Assembly: GCA_031267575.1 (NCBI GenBank)
Contig: JAIRYN010000047.1
Location: 62,001 to 126,000 of the forward strand
Source of the DNA: Synergistaceae bacterium
GTDB taxonomy: Bacteria > Synergistota > Synergistia > Synergistales > Aminobacteriaceae
Length of the DNA: 64,000 bases
Reading direction: 5' to 3'
The translations under genes and the position numbers were made by a program. Below are positions 1 through 64,000 of this stretch, piece after piece. Below the pieces are notes generated by a model, which ran no database searches, was not told the DNA's origin, and worked only from the letters and a program-made list of their open reading frames with translations. Numbering within the stretch: the first letter of the stretch is position 1; each line of letters starts with the position of its first letter.

Positions 1-1368
1 TTGATTTGCGATGAAGCCCACCACGCGCGTGCGCAAAGCTATGAGAAGATTCTCAAGAAAACGGGGTTTTTAGAGAACAACCTCAACAAACTCCTTCTCG
101 GAGTGACCGCTACGCCGTACCGAATGGATGGACGTGCTTTAGGTGGTGTTTTTGAGCATATCGTTTTCGAGCGCAGTCTTGTGACCATGATTCGAGAAGG
201 ATATTTGAGCGATGTCCGGTGTATTTCGGTCGGGACAAATTCCGACTTAGATAACGTGAGTATCCGCAACGGCGATTTTGCCAGCAACGAGCTAGCGTTA
301 GCGATTGATACTGTCTGCCGCAATCAAGTTATTGTAGATGCCTACAAAAACTATTGTATGGGGAAAAAGGCGGTTGCTTTCGGCGTTTCTGTAGAACATG
401 CGCAAAGCATCGCACGAGAATTCCAGTCCAACGGAATACCATGCGGAGTAATGTGGGGAAACATGGGGGCTGAGGAACGGAAAAAAGAGTTAGCGCGTTT
501 CGCGTCTGGAGAAGTCAAAGTTCTCTCCAATTGCATGTTGCTCACGGAAGGATTCGACGCACCTGACATTGATGCTATCCTGATGTCCCGTCCGACAAGA
601 AGCAAAGGACTCTATACACAGTGCGTGGGGCGCGGCTTGAGACTCGCTCCCGGAAAAAAAGAATGTCTCCTTCTGGATTTTGTAGACATTTCGAGGAAGC
701 ACGATTTGTGTAACCTGGGAACCCTGGTGGGGAGAAAAATAAAATCCGGTGAGTCTCTTCTTGAAGTCGTCGAAGAAGGGGAATGGAAAGATCGTGAGCC
801 GCAGTCCGGTCTAATCGTGATTCATAAGAATACCGAAGAGGTAGACCCTCTGAGGCGTGACCGCTTCCAGTGGATATCCTTCGGGAAAGGATACCGTTTA
901 CTCGTGAAGGATTTCGCAATCACGTGTGTTCCACACGACAACGGATATTTCGTTTTTCTTGTCCAAAAAGCAGGGAAAACAAGTGTCCTCGTCCAAAAGG
1001 CGGTCCCATTGGAGACGGCGATGGCGGCAGCCGAGAATTATGCCTGCAAAACCGTGCAATCGTTTTTCTTCGATCAGGGAGCAAAATGGCGCAAAGAGAA
1101 AGCATCGGACAAGCAATTACAACTACTCGACAATCTTCAGTTACCTCATAACCCCGTCATCTCAAAGGGAGAAGCAGCGAATTTACTCAATCAGCATTTC
1201 AATCAACCGGCGACGGAAAAGCAAGTGTGGTACTTGAATTTTCATAACCTCCATCCCTTCCCAGAGGTATTGAGCAAAAAGGAGGCGGGGCAAATCATTC
1301 AAAAATTCCGAGACGGAGAATTGCAGGAAGAAAAAGCTCTTGTTCCGCAGTATTCATCATTATCGTGA
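1..1368 (+). CDS. DEAD/DEAH-type superfamily II helicase, C-terminal part (5' end outside the window)
   Basis: The reading frame is open at the left edge, so the N-terminus with the Walker A motif is missing. The visible 455 residues start at motif II (DEAH at residues 4-7), continue through motif III-like TATP (36-39), and carry a helicase C domain ending in motif VI, QCVGRGLR (207-214). This order is typical of SF2 ATP-dependent helicases of the type III restriction/UvrB-like group. The last 100 residues look like a separate C-terminal extension. ATP-driven nucleic-acid remodelling is expected from the family; the substrate cannot be told. The TTG at base 1 is not a believable start. It ends in TGA and no gene follows for about 670 bp. 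Confidence 0.85.
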   Translation: MICDEAHHARAQSYEKILKKTGFLENNLNKLLLGVTATPYRMDGRALGGVFEHIVFERSLVTMIREGYLSDVRCISVGTNSDLDNVSIRNGDFASNELALAIDTVCRNQVIVDAYKNYCMGKKAVAFGVSVEHAQSIAREFQSNGIPCGVMWGNMGAEERKKELARFASGEVKVLSNCMLLTEGFDAPDIDAILMSRPTRSKGLYTQCVGRGLRLAPGKKECLLLDFVDISRKHDLCNLGTLVGRKIKSGESLLEVVEEGEWKDREPQSGLIVIHKNTEEVDPLRRDRFQWISFGKGYRLLVKDFAITCVPHDNGYFVFLVQKAGKTSVLVQKAVPLETAMAAAENYACKTVQSFFFDQGAKWRKEKASDKQLQLLDNLQLPHNPVISKGEAANLLNQHFNQPATEKQVWYLNFHNLHPFPEVLSKKEAGQIIQKFRDGELQEEKALVPQYSSLS

Positions 1369-2037
1369 TCGCGAACTCCCAACCCCAAACCCCGCTTGAC
1401 GACAGCTAATTCAAAGAAATTGTACTCCCTATAGAGCGCATAGAGCTTTTCCCTGGAAAGTTTGAGACTATGTGTCTGGCGTTGTGTGAATGTTATTTGT
1501 CTGTGATAATGTCCTCTCATAACCCGTCAGGGAAAATGTTCTCATAAAGCAAGAACAAGTGGCTTTGCTATTTGTGAGAACATATAACCAAAATTCCTGG
1601 TCTAATTATAGGTACACGTTATTAGCAACAATCCTAAATGCTTTGAAGATGAGCATGATTTCATCTCAAAGTAAATAAATCGGAAAACTATAAATCGGAA
1701 AACTATTGAAGGCAACGGAGGTAAAATTATTTGCCTGTTTAGCAAGTATCGCTATAAGTGTAGCTACTATAGCTATAGGAAAAAGAACGCTTGAACCCTT
1801 TTTTTGTAAAGTCTTAGCTTCATTTTTTTCAATTTTGGGGATAAACTTCCGCTTCAAGAATATACGTAGTTATTTCCTCAGATGTAGCCATAAGATAGCA
1901 TATTATAGGTGCATCTGAGGAAATAATCCATGCTGCTCCTTCTTATAAAATTAGCTTATATTTATAGTTTACAGCGCTTATTTATGACTATAATGCCTCA
2001 GTCCCTAGAAATTTTCCGAGGATTTTGGATATAAACA
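1369..2037. other. Gene-free AT-rich stretch
   Basis: I find no convincing gene. It holds a 15-bp direct repeat near 1678-1707 (aaatcggaaaactat, twice) and a perfect 15-bp inverted repeat (1870-1884 with 1912-1926). Short open frames on both strands have no ribosome binding site and low-complexity translations. Confidence 0.5.
1870..1926. repeat. Perfect 15-bp inverted repeat with 27-nt loop
   Basis: The arm TTATTTCCTCAGATG at 1870-1884 is the exact reverse complement of 1912-1926. There is no T-tract directly outside, so a rho-independent terminator is not obvious. It may be a remnant of a small mobile element or an RNA hairpin. Confidence 0.6.
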
Positions 2038-2598
2038 CTATCTTATGTAGTTTACTGTATTTCCTTTTCTAACTGCTGCTTCTGCTTTTGTTCCTTCTTT
2101 ATATCCTAGAGCTATCGCACACAAGGGTTTATATCCTTCCGGTAGGTCTAAATCTTTTAGGATTTGCATGTCAATCTCTGAATCTGCAAGTCGAGGTAAT
2201 CCACTTACCCAGCAAGAACCTATGTCCATGGATTCAGCAGCGATCATAATATTCTCGGCAGCAAGAGAACAATCAAAATCAGGAAACATAGCGCTTTGAT
2301 TACCAGAAATCACAATAACTGAAGGCGCGTGGAAATACAGATGAAATTTCTCGTCGTTAGCAAGTTGGCGTAAAAATGGCTCGTCTAATTCTTTGTAAAT
2401 CATCTTTACAGCTTGGGATATTCTATCTAGCAATACCTGATTCTGAACAACCGTAAAATGCCATGATTGCTGATTCGCTGCTGAGGGCGCATATTTTCCA
2501 GCTTCTAAAATTTCCTCAAGTTCAACATCCTTGATTTGTTCCAGCCTAAAATTCCGAACGCTTCGCCTATTTCTGATTACTAACAATGTCTCGTTCAT
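2038..2598 (-). CDS. Nitroreductase family protein
   Basis: The 186-residue product begins with the family N-terminal pattern RNRRSVRNF followed by ILEAGKYAPSAANQQ, the FMN-binding entry of nitroreductase-fold flavoproteins. The end holds a typical GSCWVSG segment and a C-terminal GYKEG. These enzymes are usually FMN-dependent NAD(P)H oxidoreductases acting on nitroaromatics, quinones or flavins; the substrate is unknown. I chose the ATG at 2598 because GGAGGA sits 7 bases upstream; the longer frame to 2667 lacks such a site. It stands alone. A second nitroreductase lies at 60771-61310. Confidence 0.85.
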   Translation of the reverse strand: MNETLLVIRNRRSVRNFRLEQIKDVELEEILEAGKYAPSAANQQSWHFTVVQNQVLLDRISQAVKMIYKELDEPFLRQLANDEKFHLYFHAPSVIVISGNQSAMFPDFDCSLAAENIMIAAESMDIGSCWVSGLPRLADSEIDMQILKDLDLPEGYKPLCAIALGYKEGTKAEAAVRKGNTVNYIR

Positions 2599-3111
2599 AA
2601 TATGATTCCTCCAATGTCGAAGATGTTGTACAAACATGTTATACTCGTGGTCGAAAACATTTGCCAAGTGATTAGGCTACTTTGTATAAGGGGCTTTCGC
2701 TCTTTGGCAAATCTCTCCGCTCGCGAATATATCCTACATAAATAGGTCACTTATCTAACCTATATATATATATTAAGTTACCATGAAGCCTAGCAATGTC
2801 AATAGACTCAAAATCATTGCGTGTGACAAATCGTTGCGTATGAGTGTCAAGCGTCTGAGAAAATGTCCTTTTCCGAATTGAGGCGTCCAAGTTCCAGATA
2901 CATATTAAACGCCTATTTTAAATATTTTTTATTTTTGGAATTAAATTCAAAATATTATAATACTTATAATTTATTAATTAATAAAATTGCTATGTACACT
3001 AATTACAATTGTTTATATCTAAACTATAATATTAGATTTTAATATTAATTTGTCATGACTATATTCACATTCTCATGATTTTCCTGATCATTATCACCAT
3101 TACGATTCTTA
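2599..3111. other. AT-rich intergenic region
   Basis: The 2900-3060 part is extremely AT-rich with runs such as tatatatatatatt near 2761-2775. No gene is supported. It probably holds the promoter of the nitroreductase gene and the decayed flank of the transposase at 3112. Confidence 0.5.
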
Positions 3112-3560
3112 CTAATATTCCTCCACGGATGATCGGGCGGCGATTTCTTGATTCTCAATAATCTCAATTCCACAGGTAAACAATCCTGGAGTGTTTACCA
3201 CAGACGCTCTATCCTTCCTTTCTATCCTTCCTTTCACTTGCGGCGTGTTCGTCCTGATGTGCTGAATACCTAGCTCTACCATCGCCTTACCAAAATTCGA
3301 CAGGGAGATTTGTACTCCGTCCAGTTCCTCATCCAGCGTCATTTTTTCTTTCGGTGAACGAAATATCGTATGTTTATCCGTGTAAATTTCCATAGGCACT
3401 CCATATCTCATTATCCCCTCCCTCATTCCCCTCCCTCATTGCCAAGCTGTATCCTTCTGCACACTCGTTTCGTGGAAACACTGCTCCAGTTACGATACTG
3501 GTCGCGTCATCAATCACGGCGTGCAGGGCAAAGCGTCCAAACTCTTTTCTAAGCCATTCA
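3112..3560 (-). pseudogene. Broken transposase (integrase-core fragment)
   Basis: Read right to left, the frame gives EWLRKEFGRFALHAVIDDA, a DDE integrase-core stretch with the catalytic Asp region, then is thrown out of frame and resumes as RYGVPMEIYTDKHTIF and KAMVELGIQHIRTNTPQVKG. This is typical of ISNCY/rve-type transposases. The frame break coincides with an exact 13-bp tandem duplication (3415-3427 and 3428-3440). A second 13-bp duplication (3209-3221 and 3222-3234) sits where the family resemblance ends after KGRIER. Both ends of the element are missing. This is certainly a non-functional remnant. Confidence 0.8.
3415..3440. repeat. Exact 13-bp tandem duplication that frameshifts the transposase
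   Basis: CCCCTCCCTCATT occurs twice with no gap. Removing one copy restores a continuous transposase reading frame, so the duplication is the likely inactivating event. Confidence 0.85.
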
Positions 3561-3605
3561 TATTATGGGAGGACATTATCACAGACGAACGACAAACACT
3601 AAGAA

Positions 3606-3639
3606 GATAGTTGACAAATCAACTGTTATCTATTATATT
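3606..3639 (+). promoter_or_regulatory. Promoter and probable MarR operator for the MarR-MATE operon
   Basis: TTGACA (3611-3616) and TATATT (3634-3639) are separated by 17 bp, an excellent vegetative promoter 20 bp before the MarR start. The -35 lies inside an inverted repeat, AGTTGA (3609-3614) with TCAACT (3619-3624), which extends imperfectly to 3606-3630. A repressor site over the -35 is the usual arrangement for MarR autoregulation (inference). Confidence 0.7.
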
Positions 3640-3659
3640 GTCCGCCAGAGGTGAATAAC

Positions 3660-4148
3660 ATGAAAAAGAGCATGATCAGAATCGTCACGATTCTATATAG
3701 GAAAAGCCAGTCTTATTTAAGCGTTGCGCTCAGCAAATATAACCTAACAACAGCGGAACAACCTTTTTTCGCGGCGTTACAGGTGTACGACGGTACTACT
3801 CAAGATGAACTCTCGGCACTTATCGGCGTTGACAAGTCAGCCACCGCCCGCACAGTAAAACTATTGGAAGGGAAAGGCTATGTTAAACGGGTGCAAGATG
3901 AAACTAACAGGCGGCAAAACAGAGTTTTTATAACGGATACAGCGAGAAGACTCTGGTTAAGTGTGGAACATGAACTGATTCATTTCAACGAACTTCTCAC
4001 ACAACATATCGACGCAGACAATCTAGAAATCACTTATAACACACTTTTGCAAATGGAAAAAAACGTCATTTATCTGTCTATAAATAAAAAAACTGCTGTT
4101 GAACAGGAGAGAGCAAGATATGGAAACGAAAACCGCCGCCGAAAATAA
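3660..4148 (+). CDS. MarR-family transcriptional regulator
   Basis: The 162-residue protein has a winged-helix DNA-binding core (TQDELSALIGVDKSATARTV, then LEGKGYVKRVQDETNRRQNR for the wing) flanked by helices for dimerisation, as in the MarR/SlyA family. ATG 3660 is preceded by AGAGGTG at 6 bases; a GTG at 3651 is an alternative. The last 29 bases overlap the MATE exporter gene, so the two are translated together. An inverted repeat over the promoter suggests it represses itself and the exporter until a ligand is sensed. The ligand is unknown. Confidence 0.88.
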   Translation: MKKSMIRIVTILYRKSQSYLSVALSKYNLTTAEQPFFAALQVYDGTTQDELSALIGVDKSATARTVKLLEGKGYVKRVQDETNRRQNRVFITDTARRLWLSVEHELIHFNELLTQHIDADNLEITYNTLLQMEKNVIYLSINKKTAVEQERARYGNENRRRK

Positions 4149-5505
4149 CCCACTTGGGTACGCACCTATTTCGAAGCTGATTATAAAGTTCGCGCTTCCG
4201 TCCATCATCAGCCTTCTTGTAAGCGCAGCCTATAATATCACAGATCAGATATTTATCGGTCAGGTCATCGGTATACTTGGGAACGCTGCGACAAATGTCG
4301 CGTTTCCACTCACTATACTGACGACCGCCCTGGCTCAGTTGATAGGAGTGGGAGCCGCCGCAAATTTCAATATTTCGATGGGAGCGAAAAAACAGGACAA
4401 AGTGGAGGGCATAGTCGGAACGGGACTAACACTTATCTCAGTCTGTGGTCCGTTACTTGCGGCATTTGTGTTTCTGCTGAAAACTCCGATACTCTTGCTG
4501 TGTGGAGCAACGGATAACGTGCTGCCTTATGCTGAATCATACCTTGGAATAACAGTAATTGGCCTGCCGTTTTTCCTGTTTTCCCAAGCGGCGAGCCAGC
4601 TTATACGCGCCGACGGAAGCCCAACATATTTTATGATGTCCAATCTCACCGGCGCGGTTCTGAATGTTTTCCTCGACTGGCTATTTATGTATCCGTTAGG
4701 TTGGGGAATACAAGGCGCTGCTGCGGCAACCGTAATCGGACAAATTGTTTCGTTCTTAATTTGCGTTCGGTACTTCACGCGATTTAAGGCATTTAAGATT
4801 AAACTTGAAACTTGTCGGATAAAATTATCATACGTTACCGATATAGCCAAACTTGGAACATCCAACTTCATTAATCATCTTATTATGATGGTTGTCAACA
4901 TTGTTATGAACAACACTCTTGCCTATTATGGTGCGCTCGCGGCATATGGCAGCGACATTCCTCTTGCCGTTTCCGGTGTCATTGCAAAACTTGACAGAAT
5001 ACTGATAGCGTTTACCGTTGGAATTGCGCAAGGCTGTCAGCCGATTCTTGGCTTCAATATGGGAGCAAAAAACTATGATAGGGTAAAAGGAACATACAAG
5101 AAGGCTCTTGTTGCAACGCTGTGCATTAGCATAATGGCATTTCTGGCATTTCAGTTATTCCCTCGGCAGATTGTCAGCATATTCGGCGTGGGTGACGAAC
5201 TCTACTTCAGTTTTGCGAAGCGTTATGTGCGTATCTTTATGCTGATGGTATGTGTTTATGGCGTACAGCCGCTGTCGGTCAATTTTTTTTCAGGCATTGG
5301 CAATGCGCGGCAGGGAATTATGCTTTCCTTATCTCGGCAGGGATTTTTCCTGCTTCCGTTACTGATGATTCTGCCGATGATGTTTGGGCTTGATGGTGTT
5401 CTGTACGCTGGCCCGATAGCTGATTCGCTCGCCTGCGCTTTATCATTGGCGATGGTTTTCAAGAATTTCAAAGAGTTGGCGGTTTGGAATATGAATAAGG
5501 TGTAG
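4120..5505 (+). CDS. MATE-family multidrug/sodium antiporter
   Basis: This 461-residue polytopic membrane protein shows the two-fold MATE architecture. The N-half begins with the family signature KFALPSIISLLVSAAYNITD and QIFIGQVIG. The C-half repeats the pattern near ILIAFTVGIAQGCQPILGFN, with the conserved GxxQGxQPxxGFN motif. About 12 membrane segments are visible. MATE proteins export cationic drugs or metabolites against Na+ or H+. The start ATG 4120 has AGGAGAG upstream, and the gene overlaps the end of the marR-like gene. Confidence 0.92.
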   Translation: METKTAAENNPLGYAPISKLIIKFALPSIISLLVSAAYNITDQIFIGQVIGILGNAATNVAFPLTILTTALAQLIGVGAAANFNISMGAKKQDKVEGIVGTGLTLISVCGPLLAAFVFLLKTPILLLCGATDNVLPYAESYLGITVIGLPFFLFSQAASQLIRADGSPTYFMMSNLTGAVLNVFLDWLFMYPLGWGIQGAAAATVIGQIVSFLICVRYFTRFKAFKIKLETCRIKLSYVTDIAKLGTSNFINHLIMMVVNIVMNNTLAYYGALAAYGSDIPLAVSGVIAKLDRILIAFTVGIAQGCQPILGFNMGAKNYDRVKGTYKKALVATLCISIMAFLAFQLFPRQIVSIFGVGDELYFSFAKRYVRIFMLMVCVYGVQPLSVNFFSGIGNARQGIMLSLSRQGFFLLPLLMILPMMFGLDGVLYAGPIADSLACALSLAMVFKNFKELAVWNMNKV

Positions 5506-6133
5506 TGGATCCAACGTGTTGGTGCGCTTTCCTGAAGGCACTGATATCAACGTTTAAAATCTATTCATTAACACGTTCAGTCCACTATCGAATAAGGAGC
5601 GTATGCGCAAATAAATATTTATGCATTCTTTGCTATATCGTTTGTGAATCTTTTCGAGAAAACGATAGAGGCGTTTTCTCCGGAATGGGCGATAAAGTGA
5701 GAAGGCACGAGATATCGACTAAACTACATTAGAATCACGCGATACGAAAGAAACCCCGGAAGGCATCGTAAAAAACCAAAGGATTCTCCTCGTTCGAGCC
5801 TATGAAATAGAGGATATAAGTGCTGACTAATCCTTATGTTTGCATGGTCGACCCTACATCGTCGCCGAGGCACGGGTACTGCTGATCAACATAAAATACT
5901 GGCATATCGCTCGTCTCAGAGAACAGAAAAAGGCGGAAAACAAAGAAATCGACGCAGCAAAGCAAATCCGGCGAAAGTGAAATTACAACAGATTCCGCCG
6001 GATCAGTCAATTGAGGTTACGGATGCCTTGCCGTTTTGCTCCGAAGGAACCAGCCGCATCATCGGATCGTTGGGAATAAAAAGTGACAGTAGAAATAAAA
6101 CCAACAGCGAGACAAAAGCGCCTTAATGAAATT
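5506..6133. other. Gene-free stretch between convergent genes, with possible gene debris
   Basis: No intact gene is supported. Two frame remnants look protein-like: plus strand 5831-5980, ending KKAENKEIDAAKQIRRK and stop, and minus strand 6003-6122, hydrophobic. Both may be scraps of deleted transporter genes; neither can be assigned. Confidence 0.4.
6003..6122 (-). pseudogene. Possible C-terminal scrap of a membrane transporter
   Basis: Directly after the adenine-deaminase stop, a stop-bounded frame gives GAFVSLLVLFLLSLFIPN followed by a polar tail. This resembles the last transmembrane helix and cytosolic tail of a permease. It has no start codon or upstream part, so at most it is the remnant of a transporter that once closed the purine operon. 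The call is speculative. Confidence 0.3.
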
Positions 6134-7960
6134 TTAGTTTTCGATTATAGGCGGAAGGATCTTGAAATTTTCGACATCAATCAACCCTTTATCTGTCAGT
6201 TTCCATTTGGGGCTCGTCGATAACGCAAGAAAAGACAGGTGCATAAAGGGAGCGTGTAAAATTCCTCCCAATTGCTCACGTACTATCTTTTCCAACGACT
6301 CGGTTTTATCACTTACTTCACTGCCCGTGAGTTCATCCGTTATGAGTCCTCCAATCGGCAAGGGCAAGTCGTCAAGGATTTTTCCGTCCCTGGCGACAGT
6401 GATTCCGCCCCCCATTTGGATGACATGGTTGACGGCAACTATGATGTCTTTTAGGTTTGTTCCGGCCGCTATAATATTGTGAGTATCGTGAGCTACGCTT
6501 TCCGCGATAGCTCCGTGTTTGAGGCCCATGCCTGTAAGGAAACATTTTCCGATGTTTCCGTTGCGCCCATAGCGTTCGACACAACACATAAATAAGATAT
6601 CATTTTGTGGATCAGCCTGAACAATTCCCTTCTCGACCCGGAGTACAATCTCTTTTTTGTCGGTCAGATTTTGATCTGGAATGACGACGATACAGCGCCC
6701 CGTTACCTGCGTCGATTCCGAACTTATGGAGATGTCTTTTTCCACGACAGGTCCGCGCCTAACTGAATGTTTGACTGTATTGGGATACCGATAGGGTGGC
6801 ATCTCGATAAGTAATTTGCCATTTTTGGCGACCAACTCACCGCTCAGGAACACAGCGCTGACTTTCATCTCTGCTAGATTCTCAATAATAGCTAAATCGG
6901 CTCTCAGCCCTGGGGCGATCGCTCCTCTGTCCTGCAATCCAAAATAATTCGCAGGATTAATCGTCACCATCTGGATTGCCTCTACTGGGTCTACTCCTTC
7001 ACGGATTGTTCTTCGAACAATTTCATTCATATGACCGAGGTTTTGCAGGTCGCCCGCCATCATATCGTCTGTAGCGAGTATACATCTTCTGGAATCCATT
7101 CCGTCTTCCGTAACCGCCTTAATACACTCTGCCATATTCTTTTGGGTGGAACCTTCCCGCATAAATACATGAACACCTTGGCGGAGCTTTTCTACACATT
7201 CTGCCTTCGTCGTAGTCTCGTGACAGGACGTGCGCCCGCCAGTGGCAATAATATGCGCGGCCAATTCATTGCCGAATAAATCTGGAGCGTTACCGTCTAC
7301 AACGCGACCTATGCCGCGAGCATAAGTAGTAGACGCGACTAAATCCGTGATGATTTCCGGGGTGTTCTTGTAGACGTGTTTCGCTATGGAGAATCCTTGC
7401 AGCTCACCGATACCGATAATATTGGGATAGTTCAGCAATATTTCCATGTCTTTTGAATTCACGTCAACACCTGCTGTTTCTAATGCCGGACAATCCGGAG
7501 CGAGCGCGGGAACAACCAGACGAACATAATTGGGAACAGTTCCGGCCTCGTCGGCCATAGCCATCATGCCGACTGGTCCCAAGGCGTTGCCAATTTCATG
7601 AGGGTCCGCAATCAAAGTAGTTGTTCCTGAAGGAATAGATAGACGAGAAAATTCTGTTATGGTAAGCATACTGCTTTCGAAATGCATGTGAGAATCAATA
7701 AAACCAGGAGACACATACATTCCCTGAATATCGACCACAAGCGTATCGGGTCCTATCATGCTTTCTACATCGCCGGCCATGAGGAGATATGGTTTTTTTA
7801 TCGCAATGTCGGCCGGGTAAATTTCCCCTGTCAAAGTGTTGATGACGCTTCCGCCATGAAGTACCAGATCAGCGAAGCGATCATCCGACAACAACACGTC
7901 GATCAGGGCTCGGTAATCAAGAGCTTTTTTGATAGTTGTCACATTATTCAAGGGTTTCAC
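6134..7960 (-). CDS. Adenine-deaminase-family amidohydrolase (candidate 4-aminoimidazole deaminase)
   Basis: The 608-residue protein has the full adenine deaminase (Ade) layout: N-terminal beta sandwich, metal site HMH at 91-93 in IDSHMHFESS, PHEIGN with H121, GIGELQG with E186, H247 in SCHETTT, and the ATDD motif with D298/D299. The C-terminal domain contains SVAHDTHNI. Family members deaminate adenine to hypoxanthine using Fe/Mn. Here it is the last gene of the purine/BMC operon, 19 bp after the BMC-P gene. Deamination of either adenine or 4-aminoimidazole would fit, and the second is a required step of clostridial purine fermentation. The GTG start at 7960 has only a weak ribosome site. 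The family call is certain, the substrate is inference. Confidence 0.9.
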   Translation of the reverse strand: MKPLNNVTTIKKALDYRALIDVLLSDDRFADLVLHGGSVINTLTGEIYPADIAIKKPYLLMAGDVESMIGPDTLVVDIQGMYVSPGFIDSHMHFESSMLTITEFSRLSIPSGTTTLIADPHEIGNALGPVGMMAMADEAGTVPNYVRLVVPALAPDCPALETAGVDVNSKDMEILLNYPNIIGIGELQGFSIAKHVYKNTPEIITDLVASTTYARGIGRVVDGNAPDLFGNELAAHIIATGGRTSCHETTTKAECVEKLRQGVHVFMREGSTQKNMAECIKAVTEDGMDSRRCILATDDMMAGDLQNLGHMNEIVRRTIREGVDPVEAIQMVTINPANYFGLQDRGAIAPGLRADLAIIENLAEMKVSAVFLSGELVAKNGKLLIEMPPYRYPNTVKHSVRRGPVVEKDISISSESTQVTGRCIVVIPDQNLTDKKEIVLRVEKGIVQADPQNDILFMCCVERYGRNGNIGKCFLTGMGLKHGAIAESVAHDTHNIIAAGTNLKDIIVAVNHVIQMGGGITVARDGKILDDLPLPIGGLITDELTGSEVSDKTESLEKIVREQLGGILHAPFMHLSFLALSTSPKWKLTDKGLIDVENFKILPPIIEN

Positions 7961-7979
7961 TCTTTTCTTGGGTTATCGA

Positions 7980-8258
7980 TCATATCCAATGGTCGTTTGT
8001 CTCGAATTTATCAACGATTCCTATAATTGCGGCATCGGCAGCGGAATCTTTTTTGTTTAAAGCGTTGCGAGCAGCAGTTCCAGTTGCGAAAATAACCAAT
8101 TCGCCCACACCGGCTCCAACAGTATCGACCATCACTCGCGCTTCCTCAGTCGGGCGTAACGTCAAATTCAAAGGTTGTACGATCAACAACTTTGTTCCCA
8201 CAAGGGTGGTATCCTTACGGGTAGCGACAACAGTACCGACAATTCTCCCCACATACAT
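7980..8258 (-). CDS. BMC-P pentameric vertex protein (EutN/CcmL family)
   Basis: The 92-residue protein starts MYVGRIVGTVVATRK and contains VQPLN, VDTVGAGVGELVIFATGTAAR and ends with IIGIVD. These are the hallmarks of EutN/CcmL proteins that cap the vertices of bacterial microcompartments as pentamers. ATG 8258 is preceded by AAAGGA; a longer upstream frame overlaps the flavoprotein gene and lacks family similarity. It lies 25 bp after the flavoprotein gene and 19 bp before the adenine-deaminase-like gene, within one operon. It is the only BMC-P seen in the window. Confidence 0.93.
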   Translation of the reverse strand: MYVGRIVGTVVATRKDTTLVGTKLLIVQPLNLTLRPTEEARVMVDTVGAGVGELVIFATGTAARNALNKKDSAADAAIIGIVDKFETNDHWI

Positions 8259-8283
8259 GCTGAAACATTCCTTTCCAAAGGGC

Positions 8284-9111
8284 TCATGGCACCGTTTTGC
8301 GCAGTGTAATTCCCGCTTCTTTGGCCGCATCAGCGGCCAAAGAAGTAATAATCGCGTCACGCGGCAGATCCCAAGTTGTGTTTTTACCCTTGAAAGAGTA
8401 AATATCCCCTTGGGTAACGACCATTTTTTTCTGCCGCTTTTCTGATACGTGAAGTTCTTCCGGTTTGATTTCTTTATTAGAGTCTTTTTTAGTTGGGCAA
8501 GGATTTATCTTCACCAGCTCATCCAGAAGAACGGCCAAGTATTTTCCGTTTGGAACCGATTTGATGCCCATATTCCCCAAATTCACCGCATAAGTGGCGT
8601 AGAGGTCTTTTAATGTGTTGTTTTTCGAGGCAGTTCCGTTTAGCGTCTTCAGACAATCGAGATTCACATATACGTCTATGCCATGCCAGATAGCTTGCAA
8701 AATGATCTTCGCGCATGCCGTATCTTGCAATCCGAGCGCGAGCCTCGCAAGCGAATCTTGAGAACACGCGGCTACCACGTACTTCCACGTTGGCCGCACC
8801 TTGTCCACGACATTATCTTCCAAACAATACTTATATTGAGGTTTCCATTTTAAGCAGCTAATTATCTGTGAAGAGGCTACCGCCGCGACGCGGTATCCAA
8901 ATCTTGTCAAGGGATGCAGTACTCTAAAAAAAGGTAACGCTTCTTCTACAGATAAATCGGTAACGGCAAAGACAGAAGGTTTTCCGAAATCCTCATGGGC
9001 GTGCGCGTCCGACAAACCCTCCACATTTTGCCGTGTAACATCAACAATCGAGTGAGCGTAAGGGACAACTCGGGACAATATAGATTCCGTAAAAGACCTC
9101 TTATCCATCAT
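8284..9111 (-). CDS. BMC-associated flavoprotein-like protein
   Basis: I recognise this 275-residue protein only at fold level. The central part (about residues 50-160) reads like a flavoprotein (PF02441-type) Rossmann domain with alternating strands and helices. The C-terminal end AIITSLAADAAKEAGITL resembles the tail of flavoproteins found in many BMC loci. A Lys-rich linker (about 205-235) separates the parts and may be flexible. It sits between a BMC-H and the BMC-P gene, so a role inside or at the shell is likely, perhaps in flavin handling for the UbiX/UbiD pair (speculative). The start MM at 9109-9111 has no clear ribosome site and follows a 10-bp repeat tract. Confidence 0.6.
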   Translation of the reverse strand: MMDKRSFTESILSRVVPYAHSIVDVTRQNVEGLSDAHAHEDFGKPSVFAVTDLSVEEALPFFRVLHPLTRFGYRVAAVASSQIISCLKWKPQYKYCLEDNVVDKVRPTWKYVVAACSQDSLARLALGLQDTACAKIILQAIWHGIDVYVNLDCLKTLNGTASKNNTLKDLYATYAVNLGNMGIKSVPNGKYLAVLLDELVKINPCPTKKDSNKEIKPEELHVSEKRQKKMVVTQGDIYSFKGKNTTWDLPRDAIITSLAADAAKEAGITLRKTVP

Positions 9112-9146
9112 TATTTGGCATTATTTGGCATTATTCGACATTATTT
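9109..9146. repeat. Four tandem 10-bp units at the BMC-H / flavoprotein junction
   Basis: On the plus strand CATTATTTGG, CATTATTTGG, CATTATTCGA and CATTATTTGA follow each other. On the coding strand each unit carries TAATG, so the BMC-H stop and flavoprotein start appear to have been pushed apart by slippage of a stop/start overlap. Confidence 0.75.
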
Positions 9147-9419
9147 GAATTTGGCGAGGATCGTTTCCACGTCCGCGTGCGGTTTAGGAATGACATGGAC
9201 AGACACCACTTCCCCGACGGCGCGAGCGGATTCGGCGCCCGCATCGGTAGCGGCTTTTACCGCACCCACGTCGCCGCGAATCAAAATCGTGACAAGGCCA
9301 AAGCCGACTTTTTCATATCCCACAATGGTGACACCCGCTGCCTTAACCATAGCATCCGCCGCTTCAATCGCGCCTACGAGCCCTCTTGTTTCAATCATAC
9401 CCAAAGCCGAATTATCCAT
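9141..9419 (-). CDS. BMC-H hexameric shell protein (PduA/EutM-like)
   Basis: The 92-residue protein has the single BMC domain: [20 protein letters not shown], then [20 protein letters not shown] and [11 protein letters not shown]. The conserved K of the family (VGYEKVG) and the pore-side loop are present. ATG 9419 is preceded by GGAGG at 8-9 bases; the longer frame to 9452 is not needed. It should form hexagonal facets of a microcompartment. It is one of three BMC-H genes here, separated from the others by the aminotransferase gene. Confidence 0.95.
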
Positions 9420-9521
9420 AATTGAGACCTCCATTTTCAAATACAATGCCAATCAGTTAAGCAAAACATCCTATCGCCGAGTAGTTGTAAAGTTTGGGCA
9501 TAAGCTAATTTCAAGTTTTTC

Positions 9522-10700
9522 TTATTTTGAATTTAACCTACCGGTGAAGTCGGCGATGCGCTCCACAGCGATCTTCAAGTTTTCCAGCGAATTAGCGTAG
9601 GAAAGACGAATAAAGCCCTCGCCAAAGCTTCCGAACGCTGTCCCGCCAGCCGCAGCTACCCCACCCTCCTCCAACAAACGATTCGCGAAGTCGCCGGAGC
9701 TCAGTCCGAAAGACGAGATATTGGGAAAGGCGTAAAACGCGCCATGAGGCAGAACACAGTGGATGCCCTTAATTTCATTTAAAGCCGCGATCAAGTACTC
9801 GCGTCTTTCCTTGAAGGCGGCAACCATTTTCTTCACATCATCCTGGGGGCCTTCTAGAGCCTCAATAGCTGCCCACTGAGTCATAGACGCGGCGCAGGAG
9901 TTGGAGTTCGCCATTAGCATGGTCATGTGCCCGGCCAGTTCTTTGTTCATTACCCCGTAGCCCAGACGCCACCCAGTCATGGCGAAGGTTTTGGAGAACC
10001 CGTCTAAGATGATGGTTTGATCTTTTATTCCCGGCAGAGATGCGATGGAAAGAGGTTGTCCCTCGAAAACGATCTGATCATAAATCTCGTCGGACATGAC
10101 GTAAATGTCTTTACCTCGAACCAGGTCAGCGATGCCTAGAATGTCCTCACGGGAGAAAACACCCCCTGTGGGGTTTCCTGGATTATTGACGATTATGAGC
10201 TTGGTTTTTTCGTTGATGTCGCGTTTTAATTGGTCCAGGTCCAGGCGAAAGTCGTTTTTCTCCAAAAGGGGCATGGGCACCGGCTTAGCTCCAGAGAACT
10301 TTATGACGGACTCATATATAGGAAAGCCGGGGTTGGGGTAGATCACCTCATCGCCGGGTTGGGTCAACATCAGCATGGTGTAGAACATGATGGGCTTGCC
10401 GCCCGGAACCACCACCACGTTTTCCATGTCCACATCCACTTTTTTATACTCGCGGCAGTGTTTCGCAATGGTCTCGCGCAAGGGTGGAATACCAGCAGTA
10501 GGAGTGTAGCCGGTCTTGCCTTCATTTAGTGCCTTGCAGGCTGCGTCGATGATGTTTTGCGGAGTCTTAAAATCTGGTTGCCCAATCTCTAGGTGAACGA
10601 CGCTTTTACCATGAGCCTCCAGGGCGTTAGCTCTGGCCATGATGCTGAAGGCGGATTCTGTGTGGAGCAAATTCATTCTGTCGGCTATGCGGTTTTTCAT
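9522..10700 (-). CDS. PLP-dependent class I/II aminotransferase
   Basis: The 392-residue protein has the AAT-I fold signatures: GQPDFKTP near residue 40, NNPGNPTGG near 172, SDEIYDQIVF near 203, and the PLP-binding lysine in DGFSKTFAMTGWRLGYG near 240. Family members transfer amino groups between an amino acid and a 2-oxoacid. It lies between two BMC-H genes in the same operon, with a perfect AAGGAGGT site before ATG 10700. The substrate is unknown; handling of glycine, alanine or a downstream amino acid of purine fermentation is plausible. I see no encapsulation peptide at either end. Confidence 0.9.
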   Translation of the reverse strand: MKNRIADRMNLLHTESAFSIMARANALEAHGKSVVHLEIGQPDFKTPQNIIDAACKALNEGKTGYTPTAGIPPLRETIAKHCREYKKVDVDMENVVVVPGGKPIMFYTMLMLTQPGDEVIYPNPGFPIYESVIKFSGAKPVPMPLLEKNDFRLDLDQLKRDINEKTKLIIVNNPGNPTGGVFSREDILGIADLVRGKDIYVMSDEIYDQIVFEGQPLSIASLPGIKDQTIILDGFSKTFAMTGWRLGYGVMNKELAGHMTMLMANSNSCAASMTQWAAIEALEGPQDDVKKMVAAFKERREYLIAALNEIKGIHCVLPHGAFYAFPNISSFGLSSGDFANRLLEEGGVAAAGGTAFGSFGEGFIRLSYANSLENLKIAVERIADFTGRLNSK

Positions 10701-10797
10701 TGTCAGACCTCCTTATTAATAAACGCGATTGATGATGTTATTGTTCAGGAACATCGCTAGATTGGCAGCGGAGATGTGCACCACTGGGCACGGCGGG

Positions 10798-11103
10798 CTA
10801 AATCGGCCCGGGCAAAAAGGATTTTTCGTATTTGTTGATAATTTTGTCCAGCTCACCGTGAGGACTGGCGATCACATGCGACCCCACGACTCGCCCAACA
10901 CGATTACCGGCCACTTCACCAGCTTCTACAGCCGATTGCACCGCAGCCACGTCACCGGTTAAATTCAATGTAATGCTAATCATTTTGTCGACACCTATGA
11001 CGCGGTCACAGCCTATCAATGTGACATCCGCGCTTTTTGTCGCGGCGTCTAGAGCCACCATAGCTGTGGATAAACCAATTGCTTCTATCAAGCCTAAAGC
11101 CAT
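10798..11103 (-). CDS. BMC-H hexameric shell protein
   Basis: The 101-residue protein has one BMC domain: MALGLIEAIGLSTAMVALDA, the DRVIGVDKM segment in place of the usual EKVG, LTGDVAAVQSAVEAGEVAG and HVIASPHGELD. A 12-residue C-terminal extension ends in FLPGPI. It starts at ATG 11103 with AGGGGTG upstream. Its sequence differs from the other two BMC-H proteins in the pore-facing region, so a mixed shell with different pores is likely. Confidence 0.94.
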   Translation of the reverse strand: MALGLIEAIGLSTAMVALDAATKSADVTLIGCDRVIGVDKMISITLNLTGDVAAVQSAVEAGEVAGNRVGRVVGSHVIASPHGELDKIINKYEKSFLPGPI

Positions 11104-11115
11104 TTTATTTCACCC

Positions 11116-11376
11116 CTATCGCCTATGGTTTGCCAAATCATCTAAGCTGATCATCCGTGTCTCTTGAACAGGACCCTGTTTTTGGCAGCGGACAGTGCGG
11201 GCGAGGTCGGAAGAAGGATTTTTTCTTACTGGTTCGCGAATTTCTTGAATCAACATTGATTCTTCTTGCTCGGACAAATGCCCCGCAACGCTGTCGGTGC
11301 TTGGTGTACTACGCGCATTTCGCTTCGATAGATTACCCATGACTTTTAATGTCAGTGTGTTCGCCAATGTGTTCAC
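11116..11376 (-). CDS. Small unknown protein encoded between two BMC-H genes
   Basis: I do not recognise this 86-residue protein. It is polar, rich in Arg, Ser and Glu, and has no membrane segment. It contains two short amphipathic stretches (EQEESMLIQEIREPV and MISLDDLANHRR) separated by a region that looks disordered. The GTG start at 11376 overlaps the TGA of the upstream BMC-H (GTGA), and the stop is 12 bp before the next BMC-H, so it is translationally coupled to shell genes. An alternative start is ATG 11340, without a ribosome site. Possible roles are a cargo adaptor or shell-binding peptide (speculation). Confidence 0.6.
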   Translation of the reverse strand: MNTLANTLTLKVMGNLSKRNARSTPSTDSVAGHLSEQEESMLIQEIREPVRKNPSSDLARTVRCQKQGPVQETRMISLDDLANHRR

Positions 11377-11648
11377 CCGCCCAGTTCAACCAATTTATCC
11401 ACTTCGTCGTTAGGCCGCGCAATAACATTGTAACTGATTACTTCACTTATACGACTGGCCGCTTGCTGTCCGCTTTCTACCGCTGCTTGTACTGCCGCAA
11501 CATCTCCGGTGACAACAACCGCCACCAGTCCTGATCCCACAATCTGAAAATCATAGACCTGTACACTAGCAGCCTTCAACATGGTATCGAGAGCTTCAAT
11601 GGCTCCTACTAGTGATCTTATCTCTACCGTTCCTAGCGCTTCTCTCAC
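11373..11648 (-). CDS. BMC-H hexameric shell protein
   Basis: The 91-residue protein has one BMC domain: EALGTVEIRSLVGAIEALDT, DFQIVGSGLVAVVVTGDVA, then NVIARPNDEVDKLV. The start is GTG 11648, overlapping the UbiD stop by 4 bases (GTGA), so the shell protein is translationally coupled to the decarboxylase. It overlaps the small unknown gene downstream in the same way. This close coupling is the best local evidence that UbiD is microcompartment cargo. Confidence 0.94.
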   Translation of the reverse strand: MREALGTVEIRSLVGAIEALDTMLKAASVQVYDFQIVGSGLVAVVVTGDVAAVQAAVESGQQAASRISEVISYNVIARPNDEVDKLVELGG

Positions 11649-13048
11649 GCAGTCTCACCCCTTTGTTTCTTTTTTAGCGGCCCTAGATACTTGTTGATAT
11701 CCAAACTGTTCTCAAAACCTGGAATTTTCGCGCGCGCGTAGTTTTGAGACGCGGCACCCAATGGTTTCGTCGCGTCAAATCCGAGTTTGTCGGTCATTCC
11801 ACGTTCCAGATGAGAAGCCTCCAAAGGAGACCCCAGAGCGCCCGCTATCATAACCAAATCCGTCGAGGCTTGAAATCTAGATGAGATGGCGAATTCCACA
11901 TCCAGTGGATCGAAAATATCGACATCTTCGTCAACTACGACTACGTGCTTTATATCTTTGTAAGCGCCCAGTGTTGTTATGATCGCGCTTTTACCGTCTC
12001 CTGGACTGCGTTTTCGGATCGACACCACCGCGTTCAACCTGCACCCACCTCCGATGGTGAGATTGACATCCAGAACATCCACAACGCTACTGAGAGCCGC
12101 GTACAATTCGGCTTCTTTTATCATTCCATATACAAGATGTTCTTCACGGCAAGGAAACGCGTGTTGAAATATGTAGTCATTTCTATGAGTAACGGTCGTA
12201 ATTTCCATGAGAGGAGACGTTCCCAGCTCACTATAGTATCCCATTAATTCCGCAAACGGACCTTCTTTCCCTTTCCTGCCTGGATGTATCACACCCTCAA
12301 ATACAATTTCCGCGTAAGCGGGAACCTCAAAATCAATGCTACGGCATCGGACTAATTCAAGCGGCTCACCACGCATAGCGGAGTCTACGGCGTATTTATC
12401 CAACCCATATTTTTGAGAACCAATCTGAGAAGACAACAAAAACGCCGCGTCGTATCCAAGAATAACGGCACATTCCAATGTCTTGTTGTTTTTTTCGCAT
12501 TCCGTCAACATATTGAGAAGATGAGGGGAGGCACCCGACACCAAGACGTTTAAAGAATTACCCTCATTGACTTGAAAACGACGTACCGCCATATGTGTAC
12601 ACCTAGAATCGATGTCTCGATACGCGATGATGCCAGCCGTGATATAGGGACCGCTGTCGCGCTCGTTTGAAATGGGAAACGGGCACAGGGCTCTTAAATC
12701 AATATTACCGCGGATGACATTCTCTTGAACAGGCCCTTTGTCGATAATGCGAGGCTTCCCAGGGTTAGCAACCGCATTCATGATTTTAAAGATGCGATCT
12801 TCCAAAGTCGTATTCAATAAATCACATATAATTCTCCTGTTTCCGTAAAGGGCCCCGGCTACACTCACTTTTGAACCTGTAACACTGCTGAACAATATAG
12901 GCTGTTCATTGCGAAAGTGGGATAGGACCGCACCGAGTTCAAATTTGGGATCGACAGGCACGGAACAAGTGACTAAGTCGTCGTTTTTTTTCAGTCGATC
13001 CAGCACTGCCCGCAACATTTGCTTTTCGGATGTCATATTTCCCGTCAT
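11645..13048 (-). CDS. UbiD-family prenyl-FMN decarboxylase (candidate 4-amino-5-imidazolecarboxylate decarboxylase)
   Basis: The 467-residue protein has the complete UbiD layout. The catalytic triad is readable: R156/R157 in AVRRFQV, then E262 and E267 five residues apart in KEGPFAELMGYYS, equivalent to the Arg-Glu-Glu triad of fungal Fdc1. The metal/FMN region SGPYITAGIIAYRD (132-145) and the C-terminal FDPLDVEFAISSRFQ are present. UbiD enzymes use prenylated FMN to (de)carboxylate aromatic or unsaturated acids. In this operon the fitting step is loss of CO2 from 4-amino-5-imidazolecarboxylate (inference). Its ATG overlaps the UbiX stop (ATGA) and its stop overlaps a BMC-H start. Confidence 0.92.
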   Translation of the reverse strand: MTGNMTSEKQMLRAVLDRLKKNDDLVTCSVPVDPKFELGAVLSHFRNEQPILFSSVTGSKVSVAGALYGNRRIICDLLNTTLEDRIFKIMNAVANPGKPRIIDKGPVQENVIRGNIDLRALCPFPISNERDSGPYITAGIIAYRDIDSRCTHMAVRRFQVNEGNSLNVLVSGASPHLLNMLTECEKNNKTLECAVILGYDAAFLLSSQIGSQKYGLDKYAVDSAMRGEPLELVRCRSIDFEVPAYAEIVFEGVIHPGRKGKEGPFAELMGYYSELGTSPLMEITTVTHRNDYIFQHAFPCREEHLVYGMIKEAELYAALSSVVDVLDVNLTIGGGCRLNAVVSIRKRSPGDGKSAIITTLGAYKDIKHVVVVDEDVDIFDPLDVEFAISSRFQASTDLVMIAGALGSPLEASHLERGMTDKLGFDATKPLGAASQNYARAKIPGFENSLDINKYLGPLKKKQRGETA

Positions 13049-13617
13049 ATTTCCTCACCATTCCAACGTCGATAGGTTTGGTTTTCAATTTTCAACTGAT
13101 CGAGAATTTTCCCCACCATAAAACTCACCAGATCGCTGATATCTTGTGGATGATTGTAAAAAGCAGGACTGGCAGGCAAAATGACAACTCCCATTCTTGC
13201 AAGCCTCAGCATATTTTCTAAATGAATGGGGTTATACGGCGTTTCTCGGACAACCATAACCAGCCTACGCTGTTCTTTAATACAAACGTCCGCTGCTCGT
13301 GTAAGTAATGAATCGGAAAATCCATTTGCGATAGCGGACAAAGTTTTCATTGAACAGGGAACAACAGCCATGCCGTCCGATAAATAGCTACCGCTGGCGA
13401 TGGCGGCACCAAGATTATGGTTGTCATGAAACACGTCACAATATTCCTTTAACTCCTGCAAACTGACCCCGCACTCGTGTTCCGTAACATTCACGCCCAT
13501 ATCCGATACCACAAGATGTGCTTCAATTTCCATTTCTCGAAGCATCTTCAGCAAAGCCAAGGCATAAATCGAACCGCTACCGCCTGTGATACCCACTATA
13601 ATCCGCATGTCCCCCAT
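13045..13617 (-). CDS. ubiX: UbiX-type flavin prenyltransferase
   Basis: The 190-residue protein shows the UbiX/Pad1 signatures: GITGGSGSIYA at 9-19, PCSMKTLSAIANG near 92-104, and VVRETPYN near 121-128. It transfers a dimethylallyl group to FMN, making the prenyl-FMN cofactor required by UbiD. The gene overlaps ubiD by 4 bases, so cofactor maker and user are coupled. The start is ATG 13617 or ATG 13608; a G-rich ribosome site precedes both. Whether it stays in the cytosol or enters the compartment is unknown. Confidence 0.93.
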   Translation of the reverse strand: MGDMRIIVGITGGSGSIYALALLKMLREMEIEAHLVVSDMGVNVTEHECGVSLQELKEYCDVFHDNHNLGAAIASGSYLSDGMAVVPCSMKTLSAIANGFSDSLLTRAADVCIKEQRRLVMVVRETPYNPIHLENMLRLARMGVVILPASPAFYNHPQDISDLVSFMVGKILDQLKIENQTYRRWNGEEI

Positions 13618-13657
13618 CCCCTATTGCGTTCAGCAAAATGACTTTCGGGACTTTCAT

Positions 13658-14608
13658 TTAAATCTCCATAAGATGCGTCTCTAAAATTTGACTTTGACGA
13701 AAATCTTCCAAACTTAATGAATACAGGAAACTTTGAATGACCGCTTCGAGCTTGATGGGTCCCACAAGCTGAGAACCTGTGACGGATACGCCAAAGCGTT
13801 CAGCTTCTCTGCGGCAAAAGTCAAACACACGCTGAATAGGAGTATTCATGCAGTCGAACATGTTCATAGACACGACTACGCCTTCATGTTCAGGAAATTT
13901 TATCCCAACCGCGCGGATGGAGGAAAACCCACCGCTGGGACCCCGTACCGCTTTGGCTATATCTTTAGCAATATTGAGATTTTCTGTGTTGAGAAAAATA
14001 TTGTAGGCTGTCAATCCGTTGGCTTCACAACTTACAATGGTGCCACCCGCTTTATCGTTCAACAGACCATCAATGCTGTAATCCGGTTTTCTTCCCTCAT
14101 ATTCCTTCACTCGCTCAGCGTCTGATTGGGTGTCCAACAACAATTGGCGCAAGCCTTCGTATTGCCCTTTCCGAATATATGCGAAAGACGCTCTTTCAGG
14201 AGTACGCGCGTTTTCACCGGCAAAAAACACCGGGATTTTGGTTTTCTCAAAAAACTCCTTGCCAATCTCTTCTGCCAGAGAAGCGCATTCTTCCAGAGAA
14301 ATGTTCAAAAAAGGAAAAATAGGCAGAGTATCCTGGGCTCCTATACGTGGATGACTTCCTTTTTGAGCGCTCATGTCGATTAACTCCGCCGCTTTCGCTC
14401 CCATGTTGACCAGGGCTTTTTTAACCGGCTGCGGTTCACCGATAAACGTAACGACAGTACGGTTAAAATCATGTTCCGGTTCGACACTGATCAACTTTAC
14501 CCCGGAAACTTTAGATACTTCTGCTGTGACCTGATCGATGATATTTTTATCTTGTCCATTACTGAAGTTGGGAACAGCAAGAACATATTGTTTTTTCTCG
14601 GACAACAC
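13658..14608 (-). CDS. Formiminotransferase (FtcD N-domain type; candidate glycine formimidoyltransferase)
   Basis: The 316-residue protein matches the formiminotransferase half of FTCD: EPEHDFNRTVVTF near 43-55, the catalytic HPRIGAQDTLPIFP (H86), RKGQYEGLR, and GPSGGFSSIRAVG near 225. Family members move a formimino group from formiminoglutamate, or from formiminoglycine in purine fermenters, to tetrahydrofolate. The partner cyclodeaminase is a separate gene at 22088-22717. With no histidine-degradation genes beside it, formiminoglycine is the likelier donor (inference). Start GTG 14608 has GGAGGC 5 bases upstream. Confidence 0.9.
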   Translation of the reverse strand: MLSEKKQYVLAVPNFSNGQDKNIIDQVTAEVSKVSGVKLISVEPEHDFNRTVVTFIGEPQPVKKALVNMGAKAAELIDMSAQKGSHPRIGAQDTLPIFPFLNISLEECASLAEEIGKEFFEKTKIPVFFAGENARTPERASFAYIRKGQYEGLRQLLLDTQSDAERVKEYEGRKPDYSIDGLLNDKAGGTIVSCEANGLTAYNIFLNTENLNIAKDIAKAVRGPSGGFSSIRAVGIKFPEHEGVVVSMNMFDCMNTPIQRVFDFCRREAERFGVSVTGSQLVGPIKLEAVIQSFLYSLSLEDFRQSQILETHLMEI

Positions 14609-14741
14609 AAACGCCTCCAGTTATTGCCCCCGGCTTTGCGGGGGCGTCAAATTTGGTTACGATCCTTATAATTGTTCAAGCTCAGGAGGGCAGAGCCCAT
14701 TTGGCCAAAAGCGGCCTCACTGGCCCCCATTCTTATTCTTC

Positions 14742-15434
14742 TTATTCTTCCAGCAAAGCGATCGCTCGGATAGGCGATCCCGAACCATCACGGATTTTTA
14801 GGGGCAATCCGAAAAATAAAAAGCGCCGCCCCACTAAAAGATGAAGATTACAGAGATTTTCCGTATTCGTTATGCCATATTCTCCACAGATCATATGTCC
14901 CGAAAAATCCAAATCTTCAGTATGATCAATAGACGGAGCATCCACGCCGATGTTGACCACGCCGTTTTCGGCAAGCCACTTTGCTCCCTTGTAACTGAGT
15001 CCGCTATAGGTAGTTTGCCATTTTTCCGTACCGAAATTATGGTCGTAGTGGCCGGTATACATCAAAAATATGTCTCCTTGCCGAAGTTCCTGCCTGGATT
15101 TTTCGACCGCGGATTCCAGGTCTTTGGGTTCAATGTAACGATTGACTGGAATGCTGGAGAGATCCACACAAATCGCGCTTCCCCAAAAATATTCAAGCGA
15201 CATATGGTCAATAGTAAGTCCGCCGGGCTTAAACTCCGACACGGCGTCCGTATGGGTGCCGGCGTGTTCACTGATCAAGAGATTCCGGGCGGAAAAACCC
15301 AGCGTTTTGCTTCCTGTTTTTTTCATGTTTTCTTCATAGGACATGTTGGTCATGATAAAAGTGGGCTGGTGCATCGGGAATATGGACATGCCCTGATAAA
15401 TGTCCTGCGACAAATCCACTAATTTCAATGGCAT
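14742..15434 (-). CDS. Cyclase/kynurenine-formamidase-family hydrolase (candidate 4-imidazolone amidohydrolase)
   Basis: The 230-residue protein belongs to the metal-dependent cyclase family (PF04199: kynurenine formamidase, isatin hydrolase). The signature HxGTHxDxPxH is seen as HAGTHTDAVSE at 57-67. H57, H61 and D63 are kept, the Pro is Val, and the last His is E67, so the metal site may be altered. MYTGHYDHNFGTEKW and NIGVDAPSIDH further on are typical. Isatin hydrolase opens a five-membered cyclic amide, so hydrolysis of 4-imidazolone to formiminoglycine is an attractive role here (inference). ATG 15434 follows GGAGGA; the frame to 15536 has no signal. Confidence 0.85.
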   Translation of the reverse strand: MPLKLVDLSQDIYQGMSIFPMHQPTFIMTNMSYEENMKKTGSKTLGFSARNLLISEHAGTHTDAVSEFKPGGLTIDHMSLEYFWGSAICVDLSSIPVNRYIEPKDLESAVEKSRQELRQGDIFLMYTGHYDHNFGTEKWQTTYSGLSYKGAKWLAENGVVNIGVDAPSIDHTEDLDFSGHMICGEYGITNTENLCNLHLLVGRRFLFFGLPLKIRDGSGSPIRAIALLEE

Positions 15435-15539
15435 ATGACTTCCTCCAAGCAATAACATTAAACAACAAAATAAACGCCCAGGGGACAACTCGACTGAATA
15501 AAATCGAAGAAATCGAATTGTCCCTGGGTGCTCCATGCC

Positions 15540-16946
15540 TTACTCTTCTTCTTTCAATAGGATATTCAGTATGAAAGCTACGATTGTACCTGCGGAAATA
15601 CCGGAAGAAAACAGTGCTTTCACGATACCGGGAAGCCCCTTTACCATTGCGGGCCAGCTCTCTATCGTCTCAGGAAGACTTGATATGAGTTCCGGACGCA
15701 TGGTAACACCCAGTCCTATTCCGATTGCCGATGCGATGATCAGCATATTCCGGTTGTTGAACTTGACCTCCGAAAGCGATTGGACACCCGCAGAAGCCAC
15801 TGTACCGAACATGAGGACTCCTACCCCTCCTAACACCGGAGGAGGCATGATGGAAACCACGGTAGCGAGCTTTGGAAACAGGCTCAGTATCACGAGCATG
15901 ACGCCTGCCGCGATGGCGACCGATCGAGACGCGCATTTCGTGAGTGGAATAAGCCCCGCGTTTTGACTGAAAGTCGCAACAGGCCCAGAACCCAGTATGG
16001 GAGAAATCAGAGATCCAAAGCCATCAGCGCGAACGCCATCCGCAATGATCTCATCGGTCATTTCGCTCTGCGTCATATTGCCGATACTCTGTACAACCCC
16101 TACCGTTTCAATGACGGTGACTAAATATCCCGCAATAAAAGGAATCACGAACTTCGGGTTGAAGTCGACGCCATATCGAAAAACCTGAGGCATGGCAAAC
16201 CACTCCGCTGCTGCCACCTGACTGAAATCCACTAGGTCAAGAGGAATGGAAATCAAGTACCCTACAACAATTCCAATAAGGATGGAAGCGTTACTAATAA
16301 TCCCCTTGCCATAACGATTCAATAAAATTGCAACTAAGAACACAAAGGTGGCAAGCATGATATTGATTGGAGCACCGTAATTGGGAGATCCTACACCACC
16401 TCCGACCCAGTCGAAAGCGACCGGCATGATCGTTACGCCTATGAGGGTGATCACCGTTCCAGTGACAACCTGTGGGAAAAATTTCATCAATGGTTTGACG
16501 AAATAACTCAAAAAGATCTCCAGTAAGGCCCCCAACATGGATGCGCCGAAATAGCCTGCCATACCGCCTCCCATCGTATTGATGATGGTATAAGCCGGCG
16601 GGACGAAACCAAAGTCGGTTCCCATGACAGTAGGCATCCCTGTGCCCACACGAAATGGTTTTTTGAATATGCCGCGGGACTGAATGATAGAAACAATCCC
16701 CGAACATAGCAACGCAGCGCTGATAAGGTAACTGGTTTCATGAACGTTCAGACCCGCAAACCCCGAAAGGACAAACGGCACTGCCACAATGCCCCCAAAC
16801 GCGGTGACGATATTTTGGAACCCCAATAAACATGTAGTCAGAAACGGAGGTTTGTCTTCAAGGCGGTAATTTAATTTGATATTGGACATTCCATCTGCTG
16901 TTTTGTCCGTATGTGTCATTATTGCCTGGTCGTCTGTTGCTTGCAT
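15540..16946 (-). CDS. NCS2 nucleobase:cation symporter (xanthine/uracil permease family)
   Basis: The 468-residue membrane protein has about 14 hydrophobic segments and the NCS2 pattern: PFLTTCLLGFQNIVTAFGGI near the start, GTDFGFVPPAYTIINTMGGG in the middle, and a C-terminal GLGVTMRPE. The motif ETVGVVQSIGNMTQSEM resembles the ETxGD-type motif of purine/uric acid carriers. It should import xanthine, urate or another purine with H+ or Na+. ATG 16946 has AAGGAG upstream. Placed between the hydrolase genes and the BMC enzymes, it is the uptake step of the pathway. Confidence 0.92.
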   Translation of the reverse strand: MQATDDQAIMTHTDKTADGMSNIKLNYRLEDKPPFLTTCLLGFQNIVTAFGGIVAVPFVLSGFAGLNVHETSYLISAALLCSGIVSIIQSRGIFKKPFRVGTGMPTVMGTDFGFVPPAYTIINTMGGGMAGYFGASMLGALLEIFLSYFVKPLMKFFPQVVTGTVITLIGVTIMPVAFDWVGGGVGSPNYGAPINIMLATFVFLVAILLNRYGKGIISNASILIGIVVGYLISIPLDLVDFSQVAAAEWFAMPQVFRYGVDFNPKFVIPFIAGYLVTVIETVGVVQSIGNMTQSEMTDEIIADGVRADGFGSLISPILGSGPVATFSQNAGLIPLTKCASRSVAIAAGVMLVILSLFPKLATVVSIMPPPVLGGVGVLMFGTVASAGVQSLSEVKFNNRNMLIIASAIGIGLGVTMRPELISSLPETIESWPAMVKGLPGIVKALFSSGISAGTIVAFILNILLKEEE

Positions 16947-17153
16947 AGTGAATTCTCCTTCGTGTAGAAAATTTTCAGCAATCAAAATGCAACTAACGAA
17001 TGAGACATCAAGTAGGAAGCAAAAAACAGTATACGCATAAAACATCTGGATAAACATATACAAATAAACGTGCTATCGCAAGTTCTTCTGTACGATGACT
17101 CAGGTGTTTTTTGAAAGTTATTCTCTAAAGAAACGCTTCTTAAACAAATATTT

Positions 17154-17702
17154 TTAAGAATAGAGCTTCTTATACTCCTCCAACGTAAGCACTTCGCCAA
17201 AAATGCCAATATCGACAAGCCCGGCTTGGTGCATCTCCTCCGTTTTAGACGCTGTGCAGTCGCTGATGCAGCGAACCTTGTACGTGTGATAAAGCGCGTC
17301 CGAAGCGGTGGAACGGACGCAGACGTTCGTCCAGGTTCCCGTGACGACCACTGTGTCGATTCCTTCTTCCCTCAGGAACAAGTCGAGATCCGTGTATGCG
17401 AAGGAGCTGTGTCGTCTTTTTTGAACGATGTAATCGCCCAGCTCTTCGTTGGGGCGTAGTTCGTCGATGAAGTCCGATCCCCATGTGCCTTTAACCGCGT
17501 GAACCGGACGCACGCGAAAATCTTTATCGTTTTTCCGGTGCGCTTCCTCGATGAAGACGACTTGAATGCTTTTTTCGTGGGCAAATTTGATCAGATCCTG
17601 AAGTTTGGGAATAATCGTAAGGCCAGCCGGACAAAAAAGCGCGCCTTTCGGATCGGCAAAATCGTTGAGCATATCAATAATGAGAATCGCGTCTTTACTC
17701 AT
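17154..17702 (-). CDS. Isochorismatase-family cysteine hydrolase (candidate ureidoimidazolecarboxylate hydrolase)
   Basis: The 182-residue protein has the cysteine hydrolase triad: D10 in ILIIDMLNDF, K95 in VQKRRHSSF, and C128 in TWTNVCVRSTASDA. Relatives include N-carbamoylsarcosine amidase, ureidoacrylate amidohydrolase and biuret hydrolase, which cleave N-carbamoyl groups to CO2 and NH3. In purine fermentation the same chemistry converts 4-ureido-5-imidazolecarboxylate to the amino acid form, so this is the best candidate in the operon. It starts 30 bp after the cyclic amidohydrolase gene, with AAGGAG before ATG 17702. Confidence 0.88.
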   Translation of the reverse strand: MSKDAILIIDMLNDFADPKGALFCPAGLTIIPKLQDLIKFAHEKSIQVVFIEEAHRKNDKDFRVRPVHAVKGTWGSDFIDELRPNEELGDYIVQKRRHSSFAYTDLDLFLREEGIDTVVVTGTWTNVCVRSTASDALYHTYKVRCISDCTASKTEEMHQAGLVDIGIFGEVLTLEEYKKLYS

Positions 17703-17732
17703 TTCTTCTCCTTCTCCTTTTCCGAGATTGAA

Positions 17733-19145
17733 CTAGAAAATCAATTTCCGCGGTAAAGAACTGATGGTTTGGCGCTTGACATATTTCCCAAAGCCAGATT
17801 GGGCTACGATTCCTTTTTCTTCCGTAAATACGTCTTCGCCCCGCACAATGGTCCGTACAACTTTGCCCTTGAGTTTCATTCCGTCCAACGGAGTGTATTT
17901 GTTCAGACATTGAGTCTTCTTTTCGTCGATCGTCCACTCTTTTTCCAAGTCGATGATCGTGAAATCTGCGTCGGAACCGATGGCTAACGCTCCTTTTTTG
18001 GGGTACAGGCCGTAATGTATAGCGGGAGATGCGCAAAGAATCTCTACAAGGCGAGAAAGCCCAATGCGCCCCTTGTTGTAGCCTTCACTCACGATCACCG
18101 GTACCATCGTCTCCACGCCAGGAATCCCAGGAAAGGCGGTCCAAATGTCCATGCCCGCTTTATCTTTTTCCTCTTCGATACTGTAAGGCGCGTGGTCGGT
18201 GGCGATAAAGTCGACGCTCCCATCCGCGATACCTTTCCATAACATCGCATTGTCTTCAACGCGGCGGAGCGGAGGAGCTATTTTGGCGAAAGCCCCGTAT
18301 TTCGTCATGGCGTCTTGTGCGTTCAAAGTTAAATAGTGCGCGCAAGTTTCGGCGGTGACTTTCAAGCCTTTTATTTTCGCTTCACGAATCAATTCGGCGC
18401 CAATTCCCGTGCTCATATGCACAACGTGGAATCGAGCGTCTGTTTCTTCGCTGTAGCTGATGCAGAGCTGTATCGCCACTTTTTCCGCGAGAATCTTTCG
18501 TGCTTCCGCCCACGCCGGGCCGTCTTTCCGTCCTGCTTCTTTTAATTTGTTCACATAGAAATCGCATATAGCGAAATTCTCGCAATGAACTCCGACCGCA
18601 AGACCTGTTTTTGCGATTGCCGCAAAGCACTCCAGCATTTCCGGATCAGTGACGCGAGGATAGCTAGGCACAGAGGGAGTCATGTAAACTTTGAATGCGC
18701 ACACGCCAGCATCAGCCTGTTGCTGTACGACATCTAAAGCCCCATTGCGGACGTCTTCACCAGTGACCCCTCCCCACAAGGCGAAATCGACGATGGCTTG
18801 GGGTTCAAGGTGTGATAATTTGTAATTCAAATTATCAACGCTACGGACTGACGGTACACTACAGCAAGGCATGTCGATAATCGTGGTTACGCCTCCGGCG
18901 GCGGCCCCGCTGGTTCCGGTCAGAAATGTTTCGCGATGGGTAAAACCTTGATCCATGAAATGAGTATGAGAATCGATACACCCTGGCAAAACCAACTTGC
19001 TCTGCGCGTCCACGGTCCGTTTTGCCTCGATCTGCGCGTTCGCGAGGAAGCCGACAATGATTCCCTTGTCGACCAAAATATCCGTAATCACCGTTTGCTC
19101 TCCGTTGGGAACAGCCGCGTTTTTGATGAGAAGATCGTAACTCAC
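17733..19145 (-). CDS. Dihydropyrimidinase/allantoinase-type cyclic amidohydrolase (candidate xanthine amidohydrolase)
   Basis: The 470-residue TIM-barrel amidohydrolase has all metal ligands: H60 and H62 in DSHTHF, carbamylated K152 in CAFKVYMTPS, H187 in GVHCEN, H243 in VVHMSTG, and D317 in ATDHAPY. Family members hydrolyse cyclic amides (hydantoins, dihydropyrimidines, allantoin). The classical pathway opens the pyrimidine ring of xanthine by a metal-dependent amidohydrolase, and this is the only protein in the operon suited to it (inference). Allantoinase is the alternative; no urate oxidase accompanies it. Start GTG 19145 follows AAGGAGTG. Confidence 0.9.
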   Translation of the reverse strand: MSYDLLIKNAAVPNGEQTVITDILVDKGIIVGFLANAQIEAKRTVDAQSKLVLPGCIDSHTHFMDQGFTHRETFLTGTSGAAAGGVTTIIDMPCCSVPSVRSVDNLNYKLSHLEPQAIVDFALWGGVTGEDVRNGALDVVQQQADAGVCAFKVYMTPSVPSYPRVTDPEMLECFAAIAKTGLAVGVHCENFAICDFYVNKLKEAGRKDGPAWAEARKILAEKVAIQLCISYSEETDARFHVVHMSTGIGAELIREAKIKGLKVTAETCAHYLTLNAQDAMTKYGAFAKIAPPLRRVEDNAMLWKGIADGSVDFIATDHAPYSIEEEKDKAGMDIWTAFPGIPGVETMVPVIVSEGYNKGRIGLSRLVEILCASPAIHYGLYPKKGALAIGSDADFTIIDLEKEWTIDEKKTQCLNKYTPLDGMKLKGKVVRTIVRGEDVFTEEKGIVAQSGFGKYVKRQTISSLPRKLIF

Positions 19146-19248
19146 TTAATCAACACTCCTTCTGTCATGATTGATTTAGATCTTGCCAGTATCTTCAAAG
19201 CGCTTAACAGAGGAAATTAGCACAAGAGCACACGCCTCCCTCTTTGAG

Positions 19249-20409
19249 TCAACTTTTTTGAAGAGTTGATTTCAACAAATATTCTTTCAAAACTTTGGCG
19301 ATTCGCAATATAGATTCAATCGAGACATACTCGTCTGGCTGATGGAAGAACATCTCCTCCCCCGGACCGATAATGATGTACGGTACGCCAAGTCGAGGAA
19401 CAAATATTGAAGCGTCGGTAAAATACCGTATCCCCGTCGTTTTCCATGACATTTTTAGTTTTTTGTAGATTTCCGCGAAAGTACATATCAAAGGCGCGTT
19501 TTCATCCATACCTAAAGCAGGGCGGTTCTGAGTGACATCGTAAGATATTTTTAATAGATCGTTTTCGCGCATCTGATCTTGAGCGATAGTATTTATTTTT
19601 TCGAGTATAGAAGTATGGTCGATGCAGGGAGAAGTTCGAATGTCGAAAGAAGCCTTGGTATATTCTGGAACGACGTTTGAATAATTGCCGCCGTGAAGGC
19701 TGGTGATTGTACAGGTCGAGTGGCCTAAAAGCGGATATTTCCCTTTTTTATGGAGCCATTTTGCAATGTTTTGAGCGAACAGGGCAGTTTGTTCGATGGC
19801 GTTGACTCCTTTATCTGGCATAGCGGCATGAGCGCCACAGCCCCTGGTTTCCACCGACAACCAAAGTGTTCCCTTCTCAGCCAAACCTATTTTTTCATTT
19901 GTAGGCTTGACCACCACAATCTCTGTCGCCTTGTCGAGATATCCGCCATCGCAAAGGCTCTTCGCACCGATTCCACCGTTCTCTTCATCCGCGGTAAAAC
20001 AGAGCTGGATGTCTAGGACAGGCCGGAAATTATCTTCCAAAAGATTGAGAGCCGCTAAGAGGATACTTGTGACGCCCCCCTTCATGTCCGCGGCACCGCG
20101 ACCATAAACTCGATCTCCATCGTGAAAAGCGGAAAAAGGTCCATATTGCCATTGGTGTCCGACATCGACACCCACCGTATCCAAATGACCGACAATCGCT
20201 ATGGAGTGACTTCGATTTTTTCCAGGCAGGGTTACAATTAAAGAAGCTCTGTTATTCCCGTGCTCAAGAACAATACATTCAACGGGATACGTGCTGAACA
20301 AATCACATAGATAAAGCACAGCGTCTTTTTCGTCGCCGTATGGCTGAGGAGTTCGTATTCGTATCAATTGCCCCAAAATGTTTATAGCGCTCCGTTCTTC
20401 AAATTCCAC
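19249..20409 (-). CDS. M20-family metallo-hydrolase (deacylase/desuccinylase-like)
   Basis: The 386-residue protein has the di-zinc M20 pattern: VGHLDTVG with H75 and D77, RGAADMKGG with D108, TADEENGG with the catalytic E142/E143, and a late FFHQPDEYV. A dimerisation domain follows near residue 180. The family includes peptidases, desuccinylases and N-carbamoyl/allantoate amidohydrolases, and YgeY lies in the purine-related gene cluster of E. coli. Its step here is open: an alternative ureido hydrolase is possible. It is the first gene after the 370-bp regulatory gap. Start GTG 20409 follows AGGGGA. Confidence 0.85.
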   Translation of the reverse strand: MEFEERSAINILGQLIRIRTPQPYGDEKDAVLYLCDLFSTYPVECIVLEHGNNRASLIVTLPGKNRSHSIAIVGHLDTVGVDVGHQWQYGPFSAFHDGDRVYGRGAADMKGGVTSILLAALNLLEDNFRPVLDIQLCFTADEENGGIGAKSLCDGGYLDKATEIVVVKPTNEKIGLAEKGTLWLSVETRGCGAHAAMPDKGVNAIEQTALFAQNIAKWLHKKGKYPLLGHSTCTITSLHGGNYSNVVPEYTKASFDIRTSPCIDHTSILEKINTIAQDQMRENDLLKISYDVTQNRPALGMDENAPLICTFAEIYKKLKMSWKTTGIRYFTDASIFVPRLGVPYIIIGPGEEMFFHQPDEYVSIESILRIAKVLKEYLLKSTLQKS

Positions 20410-20779
20410 TTGAAAAATCCCCTCTAGGTGTGTCGCCTTTTGATTTTGGGAAACTCTCGCTTTATACTGAACACCATTACTTACTTATTCTCAGAAACAC
20501 TTGAAGTCGAAAAAGTTGATTGATGTTCACAAGGTAGATGGAAGATTAAGTATCATAATCATAAGAAGATGTTCTACAAAAGTCTTTGTCCATGAAGGAT
20601 AAAATTTTTAAAAAAATTTTGCAAAAAACTACAATAAATTTCACCAAATTTCGCCATTCTTAATCATGGCAGAGCTTTATAGAGATATAGAGTCGGTTGA
20701 TAATTGGATGATCATGATCTTTCAATTTGGTTTCAATTTGGAAATAGTCATAATGACGATGGGTAAGCACACGGAGAAT
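20410..20779. promoter_or_regulatory. Regulatory gap upstream of the purine operon
   Basis: These 370 bp are AT-rich, hold no gene, and lie just before the first catabolic gene and after the PucR-type regulator, so they should contain the operon promoter. A direct repeat TTTCAATTTGG (twice, about 20718-20740) and poly-A/T tracts at 20600-20635 are visible. No purine riboswitch core was recognised. Confidence 0.5.
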
Positions 20780-21940
20780 TTAGGAGTGTTCCTGAAGTCT
20801 GTATATACGGAGGGCAAGAGAGAGGTTAAAACGTTCTTCTGAATTGGCTGGGTCAATGTTCAAAAGTTCCCAAATTTTGGCAGCTCTGTATTTGACAGTA
20901 TTGTAATGCAAAGCAAGTATATGAGCAACCTTTTGTAGATTTCCACTGTTTTCTTCTATGCACAAGAGCGTTTGCAAAAGTTCTCCGTTTTTGCCGTGAT
21001 CCTGGATGATGGGAGCCAATGTTTGACGACAAAAATCCGTAGCTGCATCGGTATTCGCCATCGTCGCCAATAAACGGAGCCCGCCTAACTGATTCCAAAA
21101 AACAATCTTTTCTTTTTCTTTTCCGGGAGAGCTTTCCAGAATCATCAATGCCTGCCGCGCTTCTTGGTAGCTTTTGTGGGCAAAAAGCGGTGATTTTCGA
21201 CAATCCCCGACAGCGGCGATTATTTCGACTGCATATCGGTCTTGTATATCTTTGCGCAATGCGCCTAAAACTTCACGTAACCTGTAATGGAAGTGTCGTA
21301 AGTCATTCGCGTCGGGATTATAGGATAGAAGGAAAACAATAGAATGCGCTTCCTGCGAAAAGATAGATTGGGGAAAAAAGGCGCGGATTCTGACACAGGA
21401 AAGTTCCCAAAAGTCATGTGTCGCTAAATCTTTTTTGCCGATATATTTTCGAGAGAGAGCAATAATCAGACATATGACTCCACCGTCGAGTTGCCAATGA
21501 AATGTTCTGGCTCGATTGATCAATTCCTCTTGATGTACGATCCTGTTATACAAGAGATCTTGAACAAAATTGTTCCGGTATTCACTTTCCATCTTTTCTT
21601 GAAGTATTGTCTGCCTGTAAATCAACTGTATGGCCGCTAAACTGTTAACAAGGTTTTCTTCTTTAGTTTTTTCGGACGACGGAGAGGTGTTCAACAAGAG
21701 ATAACCCAACAATTGGCAGGACAAACGGACCTCTTGAAACGCATAAAGCCGCATCAGTTCTTTTAAAGGATAAGTCGTAGCGCGTTCGCAAAAAAGTGGG
21801 GCGCCGGAACAAAATACGGCACCCGTCCGCATATCTTTCCAAGCGACATCAATACCGATATCTTCGCGTATGGCTTTTAAAAGTTTGTGTATGTCTTCTC
21901 CTTCTAACAAAATTTCTAGAAAACACGCAAAGGAATTCAT
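20780..21940 (-). CDS. PucR/CdaR-family transcriptional regulator
   Basis: The 386-residue protein ends in a PucR-type helix-turn-helix (HTH_30), with LHYNTVKYRAAKIWELLNID typical of the family. A GGDEF-like CdaR domain occupies the middle, and the N-terminal 130 residues form a sensing region. PucR of Bacillus controls purine catabolism genes, and the position at the head of this purine locus supports the same job (inference). It is transcribed in the same direction as the catabolic genes, with cyclodeaminase upstream. ATG 21940 has a GAGG site. Confidence 0.88.
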   Translation of the reverse strand: MNSFACFLEILLEGEDIHKLLKAIREDIGIDVAWKDMRTGAVFCSGAPLFCERATTYPLKELMRLYAFQEVRLSCQLLGYLLLNTSPSSEKTKEENLVNSLAAIQLIYRQTILQEKMESEYRNNFVQDLLYNRIVHQEELINRARTFHWQLDGGVICLIIALSRKYIGKKDLATHDFWELSCVRIRAFFPQSIFSQEAHSIVFLLSYNPDANDLRHFHYRLREVLGALRKDIQDRYAVEIIAAVGDCRKSPLFAHKSYQEARQALMILESSPGKEKEKIVFWNQLGGLRLLATMANTDAATDFCRQTLAPIIQDHGKNGELLQTLLCIEENSGNLQKVAHILALHYNTVKYRAAKIWELLNIDPANSEERFNLSLALRIYRLQEHS

Positions 21941-22087
21941 GAAAGCACTTCCTCAGCTCAAAAATACACCATGCAATGCAGGAGTCAATATGCTGTTGTG
22001 CTGCTTTGCATTTTTAGAGGAGTAATAAAATCCGCCAGGCGACCGGAGGTTCGAAGTGAGTCACCCTAACTACCATAGTCGTCTGTA

Positions 22088-22717
22088 TCAATATACGAAT
22101 CTGTTTTTGAATACCGCATCGGTTTTCCCGTGCTGAATTTGAATCTCTGTTTTGGCAGCGTCGAGTTGGCTTTGGAATTTGAGGGCAGTATTTGTATCTG
22201 TAATGCTCGGAAGGTTTATCGTCACGTTCATGATCGCGCCCAGCGCGGCGAGATGGGCACATTCGATAGCCACTCCGCAATCACTGAGAACATTATCGTG
22301 CGCGACACTTGCCACGCTCTCCAAGAGTTTACAGCAAGTTATGGACAATTGTGTCGTCTCCATCGGTATTTGTGTTGCCTCAACCATTGCTGCCTCGATT
22401 TCCTTTTTTCGGGTCTCTTGCTCGTGCTCAGATGTTTTGGGAAGTTTGTAGGCTCTCATGACTTTGTTAAACGCGTCCGTGTCCTCGTCGGCCAGCTCAA
22501 TAAAGCGTTTTTGCGCGATTGCTAGACTGTCCATCACTTCTAGAAGCAAATCGGAGGCTTCCGTTTTATTGGATCGTTGTAAAGTGAGCCCACATACCAT
22601 TACGCCAAGCCCTGCAGCAAATGCCCCATTCACGGCCGAAATCGTTCCGCCGCCAGGGGCCGGAGATGACGATGCCAGTTCAGAAACAAATTCTTTCATA
22701 GATAAGTCCATTAACAT
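22088..22717 (-). CDS. fchA: Formimino-tetrahydrofolate cyclodeaminase
   Basis: The 209-residue, mainly helical protein begins LSMKEFVSELASSSPAPGGG, the folate-binding signature of the FTCD C-terminal domain and FchA. It converts 5-formimino-THF to 5,10-methenyl-THF with release of ammonia, feeding one-carbon units to formate and ATP or to glycine/serine interconversion. It completes the step begun by the formiminotransferase at 13658-14608. ATG 22717 has AAAGGAGAG upstream. It is the first gene of the minus-strand purine block, 147 bp before the PucR-type regulator. Confidence 0.93.
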   Translation of the reverse strand: MLMDLSMKEFVSELASSSPAPGGGTISAVNGAFAAGLGVMVCGLTLQRSNKTEASDLLLEVMDSLAIAQKRFIELADEDTDAFNKVMRAYKLPKTSEHEQETRKKEIEAAMVEATQIPMETTQLSITCCKLLESVASVAHDNVLSDCGVAIECAHLAALGAIMNVTINLPSITDTNTALKFQSQLDAAKTEIQIQHGKTDAVFKNRFVY

Positions 22718-23167
22718 GCTATTCTCTCCTTTATAATTTTGCTTTATAATTTTGCTTTTTATTTACGCGTAACAAACAACAGCGCCCCGTCTTTATTCGG
22801 AGAGAATTTAGCTTCCTCCAAAACTTTAAAGCTGCGCAGTTCAAAGCAACGTGTAAAAAAATCTTAGACTACAAAGAAGCAATTTACTGACCCCTCGGTC
22901 GATAAATTACTCCCTTGTAGCCTAAGACGATTAGGTCGTCCGGTCGAAACGTTCATACCAAATCAATGAACTTATACAAGAAAGTTATCAAATATTTTAT
23001 TTTAATTTATTCTAACATCCCCAATTTAAATGTCAAGCAATTTATGTCGTTCTGTCGTTTTATCGAATTTTTCTTAACCTATTGACATTGGTTATCTTTT
23101 ATTTCATCATATTGAGTTGTAGGTTTACCGCATGAAAGAGTCCTGCATTTTTTCCAGGACTCTTTCA
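22718..23167. other. Intergenic region with a long hairpin and a second stem-loop
   Basis: No gene is supported. It includes two tandem copies of a TTTATAATTTTGC-like unit (about 22730-22757), a roughly 30-bp imperfect hairpin at 22862-22927, and a 14-bp perfect stem near 23131-23168. The promoter for fchA should be near 22740-22860. Confidence 0.5.
22862..22927. repeat. Long imperfect hairpin (about 30-bp arms, 3-5 nt loop)
   Basis: The left arm TCTTAGACTACAAAGAAG and onward to GACC at 22892 pairs with the right arm running back from 22927, with about six mismatches, several G-U compatible. It is too long for a typical terminator and resembles either a structured RNA or a miniature palindromic element. 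Confidence 0.65.
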
Positions 23168-23168
23168 T
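23131..23168. repeat. 14-bp perfect stem-loop with T-rich loop
   Basis: ATGAAAGAGTCCTG and CAGGACTCTTTCAT are exact reverse complements around a CATTTTTTC loop. The T-run is inside the loop, so this is not a standard terminator. It marks the 5' border of the DUF1963 pseudogene. Confidence 0.6.
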
Positions 23169-23727
23169 TATGAAGGCGGCGTGGAAGTCTGGAGCTCCGA
23201 CCCGACGGACGCGGACGGCTTTAGGGTTTATCACCATAAAGAGCTTGCCGGGCTTTCGTATCCAACAGGTGAAGCCTTGGGTGGCGTGGGACTTGGCCCG
23301 GAAATGTTGAAGGAGTTTATGAACATCATATAAACATCAAAAAACGTGCGGACACGGACGTATTTGATGAGATTTTTGATGAGATTATCGAAGAATATAA
23401 AAAAACCGCTTGCTTGGTGAAGGTGACCACCAACTGCTAGGTCATTCTCATTTGGTACAAGGCGAGATATTCGAGGAATGCCAATTGATGAGCGACGGTC
23501 TGTTTTGCGGCAATGAAAGCGGCTATCGTGACCCGCGCGCGAAAGAGTTTCGGGATGGCGCAAAGGATTGGACGCTGCTTTTCCAGATTGATTCCGACGA
23601 CAATGCCGATGTTCTGTGTGGCGACTGCGGCATGGCGTATTTCGCCATTCGTAAGGCCGACCTTGCTGCCAGCGACTTCTCGCGGGTATGGGCGATGTTC
23701 CAGTGCTGCTGGAGCGGCGGTAACTGA
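23168..23727 (+). pseudogene. Decayed DUF1963 (YwqG-like) protein gene
   Basis: Three frames joined together give one recognisable protein. SYPTGEALGGVGLGPEMLKE comes first, then RADTDVFDEIFDEIIEEYK, then HHQLLGHSHLVQGEIFEECQ, DWTLLFQIDSDD and GDCGMAYFAIRKADL, the last being the DUF1963 core. The first break coincides with an 11-bp duplication (AACATCATATA near 23322-23332, then AACATC), and the second with the A7 run near 23399. The 5' end is lost at the stem-loop. The function of the family is unknown. Confidence 0.7.
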
Positions 23728-23806
23728 ATTGCAAACTTTGCGTAGTAGGCGTTCCCGAACCGTACCAAGATCAGAAAGAACGAAACCACTGCCAAAAGAC
23801 CAACAC

Positions 23807-23956
23807 TCACACCGATCCACTTCGCGGACCGACAGTACGAAACCCTGGATGGATGCGTGCATAGCGAGGAATGTTGGAGATGCCCACCGCGATCATCATA
23901 TTGAAAATATTGAAAAGCCCCGTTCCAAGGGAGGCTGTGATAGCTATGGCGAGAAG
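23807..23956 (-). pseudogene. Fragment of a DppC-like peptide ABC transporter permease
   Basis: A 50-codon frame reads LLAIAITASLGTGLFNIF and IAVGISNIPRYARI before running into unrelated codons and a stop. This matches the conserved cytoplasmic loop of oligopeptide/dipeptide permeases (DppC/OppC). The rest of the gene is absent. It abuts the left-end hairpin of an IS605-like element. Confidence 0.65.
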
Positions 23957-23958
23957 AT

Positions 23959-24031
23959 GCGATTCTCATCCAAGCTCATCCAAGCTCATCCAACGGCTGA
24001 AGCCGTTGGCTTTCTCATCGCTTTATCGTAA
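23959..24031 (-). mobile_element. Solo left end of the IS200/IS605-type element family
   Basis: The palindrome CCAACGGCTGAAGCCGTTGG (23990-24009) and flanking GATTCTCATCCAA / GCTTTATCGTAA match the left ends at 45463 and 55276. A CAAGCTCATC unit is repeated next to it. No other part of the element is present here. Confidence 0.7.
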
Positions 24032-24052
24032 CCCTGAGTGAATAGAAAGTAT

Positions 24053-25435
24053 TTAAACACCTGAATCAACTGCTTTGAACTCTACGGGGTCATCCGCGCA
24101 GGGCAACATAATTGCCACCACTAAGCCTCCCGATTGGGCGTTCGATGCTTTGATAGTCCCGCCGTGTTTTTCAACAATACGTTTTGTTATCGCCAATCCG
24201 AGCCCGACCCCTCCCCGGGAACGTTCTCTTGCCTTTTCGGTGCGATAATATGGTAAAAAAATTTTCTCTAGATCTTCTTCCGAAATGCCTTTCCCATAAT
24301 CTCTGATATTTACTGTGACATTATTACCTTTCCGATATGTATTTATTTCAATTCCACTTGATGACTCTGTATAATGGATAGCGTTATGTATTACGTTTCC
24401 TAGTGCCCGATTCAGAAGTATTACATCTCCTATGACGGCAACCTTTTCAACATTTACGGTAATAAATTTCTTTTTTTCTCCCTCCTTTTCCTCTTTCATT
24501 CGGTGTTCCGTATCGCTCCCAAACTGGACATCCTCAACGATGGAATTTATTACTTCATCCAGTTCTACAATTTCAGACCGCAGATTCATTTCGTCGGTGC
24601 GTGTTAGGGTCAGAAGTTCCTCTACCATCTTGTCGATACGCCTTATTTCCAACTCTATGCGGTCAATATACTTTCTAGGTTCTGTGCAGGATTTGTCCCG
24701 TAAAAGTGCGGAAGCAACCTCCATACGTTGTAAGGGAGATCGGATTTCGTGAGAAATATCGCTCAGGAGCCTTTTTTGAGATGAGATAAGATTTTCTACA
24801 CGTTCGCCCATATTATTGAAGCGTCTGCCCAAGTCGGCGATCTCGTCACCGCGCCCAACTACACTCTGCCCTACTCTTGCGGATAAATCTCCGTTCGCCA
24901 GTTGAAGCGTGGTGCGTTGAAGTTCCGCGAGCGGAGTCATGAAATTACGCACGAGCATGAAGCTAAAAATGGCACAGAGAACGGCCACCATCAGAAATAC
25001 CTCTACGTTGTGCCTTCTGGGGCCTGGCTTCGAGCCCACAACAATTTTTGTCCGGTCAGAATGTGAAACGGATGAAACGACAATTGGAGCCGGTGGATAC
25101 TGCGTGTTGTCCGTTTCTTTCAATATATGTTCGACGAGCCACTCCGAATCAGGCAGGTAAAAATTTTCCCCATTTCGCCGAACACAGATCTTTAAGCCGC
25201 TCGCGTTTTCCATTGATTCCAGCCACGACATCAGAAGTTCACGCGGTATCGGTTCAGCCTGTTTTGCAAGTTCTGAAACGCTCCATTGCATATGGCGCAT
25301 GACTCCCAACGGCATACCACTGCGCTGATCGCGGATCATACGGGACAGGGTGAAGAAAACGATGGGGAGAAAGAAGACCAGCAACATGGTGAGATATATT
25401 TTCCAGAACAGAGAAAACCTCGTTATTTTTTTCAT
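24053..25435 (-). CDS. Sensor histidine kinase (CpxA/EnvZ-like)
   Basis: The 460-residue protein has an N-terminal membrane helix (about 10-30), a periplasmic sensor region of about 115 residues, a second membrane helix near 150-165, a HAMP domain, the phospho-acceptor box SHEIRSPLQRMEVA, and an ATP-binding domain with NVIHNAIHYT, DYGKGIS and GVGLGLAIT. It should phosphorylate the response regulator encoded 33 bp upstream. The architecture is CpxA-like, suggesting envelope sensing, but the signal cannot be read. A strong GGGAGGG lies unusually far (about 15 nt) from the ATG. Confidence 0.92.
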   Translation of the reverse strand: MKKITRFSLFWKIYLTMLLVFFLPIVFFTLSRMIRDQRSGMPLGVMRHMQWSVSELAKQAEPIPRELLMSWLESMENASGLKICVRRNGENFYLPDSEWLVEHILKETDNTQYPPAPIVVSSVSHSDRTKIVVGSKPGPRRHNVEVFLMVAVLCAIFSFMLVRNFMTPLAELQRTTLQLANGDLSARVGQSVVGRGDEIADLGRRFNNMGERVENLISSQKRLLSDISHEIRSPLQRMEVASALLRDKSCTEPRKYIDRIELEIRRIDKMVEELLTLTRTDEMNLRSEIVELDEVINSIVEDVQFGSDTEHRMKEEKEGEKKKFITVNVEKVAVIGDVILLNRALGNVIHNAIHYTESSSGIEINTYRKGNNVTVNIRDYGKGISEEDLEKIFLPYYRTEKARERSRGGVGLGLAITKRIVEKHGGTIKASNAQSGGLVVAIMLPCADDPVEFKAVDSGV

Positions 25436-25468
25436 AATAAAATAAAAAATCCCTCCCGGATAAAACCA

Positions 25469-26149
25469 TCACGTCTCTTTTTCGGAGAAAACGTAGATGA
25501 ATCCCTCGCCTCTTAATGTTTTGATGCGTTCACTTCCACAGGGATAAAGACCAATTTTGTGCCTCAACCGGCTTATATGTACACTCAGGCTCCTGTCAAA
25601 CGGAGAGTGAGAATGTCCCAGAACACTGATGGACAACTGTTCCAAGGATATTTTTTTACCCGTGCACGAAAGTAGAGCTTCGAGCAACCTGAACTCGACG
25701 TTCGTGAGTGAAATACCGCGCCGTCCAATTCTGACGGAACGGGACCGAAGATCCATTTCGAGGTCTTCTACTCGCAGGATATCCTCTGAGGTCATTTCGG
25801 ATAGACTGCCACGACGGAGCACGGCCCTGATCCTGGCCGAAAGCTCCCGCGTATCGAACGGCTTGCAGATGTAATCATCCGCTCCTGTTTCGAGCCCCAC
25901 TATTCTGTCCAGCGGATCTCCTTTGGCCGTCAGCATGATCACCGGTATTGGCGAGGTATTCCTGATTTCTTTCAGGATCTCGAAACCACTGCGGCCCGGC
26001 AACATGACGTCCAGGACAATAATGCCATACTCCCCATCGGCCAGTATCTCAAGCCCTTTATTTCCAGAATGTGCGTATGAGAACCCAAAACCTTCCATTT
26101 GAAAATAATCTCCGAGCAACGCGCAGAGTTCCACGTCGTCGTCGATCAT
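25469..26149 (-). CDS. OmpR/PhoB-family response regulator (CpxR-like)
   Basis: The protein has a receiver domain with DDD near the start, phospho-acceptor D47 in IIVLDVMLPG, a conserved Thr/Lys pair (MLTAKG, CKPFD), and a C-terminal winged helix (LTNVEFRLLEALLSCTG, then SVHISRLRHKIG). The first ATG (26149) leaves the receiver without the usual first-strand residues. The codons upstream read KSIL in frame, and GGGGGAGG precedes an ATT at 26164 by 8 bases, so translation may begin at ATT. It pairs with the histidine kinase downstream. Confidence 0.9.
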   Translation of the reverse strand: MIDDDVELCALLGDYFQMEGFGFSYAHSGNKGLEILADGEYGIIVLDVMLPGRSGFEILKEIRNTSPIPVIMLTAKGDPLDRIVGLETGADDYICKPFDTRELSARIRAVLRRGSLSEMTSEDILRVEDLEMDLRSRSVRIGRRGISLTNVEFRLLEALLSCTGKKISLEQLSISVLGHSHSPFDRSLSVHISRLRHKIGLYPCGSERIKTLRGEGFIYVFSEKET

Positions 26150-26407
26150 AAGTATGCTTTTAATTCTCTCTGCCTCCCCCTGTTTTTACATGTCGAGACG
26201 TCCTAATCATTAAAACACATCGCACGACTGTCTTTGCATTTCTTTACATTTTATGACATTATTTTACGTTTTTTTGCCGCATGTTAACGTTCTCCGTTCT
26301 ATTCTGAATGTACGTTGATTGAGGCATTTTTTGAGGTTTTGAGGAAGTCCATTGATGTTTTTATTAATTGATGTTTTTACAAAATTTTATAACGGGAGGA
26401 CATCATT

Positions 26408-27088
26408 ATGAGCGTCAGTTCTATATCGAGCAGCAGTATACAGTGGGAGGAATATCTTGAAAGACAGAAGAAATTACAACAACAGACAACACGCGAGGTA
26501 GTATCGAACGGGTCGAGCGGAGCCGCTAGTGTGCCAGCAACGAACCCTGCGGAACTTTTAGCCGAACTTCAGTCGTTACAGGAAGATCCTGAAAAATTAA
26601 AGGCTAGAGCCTACGAAATGGCGCTTCAAGTGGCGAACGAAGCAGAAAACGCCAATGGTCCGCACGCAAAGATGCTCAAAGACCTGTCATCCGAACTCAG
26701 CGCCATAGCGGAAAGCGGAGATCTGTCCGCACTGGAGGAAAAAGTCTCCCAAGCCTCGTCGAGAGCAAAACCCGCAGGCATGAAATTTTCTGGCCCCGGC
26801 GGCATGAGCGGAGGCACGGGTGCCTCCATAAAGTGGATTGAGGCCCTTGTGGACGAAGAAGATGAAGACGACGAAGACGACGAAGTTTCTCTCACTGAGA
26901 CGCTAGAAGAATACCTCGCCGAGCTAGAGGAAAATGAAAGCGACGAAAGTTCCGGCGCAGCTCTAAATCTGAAGGATATTGCGGCCGAAAATGCGGCAGC
27001 GAAGCTGCAAACTCGACTGACGAGTCGTTGGATCGAGATTTACGCCCAACAACAAGCACAATATTCCCAACTCAGTCTTTCGGCGTGA
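26408..27088 (+). CDS. Unknown acidic protein encoded directly upstream of fliD
   Basis: I do not recognise this 226-residue protein. It starts with a Ser-rich segment, has helical Ala/Glu-rich parts (about 50-125) likely to form coiled coils, a Gly-rich turn near 130-138, a run of Asp/Glu (about 149-160), and a helical C-terminus ending in Gln/Ser. It has no signal peptide or membrane segment. GGGAGGA precedes ATG 26408, and fliD begins 21 bp after the stop, so the two form an operon. A flagellar export or cap-related role is suggested only by position. Confidence 0.75.
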   Translation: MSVSSISSSSIQWEEYLERQKKLQQQTTREVVSNGSSGAASVPATNPAELLAELQSLQEDPEKLKARAYEMALQVANEAENANGPHAKMLKDLSSELSAIAESGDLSALEEKVSQASSRAKPAGMKFSGPGGMSGGTGASIKWIEALVDEEDEDDEDDEVSLTETLEEYLAELEENESDESSGAALNLKDIAAENAAAKLQTRLTSRWIEIYAQQQAQYSQLSLSA

Positions 27089-27109
27089 ATTCGACGGAGG
27101 TACGTTAAA

Positions 27110-30010
27110 ATGGCCATGTCCATTACGGGCATTGTGTCCGGCATAGACTGGGACAGTATGGTGTCAGAATTGCTCGAGAAAGTGAAACAGCCTGCTTATG
27201 TAATCTTGGATAAGCGGGACAGACTTGAGCGGACGAAAACCCTTTGGGAGGAACTCCAGGTCTCCATGCAAGCTCTGCAAAGCGCCCTGTCGCCCTTGAA
27301 GTTAGTCTCCACCTTCAAGGCGAAGGAGGTTGAAATCGAGAGGCTCGACCGCAACACCTCGTATAAGGGAGTTTTGACTGCGACCGTCAACGCGGATGCT
27401 GCGATCAACATCCACGAACTGGAGGTTGTGCAGTTGGCTAAAGCCCAAGTCAACCGTTCTAACCAGTTTTCGTCCGTCACGAGCCAATTCGGCAATATTT
27501 TGGGATCAAGCAGTTCTTATTTCTACATAAACGCCGGCGGGCACAAAGTACGTATTGACGTAGCCTCGACGGATACGCTGACTTCCCTCACGGACAAGAT
27601 CAACACGCAGCTCAAGACCCAGAGTTCCCCCGTCGGAGTAACGGCGAGCGTCGTGGATAACAAGCTCGTCCTTAAAAGCGACAACACGGGTTTGGGAGAT
27701 ACGACGCACACGGCGACAATAACGCGATCCGTCAACTCTTATGACACTGTGTTTTTCAGCACGAGCTCCGACAATACCGACTCCACCTATGACCCTCCTA
27801 CTTACACCCTCGACATGGAACTGGGCGGCGGTTTCGGCGAAGGGAGGATCACCATTATGGGCGCAGATGGCACAACTTACACGTCGGGCGTAGATTTCGA
27901 CGTTGTGGGCGGCGACTCTGTACGCTGGAGAATTTTGGATCCAGTGGTCCCCCCTCCAGGAGCCCTTTATTATGACACGTACACGGCGTATGCGGGAGAC
28001 ACGTTCTCGATGACGGCGACGCGTTCTTCAGATGGCAACGTGGATTCGTTGGTTTTGCCTTTCACGCCAAAGTCCGGAGGCGAGGTAAATGTCGAATTCG
28101 GAGGTAACACTTATTCCTCGACGGACGCGAATCCTGTTTTTCAAGTCACTTCCGATGGCTCGATACACTGGTTAGACACCAATAAACCGGTAGATGGAGA
28201 GAGTTACAAGGTAACCTATATCGCCGCAGGAGATGAAAGCGTTACTCTTGAGATCACACGCAATAATAAAGACGAGTTGTCAGTAAACTACGCCGATATC
28301 GTGGGAGGAACCACCACGATCCAGCAATCAGGAAGCCGGGTCTGGAGAGAAGGGATCGACTTCGACATCGTGCAGGATATCAACGGTAAGGCAGTAGTCC
28401 AGTGGTACACGGGAGGAGCCGGAGATGCCCCAGAGCCCAACAGCTCTTACGACATAACATTGTACAAAATCGACGGCACGACAGATACCATTAGCGTCAC
28501 ACGTAATGCTGAGGACACGTTCAGTTTGCCTCACAACGGCACGTTTGAAACCGATCCTCATGGGATGCACAAGATAACGTACAATGGCTTAACTTTCGAT
28601 TATAGTACCTCATCGGTCATAGATGCCTGGTCTTATGACGCCAAACTCGACTCTTCGAATCAGAATCTCGTGATAACATGGGCAGCGCCAAATCCAGCGT
28701 CAATGAATCCCCCCTCCCCTGGAATGCATTCGAAGACTCCTGCCTACGGGAGCACGTATACCGTTGAATACACCTATGGTGCCAACACTTTTTTCCTAAG
28801 CGACGACGGTAACGGTACTCTGGCCGCGTTTGGTTTGGATAACATGGACGCAGACCATTACACGGCGGCACAAGATGCACTGCTGGTGCTAAACGGCGAG
28901 ACGGTGAGTCGCTCCTCCAATTTCATAGGCGAGGGCTACGGGAATGAGCTGATCACGGGAATGACCCTGCAACTGAAGGGCGTAGGACAGGTGTCGCTTG
29001 ATGTTTCGCAGGACGCGGAGAGCGCCGTCACCGCGTTGCAGAATTGTGTCACAGCCTACAACGACATTTTAGACTGGATCAACGTGCGCATGACAGAAAA
29101 AGCACTAGACGATACCGCAAAGGCCACGGTGGACAGCGACGATTTTCGTATGAACTGGGGGCTTTTGAAAGGGAACTCTCTTCTGCGCACCACGAAGAAC
29201 TCCATGCGCCTACTGACGTCTCAAGTGTACGCCGCGTTGTTTACGGAGCGTGTCAGCCGTAACGCGATCTTCGGCACGATGTTGCAAAACGGAGTCCTCA
29301 GAGCGGAGAACTTTACCATTAGTGCGGGAGACCGCACCCTGAGCGTTACTGTAGATCCCAGCGACACGCTCTCGATGGTCGCGGCGAAAATCAACAACCC
29401 TCAGCTCGACGGGCAAAACAACCCGTTGTTTTACGACGCGAACGGAGAAGCCTACTCCATACCTCTTGCCAAAGCTGAGGTGGAGAACAACAAGCTGGTT
29501 ATACGGGGGGACGGCCAAGTTTCCCTTGGTGGTTCGACGTCTATGTTGTCGTCGCTTGGGTTGAATTACGAATATTCGACACTCTCTCAGATCGGAATAA
29601 AGCTCGCTTCTACGGGCACTGTGTCCGATGAGGGGAAAAGTGGCGAACTCAATTTTGACACCAGTACCTTCATGGCTGCTCTGGAAAACAACGCTGACGA
29701 CGTTTCGGCATTGGTAACGAGCTTTGCGACCCAAATGCAAACCTTCGTGGACAATATGATCAAGTCCTCTCAGAAAGAGGTGGCCTCCGGTTTCACCACG
29801 GCTCAAGGTTCTGTTGTGCGTGAGATGAACGCCATCGACACGGAAATCGCGTCAATCGACGAATATCTCGAAAAATTCGAAGCGAGGTTGCAGGCAAAAC
29901 AGGCAAGTCTTCAGGCTCAATTCGCTGCTGCTGAGGTCAGTCTTTCCACACTCGTTCAACAGGCATCATGGCTTGAAACCGTTACGGCACAGTTGCAATC
30001 GTCCTCGTAG
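27110..30010 (+). CDS. fliD: Flagellar hook-associated protein 2 (filament cap), enlarged
   Basis: The first 100 residues match FliD_N (GIVSGIDWDSMVSELLEKVK and following coiled coil). The last 330 match FliD_C, including the terminal coiled coil with MNAIDTEIASIDEYLEKFEA. FliD caps the growing filament and folds flagellin outside the cell. At 966 residues it is far longer than common FliD (about 450-700). The extra length lies at about residues 225-570, where four similar beta-rich segments of roughly 90 residues can be seen. GGAGGT precedes ATG 27110. No other intact flagellar gene is in the window. Confidence 0.92.
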   Translation: MAMSITGIVSGIDWDSMVSELLEKVKQPAYVILDKRDRLERTKTLWEELQVSMQALQSALSPLKLVSTFKAKEVEIERLDRNTSYKGVLTATVNADAAINIHELEVVQLAKAQVNRSNQFSSVTSQFGNILGSSSSYFYINAGGHKVRIDVASTDTLTSLTDKINTQLKTQSSPVGVTASVVDNKLVLKSDNTGLGDTTHTATITRSVNSYDTVFFSTSSDNTDSTYDPPTYTLDMELGGGFGEGRITIMGADGTTYTSGVDFDVVGGDSVRWRILDPVVPPPGALYYDTYTAYAGDTFSMTATRSSDGNVDSLVLPFTPKSGGEVNVEFGGNTYSSTDANPVFQVTSDGSIHWLDTNKPVDGESYKVTYIAAGDESVTLEITRNNKDELSVNYADIVGGTTTIQQSGSRVWREGIDFDIVQDINGKAVVQWYTGGAGDAPEPNSSYDITLYKIDGTTDTISVTRNAEDTFSLPHNGTFETDPHGMHKITYNGLTFDYSTSSVIDAWSYDAKLDSSNQNLVITWAAPNPASMNPPSPGMHSKTPAYGSTYTVEYTYGANTFFLSDDGNGTLAAFGLDNMDADHYTAAQDALLVLNGETVSRSSNFIGEGYGNELITGMTLQLKGVGQVSLDVSQDAESAVTALQNCVTAYNDILDWINVRMTEKALDDTAKATVDSDDFRMNWGLLKGNSLLRTTKNSMRLLTSQVYAALFTERVSRNAIFGTMLQNGVLRAENFTISAGDRTLSVTVDPSDTLSMVAAKINNPQLDGQNNPLFYDANGEAYSIPLAKAEVENNKLVIRGDGQVSLGGSTSMLSSLGLNYEYSTLSQIGIKLASTGTVSDEGKSGELNFDTSTFMAALENNADDVSALVTSFATQMQTFVDNMIKSSQKEVASGFTTAQGSVVREMNAIDTEIASIDEYLEKFEARLQAKQASLQAQFAAAEVSLSTLVQQASWLETVTAQLQSSS

Positions 30011-30079
30011 ACAAAGACAAGTTGAGCCATTGTCGAGAGTTCGGAACTTTTCTAAATTGTCTGATATATTAGTGATAAT

Positions 30080-30106
30080 TGGGGTGGGTATTTTCTTCCC
30101 GCCCCA
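30080..30106 (+). terminator. Stem-loop after fliD
   Basis: TGGGGTGGG pairs with CCCGCCCCA across a TATTTTCTT loop, 70 bp after the fliD stop. There is no T-tract after the stem, so termination strength is uncertain. Confidence 0.45.
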
Positions 30107-30339
30107 GATACAATTGTCACTGAAATGAAGGTCGCGGTACCCTAGCTATCTACTCTGACGAAGCACATGCCCAGATCTTTGCTGATTAAATTTAATAATC
30201 GGGTTTTTTGCCGAATTTGCAATGCTGACAATACCCCAAATAATTTGTTTAATGCTTTCGGCTTAAGTTTCATTTAAGTTCCATTTAAGTTCCATCGCTA
30301 GCCGCAATCAAAAGTGCATCTAAATTTTCACTGATCTTC

Positions 30340-30628
30340 GCCATGTTCCTTTGATGGGGTTGTCCGTCAGCAATGCCAGGGAAGTGGACGAAATGGAAGC
30401 CCGGTAACTGAAGCTGGATTTTAGAGAGGATGAAGCCGAAGAAGTCTAAGTAACAGCCACTGCCGGGCGCTGAAGTACGAGGTTCTGGAAGAGGCGGGAG
30501 TGGTACAACTAGTGGTACAACTTCAAGTGATCGACGCTCGTGACGGTCGGGTGATACGCAAGGTCCAGGTGGACGAGGTGATCAAGTTCATTGAGGTTAG
30601 AGACGCGCGCCCGTGCGTTTCTAATTAA
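30340..30628 (+). pseudogene. Decayed flaG-like gene
   Basis: The end of this region reads LKYEVLEEAGVVQL, then QVIDARDGRVIRKV and DEVIKFIE, the conserved end of FlaG proteins (bacterial FlaG, which affects filament length and lies next to fliD). Upstream the same protein is broken into three frames (SNAREVDEMEAR in another frame). A 12-bp tandem duplication (30499-30510, 30511-30522) adds VVQL in frame. There is no usable start, so it is probably non-functional. Confidence 0.55.
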
Positions 30629-30680
30629 AAAGAGATTTCCTGAAGCTCAAGTTTTTGATATTTTTTTGTGGGCATCGCGC

Positions 30681-31382
30681 TCACCATTCCTTTGGCTTAA
30701 AATCAACTGGAATGTTGATTTTCATCGTGTCGCCGGCCTGCTCTATGACATAGAAGCCGGCTTTCAGGACGGCTTTTTTGACTGAATCGTAAAAGACAGC
30801 TCCCGCGATGGCGCCGCGAATCTTGCGTTTGTCATTGTTTTCGTCTTTGTATTTCCTCAGGGTTTCCAATCGTTTCGCAAAGTTATTGATATCGGCGTTC
30901 TTCGGTTTAGATTTTACTTCCACAGCGACGATGTAATCTCTATTTTCCAACAAGATGTCGATCTCCGCGATAATCTTTCCCTGTTCGTCCTTGATCTTCT
31001 GATTTTCAGCGCTCCCCTTGAAGTGATAACCCAAGGCGTTGAATTTTTCTTGGATATTGGGGGCTACCAAATGTTCAGCCAGTTCACCGAAGCTGTTGTT
31101 TAGACCTCCGATGCTTCGACTGGTCTCCTCAACCTGTTGCGTTGTTTTTTCAATCTGTCGGGCGGTCTTCTCTAGTTGTAGGTCAGTTTTTTTCGATTCC
31201 TCTCGCAATTCCCGAATCAACCGGTCAGTTTCTTTCATCCGTAGATCAGTTTCTTTCATCCGTAGATCAGTCTCTTTCATCCGTAGATCAGTCTCTTTTG
31301 ATTCTTCCCGCAATTCCATTAACGCGGCCCAAACCTTTTCAAAGGTAAGGCCCATTTGAGGTTCTCGCCGTTGCGTTTCCAT
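30681..31382 (-). CDS. Coiled-coil protein with PD-(D/E)XK nuclease-like C-terminus
   Basis: The 233-residue protein has a long N-terminal coiled coil (residues 15-100) with MKETDLR repeated in tandem, then a compact domain holding EIDILLENRDYIVAVEVKSK, the E-x-D...E-x-K pattern of PD-(D/E)XK nuclease folds. Similar proteins occur in multicopy in spirochetes and Synergistota, function unproven. ATG 31382 is preceded by GGAGGT, so the longer frame to 31514 is not used. The repeat comes from 21-bp DNA units at 31226-31300, which keep the heptad register. Confidence 0.8.
   Translation of the reverse strand: METQRREPQMGLTFEKVWAALMELREESKETDLRMKETDLRMKETDLRMKETDRLIRELREESKKTDLQLEKTARQIEKTTQQVEETSRSIGGLNNSFGELAEHLVAPNIQEKFNALGYHFKGSAENQKIKDEQGKIIAEIDILLENRDYIVAVEVKSKPKNADINNFAKRLETLRKYKDENNDKRKIRGAIAGAVFYDSVKKAVLKAGFYVIEQAGDTMKINIPVDFKPKEW
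31226..31300. repeat. Tandem 21-bp units within a coiled-coil coding region
   Basis: CAGTTTCTTTCATCCGTAGAT and close variants occur at 31226, 31247 and 31268, with a partial unit at 31289. Each adds exactly seven residues (MKETDLR), one coiled-coil heptad. Confidence 0.9.
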
Positions 31383-31591
31383 CTGTCTACCTCCTCTTTT
31401 CTTATTTTCAGAGAGTATATAATAAAAAACAAAACACGGCAATTTGAAATTTCTAGAGTCTAAGGTTTGGGATTCACGTGGCAAACGCGTCGGGAATCGG
31501 CATGTTAAATACACTTTTCCTGACGCGTCTGTTTAACATTGCTGAAATAGAGAAAAATCGGTAATTGAAAAGAAATATATTTTCAGAGACA

Positions 31592-31633
31592 CAAAAACAA
31601 GGGGGACGATAAAATAAAAAAAGTCCTCCCTTG
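31592..31633 (-). terminator. Rho-independent terminator for the dCMP deaminase/HD gene pair
   Basis: On the minus strand a stem formed by 31623-31633 and 31598-31607 is followed by a T5 run (AAAAA at 31593-31597 on plus). It lies downstream of the HD gene and the element remnant, and just upstream of the next minus gene. A 16-bp tandem duplication lies beside it at about 31659-31690. Confidence 0.55.
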
Positions 31634-31819
31634 AACGGTCTATTCCTTGACTTAACCTAATTTAATTTTATCAAAATTTAATTTTATCAAAGATCGTAAG
31701 CGTCAAATTTGCTTTTGGAAATACGTAAAATACCTATTTAAAATCTCCCTTTTAAAATTTCCCCTTCCGCGACTATTTTTAAGCTCACATCACACCACGC
31801 AACAATTAGTATATGATCT

Positions 31820-32106
31820 ATTTGACATATTCCCACGACTAAAGTCATGGGATTGTAAGATCGACAAAGACAGCCGACTGAAACCGATCTTACGTCTTCT
31901 CCTTTAAGATAAGAGTAGATGTCCCCACTCTTAAGAGTAGATGCCCCTACTCTGAGAATATTTACAGCCTCATTAATATCCCGGTCGTGTTCCGCCCCGC
32001 ATCTCACGTTGATAAGCCATAAAAGGAGTTTAACATGAAAGTCGACATATGGCAAGAAACCAAATACAAAACAAACGCCGCTAACGGCGGCGTTGCAATT
32101 CTCACA
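31820..32106 (-). mobile_element. IS200/IS605-type deletion derivative (copy with tnpB 3' end)
   Basis: In the minus direction it holds a hairpin (AACGCCGC with GCGGCGTT, 32074-32094), a junction, then the last tnpB codons reading RCGAEHDRDINEAVNILRVG and onward through VGCLCRSYN, ending at the palindrome CCCACGACTAAAGTCATGGG near 31832. The body of tnpB is missing. It directly abuts the HD gene stop. Related copies lie at 42355, 45463 and 55276. Confidence 0.8.
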
Positions 32107-32108
32107 AG

Positions 32109-32678
32109 TTACCCCAACCCGATTTCCTTCTCGATGGGGCGCATAGCTAGAATGGTGTTTTCGATAACTTCCTCCAGGGGCATACCCATCATCTCCGCGC
32201 CCTTCTGGATGACCTCTCTGTCCACGCCCCGGGCGAAGGCTTTGTCTTTCCATTTTTTCTTCACGGATTTAACCTCTAGATCCGACAGAGAACGAGATGG
32301 GCGCACCAGCCCCGCGGTGATGACCAGTCCCGTGAGTTCGTCGATGGTGAACAACACCTTTTCCATGTCGTTCTCCGGCTTCACGTCGGTGCATATACCG
32401 TAGCCGTGAGATTGGACGGCGTGAATGACGCTTTCCTCGATTTCGGCTTGACGTAGCAGTTCGGGCGCCAGATTGCAGTGGCGCGACGGCTTGCTCATCG
32501 TCTTTTCCCAATCGATGTCGTGGAGAATGCCCACAACGCCCCAAAGGTCCTCGTCGCCGCCTAATTTCCGCGCGAAATGGCGCATCGTACCCTCCACCGC
32601 TAAAGCGTGTTTGATGTGGCTTTCGTCGTTATTGTGTTGCTTAAGCAATGCTAATGCTTCTTCCCTCGTCGGTATCAT
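32109..32678 (-). CDS. HD-domain metal-dependent phosphohydrolase
   Basis: The 189-residue protein has the HD pattern: H21 and H24 region in ESHIKHALAVEG, HDIDWE near residue 53, and a distal D (TIDELTGL). It resembles small HDIG-type proteins related to nucleotidases or tRNA-metabolism hydrolases; the substrate is not known. ATG 32678 follows GGAGGG at 6 bases. It lies 31 bp downstream of the dCMP deaminase gene, so a nucleotide-pool function is plausible. Confidence 0.85.
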   Translation of the reverse strand: MIPTREEALALLKQHNNDESHIKHALAVEGTMRHFARKLGGDEDLWGVVGILHDIDWEKTMSKPSRHCNLAPELLRQAEIEESVIHAVQSHGYGICTDVKPENDMEKVLFTIDELTGLVITAGLVRPSRSLSDLEVKSVKKKWKDKAFARGVDREVIQKGAEMMGMPLEEVIENTILAMRPIEKEIGLG

Positions 32679-32709
32679 TGAACTCCCTCCGTAACGCATT
32701 CTTATTTTT

Positions 32710-33240
32710 CTATTTTTTGAACCTAAAGACCGATTGCTTCATCCATTCTCGCGCTGCCTCCGCTTTGTCCTGAGGAAAGGGTTCGAAAACAACCTGAGTC
32801 TCCTTCCTCAGCTCTACCGCCAGTTTGTCGGGGTAGGACTCCATATAGACGACCCTCGCGATCCCCGCGTTTAAAATCACCTTGGTGCAGAGAGAGCAGG
32901 GTTCACAGGTGCAATAAAGCGCCCCTCCGTCCGTGGCGATACCCATACGCGCCGCCTGAGCAATGGCGTTGGACTCCGCGTGAGAGCCCCGGCACATCTC
33001 CTGTCGCTCCCCCGACGGCACATCTAATATCTCTCTCAAACAGCCGACCTCCATACAGTGAGCCGTTCTCGAAGGCGCTCCGTTGTAGCCCGTGCTGATG
33101 ATCTGCCGATTCTGAACGATCACTGCTCCTACCTGTCGGCGAAGGCACGTGCTCCTCGTCGCGGCCATCATCGCGATCGCGATGAAATAGGTATCCCAGT
33201 CCGGCCTGGTGTCTTTCAATTTTTTCAATTCTTGCGGCAT
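32710..33240 (-). CDS. dCMP deaminase (ComEB-like cytidine/deoxycytidylate deaminase)
   Basis: The 176-residue protein has the zinc deaminase motif HAE (GSHAESNAI) and the CxxC partner (TCEPCSLC), with an upstream extra Cys/His cluster (HCMEVGCLR) typical of dCMP deaminases. It converts dCMP to dUMP, a precursor of dTMP. The N-terminus WDTYFIAIAMMAATRSTC is typical of the family. It is the first gene of a short minus-strand unit with the HD hydrolase. Confidence 0.92.
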   Translation of the reverse strand: MPQELKKLKDTRPDWDTYFIAIAMMAATRSTCLRRQVGAVIVQNRQIISTGYNGAPSRTAHCMEVGCLREILDVPSGERQEMCRGSHAESNAIAQAARMGIATDGGALYCTCEPCSLCTKVILNAGIARVVYMESYPDKLAVELRKETQVVFEPFPQDKAEAAREWMKQSVFRFKK

Positions 33241-33383
33241 TGAGCACCCCTTCCCTCTAGTGTAAACTCTAAAGACCTATTATAGTATTTTTATGTGGTA
33301 ATTATTGTAAAAAAGGATTGTAAAGTGTAGGGTGTGAACAGTACGATAGAAATATAATTAAATCTATGTTAATATATGTAATT

Positions 33384-33524
33384 ATGAATAGATTGTTAAA
33401 CATAGGTGAAGCATCTGAAACATTAGGGGTTTCAATCACAATGCTACGGCGTTGGGAAAAAATCGGGCGAATTAAAGCAGAATACATAGTAGGCGGCCAT
33501 CATGTTGATGTTGATAGCGCATAG
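33384..33524 (+). pseudogene. IS607 serine-recombinase TnpA, N-terminal fragment
   Basis: Forty-six codons give a MerR-like helix-turn-helix (NIGEASETLGVSITMLRRWE, then IVGGHHVDVD), the N-terminus of IS607-family serine transposases. The catalytic resolvase domain is missing; the frame stops inside the following tnpB remnant. Confidence 0.75.
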
Positions 33525-34212
33525 GATAGACCTCAACCCGAACAACAAGCAAGCAACATATTTTGCCCGTGCGGCAGGTTGCGCCCGGTTGGCGTACAAT
33601 TGGGCGTTGGCTGAGGCGTTGGTTGAGTTGAATGGAAGCGGCAGTACGAGGCGTGGAAAGCCGACCCGGCAAACCCAAAACCTAACCAGATGGCACTACG
33701 GCGCAAACTGACGATACCCTAGATGATTCATGCCTTCCGAAGGCCGACCCCCAAGGCGTGGCAGGAGTGGATTTAGGAGTGGATTGAGGTATTATGACAC
33801 TGGCGGTGCTCTCGACGGGAGAATGCGTAGTTGGACCGAAGGCGCATAAGGTGTTACTGCAACGCTTGCGGCACGCTTCTCGTGATTTTTGTGGCAAGAT
33901 ATGCTCGTGCTGCGGAGAAAAGCTAGGAGAGTTGCCGCTATCGGTTCGGGAATGGACGTGTCCGCAATGTGGCGCACGTCATGATGGTGACGTAAACGCC
34001 GCAGTCAAATTAAGAAATTACGCCGTGAGTTCCATGGTGTCAGCCTGGTGTCAGCCTGGTGTCAGTCTGTGGAGAGGAAAGCTCTGGCCGTCGTCGCGAG
34101 ATGGTCGCGAGATGGTCGCGAGATGATGGTGAAACTGGCCTCGGTGAAGCAGGAAGCCAACAGTAAACTTGCTCCTGATCATCTTTGCTCGGATTTATTC
34201 AGATTTGCATAG
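33502..34212 (+). pseudogene. IS607-type tnpB (RNA-guided nuclease family), decayed
   Basis: The 5' part reads LNPNNKQATYFARAAGCARL and LAYNWALAE, as TnpB N-termini do, then shifts frame (WKRQYEAWKADPANPKP), hits stops and lacks the whole RuvC core. The 3' part resumes with CSCCGEKLGELPLSVREWTC and CGARHDGDVNAAVKLRNYA, the zinc ribbon and last RuvC Asp. It ends SDLFRFA at 34212. Small tandem duplications (GGTGTCAGCCT, GAGATGGTCGC) occur near 34040-34125. It is non-functional. Confidence 0.85.
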
Positions 34213-34231
34213 GTTTGACAGAACGGTGGAG

Positions 34232-35047
34232 ATGGGAGTAAACGACTTGAACAATCTAGATTTCTTCAGTGGACAAGCGGAGGTGACAGTGGAATATCAC
34301 GAATCTACGCCGTCCACTCAACTTCGGGCGCGAGAATTGGCCCGCGAAGGAAAGCTCAAGGCTATTGTGGTCGCGAAAGAACAGACGGCGGCTCGGGGAC
34401 GCCTTGCCCGCCGCTGGGAAGCCCCTAAGGGCAGCGGGCTCTATTTTTCTATTCTCTTTCGTCCTGAGTTGCCACCCGCCACGGCGCACCTAGTGAACGT
34501 GGCGGCGGCTTTGTCTGTAGCTGAGGCCGTCAGGTCTCTTCTGGGCTTGGAGCTACGTCTCAAATGGCCTAACGACCTTCTGCTCCCCCAGGCCAGTCCG
34601 GCTGAGGACGAAGGGGATAAAAAAGTCTGCGGCATTCTGTCGGAGTCAGCGACCCGAAACGGCGTGATCGACTATTGCGTCACGGGGATAGGGCTTAACC
34701 TCTACAAGCCTCCCTCTTTTCCCGCGGAGGTAGCGACGCGAGCGGGTTGGTTGCGCCAAACAGAAAGGGAAAGAATAGACGAAACGGAACTTTTGGCGCG
34801 GATCGTCAGGAATTTTTTTCGATGGGTAGACGCCTTGGAGCGGGAGGGAACGGCTCCCATGCTGAAAATCTATCGGGAGCGATGTGCCTCCGTGAGTCGG
34901 GTTCTGGAGGTGGAGACTAGCGAGGAAACCTTGAGGGGACTTTGCCTGGGCATTGGGGAGCATGGCGAGCTGATCTTGGAGACACCGGTCGGACCAAGGC
35001 GATTTTACGTGGCCGATGTGGTCCATGCCCGCCTGGGCTCTGGATAA
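34232..35047 (+). CDS. birA: Biotin--[acetyl-CoA-carboxylase] ligase (no DNA-binding domain)
   Basis: The 271-residue protein has the BPL catalytic core: STQLRARELAREG, the biotinyl-AMP loop ARGRLARRWEAPKGSGLYFS (a variant of GRGRxGR), LKWPNDLLL, KVCGILSE and GIGLNL, then a C-terminal cap domain. It activates biotin and attaches it to carrier proteins. It lacks the N-terminal helix-turn-helix, so it is not a repressor. The start is uncertain: ATG 34232 has no well-spaced ribosome site, and TTG 34250 is an alternative. The decayed IS607 element ends 20 bp upstream and may have removed the original promoter. Confidence 0.88.
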   Translation: MGVNDLNNLDFFSGQAEVTVEYHESTPSTQLRARELAREGKLKAIVVAKEQTAARGRLARRWEAPKGSGLYFSILFRPELPPATAHLVNVAAALSVAEAVRSLLGLELRLKWPNDLLLPQASPAEDEGDKKVCGILSESATRNGVIDYCVTGIGLNLYKPPSFPAEVATRAGWLRQTERERIDETELLARIVRNFFRWVDALEREGTAPMLKIYRERCASVSRVLEVETSEETLRGLCLGIGEHGELILETPVGPRRFYVADVVHARLGSG

Positions 35048-35086
35048 AGCGTTTAAAATAACGACACGGAAGGGAACGATGGACTC

Positions 35087-36070
35087 ATGAGCGTATTGGT
35101 TACGGGCGGAGCCGGGTATATTGGTAGCGTCACAGTAGAGGCTTTGCTCGCGACGGGAGAGGACGTGGTCGTCCTGGATGACCTCAGCGACGGGCATAGG
35201 GAGGCTTTGAGTGCTGGTGTTCCCTTTTACGAGGGAGACGTGGCGGACGTCGCTCTTCTGGAAAAAATTACGGCTGCCCACAGACCGACGCAGGTGATCC
35301 ATTTCGCTGGCTTCATCTCTGTCTCGGAGTCCGTGGCGGATCCTCTCCGGTACTTCGAGAACAACACGGCCAAGGTAGTGCGGATGCTCTCGGCTCTTCG
35401 GGAGCAAGGCGTGAAAAACGTGGTTTTTTCCTCGACAGCCGCTGTCTATGGAGAGCCGGAATACACGCCCATCGACGAGGAGCACCCCCAAAAACCCACG
35501 AACCCTTACGGGCTTTCCAAACTTTTTGTGGAACGCGTTTTGGACTGCCTCGACGCGGCCCATGGCATAACGCACGTGGCGTTGCGCTATTTCAACGCGT
35601 CAGGATCCACGAAACACAAGGGCGAGGCCCACCACCCCGAAAGCCACTTGATCCCCCTAGTGCTCCAAGTCCCCCTGGGACAACGGACTCATGTTGATAT
35701 CTATGGCACCGATTACCCCACGCCGGATGGAACCTGCGTCCGGGATTACATTCACGTGGCCGACCTGGCGGAAGCTCACGTGAAGGCTCTACGCTATTTG
35801 AAAGAAGGCGGGGCTAGCCAGAAGATCAACCTTGGAAATGGTCGGGGCTTTTCCGTGAAGGAGGTAATTGCCGCGGCGGAAAAAGTTACGACGACGAAAA
35901 TCCCCGTTCAGGAGAAACTGCGTCGGAGCGGTGATCCCTCGATTTTGGTCGCCAGTGCGGAGAAAGCGCGCAAGATCCTGGACTGGACACCTCTATTCCA
36001 ACTCGAAGATATCGTACAATCTGCCTGGTACTGGCACAAAGCCAATCCCAACGGTTATGCTAGGCATTAA
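35087..36070 (+). CDS. galE: UDP-glucose 4-epimerase
   Basis: The 327-residue short-chain dehydrogenase fold has GGAGYIGS at 7-14 for NAD, FSSTAAVYG with the catalytic Ser/Thr region, and YGLSKLF with the catalytic Tyr-Lys pair. The C-terminal substrate part includes DGTCVRDYIHV and RSGDPSILVA, typical of GalE. It interconverts UDP-glucose and UDP-galactose. It is 39 bp after birA. The galactokinase gene at the right edge provides the other visible Leloir step. Confidence 0.93.
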   Translation: MSVLVTGGAGYIGSVTVEALLATGEDVVVLDDLSDGHREALSAGVPFYEGDVADVALLEKITAAHRPTQVIHFAGFISVSESVADPLRYFENNTAKVVRMLSALREQGVKNVVFSSTAAVYGEPEYTPIDEEHPQKPTNPYGLSKLFVERVLDCLDAAHGITHVALRYFNASGSTKHKGEAHHPESHLIPLVLQVPLGQRTHVDIYGTDYPTPDGTCVRDYIHVADLAEAHVKALRYLKEGGASQKINLGNGRGFSVKEVIAAAEKVTTTKIPVQEKLRRSGDPSILVASAEKARKILDWTPLFQLEDIVQSAWYWHKANPNGYARH

Positions 36071-36294
36071 GTCCTTGTATGAGGGAGACAATCGGTTGCT
36101 TTGCCCTGGAGGACTTGACCGCAAGGCGAGCTTAGGTTAAAAATAGGGGTGGTATTTGTGAGAAGTCGCTGTTTATGATCTCTCGATAAGTATTGTAATC
36201 TCTCGATAGTATTCGGTGGATCAAAGAATTTAGCGATATCAAATGCAAGGAAATGCGAAAAGAGATTGAAAATCCATGAAGGAGGTTTTTTAGG

Positions 36295-36570
36295 ATGACG
36301 AAAACAGACCTGATTGACAAGGTCGCGGAATCCGCAGGAATCACGAAAAAAGACGCGGGCGCTGCCGTGGGGGCGGTGTTCGATGTGATCACCAATGCTC
36401 TTGCCCTAGGAGACAAAGTTCAACTTATAGGGTTTGGCTCTTTCGAGGTTCGCCTGCGCTCTGCGCGGGAAGGACATGATCCTCAGGACCCGAAGAAGAT
36501 CATTCACATTCCAGAGAAGAAAGTTCCCGTTTTCAAAGCGGGTAAGGTTTTGAAGGACAGTGTTGTTTAA
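36295..36570 (+). CDS. hup: HU/IHF-family DNA-binding protein
   Basis: The 91-residue protein matches HU along its length: [20 protein letters not shown], then [19 protein letters not shown], and [13 protein letters not shown]. The arm motif, normally RNPQTG, reads [13 protein letters not shown], a noticeable variant lacking the usual Arg-Asn-Pro. HU bends DNA and compacts the nucleoid. A strong AAGGAGG precedes ATG 36295, and a stem-loop follows the stop. Confidence 0.92.
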
Positions 36571-36600
36571 AGTACGCAGAAATTCGTGAATCAAGTATGA

Positions 36601-36623
36601 GGCCGCTCGTCAGTCGAGCGGCC
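36601..36623 (+). terminator. Stem-loop after the HU gene
   Basis: GGCCGCTCG and CGAGCGGCC form a perfect 9-bp stem with a TCAGT loop, 30 bp after the stop. Only a short T3 follows, so it is a probable but not classical terminator. Confidence 0.6.
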
Positions 36624-36794
36624 GGCTTTGGATCGGCTATTATATGATTTGAAATATGTTGGAGATATAATTGGAAAAAATATAGTTGAACCGTTCACTC
36701 TACCGTATCACTCTACCGTAGAATAGGATCCATTCCAGAGGCTGTCGCGCGCAAAGAGTGCTTCTAAGGCTACTCTTCGCGTTATTTTGTGCTT

Positions 36795-38600
36795 TTATTC
36801 GTAGTTCCAGATTTTTTGAGAGGGATTGGGAGAAACCTCTCTGCCCTCGCTCCAGCCAAACCATCCGCTGTCATAAATAGCGGACGGCCAGTTCATCAGA
36901 TGGGCGAAAAACCACGCCGTAGAGGCGCGCGCGCCTGTGCCACAGTAAAAGACCACGGTTTTGTCGGGGGTGATGTCAAGATCGACCCACATCTTTTCAA
37001 CCTCGATATAACTGCGGTACGAACCGTCCGGATCAAAATAAAAACTAAGATCGCTTCTGTTTTCGCCAAACCCCGCGCGAGCCCAATACGCTCCGGCTAA
37101 TTCTCCTTTTGCTTTGATATAGGAATGGCGCACGACTTCCCCTGTAAATTCCGGCCAACTACGTACCGAACAAACGCGCACGTTTGAGTCTTGCAGGAGA
37201 TTTTTGACCTCTTCTGTGCTTTTAACGTATTCCGGACGCAGGGGGACGTTTCGGCCGAACTCTGCCGCTTGGGGGATATGAATCGTCGTTTCTGAGGGGT
37301 ACCCCATCGCGAGCCATCGCTCGAAGTTGCCGTTTAGTAAACGAACATCCTCGACTCCCGCGTATTGCAGCGCCCAGAAGGCAATAGTCGCGCTAATCGT
37401 GTCCGAGCCGTTGCCATATAGGATGACGGTAGTATCTTTCGTGATCCCTTCTTTTGCTAGGCGCGCGGCCAGAGTTTCGAACTCGAAAAGATCCCAATAA
37501 TGCTTTTCGTTCTCAAATGTATCGGAGTCCAGGTGATAGGCCCCGGGAATGTGCCCATTTTTATAGGCTTTACCGGCATTCTCCAAAGTCCCCCAGCTAC
37601 ATTCATAGATCGCGAACGACTTTCCGCCGAATGTGTCGGCCTTTCCCGTGCTGACGAGTTGGTGAACCCACTCCGGACTTACCAAGGATTTCCAGTTTGG
37701 AGCCTGAGCGACGGGCAGAAGCTCGTTCTCAGCCCACGCGTTAAACGCCTCCGTGAAATAGGCCGTGTTCTCGTAGCCAGCTAAACGCAACAAAAAATAG
37801 AGCCCCGTCCCGCGGGTGTCAAAATTCGAGTAAATGACTAATTCTTTTTCGGGAGTTAAGGTTTTTTGGTACAGAAGCTCATAAACGGCTTCTTGAGGTT
37901 TGAGCTTACCCGTGGCGTCGCACGCCCAATCAGGGTCGAAGCTGACGGCCGTGCGTATATGACCGCCCCGTTTTTCTTCGTTAAGCGCCCAGCCCAAATA
38001 TTCTTCGTCAGAACGCGGATCCAGCAGGGCGAGCTTGTAGTCGCCAAAGCGCGAAATAAGCCCACGCAAGTCCACAGCCGCTTCTGGACGGACTTGAAGG
38101 TCAAAATTTGTGGGAGGCGGCGTTCTCGTGTTCGTAGAAACAGGAAGACCCAATTTCTGGTAAACTTTGAACCCTCCATTCAAGAGACTCACGTTCGTGT
38201 ACCCGGCGTACTCCAACAACCAAAAAATCATTCCCGCCGGACCTTTCAGGCCCCCGTCGTCGTAGACCACTACCGGCGCGGACCCCACACCAGCCGCGCC
38301 GAAAAGTTTTTGAATTTCCTCAGAGGACTTTAATGAACGATCTTTTTCGATGAAAAAAGATTTCCAATCCAGTGTAACGGCGTTCGGGATGCGCGGGATA
38401 TCCGAACCGAGGCGTGCGTCGATGAGAAGCGCTTCAGGCGGAATAGCGTCTGGTTCGGTTAAAAAGGAACTCCTCCATTTCGGCGTCAAATATTCCGGCG
38501 TTAAATTTTGAGAACGCGCCGGAAAAGGGAGGGAAACACAGAGAATAGAAACCATTAGTGTGAGGTAAGCGAAACTCGAAAAACGATCTTTTCCACGCAT
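36795..38600 (-). CDS. Secreted protein with four rhodanese domains (sulfurtransferase-like)
   Basis: The 601-residue protein starts with a signal peptide (charged start, hydrophobic core about 10-25, cleavage likely after PARS). Four rhodanese-like domains follow. The active-site loop carries Cys only in the last (FYCGTGARAS). The equivalent positions in the first three read YDDGGLKG, YSNFDTRG and YGNGSDTI. Such proteins may be thiosulfate or mercaptopyruvate sulfurtransferases, with inactive repeats acting structurally. I chose ATG 38600 (AAAGGAG at 10 bases). A nearer ATG at 38604 is out of frame. The longer frame to 38927 only translates the 21-bp repeat array. Confidence 0.85.
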   Translation of the reverse strand: MRGKDRFSSFAYLTLMVSILCVSLPFPARSQNLTPEYLTPKWRSSFLTEPDAIPPEALLIDARLGSDIPRIPNAVTLDWKSFFIEKDRSLKSSEEIQKLFGAAGVGSAPVVVYDDGGLKGPAGMIFWLLEYAGYTNVSLLNGGFKVYQKLGLPVSTNTRTPPPTNFDLQVRPEAAVDLRGLISRFGDYKLALLDPRSDEEYLGWALNEEKRGGHIRTAVSFDPDWACDATGKLKPQEAVYELLYQKTLTPEKELVIYSNFDTRGTGLYFLLRLAGYENTAYFTEAFNAWAENELLPVAQAPNWKSLVSPEWVHQLVSTGKADTFGGKSFAIYECSWGTLENAGKAYKNGHIPGAYHLDSDTFENEKHYWDLFEFETLAARLAKEGITKDTTVILYGNGSDTISATIAFWALQYAGVEDVRLLNGNFERWLAMGYPSETTIHIPQAAEFGRNVPLRPEYVKSTEEVKNLLQDSNVRVCSVRSWPEFTGEVVRHSYIKAKGELAGAYWARAGFGENRSDLSFYFDPDGSYRSYIEVEKMWVDLDITPDKTVVFYCGTGARASTAWFFAHLMNWPSAIYDSGWFGWSEGREVSPNPSQKIWNYE

Positions 38601-38615
38601 ACATTGTGTTCTCCT

Positions 38616-39003
38616 TTCGAAATAGTATTGAACGATCTTCATAGATTGAACAATCTTCGAAATAGATTGAACAATCTTCGAAATAGGTTGAACAATCTTC
38701 AAAATAGGTTGAACAATCTTCAAAATAGGTTGAACGATCTTCGAAATAGGTTGAACAATCTTCGAAATAGATTGAACAATCTTCAAAATAGATTGAACAA
38801 TCTTCAAAATAGGTTGAACGATCTTCGAAATAGATTGAACAATCTTCAAAATAGGTTGAACGATCTTCGAAATAGTATTGAACGATCTTCGAAATAGGTT
38901 GAACAAACTTCGAAATAGATTGAACAATCTTCGAAATAGTATTGAACGATCTTCGAAACAGGTTGAACGATCTTCGAAATAGTTCGAAATAGATTGAACG
39001 ATC
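38616..39003. repeat. Tandem array of about 17 imperfect 21-bp units upstream of the rhodanese gene
   Basis: The unit is TTGAACAATCTTCGAAATAGG with variation at a few positions (A/G in CAATC/CGATC, G/A in TCGAAA/TCAAAA, A/G before TTGAAC). Eighteen TTGAAC starts are present; a few units are 1-3 bases longer or shorter. Units with CAATCT and AGATTG can form short hairpins around TTCGAAA. Since 21 is a multiple of three, open frames run through it on both strands; I regard these as artefacts. It fills the space between two minus-strand genes. Confidence 0.95.
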
Positions 39004-39014
39004 AGGGTGTTTTT

Positions 39015-39566
39015 TCAAAACGTTCTTTTCACGACGCAGTCGTCGGCCGGGATTGGCACATAACGTACCTTGTTGCCTTCCTTCAAGTCGCCATAAAAAG
39101 CCACATAGTAAGGGCGAAAAACAGTTTTGACTTCCAGCGGCTCCAAGATCATATTGCCTCCGACGCGTCGCCTCAAAATTCTGCGGGCAAGCACATTGCC
39201 TCGTGTCACTAATGCCGATTCGGAGTAACTGGACCATTGAACCTGTTTATCGTCGACTTCCATCTCGGAGATCTTAAGCCCTGTTCCGTCGTAATAGGCG
39301 ACTCCCGACGTGGAGCCATTCGCGATAACGCGTATTTTGCTTTTGCGGGGAGTCGCGTTTTTTCCGAACCACGCAATTATCGGCCACGAAATCGTGGTTA
39401 TTTCATACGTAATCAGCTTGTTTTCGATAAAAATCACGCGTATTTCGTTCGGAGGTTTTCTGCCGATGATCAGCCTGCCCAAAAGACCTAACTGCCGGTC
39501 CAAAAGTTTTTCGGCTTCTTCTCTGCTTATTTTGATAGCGAAACTGTCCAGTTTCAAAATCAGCAC
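39015..39566 (-). CDS. Conserved-looking protein of unknown function
   Basis: I do not recognise this 183-residue protein. It has mixed alpha/beta character, basic overall, with a segment IIAWFGKNATPRKSKIRVIA and a C-terminal FRPYYVAFYGDLKEGNKVRYVPIP. It has no signal peptide or clear membrane helix. The start GTG 39566 has only GGGGTG nearby. It precedes the repeat array and the rhodanese gene on the same strand and could share their transcript. Confidence 0.65.
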   Translation of the reverse strand: MLILKLDSFAIKISREEAEKLLDRQLGLLGRLIIGRKPPNEIRVIFIENKLITYEITTISWPIIAWFGKNATPRKSKIRVIANGSTSGVAYYDGTGLKISEMEVDDKQVQWSSYSESALVTRGNVLARRILRRRVGGNMILEPLEVKTVFRPYYVAFYGDLKEGNKVRYVPIPADDCVVKRTF

Positions 39567-39628
39567 CCCATATCTATATATCTATACGGACCGCGCCAGC
39601 TTTATGTAGGCGCGGCCTTGTTCCTGAA

Positions 39629-39880
39629 TCAACTTTTTTTCGGCGCATTCGATTTTGAAAAAGTGATAACCTGCACGATATACCTTAGGAAAATCAAAAT
39701 CGTGACAATCGCTATACCGTAAGGAACGACCTCGCCGATGATGTAATCATTGTTGTTGATCAAGCTAGTGCCGATAAACACAGCCTCAAGAACATACAAA
39801 AGACACAACACGCCGTCGATGCCAAACCATTGGATTTCGTCGTCCTTTTTCGTCTTGTTGACCTTACCGATTTCCGACAT
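39629..39880 (-). CDS. Small membrane protein, probable partner of the adjacent symporter
   Basis: The 83-residue protein has two hydrophobic segments (about 22-40 and 53-72) and a basic C-terminus. GAGGAG precedes ATG 39880, and it starts 15 bp after the stop of the sodium:solute symporter gene. Small two-helix proteins are known to accompany some SSS-type transporters. No family can be named with certainty. Confidence 0.7.
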   Translation of the reverse strand: MSEIGKVNKTKKDDEIQWFGIDGVLCLLYVLEAVFIGTSLINNNDYIIGEVVPYGIAIVTILIFLRYIVQVITFSKSNAPKKS

Positions 39881-39895
39881 GTTTGTTTCTCCTCT

Positions 39896-41314
39896 CTAGC
39901 CTTGAATTTTCATATTGTCGGCGTTGATGTCCGAGCCAATTTTATTGCCGATCACATACGCTATCAATGACAGCGGCAACGCCACCAACAGCGGTTCCAA
40001 TATACCGACGCTCTCCGAGATAGTGATGGGATAATATTGCAAGTACGCAAAGGACAAACAACCAACCAGCATCGAAAGGACGCCCCCCGCTGGCGTCTTT
40101 TTGCCCTTATACATCAGAGCCCCCAGCACGGCGACGAAAACGGTGGACATCCAGAGGCTGGACATGAACGCGAGGGCATCGTAAACGAGTTTGAAACGGT
40201 ACGCGAATACGACGCCGATGCCCCCCAGTATGCAAGAACCGATGCGGCTCAAGTTGATGAGGCGTTTGTCGGATATGGAATTCTCGGCGAAAACGCGCGC
40301 ATAAAGATCCTTCGCGAGAGTCGTTCCTCCGATAAGGTAGTAGCTGTCCAAGGTCGAGATGATGGCGCCGAAAAGTCCTATGATGAAAAGGGCCCTTATT
40401 CCAACAGGCAGATATTCCAAGATCATCTGAATGTACGCGAGTTCGGGTTGCGCGTCCGGCCTGGCCACGTGCACGATAATGCCGGCAACCATCGTCACAA
40501 TGTCAAAGCCCATCCACAGGCAAAAACAAGTGAGCATGGCGCGGCGTCCCGTCTTTGCGGAGTTGCTTGCCGAGAAGCGCTGGTAAAACGTTGGGTCGGC
40601 ATAGACGTTGATGCACAGAATGACCAACATGATGGCCTTCGTGGGAGCCATTCCGGCGACGGGATGCATGAAAGCCGGGTTGTCGGCGGTCGCGGCGCGG
40701 ATGCCCTCCAGACCGCCAACGCTGTGGAAAATTTGGGGAAAAACCAAACATACACTGACGACCATGAACAGGAAAAAGATCATATCGGTGACGGCGACAC
40801 CCATCAGTCCACCAAGGCACGTGAGCGCGATAGTGATGATGACGACGATGACGCCGACCACCACCTTGTTGATGCCCCAGGCGGCCTCCCCCACGAATCC
40901 CGTCGCGGTGATCTCCCCAATTTGAGAACAGTAGACAAACAGAAAGATCGAAGCGATGACGGCGGCGAATTTTCCGTATGTATTCTGTATAACATCAGGA
41001 ATGGTGACGTCCGTACGAACATGAACCTTTGGCCCAACCCATAAGGCCAGAGGGAAACGCACCGCGTGCGCGCCGATGGACCAGAGGAACCATGACGCCA
41101 GCCCAAAGACGGACGCGTATCCGATGGTTCCGATGACCCCGACCCCGCCGTACCACGAAGCCATCAAAGTTCCCACCACGAGGGACCAGGGTAAACTTCT
41201 ATTGGCCAGATAATAGCTTTCCATATCCGTTACCGACTTGGAAAAATAATATCCAACGGCAAGCACACCCGCAACAGCCATAACAATGACGATGTTGTCG
41301 ACCCAGGTTAACAC
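39896..41314 (-). CDS. Sodium:solute symporter (SSS family)
   Basis: The 472-residue protein has about 13 membrane helices and SSS features: YYLANRSLPW near the start, GTLMASWYGGVGVIGTIGYA in the first repeat, and GLFGAIISTLDSYYLIGGTT, the conserved sodium-site helix. It should import an organic solute with Na+; the substrate cannot be read. The start is GTG 41314 with AAGGAGG 7 bases upstream; the open frame to 41404 overlaps the upstream gene. It sits in an operon between a ferredoxin-like gene and a small membrane protein. Confidence 0.9.
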   Translation of the reverse strand: MLTWVDNIVIVMAVAGVLAVGYYFSKSVTDMESYYLANRSLPWSLVVGTLMASWYGGVGVIGTIGYASVFGLASWFLWSIGAHAVRFPLALWVGPKVHVRTDVTIPDVIQNTYGKFAAVIASIFLFVYCSQIGEITATGFVGEAAWGINKVVVGVIVVIITIALTCLGGLMGVAVTDMIFFLFMVVSVCLVFPQIFHSVGGLEGIRAATADNPAFMHPVAGMAPTKAIMLVILCINVYADPTFYQRFSASNSAKTGRRAMLTCFCLWMGFDIVTMVAGIIVHVARPDAQPELAYIQMILEYLPVGIRALFIIGLFGAIISTLDSYYLIGGTTLAKDLYARVFAENSISDKRLINLSRIGSCILGGIGVVFAYRFKLVYDALAFMSSLWMSTVFVAVLGALMYKGKKTPAGGVLSMLVGCLSFAYLQYYPITISESVGILEPLLVALPLSLIAYVIGNKIGSDINADNMKIQG

Positions 41315-41364
41315 ACTATTTCCTCCTTTTATTATTTTATTATTCAAGATTATTCCAGTATCGT

Positions 41365-42318
41365 TTATTCCGCGCGTTCCAATGAAATCGCGTTTACGGG
41401 ACAATTGCTTTTACAGATGGCGCACCCCCAGCAATTCTCTCTTTCAAAAAATACCTTCCCTTCCTTTTCAATAAAAGCCCTGAAATTACAAATGGAGGTA
41501 CATTTTTTACAATTGACGCAACGACCTTCATCCCAAACTATATTGTAGAGTTTCTTGGGCCAGAAGCCCCTTGCTCCGATCATCCGCGACGCTCGAATCG
41601 GATAACAACAACAGCCGTCGCAGTTACAAATTGCCCGTCGTAGCTCCGAGGTTTGCATCAAGCCGTTTTTGTTGGCGAATCTCAATAACTCTTTCGCTTC
41701 CGCTTTGGTTAGGGCTTGACCGTGGCCTCTGTCCCATTCGGAGTTGATCCCTTTCTCGAAAAGGACGCAAACGTTTCTGGGTTTCTCGCAGTTCATGGCC
41801 ACGCTCTTGCAGTTACATGGAACTCTGTAAGGGTCGTGTTCTAACTTGTCGATGATGTCGAAAGCCTCGTCCAAAGTGACGAAATAGGCGTTTTCGATCA
41901 ACTGTTCCGGCAACTGTTCCGGGTTTTTTCGCACCACCTCCAGCCTGGAGCGCGCGCCTTCCGCGTAGATCTTCACGTACCACGCGTCCATCGCCTCGCG
42001 GTGGGGCCTAGGAATGGCAGTCCACGCGTCGGGCTCGTACTGAGCAAAAAACGCTAGCCGCCTGTAAAAATTCGCCGTCTGAAACTTAACTTGACCATCC
42101 TCTTTGACTTTGTTGAAGACTGCTCTCGAATACGCTTCCGCAATGAGTTTCGTCGGATTAGCGGTCAGAGGGCTCAAAAGCGTTTGGAGTTCCTCAGGCA
42201 GGTAAGCGGTTCTGCCCATTGTCCGAATAGCGGCGATTTCCTTCACGCTCAAAAAATCGGCAACATACGCGCGCCCTTCCTCCGGAACCTCAAAGACCTC
42301 GATGACATCCTCATACAA
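41365..42318 (-). CDS. 4Fe-4S ferredoxin-domain protein with extra cysteine clusters
   Basis: The 317-residue protein ends in two 4Fe-4S motifs (CVNCKKCTSIC and CWGCAICKSNC). Two further Cys-rich sites lie earlier (PCNCKSVAMNCEKPRNVC and AICNCDGCCCYP). The N-terminal 150 residues are helical and include a DNA-binding-like IAAIRTMG segment of unclear meaning. An electron-transfer or sensor role is likely; related proteins are annotated only as 4Fe-4S binding. The start is TTG 42318, with AAGGTGAG close by. The symporter gene begins 50 bp after its stop. Confidence 0.8.
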   Translation of the reverse strand: MYEDVIEVFEVPEEGRAYVADFLSVKEIAAIRTMGRTAYLPEELQTLLSPLTANPTKLIAEAYSRAVFNKVKEDGQVKFQTANFYRRLAFFAQYEPDAWTAIPRPHREAMDAWYVKIYAEGARSRLEVVRKNPEQLPEQLIENAYFVTLDEAFDIIDKLEHDPYRVPCNCKSVAMNCEKPRNVCVLFEKGINSEWDRGHGQALTKAEAKELLRFANKNGLMQTSELRRAICNCDGCCCYPIRASRMIGARGFWPKKLYNIVWDEGRCVNCKKCTSICNFRAFIEKEGKVFFERENCWGCAICKSNCPVNAISLERAE

Positions 42319-42354
42319 AATCTCACCTTCTTCGGCTATATAAGAGTTTTTATT

Positions 42355-42598
42355 GACATACTCCCACGACTAAAGTCACGGGATTCTAAGATCAACAAAG
42401 ACAGCCGACTGAAACCGGTCTTATGTCTTCTCTTTTAAGAGTGGATGCTCCCGAGCTCTGATAAGATCTGATAAGAGTGGATGCCCCCACTCTGAGGATA
42501 TTTACAGCCGCCTTGATATCCCGATTGATATCCCGATATGATATCTCGATTGATATTCCGGTCGTGTTCCGCCCCGCGTCTCGCGTTGATAACGATTC
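42355..42598 (-). mobile_element. IS200/IS605-type element remnant, right end only
   Basis: The right-end palindrome CCCACGACTAAAGTCACGGG (42363-42382) and the following tnpB 3' codons match the other copies. The left end has been lost. GATATCCCGATTGATATCCCG-like units are expanded (about 42518-42565). It ends 3 bp before the stop of the HutH-like gene, so a deletion probably joined them. Confidence 0.75.
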
Positions 42599-42601
42599 TT
42601 T

Positions 42602-44143
42602 TCAGTCCATCAATCCGATCATTTCTTCGGCCAAGGCGCGAACGCGGCCGGAATGAATCAGTTCCCTACCCCACTCCATGTCTGGGGAGACATAATGATC
42701 TTCCGTCATGAAAGGGGCCCGCTTCCTCACCGCTTCACAGAGCGCGCGTCCCGTCGCGGATGGGGCCAAATCTTTGCGTTCGCGCAGCTCCAACGCCTGC
42801 GCGGCTGTTAATAACTCGTTACCCAGAACGTACTCCAACAGACGCACGACATCCCGCGCTTTGAGGGCCGCGTTGTAACCCATGCTGACGTAATCCTCCT
42901 GCATGGCGCAGGTGGGGACAGCATCGACGGTTGCCGGGTGGGCCAGCATACGCATTTCTCCCAACAGTCCCGCGGAGGAATATTGAACGATCATGAATCC
43001 GCTGTTTGCCCCGGCGCTGGTCGTCAGGAAGGCAGGCAGACCGCTGACGTGCTCGTTGATCATGCGGTCCGTCCGGCGCTCGGAGATTTTCGCCAGATAA
43101 CAGGTCGCGACACACAGGGAATCCGAGGCGATTCCAACAAAACCCGCGTCGGCGTTGCAGGCACTGATGGCCTCGCCAGAGGGGTGAATGATCGGGTTGT
43201 CGTCGCAGGAGTTCAGCTCGTCCTCAATCGCCGTTTTAGCGTCGAGAATCGTCTTACGCGCCGCGCCATGGGCCTGAGGAATACAGCGCAATGAAAGAGC
43301 GTCCTGAAGGTTTTCCTTTCTCGCTCCGCTGAGGATGGCGCTGTCAGCCAGCATCTTACGCAGGTGCTCCGCCGTCCGCCACTGGTGCGGTTGGCGTTTA
43401 ACGGACATGACGCGTTCATCGAAGGCCTCGGTGTTTCCGATCAGGGCTTCCAGCGTCAGAGAAGCCACAGCGTCGGCGCTGGACAGGGCGTTCAGCGCGT
43501 CGTACTCCGCCAAGGCGGCCAAGGCCGTCGCAGAGGTACCTCCACTGATGAGGCAAAGCCCTTCTTTATAACTGAGCTGCACAGGAGCCAGTCCAGCGAG
43601 TGCCAGAGCCTCTCCGCCGTCGAGCAGTTTTCCGCTGTCACCATAAAAAGCCTTTCCTCTGCCCAGAAGCACGAGGGCGATGTGGGCCTCGACGCCGAGG
43701 TACCCGACGGAACCATGAGCGGGGGCCCAGGGCGTGACTCGCGCGTTCAGCAGATCGGCCAGGCGCTCCAACAGAGAGAGGCGCGCGCCGCTGTAGCCGG
43801 TACCCATGTTAGCGAGCATGACGAACATGACGGCGCGTGTCGCCTCTTCGTCTAACGTTTTTCCGACAGTTGTGCAGTGCGTTAGGAGCATCTTAGTTTG
43901 GTAGTCCATGGCCTCGGATTCGAGAACGACACGTTTGACGTTCTCTCCCAGCCCCGTGGTGACGCCATAGATGCGCCGGTTTTCCGCGACGAACTTTTCG
44001 ACACGTTCGCGGCATTCCCGGACGCGCTTCTTGAAGTTTTCGTCGAAGGACACCTTCGCGCCGTGACGGGCGACGGCTATCAGGTGACGGAGCGAAATTT
44101 CGCCGCCCAGGACGACTTCCCCAATATTGTCCGCTCTGTTCAT
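42602..44143 (-). CDS. Histidine/aromatic ammonia-lyase-like protein without the MIO tripeptide
   Basis: The 513-residue protein is a full-length HAL/PAL homologue: YGVTTGLGENV near 59-69, NSGFMIVQYSSAGL, and QEDYVSMGYNAALKARDVV. The electrophilic MIO group is normally made from Ala-Ser-Gly in GSVGASGDLAPLAH. Here the segment reads GSVGYLGVEAHIAL (144-157), with Tyr-Leu-Gly (148-150) and a shorter loop. Ordinary ammonia-lyase chemistry is therefore doubtful, and the real reaction is unknown. ATG 44143 has AAAGGAG upstream. No hutU, hutI or hutG is nearby. A GntR regulator is divergent. Confidence 0.88.
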   Translation of the reverse strand: MNRADNIGEVVLGGEISLRHLIAVARHGAKVSFDENFKKRVRECRERVEKFVAENRRIYGVTTGLGENVKRVVLESEAMDYQTKMLLTHCTTVGKTLDEEATRAVMFVMLANMGTGYSGARLSLLERLADLLNARVTPWAPAHGSVGYLGVEAHIALVLLGRGKAFYGDSGKLLDGGEALALAGLAPVQLSYKEGLCLISGGTSATALAALAEYDALNALSSADAVASLTLEALIGNTEAFDERVMSVKRQPHQWRTAEHLRKMLADSAILSGARKENLQDALSLRCIPQAHGAARKTILDAKTAIEDELNSCDDNPIIHPSGEAISACNADAGFVGIASDSLCVATCYLAKISERRTDRMINEHVSGLPAFLTTSAGANSGFMIVQYSSAGLLGEMRMLAHPATVDAVPTCAMQEDYVSMGYNAALKARDVVRLLEYVLGNELLTAAQALELRERKDLAPSATGRALCEAVRKRAPFMTEDHYVSPDMEWGRELIHSGRVRALAEEMIGLMD

Positions 44144-44562
44144 GTTCGGGCTCCTTTATTCATCTTTCTGTCCCAACATCGCGTGTTCATCTTGAATTTA
44201 CACCCATTTTGAATTTACACCCATCTTAAATCTACATTCATCTTGAATTTACATCCCTTTTGAAATAACCCAGATTTTCCGAGAAATCGCGATTTTCCGC
44301 AAAAACAACACGGCACCGAAGCCGCATGCTTCTCTCTGCGAATCCCCCTTTGAATCTCCCTCCTTTACGGCGTCCATCGCCACAAATGCTAAACTGTATC
44401 ACTGTACAAACGAAAGAGGATCTCCAAGACGCAAATTGAGGAAGAGATCAATAAGAAAGAAATGCTGTATCCTGTACATCGCATGATAATTCTACACAAA
44501 TGCGTTGTCAAGTGACAAAATATAAAGGTGAAAATATCGAAAACATGTGGAGGAACACACAG
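44144..44562. promoter_or_regulatory. Divergent intergenic region with short repeats
   Basis: It should hold the promoters of the HutH-like gene and of the GntR regulator. About five imperfect copies of CATCTTGAATTTACACC run from 44188 to about 44275. They may be slippage products or regulator-binding repeats. No gene is seen. Confidence 0.55.
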
Positions 44563-45282
44563 ATGATGCTCTATCGTTCGGAACCATTGAGAAAACAGGT
44601 CTACGATTACCTGAGGGAGCTGCTGATCTCCGGTCGACTCAAGGCGGGGGATTTCATCAATCAGGCCGAGCTAACCGCCAGTCTGGGAATCAGCCGGACG
44701 CCTTTACGGGATTCGTTGATGCAGTTAGAGGCCGAGGGGTTCGTCTCCATCATTCCCTGCAAGGGCGTGCGCATCAATCCTCTGACGCGGAACGCGGTCA
44801 GACATATTTATCAGATCTCCGGCGCTCTAGAGGCTGTGGCTTTCGAGTCCGTATTTCACCTCGTCACGGAAGAACGTCTGAATAAGCTCGAAGAGCTTAC
44901 CCGCGAGACGGAAAACCTGATGAGCGCGGACGATTTCGGCCTGTGCAACGAGAACAACGTCGCCTTTCACGAGACGATCCTGGAGTTGTGCGATAACGAG
45001 GAACTTTTGAAAATGCTGCGTCGCAGCCGTCAGAGACTTTACCATTTTCCCGGCGTTAAAACGCCGGACCTGTCCACGGCGGTTGCGAAGCTGGCCTCAT
45101 GGGAGCGGGAATATTGGGTGCAACATCACAAGATCATCGATCTTTTCTGGAGGGGGACACCACGGGAAATGGCCGATTATATCCGCTACGTCCACTGGGG
45201 CTTTGAGGGAGTCGAGGACCGTATCATGCTTTTCTATCGGATCGCGAATGGTGGAGTCAACGAGGTAATGCCAGAAACTTAA
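44563..45282 (+). CDS. GntR-family regulator, FadR/FCD subgroup
   Basis: The 239-residue protein has the GntR winged helix at its N-terminus (QVYDYLRELLISGRLKAGDF, then LGISRTPLRDSLMQLEAEGF) and an FCD ligand-binding domain with conserved Asp/His residues (DFGLCNENNVAFHETILELC, later VQHHKIIDLF). It is divergent from the HutH-like gene and probably controls it; the ligand is unknown. I prefer ATG 44563, which has TGGAGGA at 8 bases, over ATG 44545 or the frame start at 44500. Confidence 0.88.
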   Translation: MMLYRSEPLRKQVYDYLRELLISGRLKAGDFINQAELTASLGISRTPLRDSLMQLEAEGFVSIIPCKGVRINPLTRNAVRHIYQISGALEAVAFESVFHLVTEERLNKLEELTRETENLMSADDFGLCNENNVAFHETILELCDNEELLKMLRRSRQRLYHFPGVKTPDLSTAVAKLASWEREYWVQHHKIIDLFWRGTPREMADYIRYVHWGFEGVEDRIMLFYRIANGGVNEVMPET

Positions 45283-45919
45283 GTCAAAAGTAATTGTTCA
45301 AGCTCAGGAATCGTGCGGAAGGGGTTTGAACGGTTATGAATATTTTTTTCATAATGGAGTATATTTGCGCTACTTATTGCAACAAATCGCGGTAAACTTT
45401 TATCGGCACTTTTGCGAAATTTATCATCACTCATTCTCATCGGCCGGGGTGTTTTTACGATAAAGCGATTCTCATCCAACGGCTGAAGCCGTTGGATGAG
45501 AATCGTAACGCCGCCAACGGTGACATTTGTTTTGTATTTGATTTCTTGCCATATGTCTATTTTTATGTTAAACTTTTTTTATGGCTTATCAACGCGAGAT
45601 GCGGGGTGGAACATGATCAGGATATTAATGTGGCTCTAAATATTCTAAGAGTGGGGGCATCCACTCTTAGGCATCCACTCTTAAAGGAGAAGACGTATAG
45701 AAGACGTATAAATATAAAGGAGAAGATGTAAGACCGGTTTCAGTCGGCTGTTTTTGTCGATCTTAGAATCCCACAACTTTAGTGATAGGAGTATGTCAGG
45801 GATTTTTCCTCTTGGTTTATGGATTTTTCCCCTCGATTTATGCTACAATGTAAGCGTTGATGTTCTTGAGTTCTTGAGTTCAAAGTTTTGGTCGTTTTAT
45901 ATTTTAGGAAGGGGTTGTT
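45283..45919. other. Intergenic stretch holding an IS605-like remnant
   Basis: There is no intact gene. It contains the 19-mer at 45291-45309 shared with 14669-14687, the element at 45463-45793, and a possible -10 TACAAT near 45844 for the secreted-protein gene downstream. Confidence 0.5.
45463..45793 (+). mobile_element. IS200/IS605-type deletion derivative with both ends
   Basis: It begins with a perfect palindrome CTCATCCAACGGCT / AGCCGTTGGATGAG (45473-45502) and keeps a short junction. It then has tnpB 3' codons (RCGVEHDQDINVALNILRVG), expanded AGAAGACGTATA repeats, and the terminal segment through CCCACAACTTTAGTGATAGG. At about 330 bp it cannot encode a transposase. The right-end sequence is the part from which TnpB guide (omega) RNAs derive in intact relatives. 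Confidence 0.8.
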
Positions 45920-46420
45920 TTGGTAGTGAAGAAGTTGGTGTTATTAGCGTTGTTAGTTGCGACGGCAGTATGTTCTGCGTTGCCCGCCTTGGCATGGGAC
46001 CCCGAAAAGCAGAAGAATCTGGGACAAGATCACGTTAAAATGCAATGGTATCTTTTGGACTACGGCATCAGGAGCGAAGTTCCTTTTGCCGTCGCCAGGA
46101 AATACTACACAAACGAATCTATCAAGCAGCAGACTATTGATCTCTTGATGTCCAAATTTGGGATCACTCCAGACGTTGCGGGCAGTCTCTACTTTACCGA
46201 GTACGAGTACGAATACACGAAGGACGGAAAGCAGTTCGCGGTGACCTATCTGCGCCATTACGATATGCTAGGGAACGAAATCTACGGAACTGTTTACGAC
46301 GGCGCTTCCGAGGCAACGAAAAAGGTTTTCGCGGCGGTGGACCCCAAGACCACTCCGGGTAAGGGTGTAGCACTGGCTCTGCCGAAACCCGCCCCGAAAG
46401 CTCCCGTGAAAAAGAAATAG
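45920..46420 (+). CDS. Small secreted protein of unknown function
   Basis: The 166-residue protein has a clear signal peptide (basic start, hydrophobic core to about residue 22, cleavage after ALA at about 25). The mature part has no cysteine, is rich in Tyr and Lys in the middle (ARKYYTNESIKQQ, EYEYEYTKDGKQF), and ends in a Pro/Lys-rich tail. The start is TTG 45920, preceded by AGGAAGGGG; GTG 45926 is possible. A strong terminator follows. I cannot name a family. Confidence 0.75.
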   Translation: MVVKKLVLLALLVATAVCSALPALAWDPEKQKNLGQDHVKMQWYLLDYGIRSEVPFAVARKYYTNESIKQQTIDLLMSKFGITPDVAGSLYFTEYEYEYTKDGKQFAVTYLRHYDMLGNEIYGTVYDGASEATKKVFAAVDPKTTPGKGVALALPKPAPKAPVKKK

Positions 46421-46450
46421 TCCGGTGCCGGACCTGTCAACCGATGTGGA

Positions 46451-46482
46451 GCCGAAGAGGAGCGTTCCTCTTCGGCTTTTTT
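46451..46482 (+). terminator. Rho-independent terminator
   Basis: GCCGAAGAGGA and TCCTCTTCGGC form an 11-bp perfect stem with a GCGT loop, followed by T6. It lies 31 bp after the secreted-protein gene. Confidence 0.93.
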
Positions 46483-46512
46483 GAACCCCAAAATCCCGTG
46501 GAGGTGTAGAAA

Positions 46513-49500
46513 GTGCGTATCATTCCCTACCGTAAAGTCTCTGACCTCGATCCCTTACTTCGAGATTTTTTAGGCAAAGAGACGCGCTTTATTGTGCCGT
46601 CGCGCCGCGACCGAGAGTGGTGGAGGCTACGGGCGGGGCTGCGGGATTTTGGGCTCGAACCGGATAGCGAGACGCGTCTCTGGAACTGGGAGGACCTTTT
46701 TAACGATATCTGCGCTTTTCTCGATTCACCCATCCTGCGTCAGATCGATCCTCCAGACCACCGCCTGATTCTCTCTTACCTCGTTGCCGAGCTGCTGAAA
46801 GAAAATCAAAAAGAGAATCGGGAAGGGGATGCCCTGCCGCCGCTGCTAAAACTTTGGCCCGGCTTGGCGCGCCCTGGATTTCTGGACATTCTCTCCGACG
46901 ACATTCGGGAGTTGCTTAATGAGGCTGTTTCCGTGGAGCAACTCTCTGTCACGGTCTTCGACGACAAGCCCACTTCGAAAGTTCTTCCTTGGCTTTACGG
47001 ACGCTATCTCCTGTATTTGCGTCACAACAGGCTGCTGGACAGCGCCCAAATTCCCTTGAAGGCTCTAGAACTGCTCGAAAACAGCGGAGAAATGGCGGAG
47101 GACTGGGGGCGGAACAAGCGCTTCGTTTTTGCCGGCTTCATGTCCTGCACTCATGGGCAATTTGCCTTGCTCCAAAAGTTGGAGAAAATTTCTCACGAGG
47201 AACTGGTGCTCCTCAAACCCGCGACGGAGCTAGTGGATTTCCAAGACGCCACGCGACAGTTCAAAAGTCAAGAGAACACTTGGGAAGACGACCCTCCGAT
47301 AATGCCTGGTGTTGTTGTCTCTCTTTCCATTTCGGAACATTCTCTAGAGCCTGAACTGGTGGCGCGGACCTTAGCTTTGTGGCAGGCAGGGACAGGAGTC
47401 CTCGCGACTTTGACACCGCCCGAAGGAGAAGAAAAAGAAGGAGAAGAAAAAGAAAGAAAAGAGGGGCGAACCCTCTTTCCCGGTTTTGGGGTCATGGGGA
47501 TTTCGACTCCGCCTCACCGCATGGCAGCCTTGGAAGCCGCGCTTCGCCGTTACCACATCCCCTATTCCTTGGCGCGTGGGCGTAGCATCGCCCAAACCTT
47601 TTTAGGAACAACTCTAACTTCTCTGTGGACGACCTGGGTTCAAGGATTGAACTCCTATGACACGGCGCTTCTGCTCGCCCAACCTTGCCTTGGGGGACCA
47701 GGGTTTTCCATCGACGGCGCCGTTCGCGCCGGACCGCGGGGCGTCAAGGAATGGGCAGCCTACTTGAAGCAGGCTGCGAAAAATGCGGTCCATCAAGAAG
47801 AGACTAAAAATGCCAAACGCGCCCTCAAGGCCTTCAAAGCCCTGACGAAATTTTGCCTTCTGGTAGATAAGGGCGCTTCGCCCTCAAGGCTTTTAGGCGC
47901 GTTCCACTCCTTTCTGACCATGCCGGGCCTTTGGGTGGACGCTCTGGCCTGCCTCCCGGAGAGCAACCCAGACCTGGATGATAGCCTTCGAGAGCTGGTC
48001 GCCTCGGTGGAGGAGGTAGAGGATAAGGGTTTGGCCTTGCGTGAACTACAACCCGACCTGGGCCCCGCGGGCAAGGTCCTTCTCCAAGGCAAGGAGGCCA
48101 TCGACTTCTTGCAAAGCTGGTGCGAGGAAACGCTGGTTCAGCCCAGCCCTCCCCTAAGGGGCGCGGTTGTTCTTTACGACGGACCGCCTCCCATTCTGGC
48201 CTCTCACTCTGTGTGGATTATAACTGACGTGACGCAGAAAAACTGGCCCGGTCTCATTCGCTCTTCCCCCCTCTTGGATGCTTCAGAGCGGGAAGCGATG
48301 GTGTCAGTATCCGCCTATTTGCCCTCCATACATGACAAATACACGCAAAAAGAAGCCCTTTTCCGTCGCTTGCTCCAAACGGGAGATAACTTGACCGTGA
48401 CCTCCCACTCCACCACCGATGAGGAAGGGCGACCCACTAACGTCACGTCGTTTATGGATTCCTTTTTCACGGACATGAAAGTCTGGGAACACCCCGTGAT
48501 ACCCACTGTGGGTATCGGAGGCCTTACGCCGGGGCGCAGTGAAGCCTATTTCCCCGCTATCGAGGTGGAAATATCGGAGAAAAGAGAACGGGCCATGCCT
48601 GTGGCCCAAGGTTCGAGGCGAGGCGCGGAAGCCCTTCGATTGCCCGTCAGCGGCCTTTACAACTTGTTGGACTGTCCCCTGCGCTACTGGCTGGAACGGA
48701 ATGCGAGGCTGAAAGAGCGTGACACGAAGCTCTTCAGCAAGGCAATGGCGGGGCAGTTAACTCACAAGATCTGGGAGGCGATCTGGCATACCCAGCAAAA
48801 AACGAGTGAGACTCTTTCCTTTTTGACGGCCGAGGAATGGCGAAGAGCTTTATCTCTAGAGGCCGATTACTCTGCTTTTGAGGTTTTGCTGAAGGACCGA
48901 CGGCTGGAGCGCCACAGGAAGAATATGGAGTTTTATCTTCAACGCCTGGCTCATACCCAGCAAGCTATCTTAGACCGCTTAGCCGCGTGCGGTCTGCGCC
49001 ATCGCTTGGTTTCAGCGGAGACGGAGCTGCCTCCCTACCAAGTGGAAGGCGTGATTTTTACGGGACGCTGCGACCGTGTGGAGGTTTTCGAAGACGGCAG
49101 TGTCGTCATTGTGGACTACAAGTGGGGACGAAGCGCCTCTTACGAGAAAGGACTGGCAAATCTGGCCTCTCGTCGCCATTTCGCCGCGCAGGGAGATGTT
49201 TTAATAGGAGATGGCCTGAAACGCGAGTCCTTCAAGTATGGCCTTCAGCTCTCGGCCTATGCTCTGATGTATGCTATCGAGCACTCGGAGGGTCAAGTGG
49301 CGGGAGTGGGTTTTTTGGGGCATGGAGACGGAACTCTCGCGGGAACTTTCGCGCCTCCCGTGGCGGGGTGTTATCTGCCGAACAAAAAAACTTCCGTGTC
49401 CCTACAAGAGCGCAAAGAAGAAGCCCTCGCGGCCATGAAATGCGCGGCGGCCCTGTTGAAGTCCCAACGTTACGAGCCCTGCTACGTAGCGGAGTCCTGT

Positions 49501-49608
49501 CGTCACTGCGGCGTCAAAGGCGTCTGCCGTAAGGGGGAGCTACGCGGCGACACCCTCCCGATGGCGGAAATGGACATGGAAGACTGGGAAGAGGAACAAC
49601 AGTTATGA
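46513..49608 (+). CDS. PD-(D/E)XK nuclease of the AddB/RecB type
   Basis: The 1031-residue protein has an inactive-helicase-like N-terminal two thirds and a C-terminal nuclease domain: LPVSGLYNLLDCPLRYWLE, then IFTGRCDRVEVFEDGSVVIV and DYKWG with catalytic Asp and Lys. A Cys cluster at the end (CYVAESCRHCGVKGVC) with the earlier DCPLRYW Cys would bind 4Fe-4S, as in AddB. Such proteins help process double-strand DNA ends. No AddA-type helicase follows within the window. GTG 46513 has GGAGGTG at 6 bases. The Glu/Lys-rich stretch near residue 305 is a short-repeat insertion. Confidence 0.82.
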   Translation: MRIIPYRKVSDLDPLLRDFLGKETRFIVPSRRDREWWRLRAGLRDFGLEPDSETRLWNWEDLFNDICAFLDSPILRQIDPPDHRLILSYLVAELLKENQKENREGDALPPLLKLWPGLARPGFLDILSDDIRELLNEAVSVEQLSVTVFDDKPTSKVLPWLYGRYLLYLRHNRLLDSAQIPLKALELLENSGEMAEDWGRNKRFVFAGFMSCTHGQFALLQKLEKISHEELVLLKPATELVDFQDATRQFKSQENTWEDDPPIMPGVVVSLSISEHSLEPELVARTLALWQAGTGVLATLTPPEGEEKEGEEKERKEGRTLFPGFGVMGISTPPHRMAALEAALRRYHIPYSLARGRSIAQTFLGTTLTSLWTTWVQGLNSYDTALLLAQPCLGGPGFSIDGAVRAGPRGVKEWAAYLKQAAKNAVHQEETKNAKRALKAFKALTKFCLLVDKGASPSRLLGAFHSFLTMPGLWVDALACLPESNPDLDDSLRELVASVEEVEDKGLALRELQPDLGPAGKVLLQGKEAIDFLQSWCEETLVQPSPPLRGAVVLYDGPPPILASHSVWIITDVTQKNWPGLIRSSPLLDASEREAMVSVSAYLPSIHDKYTQKEALFRRLLQTGDNLTVTSHSTTDEEGRPTNVTSFMDSFFTDMKVWEHPVIPTVGIGGLTPGRSEAYFPAIEVEISEKRERAMPVAQGSRRGAEALRLPVSGLYNLLDCPLRYWLERNARLKERDTKLFSKAMAGQLTHKIWEAIWHTQQKTSETLSFLTAEEWRRALSLEADYSAFEVLLKDRRLERHRKNMEFYLQRLAHTQQAILDRLAACGLRHRLVSAETELPPYQVEGVIFTGRCDRVEVFEDGSVVIVDYKWGRSASYEKGLANLASRRHFAAQGDVLIGDGLKRESFKYGLQLSAYALMYAIEHSEGQVAGVGFLGHGDGTLAGTFAPPVAGCYLPNKKTSVSLQERKEEALAAMKCAAALLKSQRYEPCYVAESCRHCGVKGVCRKGELRGDTLPMAEMDMEDWEEEQQL

Positions 49609-49626
49609 GGCTATAAGACTGGTGCG

Positions 49627-50112
49627 TTACATTCGGTAGCGAGCCATCAAATATTCATCCATGTACGCCCCATCCCGGATCGCGGCAAATTTTTTTATCC
49701 CTTCGACGACAAACCCCATGCTTCGATAAAGCGCGATAGCTGGCTCATTATCGACAAAAACGCTGAGTTCGACTCTTTTCAACATCAGCCACTTATCGGC
49801 AAGATCAAATATTGCGGTCATCAAAGCCCGCCCTACTCCCTGCCTTTGGTGATCCGCGTGGACCATGATACCGAGTCCCGCGGTGTGGTTTTCGCGGGGC
49901 ATTTTTGAAACGGTAAGCCCAACGCAGCCGACGACCCTATCATCGACTTCCGCAACCAACATGTGGTCATTGGGAGAGAGATTCCTGATCAGCGCCTCTG
50001 TATCCACTACGCGCTCGCTTATTATTCCTAAAATGGTTTCTCTGACGCCATCCATTATGCGCATACGATTCATATCCGCCGCGTCCTCGATTTTGATCGC
50101 TCTAATATTCAT
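49627..50112 (-). CDS. GNAT-family N-acetyltransferase
   Basis: The 161-residue protein has the acetyl-CoA-binding motif A (GLGIMVHADHQRQGVGRALM) and motif B (NEPAIALYRSMGFVVEG). It looks like RimI/spermidine-type small acetyltransferases, probably N-acetylating a small amine, amino acid or protein N-terminus. It is a single gene on the minus strand. Two copies of a 20-bp TTTCAACAAACTTCATTARA unit lie upstream at about 50139-50180. Confidence 0.85.
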   Translation of the reverse strand: MNIRAIKIEDAADMNRMRIMDGVRETILGIISERVVDTEALIRNLSPNDHMLVAEVDDRVVGCVGLTVSKMPRENHTAGLGIMVHADHQRQGVGRALMTAIFDLADKWLMLKRVELSVFVDNEPAIALYRSMGFVVEGIKKFAAIRDGAYMDEYLMARYRM

Positions 50113-50183
50113 TAAAATTCACCCCATCATCTACAAATGTTCAACAAACTTCATTAAATTTCAACAAACTTCATTAGATTTCA

Positions 50184-50816
50184 TCAATTTTCATTGTTGA
50201 ACGTTCCCGTCATTAGCTTTTTGCAGAAGGACGCGCGATGAACGGGAGAAAGCCCGATGGCACAGATGATTTTCCGATGGGCTTGCGTTGGGTACCCCTT
50301 GTGATGAGCAAAACCGTAGGCGGGATAAAGTCTATCCAGAGCGACCATAACACGATCCCGCAAGACTTTCGCGACCACGGAAGCCGCGGAGACGACGGGT
50401 ACGAGAACATCTGCAGTTACCAATGGAAGTTGTTCGAAAGGGAGATTGGGAATTTTGTAAAGGCCGTCGATGACCACCAGATCGATGGGAAAAGGCAGCT
50501 TACAAACGCTTTTCTCCATCGCCCAGAGAGAAGCCCTACCCACGTTGAGCCTGGCGATGGAAACGACACTAGCGGCTTGAGCCCGCCAAGTAACGCCTAG
50601 CTCGCACATCTTTAGGAAAAGCGCGTCACGCCTTCGGGGCGTCATCAGCTTGGAGTCCTTGAGCCCCAGTCTCAAGAGTTCATCTTTTTGAGTATCGGTC
50701 AGTACCACGGCCGCGGCCATCACGGGCCCGGCCAGAGGCCCACGGCCCGCTTCGTCGGTCCCTGCCACGGTTCCCCCGAAGTCCTTCAAAAATTTCAGCT
50801 TTGCCGCGGAGTCCAT
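50184..50816 (-). CDS. rnhB: Ribonuclease HII
   Basis: The 210-residue protein shows GTDEAGRGPLAGPV with catalytic D21 and E22, then LKDSKLMTP, VVIDGLY and the later SAASVVAKVLRD. It cleaves RNA in RNA-DNA hybrids, including single ribonucleotides. I chose ATG 50816, which puts the family N-terminus right; the gene then overlaps the end of the rbgA-like gene by 22 bp. The frame up to 50930 has no homologous sequence. Confidence 0.92.
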   Translation of the reverse strand: MDSAAKLKFLKDFGGTVAGTDEAGRGPLAGPVMAAAVVLTDTQKDELLRLGLKDSKLMTPRRRDALFLKMCELGVTWRAQAASVVSIARLNVGRASLWAMEKSVCKLPFPIDLVVIDGLYKIPNLPFEQLPLVTADVLVPVVSAASVVAKVLRDRVMVALDRLYPAYGFAHHKGYPTQAHRKIICAIGLSPVHRASFCKKLMTGTFNNEN

Positions 50817-51658
50817 AAAGGGTCGCCCGGCAACTCTAAAGTTACAGGTCCCAGCTTGCCGGCGGCAAAGGAGTCCACCAAACGCCGCCCCGCCAATGTC
50901 ATATTCACGGCTCCTCCCCCCACCAAGCAACCTAACCGGCGACCAACGCGTTCAAGGGTTGTTTCGACGGGTTCGGGAACGTCGCCGTTGAAACCTTCCG
51001 GATCCGGCAGGTTCCACGTTTTTTCGGCGAGACGCCACAGGTCTCGCTCTCTCAGAAAACGGATCAGCTCCAGTGCCGTGACCTCGTAGCCTCCCACAAC
51101 CTCCGCTTTGGCGCAACCCAGCCAGGACAGCATCCGATGAACACCCGGCTCGGAACGGGGATTGAGGATTCCAGGAGAGTCCACGACCAGGAAACCGTTG
51201 CCCCGATACCAACTGACGTCGCGGGTAACGCCGGGGATTCCTCCCACCCGCGCCCGGGACTTACCCACTAGCATGTTCAGAAAAAGGGACTTGCCTACAT
51301 TGGGAATACCCACTACAGCCAGCCGAAGCTCCCGGTACGATGGCGCGAGATACGACAAATCTTTCCGTAAAGGTTCCAGGCTATCCTTGCGCAGATCGAA
51401 AGTCCAGATGTTTTGCTTTTGTTTAGCGAACTCGTCTAGCCAGAGATGGAGCCGTCGCGGGTCGGCCAGGTCTTTTTTGGCAAGCACCAGTGTCACAGGC
51501 TTTTGGCGCAATAGGGTGGTGATCAGGGGAGAGGATGTAGAAAAAGGCGCGCGCGCATCGCGCACCTCAATGACGAGATCCAATTTGTCGATCAATTCGC
51601 CTAACTTACGTTCCCCTTTAGCCATGTGGCCGGGAAACCAGACAGTTCTACCACTCAT
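50795..51658 (-). CDS. rbgA: Ribosome-assembly GTPase RbgA/YlqF
   Basis: The 287-residue protein is a circularly permuted GTPase: WFPGHMAKGERKL at the start, G4-like AKKDLAD before G1 GIPNVGKS (137-144), then DSPGIL (G3). It helps assemble the 50S subunit. The usual NKxD reads AKKD here. The C-terminal LGCLVGGG segment is typical. It lies upstream of rnhB, as in many bacteria, and downstream of lepB. Confidence 0.92.
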   Translation of the reverse strand: MSGRTVWFPGHMAKGERKLGELIDKLDLVIEVRDARAPFSTSSPLITTLLRQKPVTLVLAKKDLADPRRLHLWLDEFAKQKQNIWTFDLRKDSLEPLRKDLSYLAPSYRELRLAVVGIPNVGKSLFLNMLVGKSRARVGGIPGVTRDVSWYRGNGFLVVDSPGILNPRSEPGVHRMLSWLGCAKAEVVGGYEVTALELIRFLRERDLWRLAEKTWNLPDPEGFNGDVPEPVETTLERVGRRLGCLVGGGAVNMTLAGRRLVDSFAAGKLGPVTLELPGDPLWTPRQS

Positions 51659-51702
51659 GCGGCGTCAATTCAATAATCTTTTCTGTTTTAGCTTTAGCGT
51701 TT

Positions 51703-52248
51703 TTAGCGAGGAACGCCAATGCGAGTCAGAGGCCAATAGCGAAAAAAGGCTGGTCCATGAATGTCTTGTTTCGGCACGTAACCCCAGAAACGACCATCTT
51801 GAGAGTTCGGCCGATTGTCACCCAAGGCGAAATACTTGTCCTCCGGAACGACGAAAGGCACTGTTGGGTAAAATTTATTTGGCCTCATCGTGTAATGGTC
51901 TTTGTTGACCACGTAAGGTTCGTTCACGGAAGAACCATTGATGTAGACGACACCGTTTTTGATGTCCACGATATCGCCGGGAATGGCGACGATGCGTTTG
52001 ATAAAATCACGCGTCCGGTCCTCAGGGTATTTGAAAACGTAGATGCTGCCCCGAGAGGGAGTCGTAAACCAGTTCCAGAACTTAGCCACCAATACCCTGT
52101 CCCCTACCTGAAAGGTAGGCAACATAGATCCACTGGGTATCCAGAAAGCCTGCACCACAAACGTCCGTATGATCGCGGCCAATACGACCGCCCATATGAT
52201 CGTTTCCAGAGTTTCTCTCCACCAAGGTTTCACCACTTCAGATGCCAC
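51703..52248 (-). CDS. lepB: Signal peptidase I
   Basis: The 181-residue protein has one N-terminal membrane helix (about 15-35), the catalytic Ser41 in WIPSGSMLPTF, and the catalytic Lys84 in DFIKRIVAIPGD, followed by GDNRPNSQDGRFWG. It removes signal peptides from exported proteins. I prefer GTG 52248, with GGAGG at 8-9 bases, over ATG 52323, which has no ribosome site. It is part of a minus-strand housekeeping cluster. Confidence 0.92.
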   Translation of the reverse strand: MASEVVKPWWRETLETIIWAVVLAAIIRTFVVQAFWIPSGSMLPTFQVGDRVLVAKFWNWFTTPSRGSIYVFKYPEDRTRDFIKRIVAIPGDIVDIKNGVVYINGSSVNEPYVVNKDHYTMRPNKFYPTVPFVVPEDKYFALGDNRPNSQDGRFWGYVPKQDIHGPAFFRYWPLTRIGVPR

Positions 52249-52344
52249 TCTTGAAAAGCCTCCGTTCCCTTTTTCCGATTCGGAAAAACGTCGTTCCGAT
52301 AACAATATAACTCTAACCCCCATAATAGGCAAGCGCAAACATTC

Positions 52345-52372
52345 AATCAAGCTCAGGGGGCGGAGCTTGATT
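52345..52372. repeat. Inverted repeat between mnmE and lepB
   Basis: AATCAAGCTC and GAGCTTGATT form a perfect 10-bp stem with an AGGGGGCG loop. The CAAGCTCAGG part also occurs at 14678 and 45299, so it may belong to a dispersed small repeat and not be only a terminator. Confidence 0.65.
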
Positions 52373-52385
52373 GGGGTTTATTTCC

Positions 52386-53831
52386 CTATTTTCCTACACA
52401 GAATCGGCTGAAAACGTTATCGAGAAGAGCGTCGTCGTAACTGAGTCCTAGAAGACGTTCCAAACACTCTCTAGCCGCGGCCAGGAGACCAGCGATGATG
52501 TCCTGGCCGGCTTCTTTCGCCACCGCGGTCTCGGCCTCCGTGACGGCGAGAAGTGCCTCCCGGATCTCTGAAAGCTGCCGGGCCGTGACGTTGAGGCCGG
52601 AGTCCAAAGCTCCGCTTCCCGACACGAGGGCGAGAATACTTTCTTTCAAAAGGTCCAATCCTTCCCCGGTTTTGGTCGAGAGCGACAAAACCGGACTCTC
52701 CGGAGAGAGCTCGTGAATATCCTCTTCCGTGACAGATTCTTTCGTGACAGATTCTTTCGTGACGGATTCTTCCGTAACGGATTCTTTCGTAACGATGGAG
52801 AGACAGCCGGATTGTTTCAAGTCCGACTTGTTTAACACGACAAGATGATCCTTCTCGCGGAGACGATCAATATAATCGCGCTCGTCCTCGTCCAAGGGCA
52901 AAGATCCATCCAAAACCCAAAGACAGATATCCGCGCGGCGTAACTCCTCCAAGGCCCGTTCAACGCCGCCGGCTTCCGCCTCGTCGGCGGGCGCCCGTAG
53001 CCCCGCCGTGTCCACAAGCCGGATGGGGACTCCTCTATACGTGATGGCTTCCTCAATCACATCGCGAGTGGTCCCTGGAAGCGCCGTGACAATGGCGCGG
53101 GATTGTTTTAGAAGAGCGTTCAGAAGAGAGGATTTGCCAACATTGGGCCTACCGACCAGAGCAACCCGTATCCCCTCCCGCAGCAACAACCCCACCGAAC
53201 AACGGTCCAACAGATCCTCTAGGCTCAAGCGGAGCGTCGCGATAGAGTCCATTAACGCCTCGTCCGTTTTGTAAGGGGTTGCTTCTTCGGGAAAATCTAA
53301 CCCCACTTCGAGAACGCCTTGAAGGTCTAGCAACTCTTCGCGAACCTCAGCCGCGAAAACGGAAAGCTCTCCAGACAAAGTGCGAGCCGCCGCCCGTAGT
53401 GCCTCTTCGCTGCGGGAGCGGATGATCCCTAGCACGCTTTCCGACTGAGAAAGATCAATACGGCCGTTCAGAAAAGCACGCTTGGTAAACTCCCCAGGTT
53501 GGGCCAAGCGCGCGCCCTTACGGAGCAAATTTTCGAGACAGAGTTGAGCCACTAAAGTTCCCCCGTGGGTGTGAATCTCCACGACGTCCTCACCTGTATA
53601 GCTCCAAGGCGCGGCGAAATACACCACCAGTACTTGATCAATAACGGCGCCCTCTCCGTCCACAAGAGAGGCTAAACGCATAAAACGGGGAGGAGGGAAC
53701 TCCAACCCTGTCTCGAACTTCAACATCGCTTTGGTCAGATTTACGGAACCAGCTCCCGAAAGCCGAACGATAGCGATTCCGGCTTCGCCCCAAGCCGTAG
53801 CGATGGCTACGATCGTGTCACTGCCGGACAC
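52386..53831 (-). CDS. mnmE: tRNA modification GTPase MnmE
   Basis: The 481-residue protein has the folate-binding N-domain (DTIVAIATAWGEAGIAIVRL), a central GTPase with GRPNVGKSSLLN, DTAGLR and NKSD, and the C-terminal CVGK (normally C-I/L/M-G-K). With MnmG it modifies U34 of certain tRNAs. Between G4 and the C-domain there is an unusual repeat of ESVTK/ESVTE units encoded by 15-bp repeats. GTG 53831 overlaps the upstream gene by 14 bp. Confidence 0.95.
   Translation of the reverse strand: MSGSDTIVAIATAWGEAGIAIVRLSGAGSVNLTKAMLKFETGLEFPPPRFMRLASLVDGEGAVIDQVLVVYFAAPWSYTGEDVVEIHTHGGTLVAQLCLENLLRKGARLAQPGEFTKRAFLNGRIDLSQSESVLGIIRSRSEEALRAAARTLSGELSVFAAEVREELLDLQGVLEVGLDFPEEATPYKTDEALMDSIATLRLSLEDLLDRCSVGLLLREGIRVALVGRPNVGKSSLLNALLKQSRAIVTALPGTTRDVIEEAITYRGVPIRLVDTAGLRAPADEAEAGGVERALEELRRADICLWVLDGSLPLDEDERDYIDRLREKDHLVVLNKSDLKQSGCLSIVTKESVTEESVTKESVTKESVTEEDIHELSPESPVLSLSTKTGEGLDLLKESILALVSGSGALDSGLNVTARQLSEIREALLAVTEAETAVAKEAGQDIIAGLLAAARECLERLLGLSYDDALLDNVFSRFCVGK
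52722..52796. repeat. Five tandem 15-bp units inside mnmE
   Basis: TCTTTCGTGACAGAT and variants repeat in frame, adding the pentapeptide (T/K)ESV(T)-like unit five times in the GTPase domain just after NKSD. Confidence 0.88.
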
Positions 53832-55119
53832 CGGCCGCTGCTCCGTGCTTTTGTATCCAGTCTGTCGCCTCTTGTTTGCTGGCGACGAATCCCGTTCCCA
53901 CCGCTATACCCAAGTCATTCAAGATTTCGCCAATCACCTTACCGGGCTTGATATCGAGAATTTTCATCACTTCGTCGCCACTCAGGTAGCGTTGATTGCC
54001 GTTGGCACGTCGGCGAGCCTCATCGAAGCGCCGGATGACCTCGCCCAATTTCCACTTATTAGCGGCCAGTACCTCCATGTTTTTCTGCCCGTCCGCCTCG
54101 GAATTACAGATCGCGAAGTCCAGGATCATCTCTACCGCCTCACTGCCATATTTCAAAACATCTTTACACAACTGTTCTTCCGTTTTAGCGACATAGTTCT
54201 GTCGGTAATTTTTAACGATGGCCCTCACGGTTTCTATTGTTTCGGACGGAACGTTCCACGCTTTCAGGTTCCACGTGGCGATTTCGGCTGCCTTGTTTGA
54301 GTCGGTGAACTGGCCCGCCTCTGATCCCACGTGATGGAAAAGCATCGCCAAAGAAAACGCCATATCGTTTTCCCTGCGTTTGCGCGCACCGAGAAAATCT
54401 TGAGCAATACTGAGCATTTTCAGCGTATGATCGAAGAGAGTCGTTTCCTCGCCGTTGATCTTGATTTTTTTCAATTCTTCGAGGGCGTTTAGGAAAAGGG
54501 GCAAAAGACGGTACCGGTCACACAGGTAGATAAAGTCATAAGGCCGGCGTCTCATTCCGTTCAAGATCTCGCGCCCCCATCGTTCGGCTGGGGTTTTCCC
54601 GATCTGTTCGGCGCTGCTCGTCACGAAAGCGCGCACCGACGACTCGCTTTTCCAAAAAATATCCATGTCCAACTCCGCTGCGAAACGCAACATACGCACA
54701 ATGCGTATGGGGTCATCCTTTAACAAGTCCACGTCATCGTTGGTCAAACGGATCAACGAGTTACGAATATCGTGGCGTCCGTTGAAGGGGTCCACAAAAC
54801 TATCGTTGCCTCGTATCGCTATGGCGTTCATGGTGAAATCGCGTTTCGCGAGATCTTCCTCGATGGTTGGGCCACGGATACAGGAGACTTCAACTTTATG
54901 TCCCAGGAGAGAAGTTCGCAAAACAGGAAAATCGGTTCTTCCTACCACTCCCTCTCCTAAGGATACCGCCAGTGCCTCCAAGTCGCAGGGTTCAACGACG
55001 ATATTCAGATTTGAGGGGTAAATACCCATCACAACTTTACGCACGGGGTCGCCTACGAGCCAAGCCTTCACGCCCGACGATTCGATAGTTTCAAGAGCGC
55101 GCAGATACGTTTTCATCAC
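53818..55119 (-). CDS. CCA-adding enzyme/poly(A) polymerase-family protein with altered active site
   Basis: The 433-residue protein matches class II tRNA nucleotidyltransferases: the RRDFT-type motif (KRDFTMNAIAI), VDPFNGRHDI, the DDPIRIVRMLRF motif and a C-terminal HD-like region. The expected N-terminal GGxVRD...DxD reads VGDPVRKVVMGIYPSNLNIV (22-41), so the two metal-binding Asp are Asn37 and Asn39. The HD pair appears as HH (LFHHVG). Catalysis of CCA addition is thus questionable. An active paralogue may exist elsewhere. Confidence 0.85.
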   Translation of the reverse strand: MMKTYLRALETIESSGVKAWLVGDPVRKVVMGIYPSNLNIVVEPCDLEALAVSLGEGVVGRTDFPVLRTSLLGHKVEVSCIRGPTIEEDLAKRDFTMNAIAIRGNDSFVDPFNGRHDIRNSLIRLTNDDVDLLKDDPIRIVRMLRFAAELDMDIFWKSESSVRAFVTSSAEQIGKTPAERWGREILNGMRRRPYDFIYLCDRYRLLPLFLNALEELKKIKINGEETTLFDHTLKMLSIAQDFLGARKRRENDMAFSLAMLFHHVGSEAGQFTDSNKAAEIATWNLKAWNVPSETIETVRAIVKNYRQNYVAKTEEQLCKDVLKYGSEAVEMILDFAICNSEADGQKNMEVLAANKWKLGEVIRRFDEARRRANGNQRYLSGDEVMKILDIKPGKVIGEILNDLGIAVGTGFVASKQEATDWIQKHGAAAGVRQ

Positions 55120-55706
55120 TATCCCTCCGCGTATCTCAGTATTTTGACTCTACATCGCAGTTTACATCAAATATTTCAGAATTGCCATCTATAACATCGA
55201 CGAAATAGAGTAATTTAAGATAAAAAACTAAAGACGGTCGTCAATCCCCATTCATATTAGATCACAATATATTATATTTTACGATAAAGCGATAAAAAAG
55301 CCAACGGCTGAAGCCATTGGATGAGAATCCTAACGCTGCCAACGGTGGCGTTTGTTTTGTATTTGGTTTCTTGCCATATGTCTACTTTAATGTTAAACTC
55401 CTTTTATGGCTTATTAACGCGAGATGCAGGGCGGAACACGACCGGGATATCAATCGGGATATCAAGGCGGCTGTAAATCTTCTCAGAGTGGGGGCATCCA
55501 CTTTTAAAGGAGAAGACGTAAGGAGAAGACGTAAGACCGGTTTCAGTCGGCTGTCTTTGTCGATCTTAGAATCCCACAACTTTAGTCGTGGGAGTATGTC
55601 AAGAAAATAGATTCGCTCTTATTTTTCGCTGTTTATTGTGATCTTTGATCATAAGTCATAAGCGGTTGGATTCAAATTGGGTTCACATTGAAACGGAGAG
55701 GTGTTT
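55120..55706. other. Intergenic stretch with an IS605-like copy
   Basis: Apart from the element at 55276-55608 there is no gene. The final 100 bp should hold the promoter of the M20 amidohydrolase gene. Confidence 0.5.
55276..55608 (+). mobile_element. IS200/IS605-type deletion derivative with both ends
   Basis: The left-end stem CCAACGGCTGAAGCCATTGG has one changed base. AACGCTGC/GTGGCGTT is the second stem. The tnpB end reads RCRAEHDRDIN, then KAAVNLLRVGAST, with expanded GATATCAATCGG and GGAGAAGACGTAA units. The right end is the palindrome CCCACAACTTTAGTCGTGGG. It shares most of its sequence with the copy at 45463. Confidence 0.82.
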
Positions 55707-56990
55707 ATGTTGGATTGGAACAAATTGGAACAAAACCTGATCGCATTGCGGCGAGACCTGCACAAATATCCAGAAAGCGCTTGGACGGAGTTCCGTACCT
55801 CTTCCCTTGTGGCCGAACGCCTGGAGAAGCTGGGCTATGAGCTAGCGGTGGGACTGGATACGATAGAACCTTCGGCAGTCATGGGGCGTCCCCCTCAGGC
55901 GGAGATCGACAGTCACGTGGAGCGCGCGAAACGACAAGGAGGCAACCCTGAGTGGATCGACAAGCTTAGGGAATACACAGGCGTTGTGGCAACCCTTAGG
56001 ACCGGGAAACCCGGACCCGTCATCTCTCTTCGCTTCGACATGGACTGCGTCGACGTAGACGAAACGAAAATTCCCGACCATCGTCCGAACAAAGAAGGGT
56101 TTGCCAGCGTCAACGCTCTGTTGATGCACTCCTGCGGTCATGACGCTCATACCACCATAGGGATCGGTGTGGCCGAGGTTTTGGCGAAAAGAAAAAATGA
56201 TCTGGTTGGGGAAGTCCGGCTGATCTTTCAACCCGGAGAGGAGGGTTGCCGTGGAGCCTACGCTATGACGCAAAAGGGTGTTGTTGATGGATCGGATTAT
56301 TTCCTGGCCATGCACATCGGCAGCGGGCTTCCCAGCGGCACGTTCGGGCTCAATTCGCTGGGTTACCTTTGTACCACCAAATTCGACGCGGAGTTCACCG
56401 GCCGGTCGGCTCACGCCGCGGGCGCGCCCCACGAGGGGCATAACGCGCTTTTGGCCGCGGCCGCGGCCGCCATCTCCTTACATACTATCGCTCCCCATCG
56501 AGACGGCCCTATGCGCATTAACGTAGGAGTGCTGAACGCGGGAACGGGACGCAACGTCATCGCCGAGAAGGCCGTCATGAAGGCGGAAACCCGTGGCAGT
56601 ACCCAGGAGATCGCCGATTACGTTTACAAACGGGCTCTGGAGGTCTTGAAAGGCGCGGCCACCATGTATGAGACCGAGGTTGTTGTGACTCAAACTGGCG
56701 CGGGAACCACCGCCGCGGGAGATGCCCCCCTTGTGGCAAAGGTCGGAGAGGCGGTAAGGGCGTCGGGGCTTTTCCAAGAGGTTCGCGAAACCGTCCAAGG
56801 CGGGGGCAGTGAGGACGCGACCTGGATGATGCGTCGCGTGCAGGAAGCTGGTGGGCAGGCAACTTATATGGGTTTGGGATCGGATATCACCGCGCCCCAT
56901 CACAATGGTTGTTTCGACGTGGACGAGAGCAGCCTGCTTCTGGGCGTCAGAGCCCTTGTCGCCATTGTGGAACGACTCCTAAAGCCTTAG
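55707..56990 (+). CDS. M20D-family amidohydrolase (AbgA/aminoacylase-like)
   Basis: The 427-residue protein has the M20D metal motif HSCGHDAHTTIGIGVAEVL, FQPGEEGCRGA with the catalytic Glu, FTGRSAHAAGAPHEGHNAL and a late GLGSDITAPHHNG. Similar enzymes split N-acyl amino acids or aminobenzoyl-glutamate. An extra segment near residues 60-90 is as in AbgA. ATG 55707 is preceded by GGAGAGG. It stands alone between an element copy and the flavoredoxin gene. Confidence 0.88.
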   Translation: MLDWNKLEQNLIALRRDLHKYPESAWTEFRTSSLVAERLEKLGYELAVGLDTIEPSAVMGRPPQAEIDSHVERAKRQGGNPEWIDKLREYTGVVATLRTGKPGPVISLRFDMDCVDVDETKIPDHRPNKEGFASVNALLMHSCGHDAHTTIGIGVAEVLAKRKNDLVGEVRLIFQPGEEGCRGAYAMTQKGVVDGSDYFLAMHIGSGLPSGTFGLNSLGYLCTTKFDAEFTGRSAHAAGAPHEGHNALLAAAAAAISLHTIAPHRDGPMRINVGVLNAGTGRNVIAEKAVMKAETRGSTQEIADYVYKRALEVLKGAATMYETEVVVTQTGAGTTAAGDAPLVAKVGEAVRASGLFQEVRETVQGGGSEDATWMMRRVQEAGGQATYMGLGSDITAPHHNGCFDVDESSLLLGVRALVAIVERLLKP

Positions 56991-57135
56991 AGAATATTGA
57001 TAAAACCCCAATATTGATCAAACCCATAGGAAAACATTATAATAAAAGCATTATAATATTCTCGATTTTATGATCTTGTTTTGGGCTATGCTAGCTTTAG
57101 TTTTTTATTTTAATTCGCTACAGGAGGAGTATGAC

Positions 57136-57708
57136 ATGAAGAAAAACATCGGGCCCAAGTTGGGCATTTACCCGACTCCCGTGGTTGTGGTCGGGACCTA
57201 TGACACAAATAACAAGCCAAACCTGGTGACTTTGGCTTGGGCGGGTGTCTGTTGTTCAGAGCCTCCGTCGGTGCAAATTTCCATCCGTAAGAGCCGTCAC
57301 ACTCACCCGGCGATCGTAGAACGCAAGGCGTTCAGCGTGAACATACCCTCGGCAAAGTATCTTCTGGAGACGGACTACGTGGGCATTGTTTCGGGCAAGG
57401 ACGCCGATAAATTTAATGTCACGAAATTGACCCCTGTCCGCGGGGAATCGGTGGAAGCGCCTCTGGTGTTGGAGTTTCCCATCTCCATGGAGTGTAAGCT
57501 GACCCACACACTGGAGCTTGGAAGTCATGACCTGTTCGTGGGGGAAATCGTAGCCTGCTGGGTAGCGGAAGAGGTTTTGCTCGGCGGTGGCAGGCTGGAC
57601 TCGAAGAAGATCGACCCCCTCGTTTTTACGCTCAGCGGTGAGTATTTTGGGATCGGCGAACTTTTGTCCAGCAGCCACGGGGTCGGGAAGAAATTAATGG
57701 AAAAATAA
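57136..57708 (+). CDS. Flavin reductase-like FMN-binding protein (flavoredoxin type)
   Basis: The 190-residue protein has the split-barrel FMN fold: PTPVVVVGTYDTNNKPNLVT, then WAGVCCSEPPSVQISIRKSR and AFSVNIPSAKYL. Relatives are electron-transfer flavoproteins of anaerobes. ATG 57136 has AGGAGGAG upstream; the longer frame begins in a hydrophobic but unrelated stretch. A strong hairpin follows the gene. Confidence 0.87.
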   Translation: MKKNIGPKLGIYPTPVVVVGTYDTNNKPNLVTLAWAGVCCSEPPSVQISIRKSRHTHPAIVERKAFSVNIPSAKYLLETDYVGIVSGKDADKFNVTKLTPVRGESVEAPLVLEFPISMECKLTHTLELGSHDLFVGEIVACWVAEEVLLGGGRLDSKKIDPLVFTLSGEYFGIGELLSSSHGVGKKLMEK

Positions 57709-57732
57709 ACGGAGACAGACGAATCAAAGTTG

Positions 57733-57763
57733 ACGATACGCCCCGCGAAACGGGGCGTATCGT
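57733..57763. terminator. Strong 13-bp stem-loop between convergent genes
   Basis: ACGATACGCCCCG and CGGGGCGTATCGT form a perfect stem around CGAAA. It lies 25 bp after the flavoredoxin stop and upstream of the oppositely oriented TrxB-like stop, so it may serve both. There is no clear T-tract. A perfect 16-bp tandem duplication follows at 57775-57806. Confidence 0.7.
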
Positions 57764-57850
57764 GACAAAACAGGCATTAATCCTAAATAGCATTAATCCT
57801 AAATAGTGGACGGAAAGCGTTTCGCTGAAAAACTCAGCCGCTTACCAGCT

Positions 57851-59518
57851 TCAACTTACCAGCTTCAACAGCTCGTCTAAGCTCTTTTTACCAAAAGCGG
57901 GTTTGCCGTCGTTTACGATGATGGCAGGAACGCTCATGATCGAATGCCTGTTCTTGAAATCAGGGAAACGCGACACGTCGATCATTTCAGCCTCGATCAG
58001 CGGATTTTTGAGCGCGATCAATTGTGACGCGGCTACCACGTCTGGGCAAAGCGTGCAAGAAAGGGACACGCCGATTTTGATGTTGGCTTTGTTCTTCAGC
58101 GCCTGGATCTTTTTTAGCGTGTCCTCGCTTACCCCTTGTCCGGGTCCTGCGGCGTTGTAAAGGGCGAGAATGAAGGAGTTAATTTCGTGCCCGCCGGGTA
58201 TACCGTGGAACTGCACGCCCATGTAGGCTCCGTCCGGGCCCAGGAGGGCGAACGTGGGGAAGAGAGTGGCGTTGACCTGTCTTTCCCTCTCCGGGGCCTC
58301 GCCTTTACGCAAAAACTCGATTTTCACCTTGTCTGTCAAAGCGCTGAACTCCGTCAGAAATGCCTTGATTTCCTCATTGAAGTTGTTATTGAAGTTGTTA
58401 TTGAAGTTGTTATTAGAGTCGCCGCCGTCATCCAAAAAGGCCACCAGTCCGACCTGATTTTCAAAGCGCTGGAAAATAGGCGCCAACTGCTCCCGAAGCT
58501 CTTCGTCAAAAAAAGAATCCATCAATCGCGGGACGACATGCTCTTCATCGGACAGCCCCAGCCGTTCCTTCTTTTGCGCCACGTACTTTTCGGCGCAGGT
58601 GGCCGCTAGAGCGCCGTCCGAGACGGCGGTGACCAGTTGCCGAAGCTCTTTCGGACGAATGTCTCCCGCCGCGAACACTCCGTCCACGTTGGTGCGCATG
58701 TTCTCGTCGGTGGGAATGTAGCCTCGCTCGTCGAGCCGAAGCTGTTGGGCGTATTCCGCGCTTTGAGGCACGTACCCGACGAATACGAACACGCCGAAGG
58801 TCCGCGCGTTGCCCTGCTCGTCGTTTGGCGCGTCATAACGCCAAGTTTCACCAGAACGATTGTCGATGAAGGTGGCATATCGAGGAACGGTGTCCCCTCC
58901 CACCTCCAAAAGTTCCGCCTGAAACCGAACCTTGATCTTGGGGTGCGCTAGGACCCGCTCGGCAATGGTTTTGGAGCAGGTGAAATCTGGTTCTCTGGCG
59001 ATGACGGTCACTTTTTTGGCGTAGCGCGTCAGGAAAATCGCTTCCTCCGCCGCTGCGAACCCCGCTCCGATCACAAAGACATCCATGCCGGTGAAAAACT
59101 CGCCGTCACAAGTGGCGCAGTACCCGATACCGTGTCCCCTGAACTCCTCCTCGCCCACAAAACCCAGCTTCCTAGGCACGGCACCGGTCGCGACGACCAC
59201 GGCCAGTGCTTGATATTCGCCATCCACGGTACGAATTTTTTTGATGTCCTGCGTAAAGTCCACTGACTCCACCACGGCCCGCAGAAACTTCACACCAAAG
59301 TTTTCCGCCTGCTTGCGCATAGTTTGCCCCAGTTCGTCGCCCGATACGCGCAGGATGCCCGGGTAATTCTCCACCTCGGACGTGATTTTGATCTGTCCTC
59401 CAGATCGATCCCGGTCGAGCACAAGGGTCTTGAGCTTCGCGCGCCCGGCGTAGATGCCTGCGGCCATTCCCGCGCTGCCGGAACCGATGATAATCAGGTC
59501 GTACAGATCATTCTTCAT
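57851..59518 (-). CDS. AhpF-type fusion: thioredoxin reductase plus glutaredoxin-like domains
   Basis: The 555-residue protein has a thioredoxin-reductase half (GSGSAGMAAGIYAGR for FAD, CATC at 134-137, NADPH site GAGFAAAEEA) and a C-terminal double glutaredoxin-like half with a redox CTLC near residue 500. This reverses the domain order of classical AhpF. It should reduce the peroxiredoxin encoded 3 bp upstream. A Asn-rich NNNFNNNFNNNF segment, made by three 12-bp units at 58379-58414, links the two halves. Confidence 0.9.
   Translation of the reverse strand: MKNDLYDLIIIGSGSAGMAAGIYAGRAKLKTLVLDRDRSGGQIKITSEVENYPGILRVSGDELGQTMRKQAENFGVKFLRAVVESVDFTQDIKKIRTVDGEYQALAVVVATGAVPRKLGFVGEEEFRGHGIGYCATCDGEFFTGMDVFVIGAGFAAAEEAIFLTRYAKKVTVIAREPDFTCSKTIAERVLAHPKIKVRFQAELLEVGGDTVPRYATFIDNRSGETWRYDAPNDEQGNARTFGVFVFVGYVPQSAEYAQQLRLDERGYIPTDENMRTNVDGVFAAGDIRPKELRQLVTAVSDGALAATCAEKYVAQKKERLGLSDEEHVVPRLMDSFFDEELREQLAPIFQRFENQVGLVAFLDDGGDSNNNFNNNFNNNFNEEIKAFLTEFSALTDKVKIEFLRKGEAPERERQVNATLFPTFALLGPDGAYMGVQFHGIPGGHEINSFILALYNAAGPGQGVSEDTLKKIQALKNKANIKIGVSLSCTLCPDVVAASQLIALKNPLIEAEMIDVSRFPDFKNRHSIMSVPAIIVNDGKPAFGKKSLDELLKLVS
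58379..58414. repeat. Three tandem 12-bp units in the reductase gene
   Basis: GAAGTTGTTATT is repeated three times exactly, encoding (N/F)NNN-type repeats between domains, a tolerable linker position. Confidence 0.9.
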
Positions 59519-59521
59519 GTT

Positions 59522-60085
59522 TTACAGCTTTCCGACCAGATCTAGGCTGGGCTTGAGGGTTTGCTCACCGGGCCGCCACTTCGCTGGACAAACCTGGTCG
59601 CCATGCTCCGCCACAAACTGCGCGGCCTGCACCTTGCGCAATAACTCGGCTGCCTCACGACCGATGCTGGTGTCGTTAACCTCGTAAGACACGATCTTTC
59701 CCTCAGGATTGATGACAAAGCTGCCCCGCAGCGCCATACCTGAGTCTTCGATGTAGACCTCGAATGCTTCCGCGAGCTTCGCGGTGGGGTCGGCCAGCAT
59801 AACGTACCGTATCTTTTTGATGGTGTCCGAGGCGTCATGCCACGCTTTGTGCACGAAATGACTGTCCGTGGACACCGAGTAGACCTCACAGCCGATTTTC
59901 TTAAACTGCTCGTAATGATCGGCCAAGTCGCCCAGTTCGGTAGGACACACAAAGGTGAAGTCGGCCGGGTAGAACACAAAAACCGACCATTTGCCCAGGA
60001 TGTCCGCCTTGGTGACCTCTTTGAATTTTCCGTCCGCAAAAGCTTGTACTTTAAAATCTCCAATTTCTTTATTGATGAGCGACAT
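59522..60085 (-). CDS. ahpC: Peroxiredoxin AhpC (typical 2-Cys)
   Basis: The 187-residue protein has the peroxidatic C47 in DFTFVCPTELGDL and the resolving Cys in DQVCPAKWRPG. It reduces hydrogen peroxide and alkyl peroxides with electrons from the AhpF-type reductase downstream (3 bp gap). ATG 60085 follows AGGAGGG. The upstream region holds a duplicated 23-bp AT-rich segment, and a Fur/PerR gene lies next, so peroxide control is likely. Confidence 0.95.
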   Translation of the reverse strand: MSLINKEIGDFKVQAFADGKFKEVTKADILGKWSVFVFYPADFTFVCPTELGDLADHYEQFKKIGCEVYSVSTDSHFVHKAWHDASDTIKKIRYVMLADPTAKLAEAFEVYIEDSGMALRGSFVINPEGKIVSYEVNDTSIGREAAELLRKVQAAQFVAEHGDQVCPAKWRPGEQTLKPSLDLVGKL

Positions 60086-60097
60086 GTCGTTCCCTCC

Positions 60098-60143
60098 TAA
60101 TTTTTTAATAGAAAATGTTTTAATTTTTTAATAGAAAATGTTT
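60098..60143. repeat. Exact 23-bp tandem duplication in the ahpC promoter region
   Basis: The segment TAATTTTTTAATAGAAAATG plus TTT at 60098-60120 is repeated without gap at 60121-60143. It covers the place where the -10 element and a PerR site would be expected, so it may have doubled a control element. Confidence 0.9.
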
Positions 60144-60189
60144 TATCATGATCGGCGCAATGCCGAATCCGCCAAATGAAAATCGCTAC

Positions 60190-60585
60190 TTACCCAGCCT
60201 TTTGACAGGCCTTGCAAACTCCGCTGAATATCATCACCCGGCTTTCCACTCTGACCCCCGTGCACGCCTCCACCGCCTGGTCGATCTCACCAACGAGCCC
60301 TTCCGAAACACTTCCGTCGGTGTCGAAAATGTGCCCGCAACGAACACAAGCAGCATGATAATGTTCATGGGCATTCGGGTCAAAGCGATCAGGCGTTTCT
60401 GGAAAGGACAGCCTCAAAAGCTCCCCGTCCTCAGCCATTAGACTCAGATTACGATAAACAGTGCCGAGGCTGATCTGCGGGCAGTCCTTTCTCACCTCCT
60501 CATATACCTCCGCCGCAGTCGGATGGTTGAGCCGCGAGAGAACGCCCCCAATCGTCTCTTTCTGCGCGCTGTAACGCCTAGGCAC
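60190..60585 (-). CDS. perR: Fur-family regulator, probably PerR
   Basis: The 131-residue protein has a winged helix (HPTAAEVYEEVRKD, then LGTVYRNLSLMAEDGEL), the metal site region RFDPNAHEHYHAACVRCG, and a second CxxC near the end (GVCKACQKAG) for structural zinc. Asp in DRFDPN and the His cluster fit peroxide-sensing PerR, and its neighbour is ahpC. I prefer GTG 60585 with AGAGGGGG upstream; ATG 60606 or 60618 would overlap the likely operator. Confidence 0.82.
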   Translation of the reverse strand: MPRRYSAQKETIGGVLSRLNHPTAAEVYEEVRKDCPQISLGTVYRNLSLMAEDGELLRLSFPETPDRFDPNAHEHYHAACVRCGHIFDTDGSVSEGLVGEIDQAVEACTGVRVESRVMIFSGVCKACQKAG

Positions 60586-60609
60586 ATTTCCGCCCCCTCT
60601 TTTCATAAT

Positions 60610-60622
60610 AGTAATCATTACT
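60610..60622. promoter_or_regulatory. Fur/PerR-type operator before the perR gene
   Basis: AGTAATCATTACT is a perfect 6-1-6 palindrome, the core form of Fur/PerR boxes. It sits 25 bp before GTG 60585, suited to autoregulation. Confidence 0.6.
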
Positions 60623-60770
60623 ACTACTATTAAAACTATCTTACTTTATTTTTCCCGAATGTCAAGGGTTAGATTCGATACTAAAACCGCAGTTTGGATT
60701 TGTTATGGTGGCATGAGCGGCAGGAAAAGCAAAAATGAACGGCCTGCTACTCGATTTTAAGCACTCCCCG

Positions 60771-61310
60771 CTACCAGCCGTTGCGATGGAACTTAGTTTC
60801 TTCCACGCCTTTGTGGGGAGCTTTGTGTTCCGTTCCATAGCCGACGAGGGCTATCGCCAAGATCCGAACTCCCTCCGGGATACGCAAAAGAGGCGGTACC
60901 GTGCCCTCTCTTTCGGGACGGTTGGCGATTTGCAGCCATACCCCTTCGAGTCCCAGAGCCCTCGCGGCGAGCAGAAGGTTTTCCATAACGCAGGAACCAT
61001 CTTCCATCCATGTGCCGTCGGTGAGTTTATGCTCTTTTTCGTAGTTTGCCACATCCACGCAGACAGCAAAAGCCAGAGGTGCTCCGGCTACCATTCGGGT
61101 GCGCTCGCTCGCCGCCCCAATCTTCGCCAGAAGCGTTTTGTCGTCGATCACCACCACATGACAGGGGCGGATGTTCATGGCGCTGGGGGCTGCGAAGGCA
61201 CACTCCAAAAGCGCCTCCACTTTCTCCGGCTCCACACTCCGAGACTCAAAAGCCCGAACGCTGCGTCGGCCCAAAATAATTCGGATTGTTTCGTTATCAG
61301 TCAATAACAT
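60771..61310 (-). CDS. Nitroreductase family protein
   Basis: The 179-residue protein begins ETIRIILGRRSVRAFESRSV and contains FAAPSAMNIRPCHVVVID, the FMN-binding entry of the family, and GLEGVWLQIANRPERE toward the end. A reductase for quinones, nitro compounds or related substrates is expected. ATG 61310 follows GAGGAG. It is 50 bp from the guaB gene and could be co-transcribed downstream of another unit. Confidence 0.87.
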   Translation of the reverse strand: MLLTDNETIRIILGRRSVRAFESRSVEPEKVEALLECAFAAPSAMNIRPCHVVVIDDKTLLAKIGAASERTRMVAGAPLAFAVCVDVANYEKEHKLTDGTWMEDGSCVMENLLLAARALGLEGVWLQIANRPEREGTVPPLLRIPEGVRILAIALVGYGTEHKAPHKGVEETKFHRNGW

Positions 61311-61360
61311 CTTGTTTTCTCCTCACATAAAATGATAAGCGAATAATTTATTTTATTATT

Positions 61361-62878
61361 TTAGTTATTTTTCAGAACAGTGCCGCTGTTGTCCTTCAGA
61401 TAGACGTCATGGGCTCCTCCTTCCAGGATGCTCAGAGATGACACCAAGGTGATCCTGGCTTTTTCCTGAAACTCTGACAAGGTCAAAGCGCCGCAGTTGC
61501 ACATCGTGGCCCGGATCTTGCGCAATGTGACGGAGAGGTTGTCGTGGAGATTTCCGGCGTAAGGGACGTAGGAATCCACGCCCTCCTCGAAGGAAAGTTC
61601 GCCAGTCGTTTCCCCTAAATCGTACCTCTGCCAGTTCCGCGCCCGAAGCGAACCCTCACCCCAATACTCCTTCATGTAATTGCCCCCCACAATGGCCTTG
61701 TTGCCGGGACTCTCGTCGAACCGGGCAAAGTACCGACCCAACATGCAAAAATTGCCTCCCATCGCCAAAGCCAAAGCCATGTGGTAGTCGTGCACGATTC
61801 CCCCATCAGAGCAGATGGGAATGTAGACCCCCGTCTTCTCGAAATACTCATCTCGCGCCGCGGCCACATCGATGACCGCCGTGGCCTGACCCCTTCCGAT
61901 TCCCTTTGTTTCCCGCGTGATGCAGATGGAACCTCCCCCGATGCCGATTTTGACGAAATCGGCTCCAGCCTCGGCCAAGAAAAAAAACCCTTCGCGATCC
62001 ACGACATTACCCGCGCCTACCTTGACTGCGTCGCCATAAACAGCGCGGATGTGCTGGAGCGCCATCTTCTGCCACTCAGTAAACCCCTCCGAGGAGTCGA
62101 TGCAGAGCACGTCCGTCCCGGCTTCAATCAGTGCCGGCACCCGCTCTCGATAATCCCGCGTGTTGATCCCCGCACCTACCATGTAACGCTTGGACGCGTC
62201 CGTGAGTTCCAGCAGGTTTTCCTTGTTGGAGGTGTAGTCCTTTCGGAAGACGAAAGCGACCAGGTGGCCCGTGGCGCTCAAGATGGGCAGAGTATTCAAC
62301 TTATGGGTCCATATGATGTTGTTGGCCTCCTTCAAAGACGTGCCTTCTGGGGCGTACACGATCTTGTCGATGGAGGTCATAAAAGTGTCGATACGCGTGT
62401 CCTTGTCCATGCGGGTGACGCGATAGTCCCGGCCCGTCACAATTCCGATCAGTTTCCCGTTTTGGGTTCCGTCGTCGGTGATGGCCATTGTAGAGTGTCC
62501 CGTTTTTGCCTTGAGCGTCAGAATATCGCTCAAAGTCTGATCCGGCCTCAGATTCGAGTCGCTGGTCACAAAACCCGCCTTGTAGTCCTTTACCCTCTTG
62601 ACCATGGCCGCCTGAGACTCCACGGGCTGGGAGGCGTAGATAAAAGAAAGACCTCCCTCCTTCGCCAGGGCAATGGCCATTTTGTCGTCTGAAACGGACT
62701 GCATCACAGCAGAAACCAGCGGGATATTCATGGACAGTGGCGCTTCCTCGCCTCGCCGAAATTTTACGATGGGTGTTTTTAAAGACGTGTTCGCCGGTAC
62801 ACACTGGGATGAAGAGTAACCGGGAACCAGTAAATATTCATTGAAAGTCCGCGAGGGTTCCGGGTAATAATGAGCCAT
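61361..62878 (-). CDS. guaB: Inosine-5'-monophosphate dehydrogenase
   Basis: The 505-residue protein has the catalytic loop [18 protein letters not shown] with the nucleophilic Cys, an inserted CBS-pair domain (about 105-225) with GRDYRVT and FRKDYTS, and the flap and C-terminal LKNN. It oxidises IMP to XMP in GMP synthesis. ATG 62878 has AAGGAG at 8 bases; the longer frame to 63394 overlaps galK and is a shadow. The segment just upstream has ACTCTTTAT repeats. Confidence 0.93.
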
Positions 62879-62931
62879 ACCATTTTCTCCTTCAATTCCA
62901 TTTTTTACACTCTTTATACTCTTTATATTCT

Positions 62932-64000
62932 TTACACTCTTCTCACTTTTCCTCCGTCCGTGGCGCGGCACAGGGTAATGTGGGGAATTTTCCCCGTTCG
63001 TTTCTGGTACCTTTCCGCGACGTAGTCGGCGAAGTCCTCTGTTTCGGCGTAGAGCAACGCCACGGCGCTGCCTCCGAATCCGCCACCAGTCATGCGGGCT
63101 CCCAGGCAAGCGGGGTGTTCCCGAGCTAAGGCGCTGATGACATCCAGCTCGAAGCAGGAAATCTGAAAATCGTATTGAAGGCTGAAATGACTTTTGTTCA
63201 TGAGTTGGCCGAAAACAACGGCCTCTTTCTTTCTCAAAGCGACCGCCGCCTCCCGCACGCGCAGGTTTTCGGAGAAAATGTGACGGGCGCGGCGAAACAC
63301 CGTCTCCGGCATGTCCTTCTTGTGAGCGTCTAACGCCTCCTGGGTAGCGTCTCTTAGAAGCGGTACTCCCAAGATCCGACAGGCGGTCTCGCATTGTTCG
63401 CGCCGCTCGTTGTAAGCGGACGTCGGCAGCGAATGTCGGGTGTCCGTGTCCAGCAGCGCCACCACCGTGCTTTCCGGTAGATCGAACAACTCGTGTTCCA
63501 GAGAACGGCAGTCGATCAAAAGCGCCTTATCAGCCTGGCCCAAGGCGCATATCGTCTGGTCCATGATGCCACATTTCATACCGATCCACTCGTTTTCCGC
63601 GCGTTGCCCCAGTCGCGCTACCTCCAGCTTCGGCAGGTCGTAGCCTCCCAGCTCCGCGAAGGCCAGAATAGTCGTCACCTCCAGCGCGGCAGAGGAGGAA
63701 AGCCCCGCTCCCTGGGGAACATCGCCTGTGAGAAGGCCGTCAAACCCAGACAGCGAGAGGTTTTTTTGGCGTAGGGTCCAAGCGCAGCCTTTCACGTATT
63801 CGAACCAGGGAGACGAGTCTTTTTTTAGTTCATTTCGGAGGTCCCAGCTGCATTCCTCACCGTAGTCGGCGGAGTGGACGCGCACTACACCGTCGCTCCG
63901 GCCGCGCACCGCCATCCACAGAGCTCGGTCGATGGTCATGGGGAGCACGAACCCGCCGTTGTAGTCAGTGTGCTCGCCAATGAGATTCACGCGTCCCGGT
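62932..64000 (-). CDS. galK: Galactokinase, C-terminal 350 residues (start beyond the window)
   Basis: The frame is open at the right edge ([20 protein letters not shown] is the conserved N-terminal galactokinase signature). Further motifs are [10 protein letters not shown] (motif 2, ATP-binding) and [14 protein letters not shown] (motif 3). It phosphorylates galactose. The GTG at 63990 is an internal Val, not a start. With galE at 35087 it indicates galactose use. Confidence 0.93.

Follow-up and report, generated by a model that had tools for sequence, protein, structure and literature searches.

A Synergistota gene cluster with microcompartment shell genes that probably encodes the first two steps of an anaerobic xanthinase pathway

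The stretch of DNA analysed here, 64,000 nucleotides of a Synergistaceae bacterium contig and hereafter the window, carries a locus of about 16.6 kb on the minus strand (6134-22717), at many of whose junctions neighbouring genes overlap by 4 bp or lie less than 40 bp apart. Within it are the two hydrolase genes that drew attention to the region; they are adjacent and 30 bp apart, as had been proposed, and a purine-rich, Shine-Dalgarno-like stretch precedes each. The original prediction did not mention the shell genes of the microcompartment or the remaining pathway genes, which are listed here with the pair in the direction of transcription, the first three lying upstream of the pair and the others following it in the order given.

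22088-22717, minus strand: formimino-THF cyclodeaminase-like protein of the FTCD_C/FchA type (PF04961, 2.1e-56)
20780-21940, minus strand: PucR-type regulator (HTH_30/GGDEF_2, by Pfam), with PucR-like genes in 12 orthologous loci
19249-20409, minus strand: M20-family (ArgE/DapE) hydrolase, a lineage-specific neighbour (TIGR01910 above cut-off)
17733-19145, minus strand: amidohydrolase of the dihydropyrimidinase/hydantoinase fold, GTG start, 470 aa, a probable xanthine amidohydrolase (step 1)
17154-17702, minus strand: isochorismatase-fold cysteine hydrolase, ATG start, 182 aa, a probable 4-ureido-5-imidazolecarboxylate amidohydrolase (step 2)
15540-17063, minus strand: NCS2 xanthine/purine permease (TIGR00801 above cut-off), true start possibly near 16946
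14742-15434, minus strand: cyclase-family (kynurenine formamidase/isatin hydrolase-like) metal hydrolase (PF04199, 1.5e-31), probably opening the imidazolone ring
13658-14608, minus strand: FtcD formiminotransferase (TIGR02024, 277.8 bits, above cut-off), probably converting formiminoglycine to glycine and formimino-THF
13045-13617, minus strand: UbiX-family flavin prenyltransferase (TIGR00421 and PRK06029 above cut-off)
11645-13048, minus strand: UbiD-family prenyl-FMN decarboxylase (TIGR00148, 292.8 bits, above cut-off), probably acting on 4-amino-5-imidazolecarboxylate
11373-11648, minus strand: BMC-H shell protein (PF00936, 3e-24)
11116-11376, minus strand: small protein of 86 aa with short, encapsulation-peptide-like motifs, its place conserved in XAU loci
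10798-11103, minus strand: BMC-H shell protein (PF00936, 6.5e-22)
9522-10700, minus strand: class I/II aminotransferase amid the shell genes (PF00155, 3.8e-76)
9141-9419, minus strand: BMC-H shell protein, EutM-like (PF00936, 1.6e-28)
8284-9111, minus strand: microcompartment-associated protein with a weak match to TIGR02536, an ethanolamine utilization family (6.4e-7, below cut-off)
7980-8258, minus strand: EutN/CcmL pentameric vertex shell protein (PF03319, 2.8e-29)
6134-7960, minus strand: adenine-deaminase-like amidohydrolase (TIGR01178, 458.6 bits against a cut-off of 472.5), either an adenine deaminase or the pathway's 4-aminoimidazole deaminase

The 470-aa protein matches Amidohydro_1 in Pfam (1.3e-25), and the full metal site earlier ascribed to it is borne out: the binuclear metal ligands (His60, His62, Lys152, His187, His243 and Asp317) are complete, and all six are invariant across 25 aligned sequences. 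Its AlphaFold model (pLDDT 91) is best matched by the L-hydantoinase 1gkr (TM 0.91), with allantoinases next. Set against the dihydropyrimidinase/L-hydantoinase/allantoinase family (1gkr, 3hm7, 8hfd), the protein is alike in fold and metal ligands but only 28-36% identical, and it falls in a separate clade with conserved motifs of its own (CCSxPSVR, WGGVTGED and PGIPG). In our tree, this XAH clade unites the protein with its orthologues (SH-aLRT 99) and leaves the allantoinase and hydantoinase references outside; three paralogue rows form long branches and are apparently wrong-frame, and the XAH clade is unaffected by them. Since the best-known family matches are an allantoinase and a hydantoinase, the pair might be taken to serve allantoin or hydantoin use, with a carbamoyl-amino acid hydrolase as the second enzyme. 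We reject this reading as very improbable. The 470-aa protein stays below the equivalog cut-offs for allantoinase (TIGR03178, 347.7 against 357.85 bits), dihydropyrimidinase/D-hydantoinase (TIGR02033, 314.9 against 393.25 bits) and hydantoin-5-propionate amidohydrolase, its clade is separate, and the UbiD, UbiX, FtcD, FchA and xanthine permease encoded beside it are not known to take part in the breakdown of allantoin or hydantoins. Judged from its genome context, the predicted activity of the 470-aa protein is probably the hydrolysis of xanthine at N1-C6.

The 182-aa protein is a clear member of the Isochorismatase family in Pfam (2.9e-46), and the Asp-Lys-Cys triad previously read from its sequence (Asp10, Lys95 and Cys128) does not vary among 12 orthologues. 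Of the solved structures, 3hb7, an Alkaliphilus metalliredigens protein, is the best match (1.4e-72). The triad is shared with 3hb7, N-carbamoylsarcosine amidohydrolase and RutB, and a carbamoyl-type hydrolysis is expected of the 182-aa protein too; its scores do not reach the cut-offs for RutB (72.3 against 377.95) or biuret hydrolase (65.2 against 370).

A scan of genome contigs recovered 21 loci with amidohydrolases 62-80% identical to the 470-aa protein. The isochorismatase gene lies directly downstream in 18 of them, the remaining three being a truncated contig and two copies that stand alone, and the adjacency of the pair is thus not a matter of chance. Across these 21 loci, on contigs several of which are incomplete, UbiD and FtcD and the cyclase are each found in 16 and UbiX in 15, and three BMC-H genes, EutN and ade share the contig in 13. 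The Clostridia have the order of the window, shell genes included (FtcD-XAH-isochorismatase-UbiX-UbiD-BMC-H-BMC-H-BMC-H-EutN-ade), an order common to Alkaliphilus, Anaerosolibacter, Anoxynatronum, Lutispora and Sporosalibacterium; the window locus is both homologous to and syntenic with those of Alkaliphilus, from which the published XAU model locus comes. The cyclase-type protein is 61-78% identical to its clustered orthologues (its open reading frame extends to 15536, and the homologues begin near 15434), the adenine-deaminase-like protein is 64-75% identical to XAU-linked orthologues, the TIGR02536-like protein has homologues at the corresponding place in 11 loci, and the permease scores 413.6 bits against TIGR03173 (pbuX), whose cut-off is 414.15.

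The M20 hydrolase finds no match at E <= 1e-40 in seven of the eight other amidohydrolase-bearing genomes, and the match in the eighth is 30% identical. Its gene, upstream of the pair and in the company of a hydantoinase-type gene, invites comparison with the reductive uric-acid pathway (XdhD-YgfK-SsnA-HyuA-YgeY-YgeX), in which the two would be a YgeY-like M20 enzyme and a HyuA-type hydantoinase. That pathway does not include UbiD, FtcD or shell genes, no homologue of YgfK, SsnA or YgeX turned up among the locus genes, and the M20 protein scores far under the YgeY cut-offs (145.1 against 321 and 116.6 against 321.5). We reject this reading as well, and of those considered here it is the one we find hardest to credit.

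Overall, we believe that the pair provides steps 1 and 2 of an anaerobic xanthinase pathway linked to a microcompartment of the XAU/BUF1 type, a reading to which we give a probability of about 0.85; the same two steps had been proposed for the pair alone, and genome context, synteny and the fit of the enzyme classes to the chemistry support that proposal. The general pathway can be sketched as follows. Xanthine would enter through the permease, the metal amidohydrolase would cut its N1-C6 bond to give 4-ureido-5-imidazolecarboxylate, and the cysteine hydrolase would take off the carbamoyl group, as ammonia and carbon dioxide, to leave 4-amino-5-imidazolecarboxylate. UbiD, using prenyl-FMN made by UbiX, would then form 4-aminoimidazole, a deaminase, for which the adenine-deaminase-like protein is the candidate, would convert this to 4-imidazolone, the cyclase-type hydrolase would open 4-imidazolone to formiminoglycine, and FtcD and the cyclodeaminase would yield glycine and methenyl-THF; the PucR-type protein may regulate the locus. 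The enzyme classes of the locus appear to fit each step of the Rabinowitz-Pricer pathway from xanthine to glycine. The xanthinase cluster described by Tong and colleagues reportedly comprises four hydrolases of different families and a prenyl-FMN decarboxylase, a content that, as far as that account goes, fits the window locus.

The division of labour between the two ring-opening hydrolases is predicted from chemistry and context. Ravcheev et al. assigned the opening of the six-membered ring to Amet_4587 and that of the five-membered ring to Amet_4584 (PMC6620236); judged by position in the gene order, the former is the counterpart of the cyclase-type gene and the latter that of the window amidohydrolase. 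The published prediction would have the cyclase-type protein (14742-15434) open xanthine and the dihydropyrimidinase-like protein open 4-imidazolone to formiminoglycine, and it draws support from the closest solved structures to the 470-aa protein, an L-hydantoinase and an allantoinase, which open five-membered rings and so count against our xanthine assignment. We nevertheless consider such a swap improbable. Cleavage of N1-C6 in the cyclic six-membered ureide of xanthine is a dihydropyrimidinase-type reaction, and for this reason we prefer the amidohydrolase as step 1, whereas kynurenine formamidase and isatin hydrolase, to which the cyclase is related, open either simple amides or lactams with five-membered rings. 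Thermosyntropha lipolytica carries an amidohydrolase-isochorismatase-UbiD triplet whose products would act one directly after another only if step 1 belongs to the amidohydrolase, a weak argument, since a cyclase orthologue is present at a contig edge in the same genome. The triplet has no shell genes alongside, and EutN/CcmL was not found in the T. lipolytica genome; the chemistry may therefore not always need a shell.

Whatever the assignment of the ring-openers, the locus itself holds four shell genes, of the BMC-H and BMC-P (EutN/CcmL) types, and its enzymes may lie inside an assembled shell. None of the annotated genes at 6134-22717 encodes an aldehyde dehydrogenase, which matches the BUF definition. 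The 86-aa protein has no Pfam or NCBIfam match. Its homologues between the BMC-H genes of XAU loci, roughly 85-160 aa long and of low overall similarity, were compared in an alignment of 13 homologues, and three short motifs are conserved in 12 homologues from XAU loci: an amphipathic-looking N-terminal MANPLTRxIMxNI, EExLLxxII in the centre and SLxELA at the C terminus. It looks like a possible adaptor or scaffold made of encapsulation-peptide-like motifs. The aminotransferase, an aspartate-family enzyme, found no match in any further XAU locus that was examined, those of the closest relatives (L069 and L070) among them, and might possibly draw off glycine or its nitrogen. A fuller picture, which we offer tentatively and think rather unlikely as a whole, is of a horizontally acquired and modified xanthine microcompartment in the Synergistota, in which the aminotransferase has joined the organelle operon and the XAU-conserved short adaptor recruits enzymes to the shell. 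The same genome has another group of BMC shell genes outside this locus (contig C9, 37895-53043), and the host therefore probably makes another microcompartment.

The host is a member of the Synergistota, and its genome has a Synergist-CTERM domain match over the curated cut-off; no 16S gene was found in the assembly, and the sequence-based assignment to the phylum draws on this match and on the phylum's small size. Among 188 Synergistota genomes searched, an isochorismatase orthologue (E <= 1e-40) is found in this one only, and amidohydrolase matches elsewhere in the phylum do not exceed 42% identity and fall outside the XAH clade. The closest amidohydrolase sequences (80% and 77% identity) come from two MAGs labelled Deltaproteobacteria, whose XAU microcompartment loci are also the nearest to that of the window (L069 and L025 in one MAG, L070 and L024 in the other); in one of them a shell locus sits on a separate contig and includes FchA and a small protein like that of the window, but not the aminotransferase. 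Contamination of the contig was considered and rejected: the assembly's quality rating gives 97.1% completeness and 0 contamination, and a flagellar hook-associated gene some 4 kb outside the locus, FliD-like by inspection, has homologues within the same family, which argues for a native contig and a locus that was probably acquired. This FliD-like protein (966 aa; 27110-30010, plus strand) has a second copy, 66% identical, on contig C27 of the same genome. With the locus in one of 188 Synergistota genomes and a native gene flanking it, horizontal acquisition is evidently the simplest reading of the sequence data. A complete locus in the Synergistota and another in a Deltaproteobacteria-labelled MAG suggest that the whole cassette moves between phyla.

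The original prediction described the genes for these steps as poorly defined, a view that is now outdated: in 2019 Ravcheev et al. predicted that the same gene set encodes the XAU microcompartment pathway (PMC6620236), XAU has been equated with BUF1 (PMC8156839), and PMC12507026 reports that the gene cluster for xanthinase has been identified, citing Tong et al. (2023). XAU was stated to occur in Firmicutes only (PMC6620236), and the xanthinase pathway in Clostridia and Bacilli (PMC12507026). What is new here is modest, namely the Synergistota host, the Deltaproteobacteria-labelled MAGs, the inserted aminotransferase and the conserved small protein between BMC-H genes; the host extends the range of XAU, and it may already be recorded in the BUF1 distribution of Sutter et al. 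2021. XAU stands out because it is a microcompartment that involves no aldehyde chemistry, and independent, diverged versions of it help to tell its constant parts from its variable ones: the small adaptor-like protein belongs to the former, the aminotransferase and the M20 gene to the latter. Diverged versions also offer alternative enzymes for purine-lowering probiotics, for which the slow xanthinase (kcat 0.1 per second) is the bottleneck (PMC12507026).

In this context, the window locus is best described by comparison with the XAU/BUF1 systems of Alkaliphilus and other Firmicutes (PMC6620236; Sutter et al. 2021, PMC8217296). Common to both are the amidohydrolase, the isochorismatase, UbiD/UbiX, FtcD, the cyclase, the adenine-deaminase-like enzyme, the permease and the BMC-H and EutN shell genes, and neither has an aldehyde dehydrogenase; the XAU enzyme set is complete in the window (two ring hydrolases, carbamoyl hydrolase, decarboxylase, formiminotransferase, further deaminase and permease). 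The window differs in its Synergistota host, in the aminotransferase among its shell genes, in the M20 gene upstream, in a cyclase gene on the same strand as the other locus genes, and in having no xanthine dehydrogenase beside the cluster, the family being represented in this genome by two MoCoBD genes on other contigs (C60 and C38), whose presence fits the xanthine reading. Xanthine dehydrogenase lies beside the XAU cluster in four of the five published genomes and is hence not strictly required. With the xanthinase pathway described for purinolytic members of the Clostridia and Bacilli (Rabinowitz and Pricer 1956; Tong et al. 2023), so far as PMC12507026 relays it, the window shares the predicted chemistry and the enzyme classes, in a host of a different phylum.
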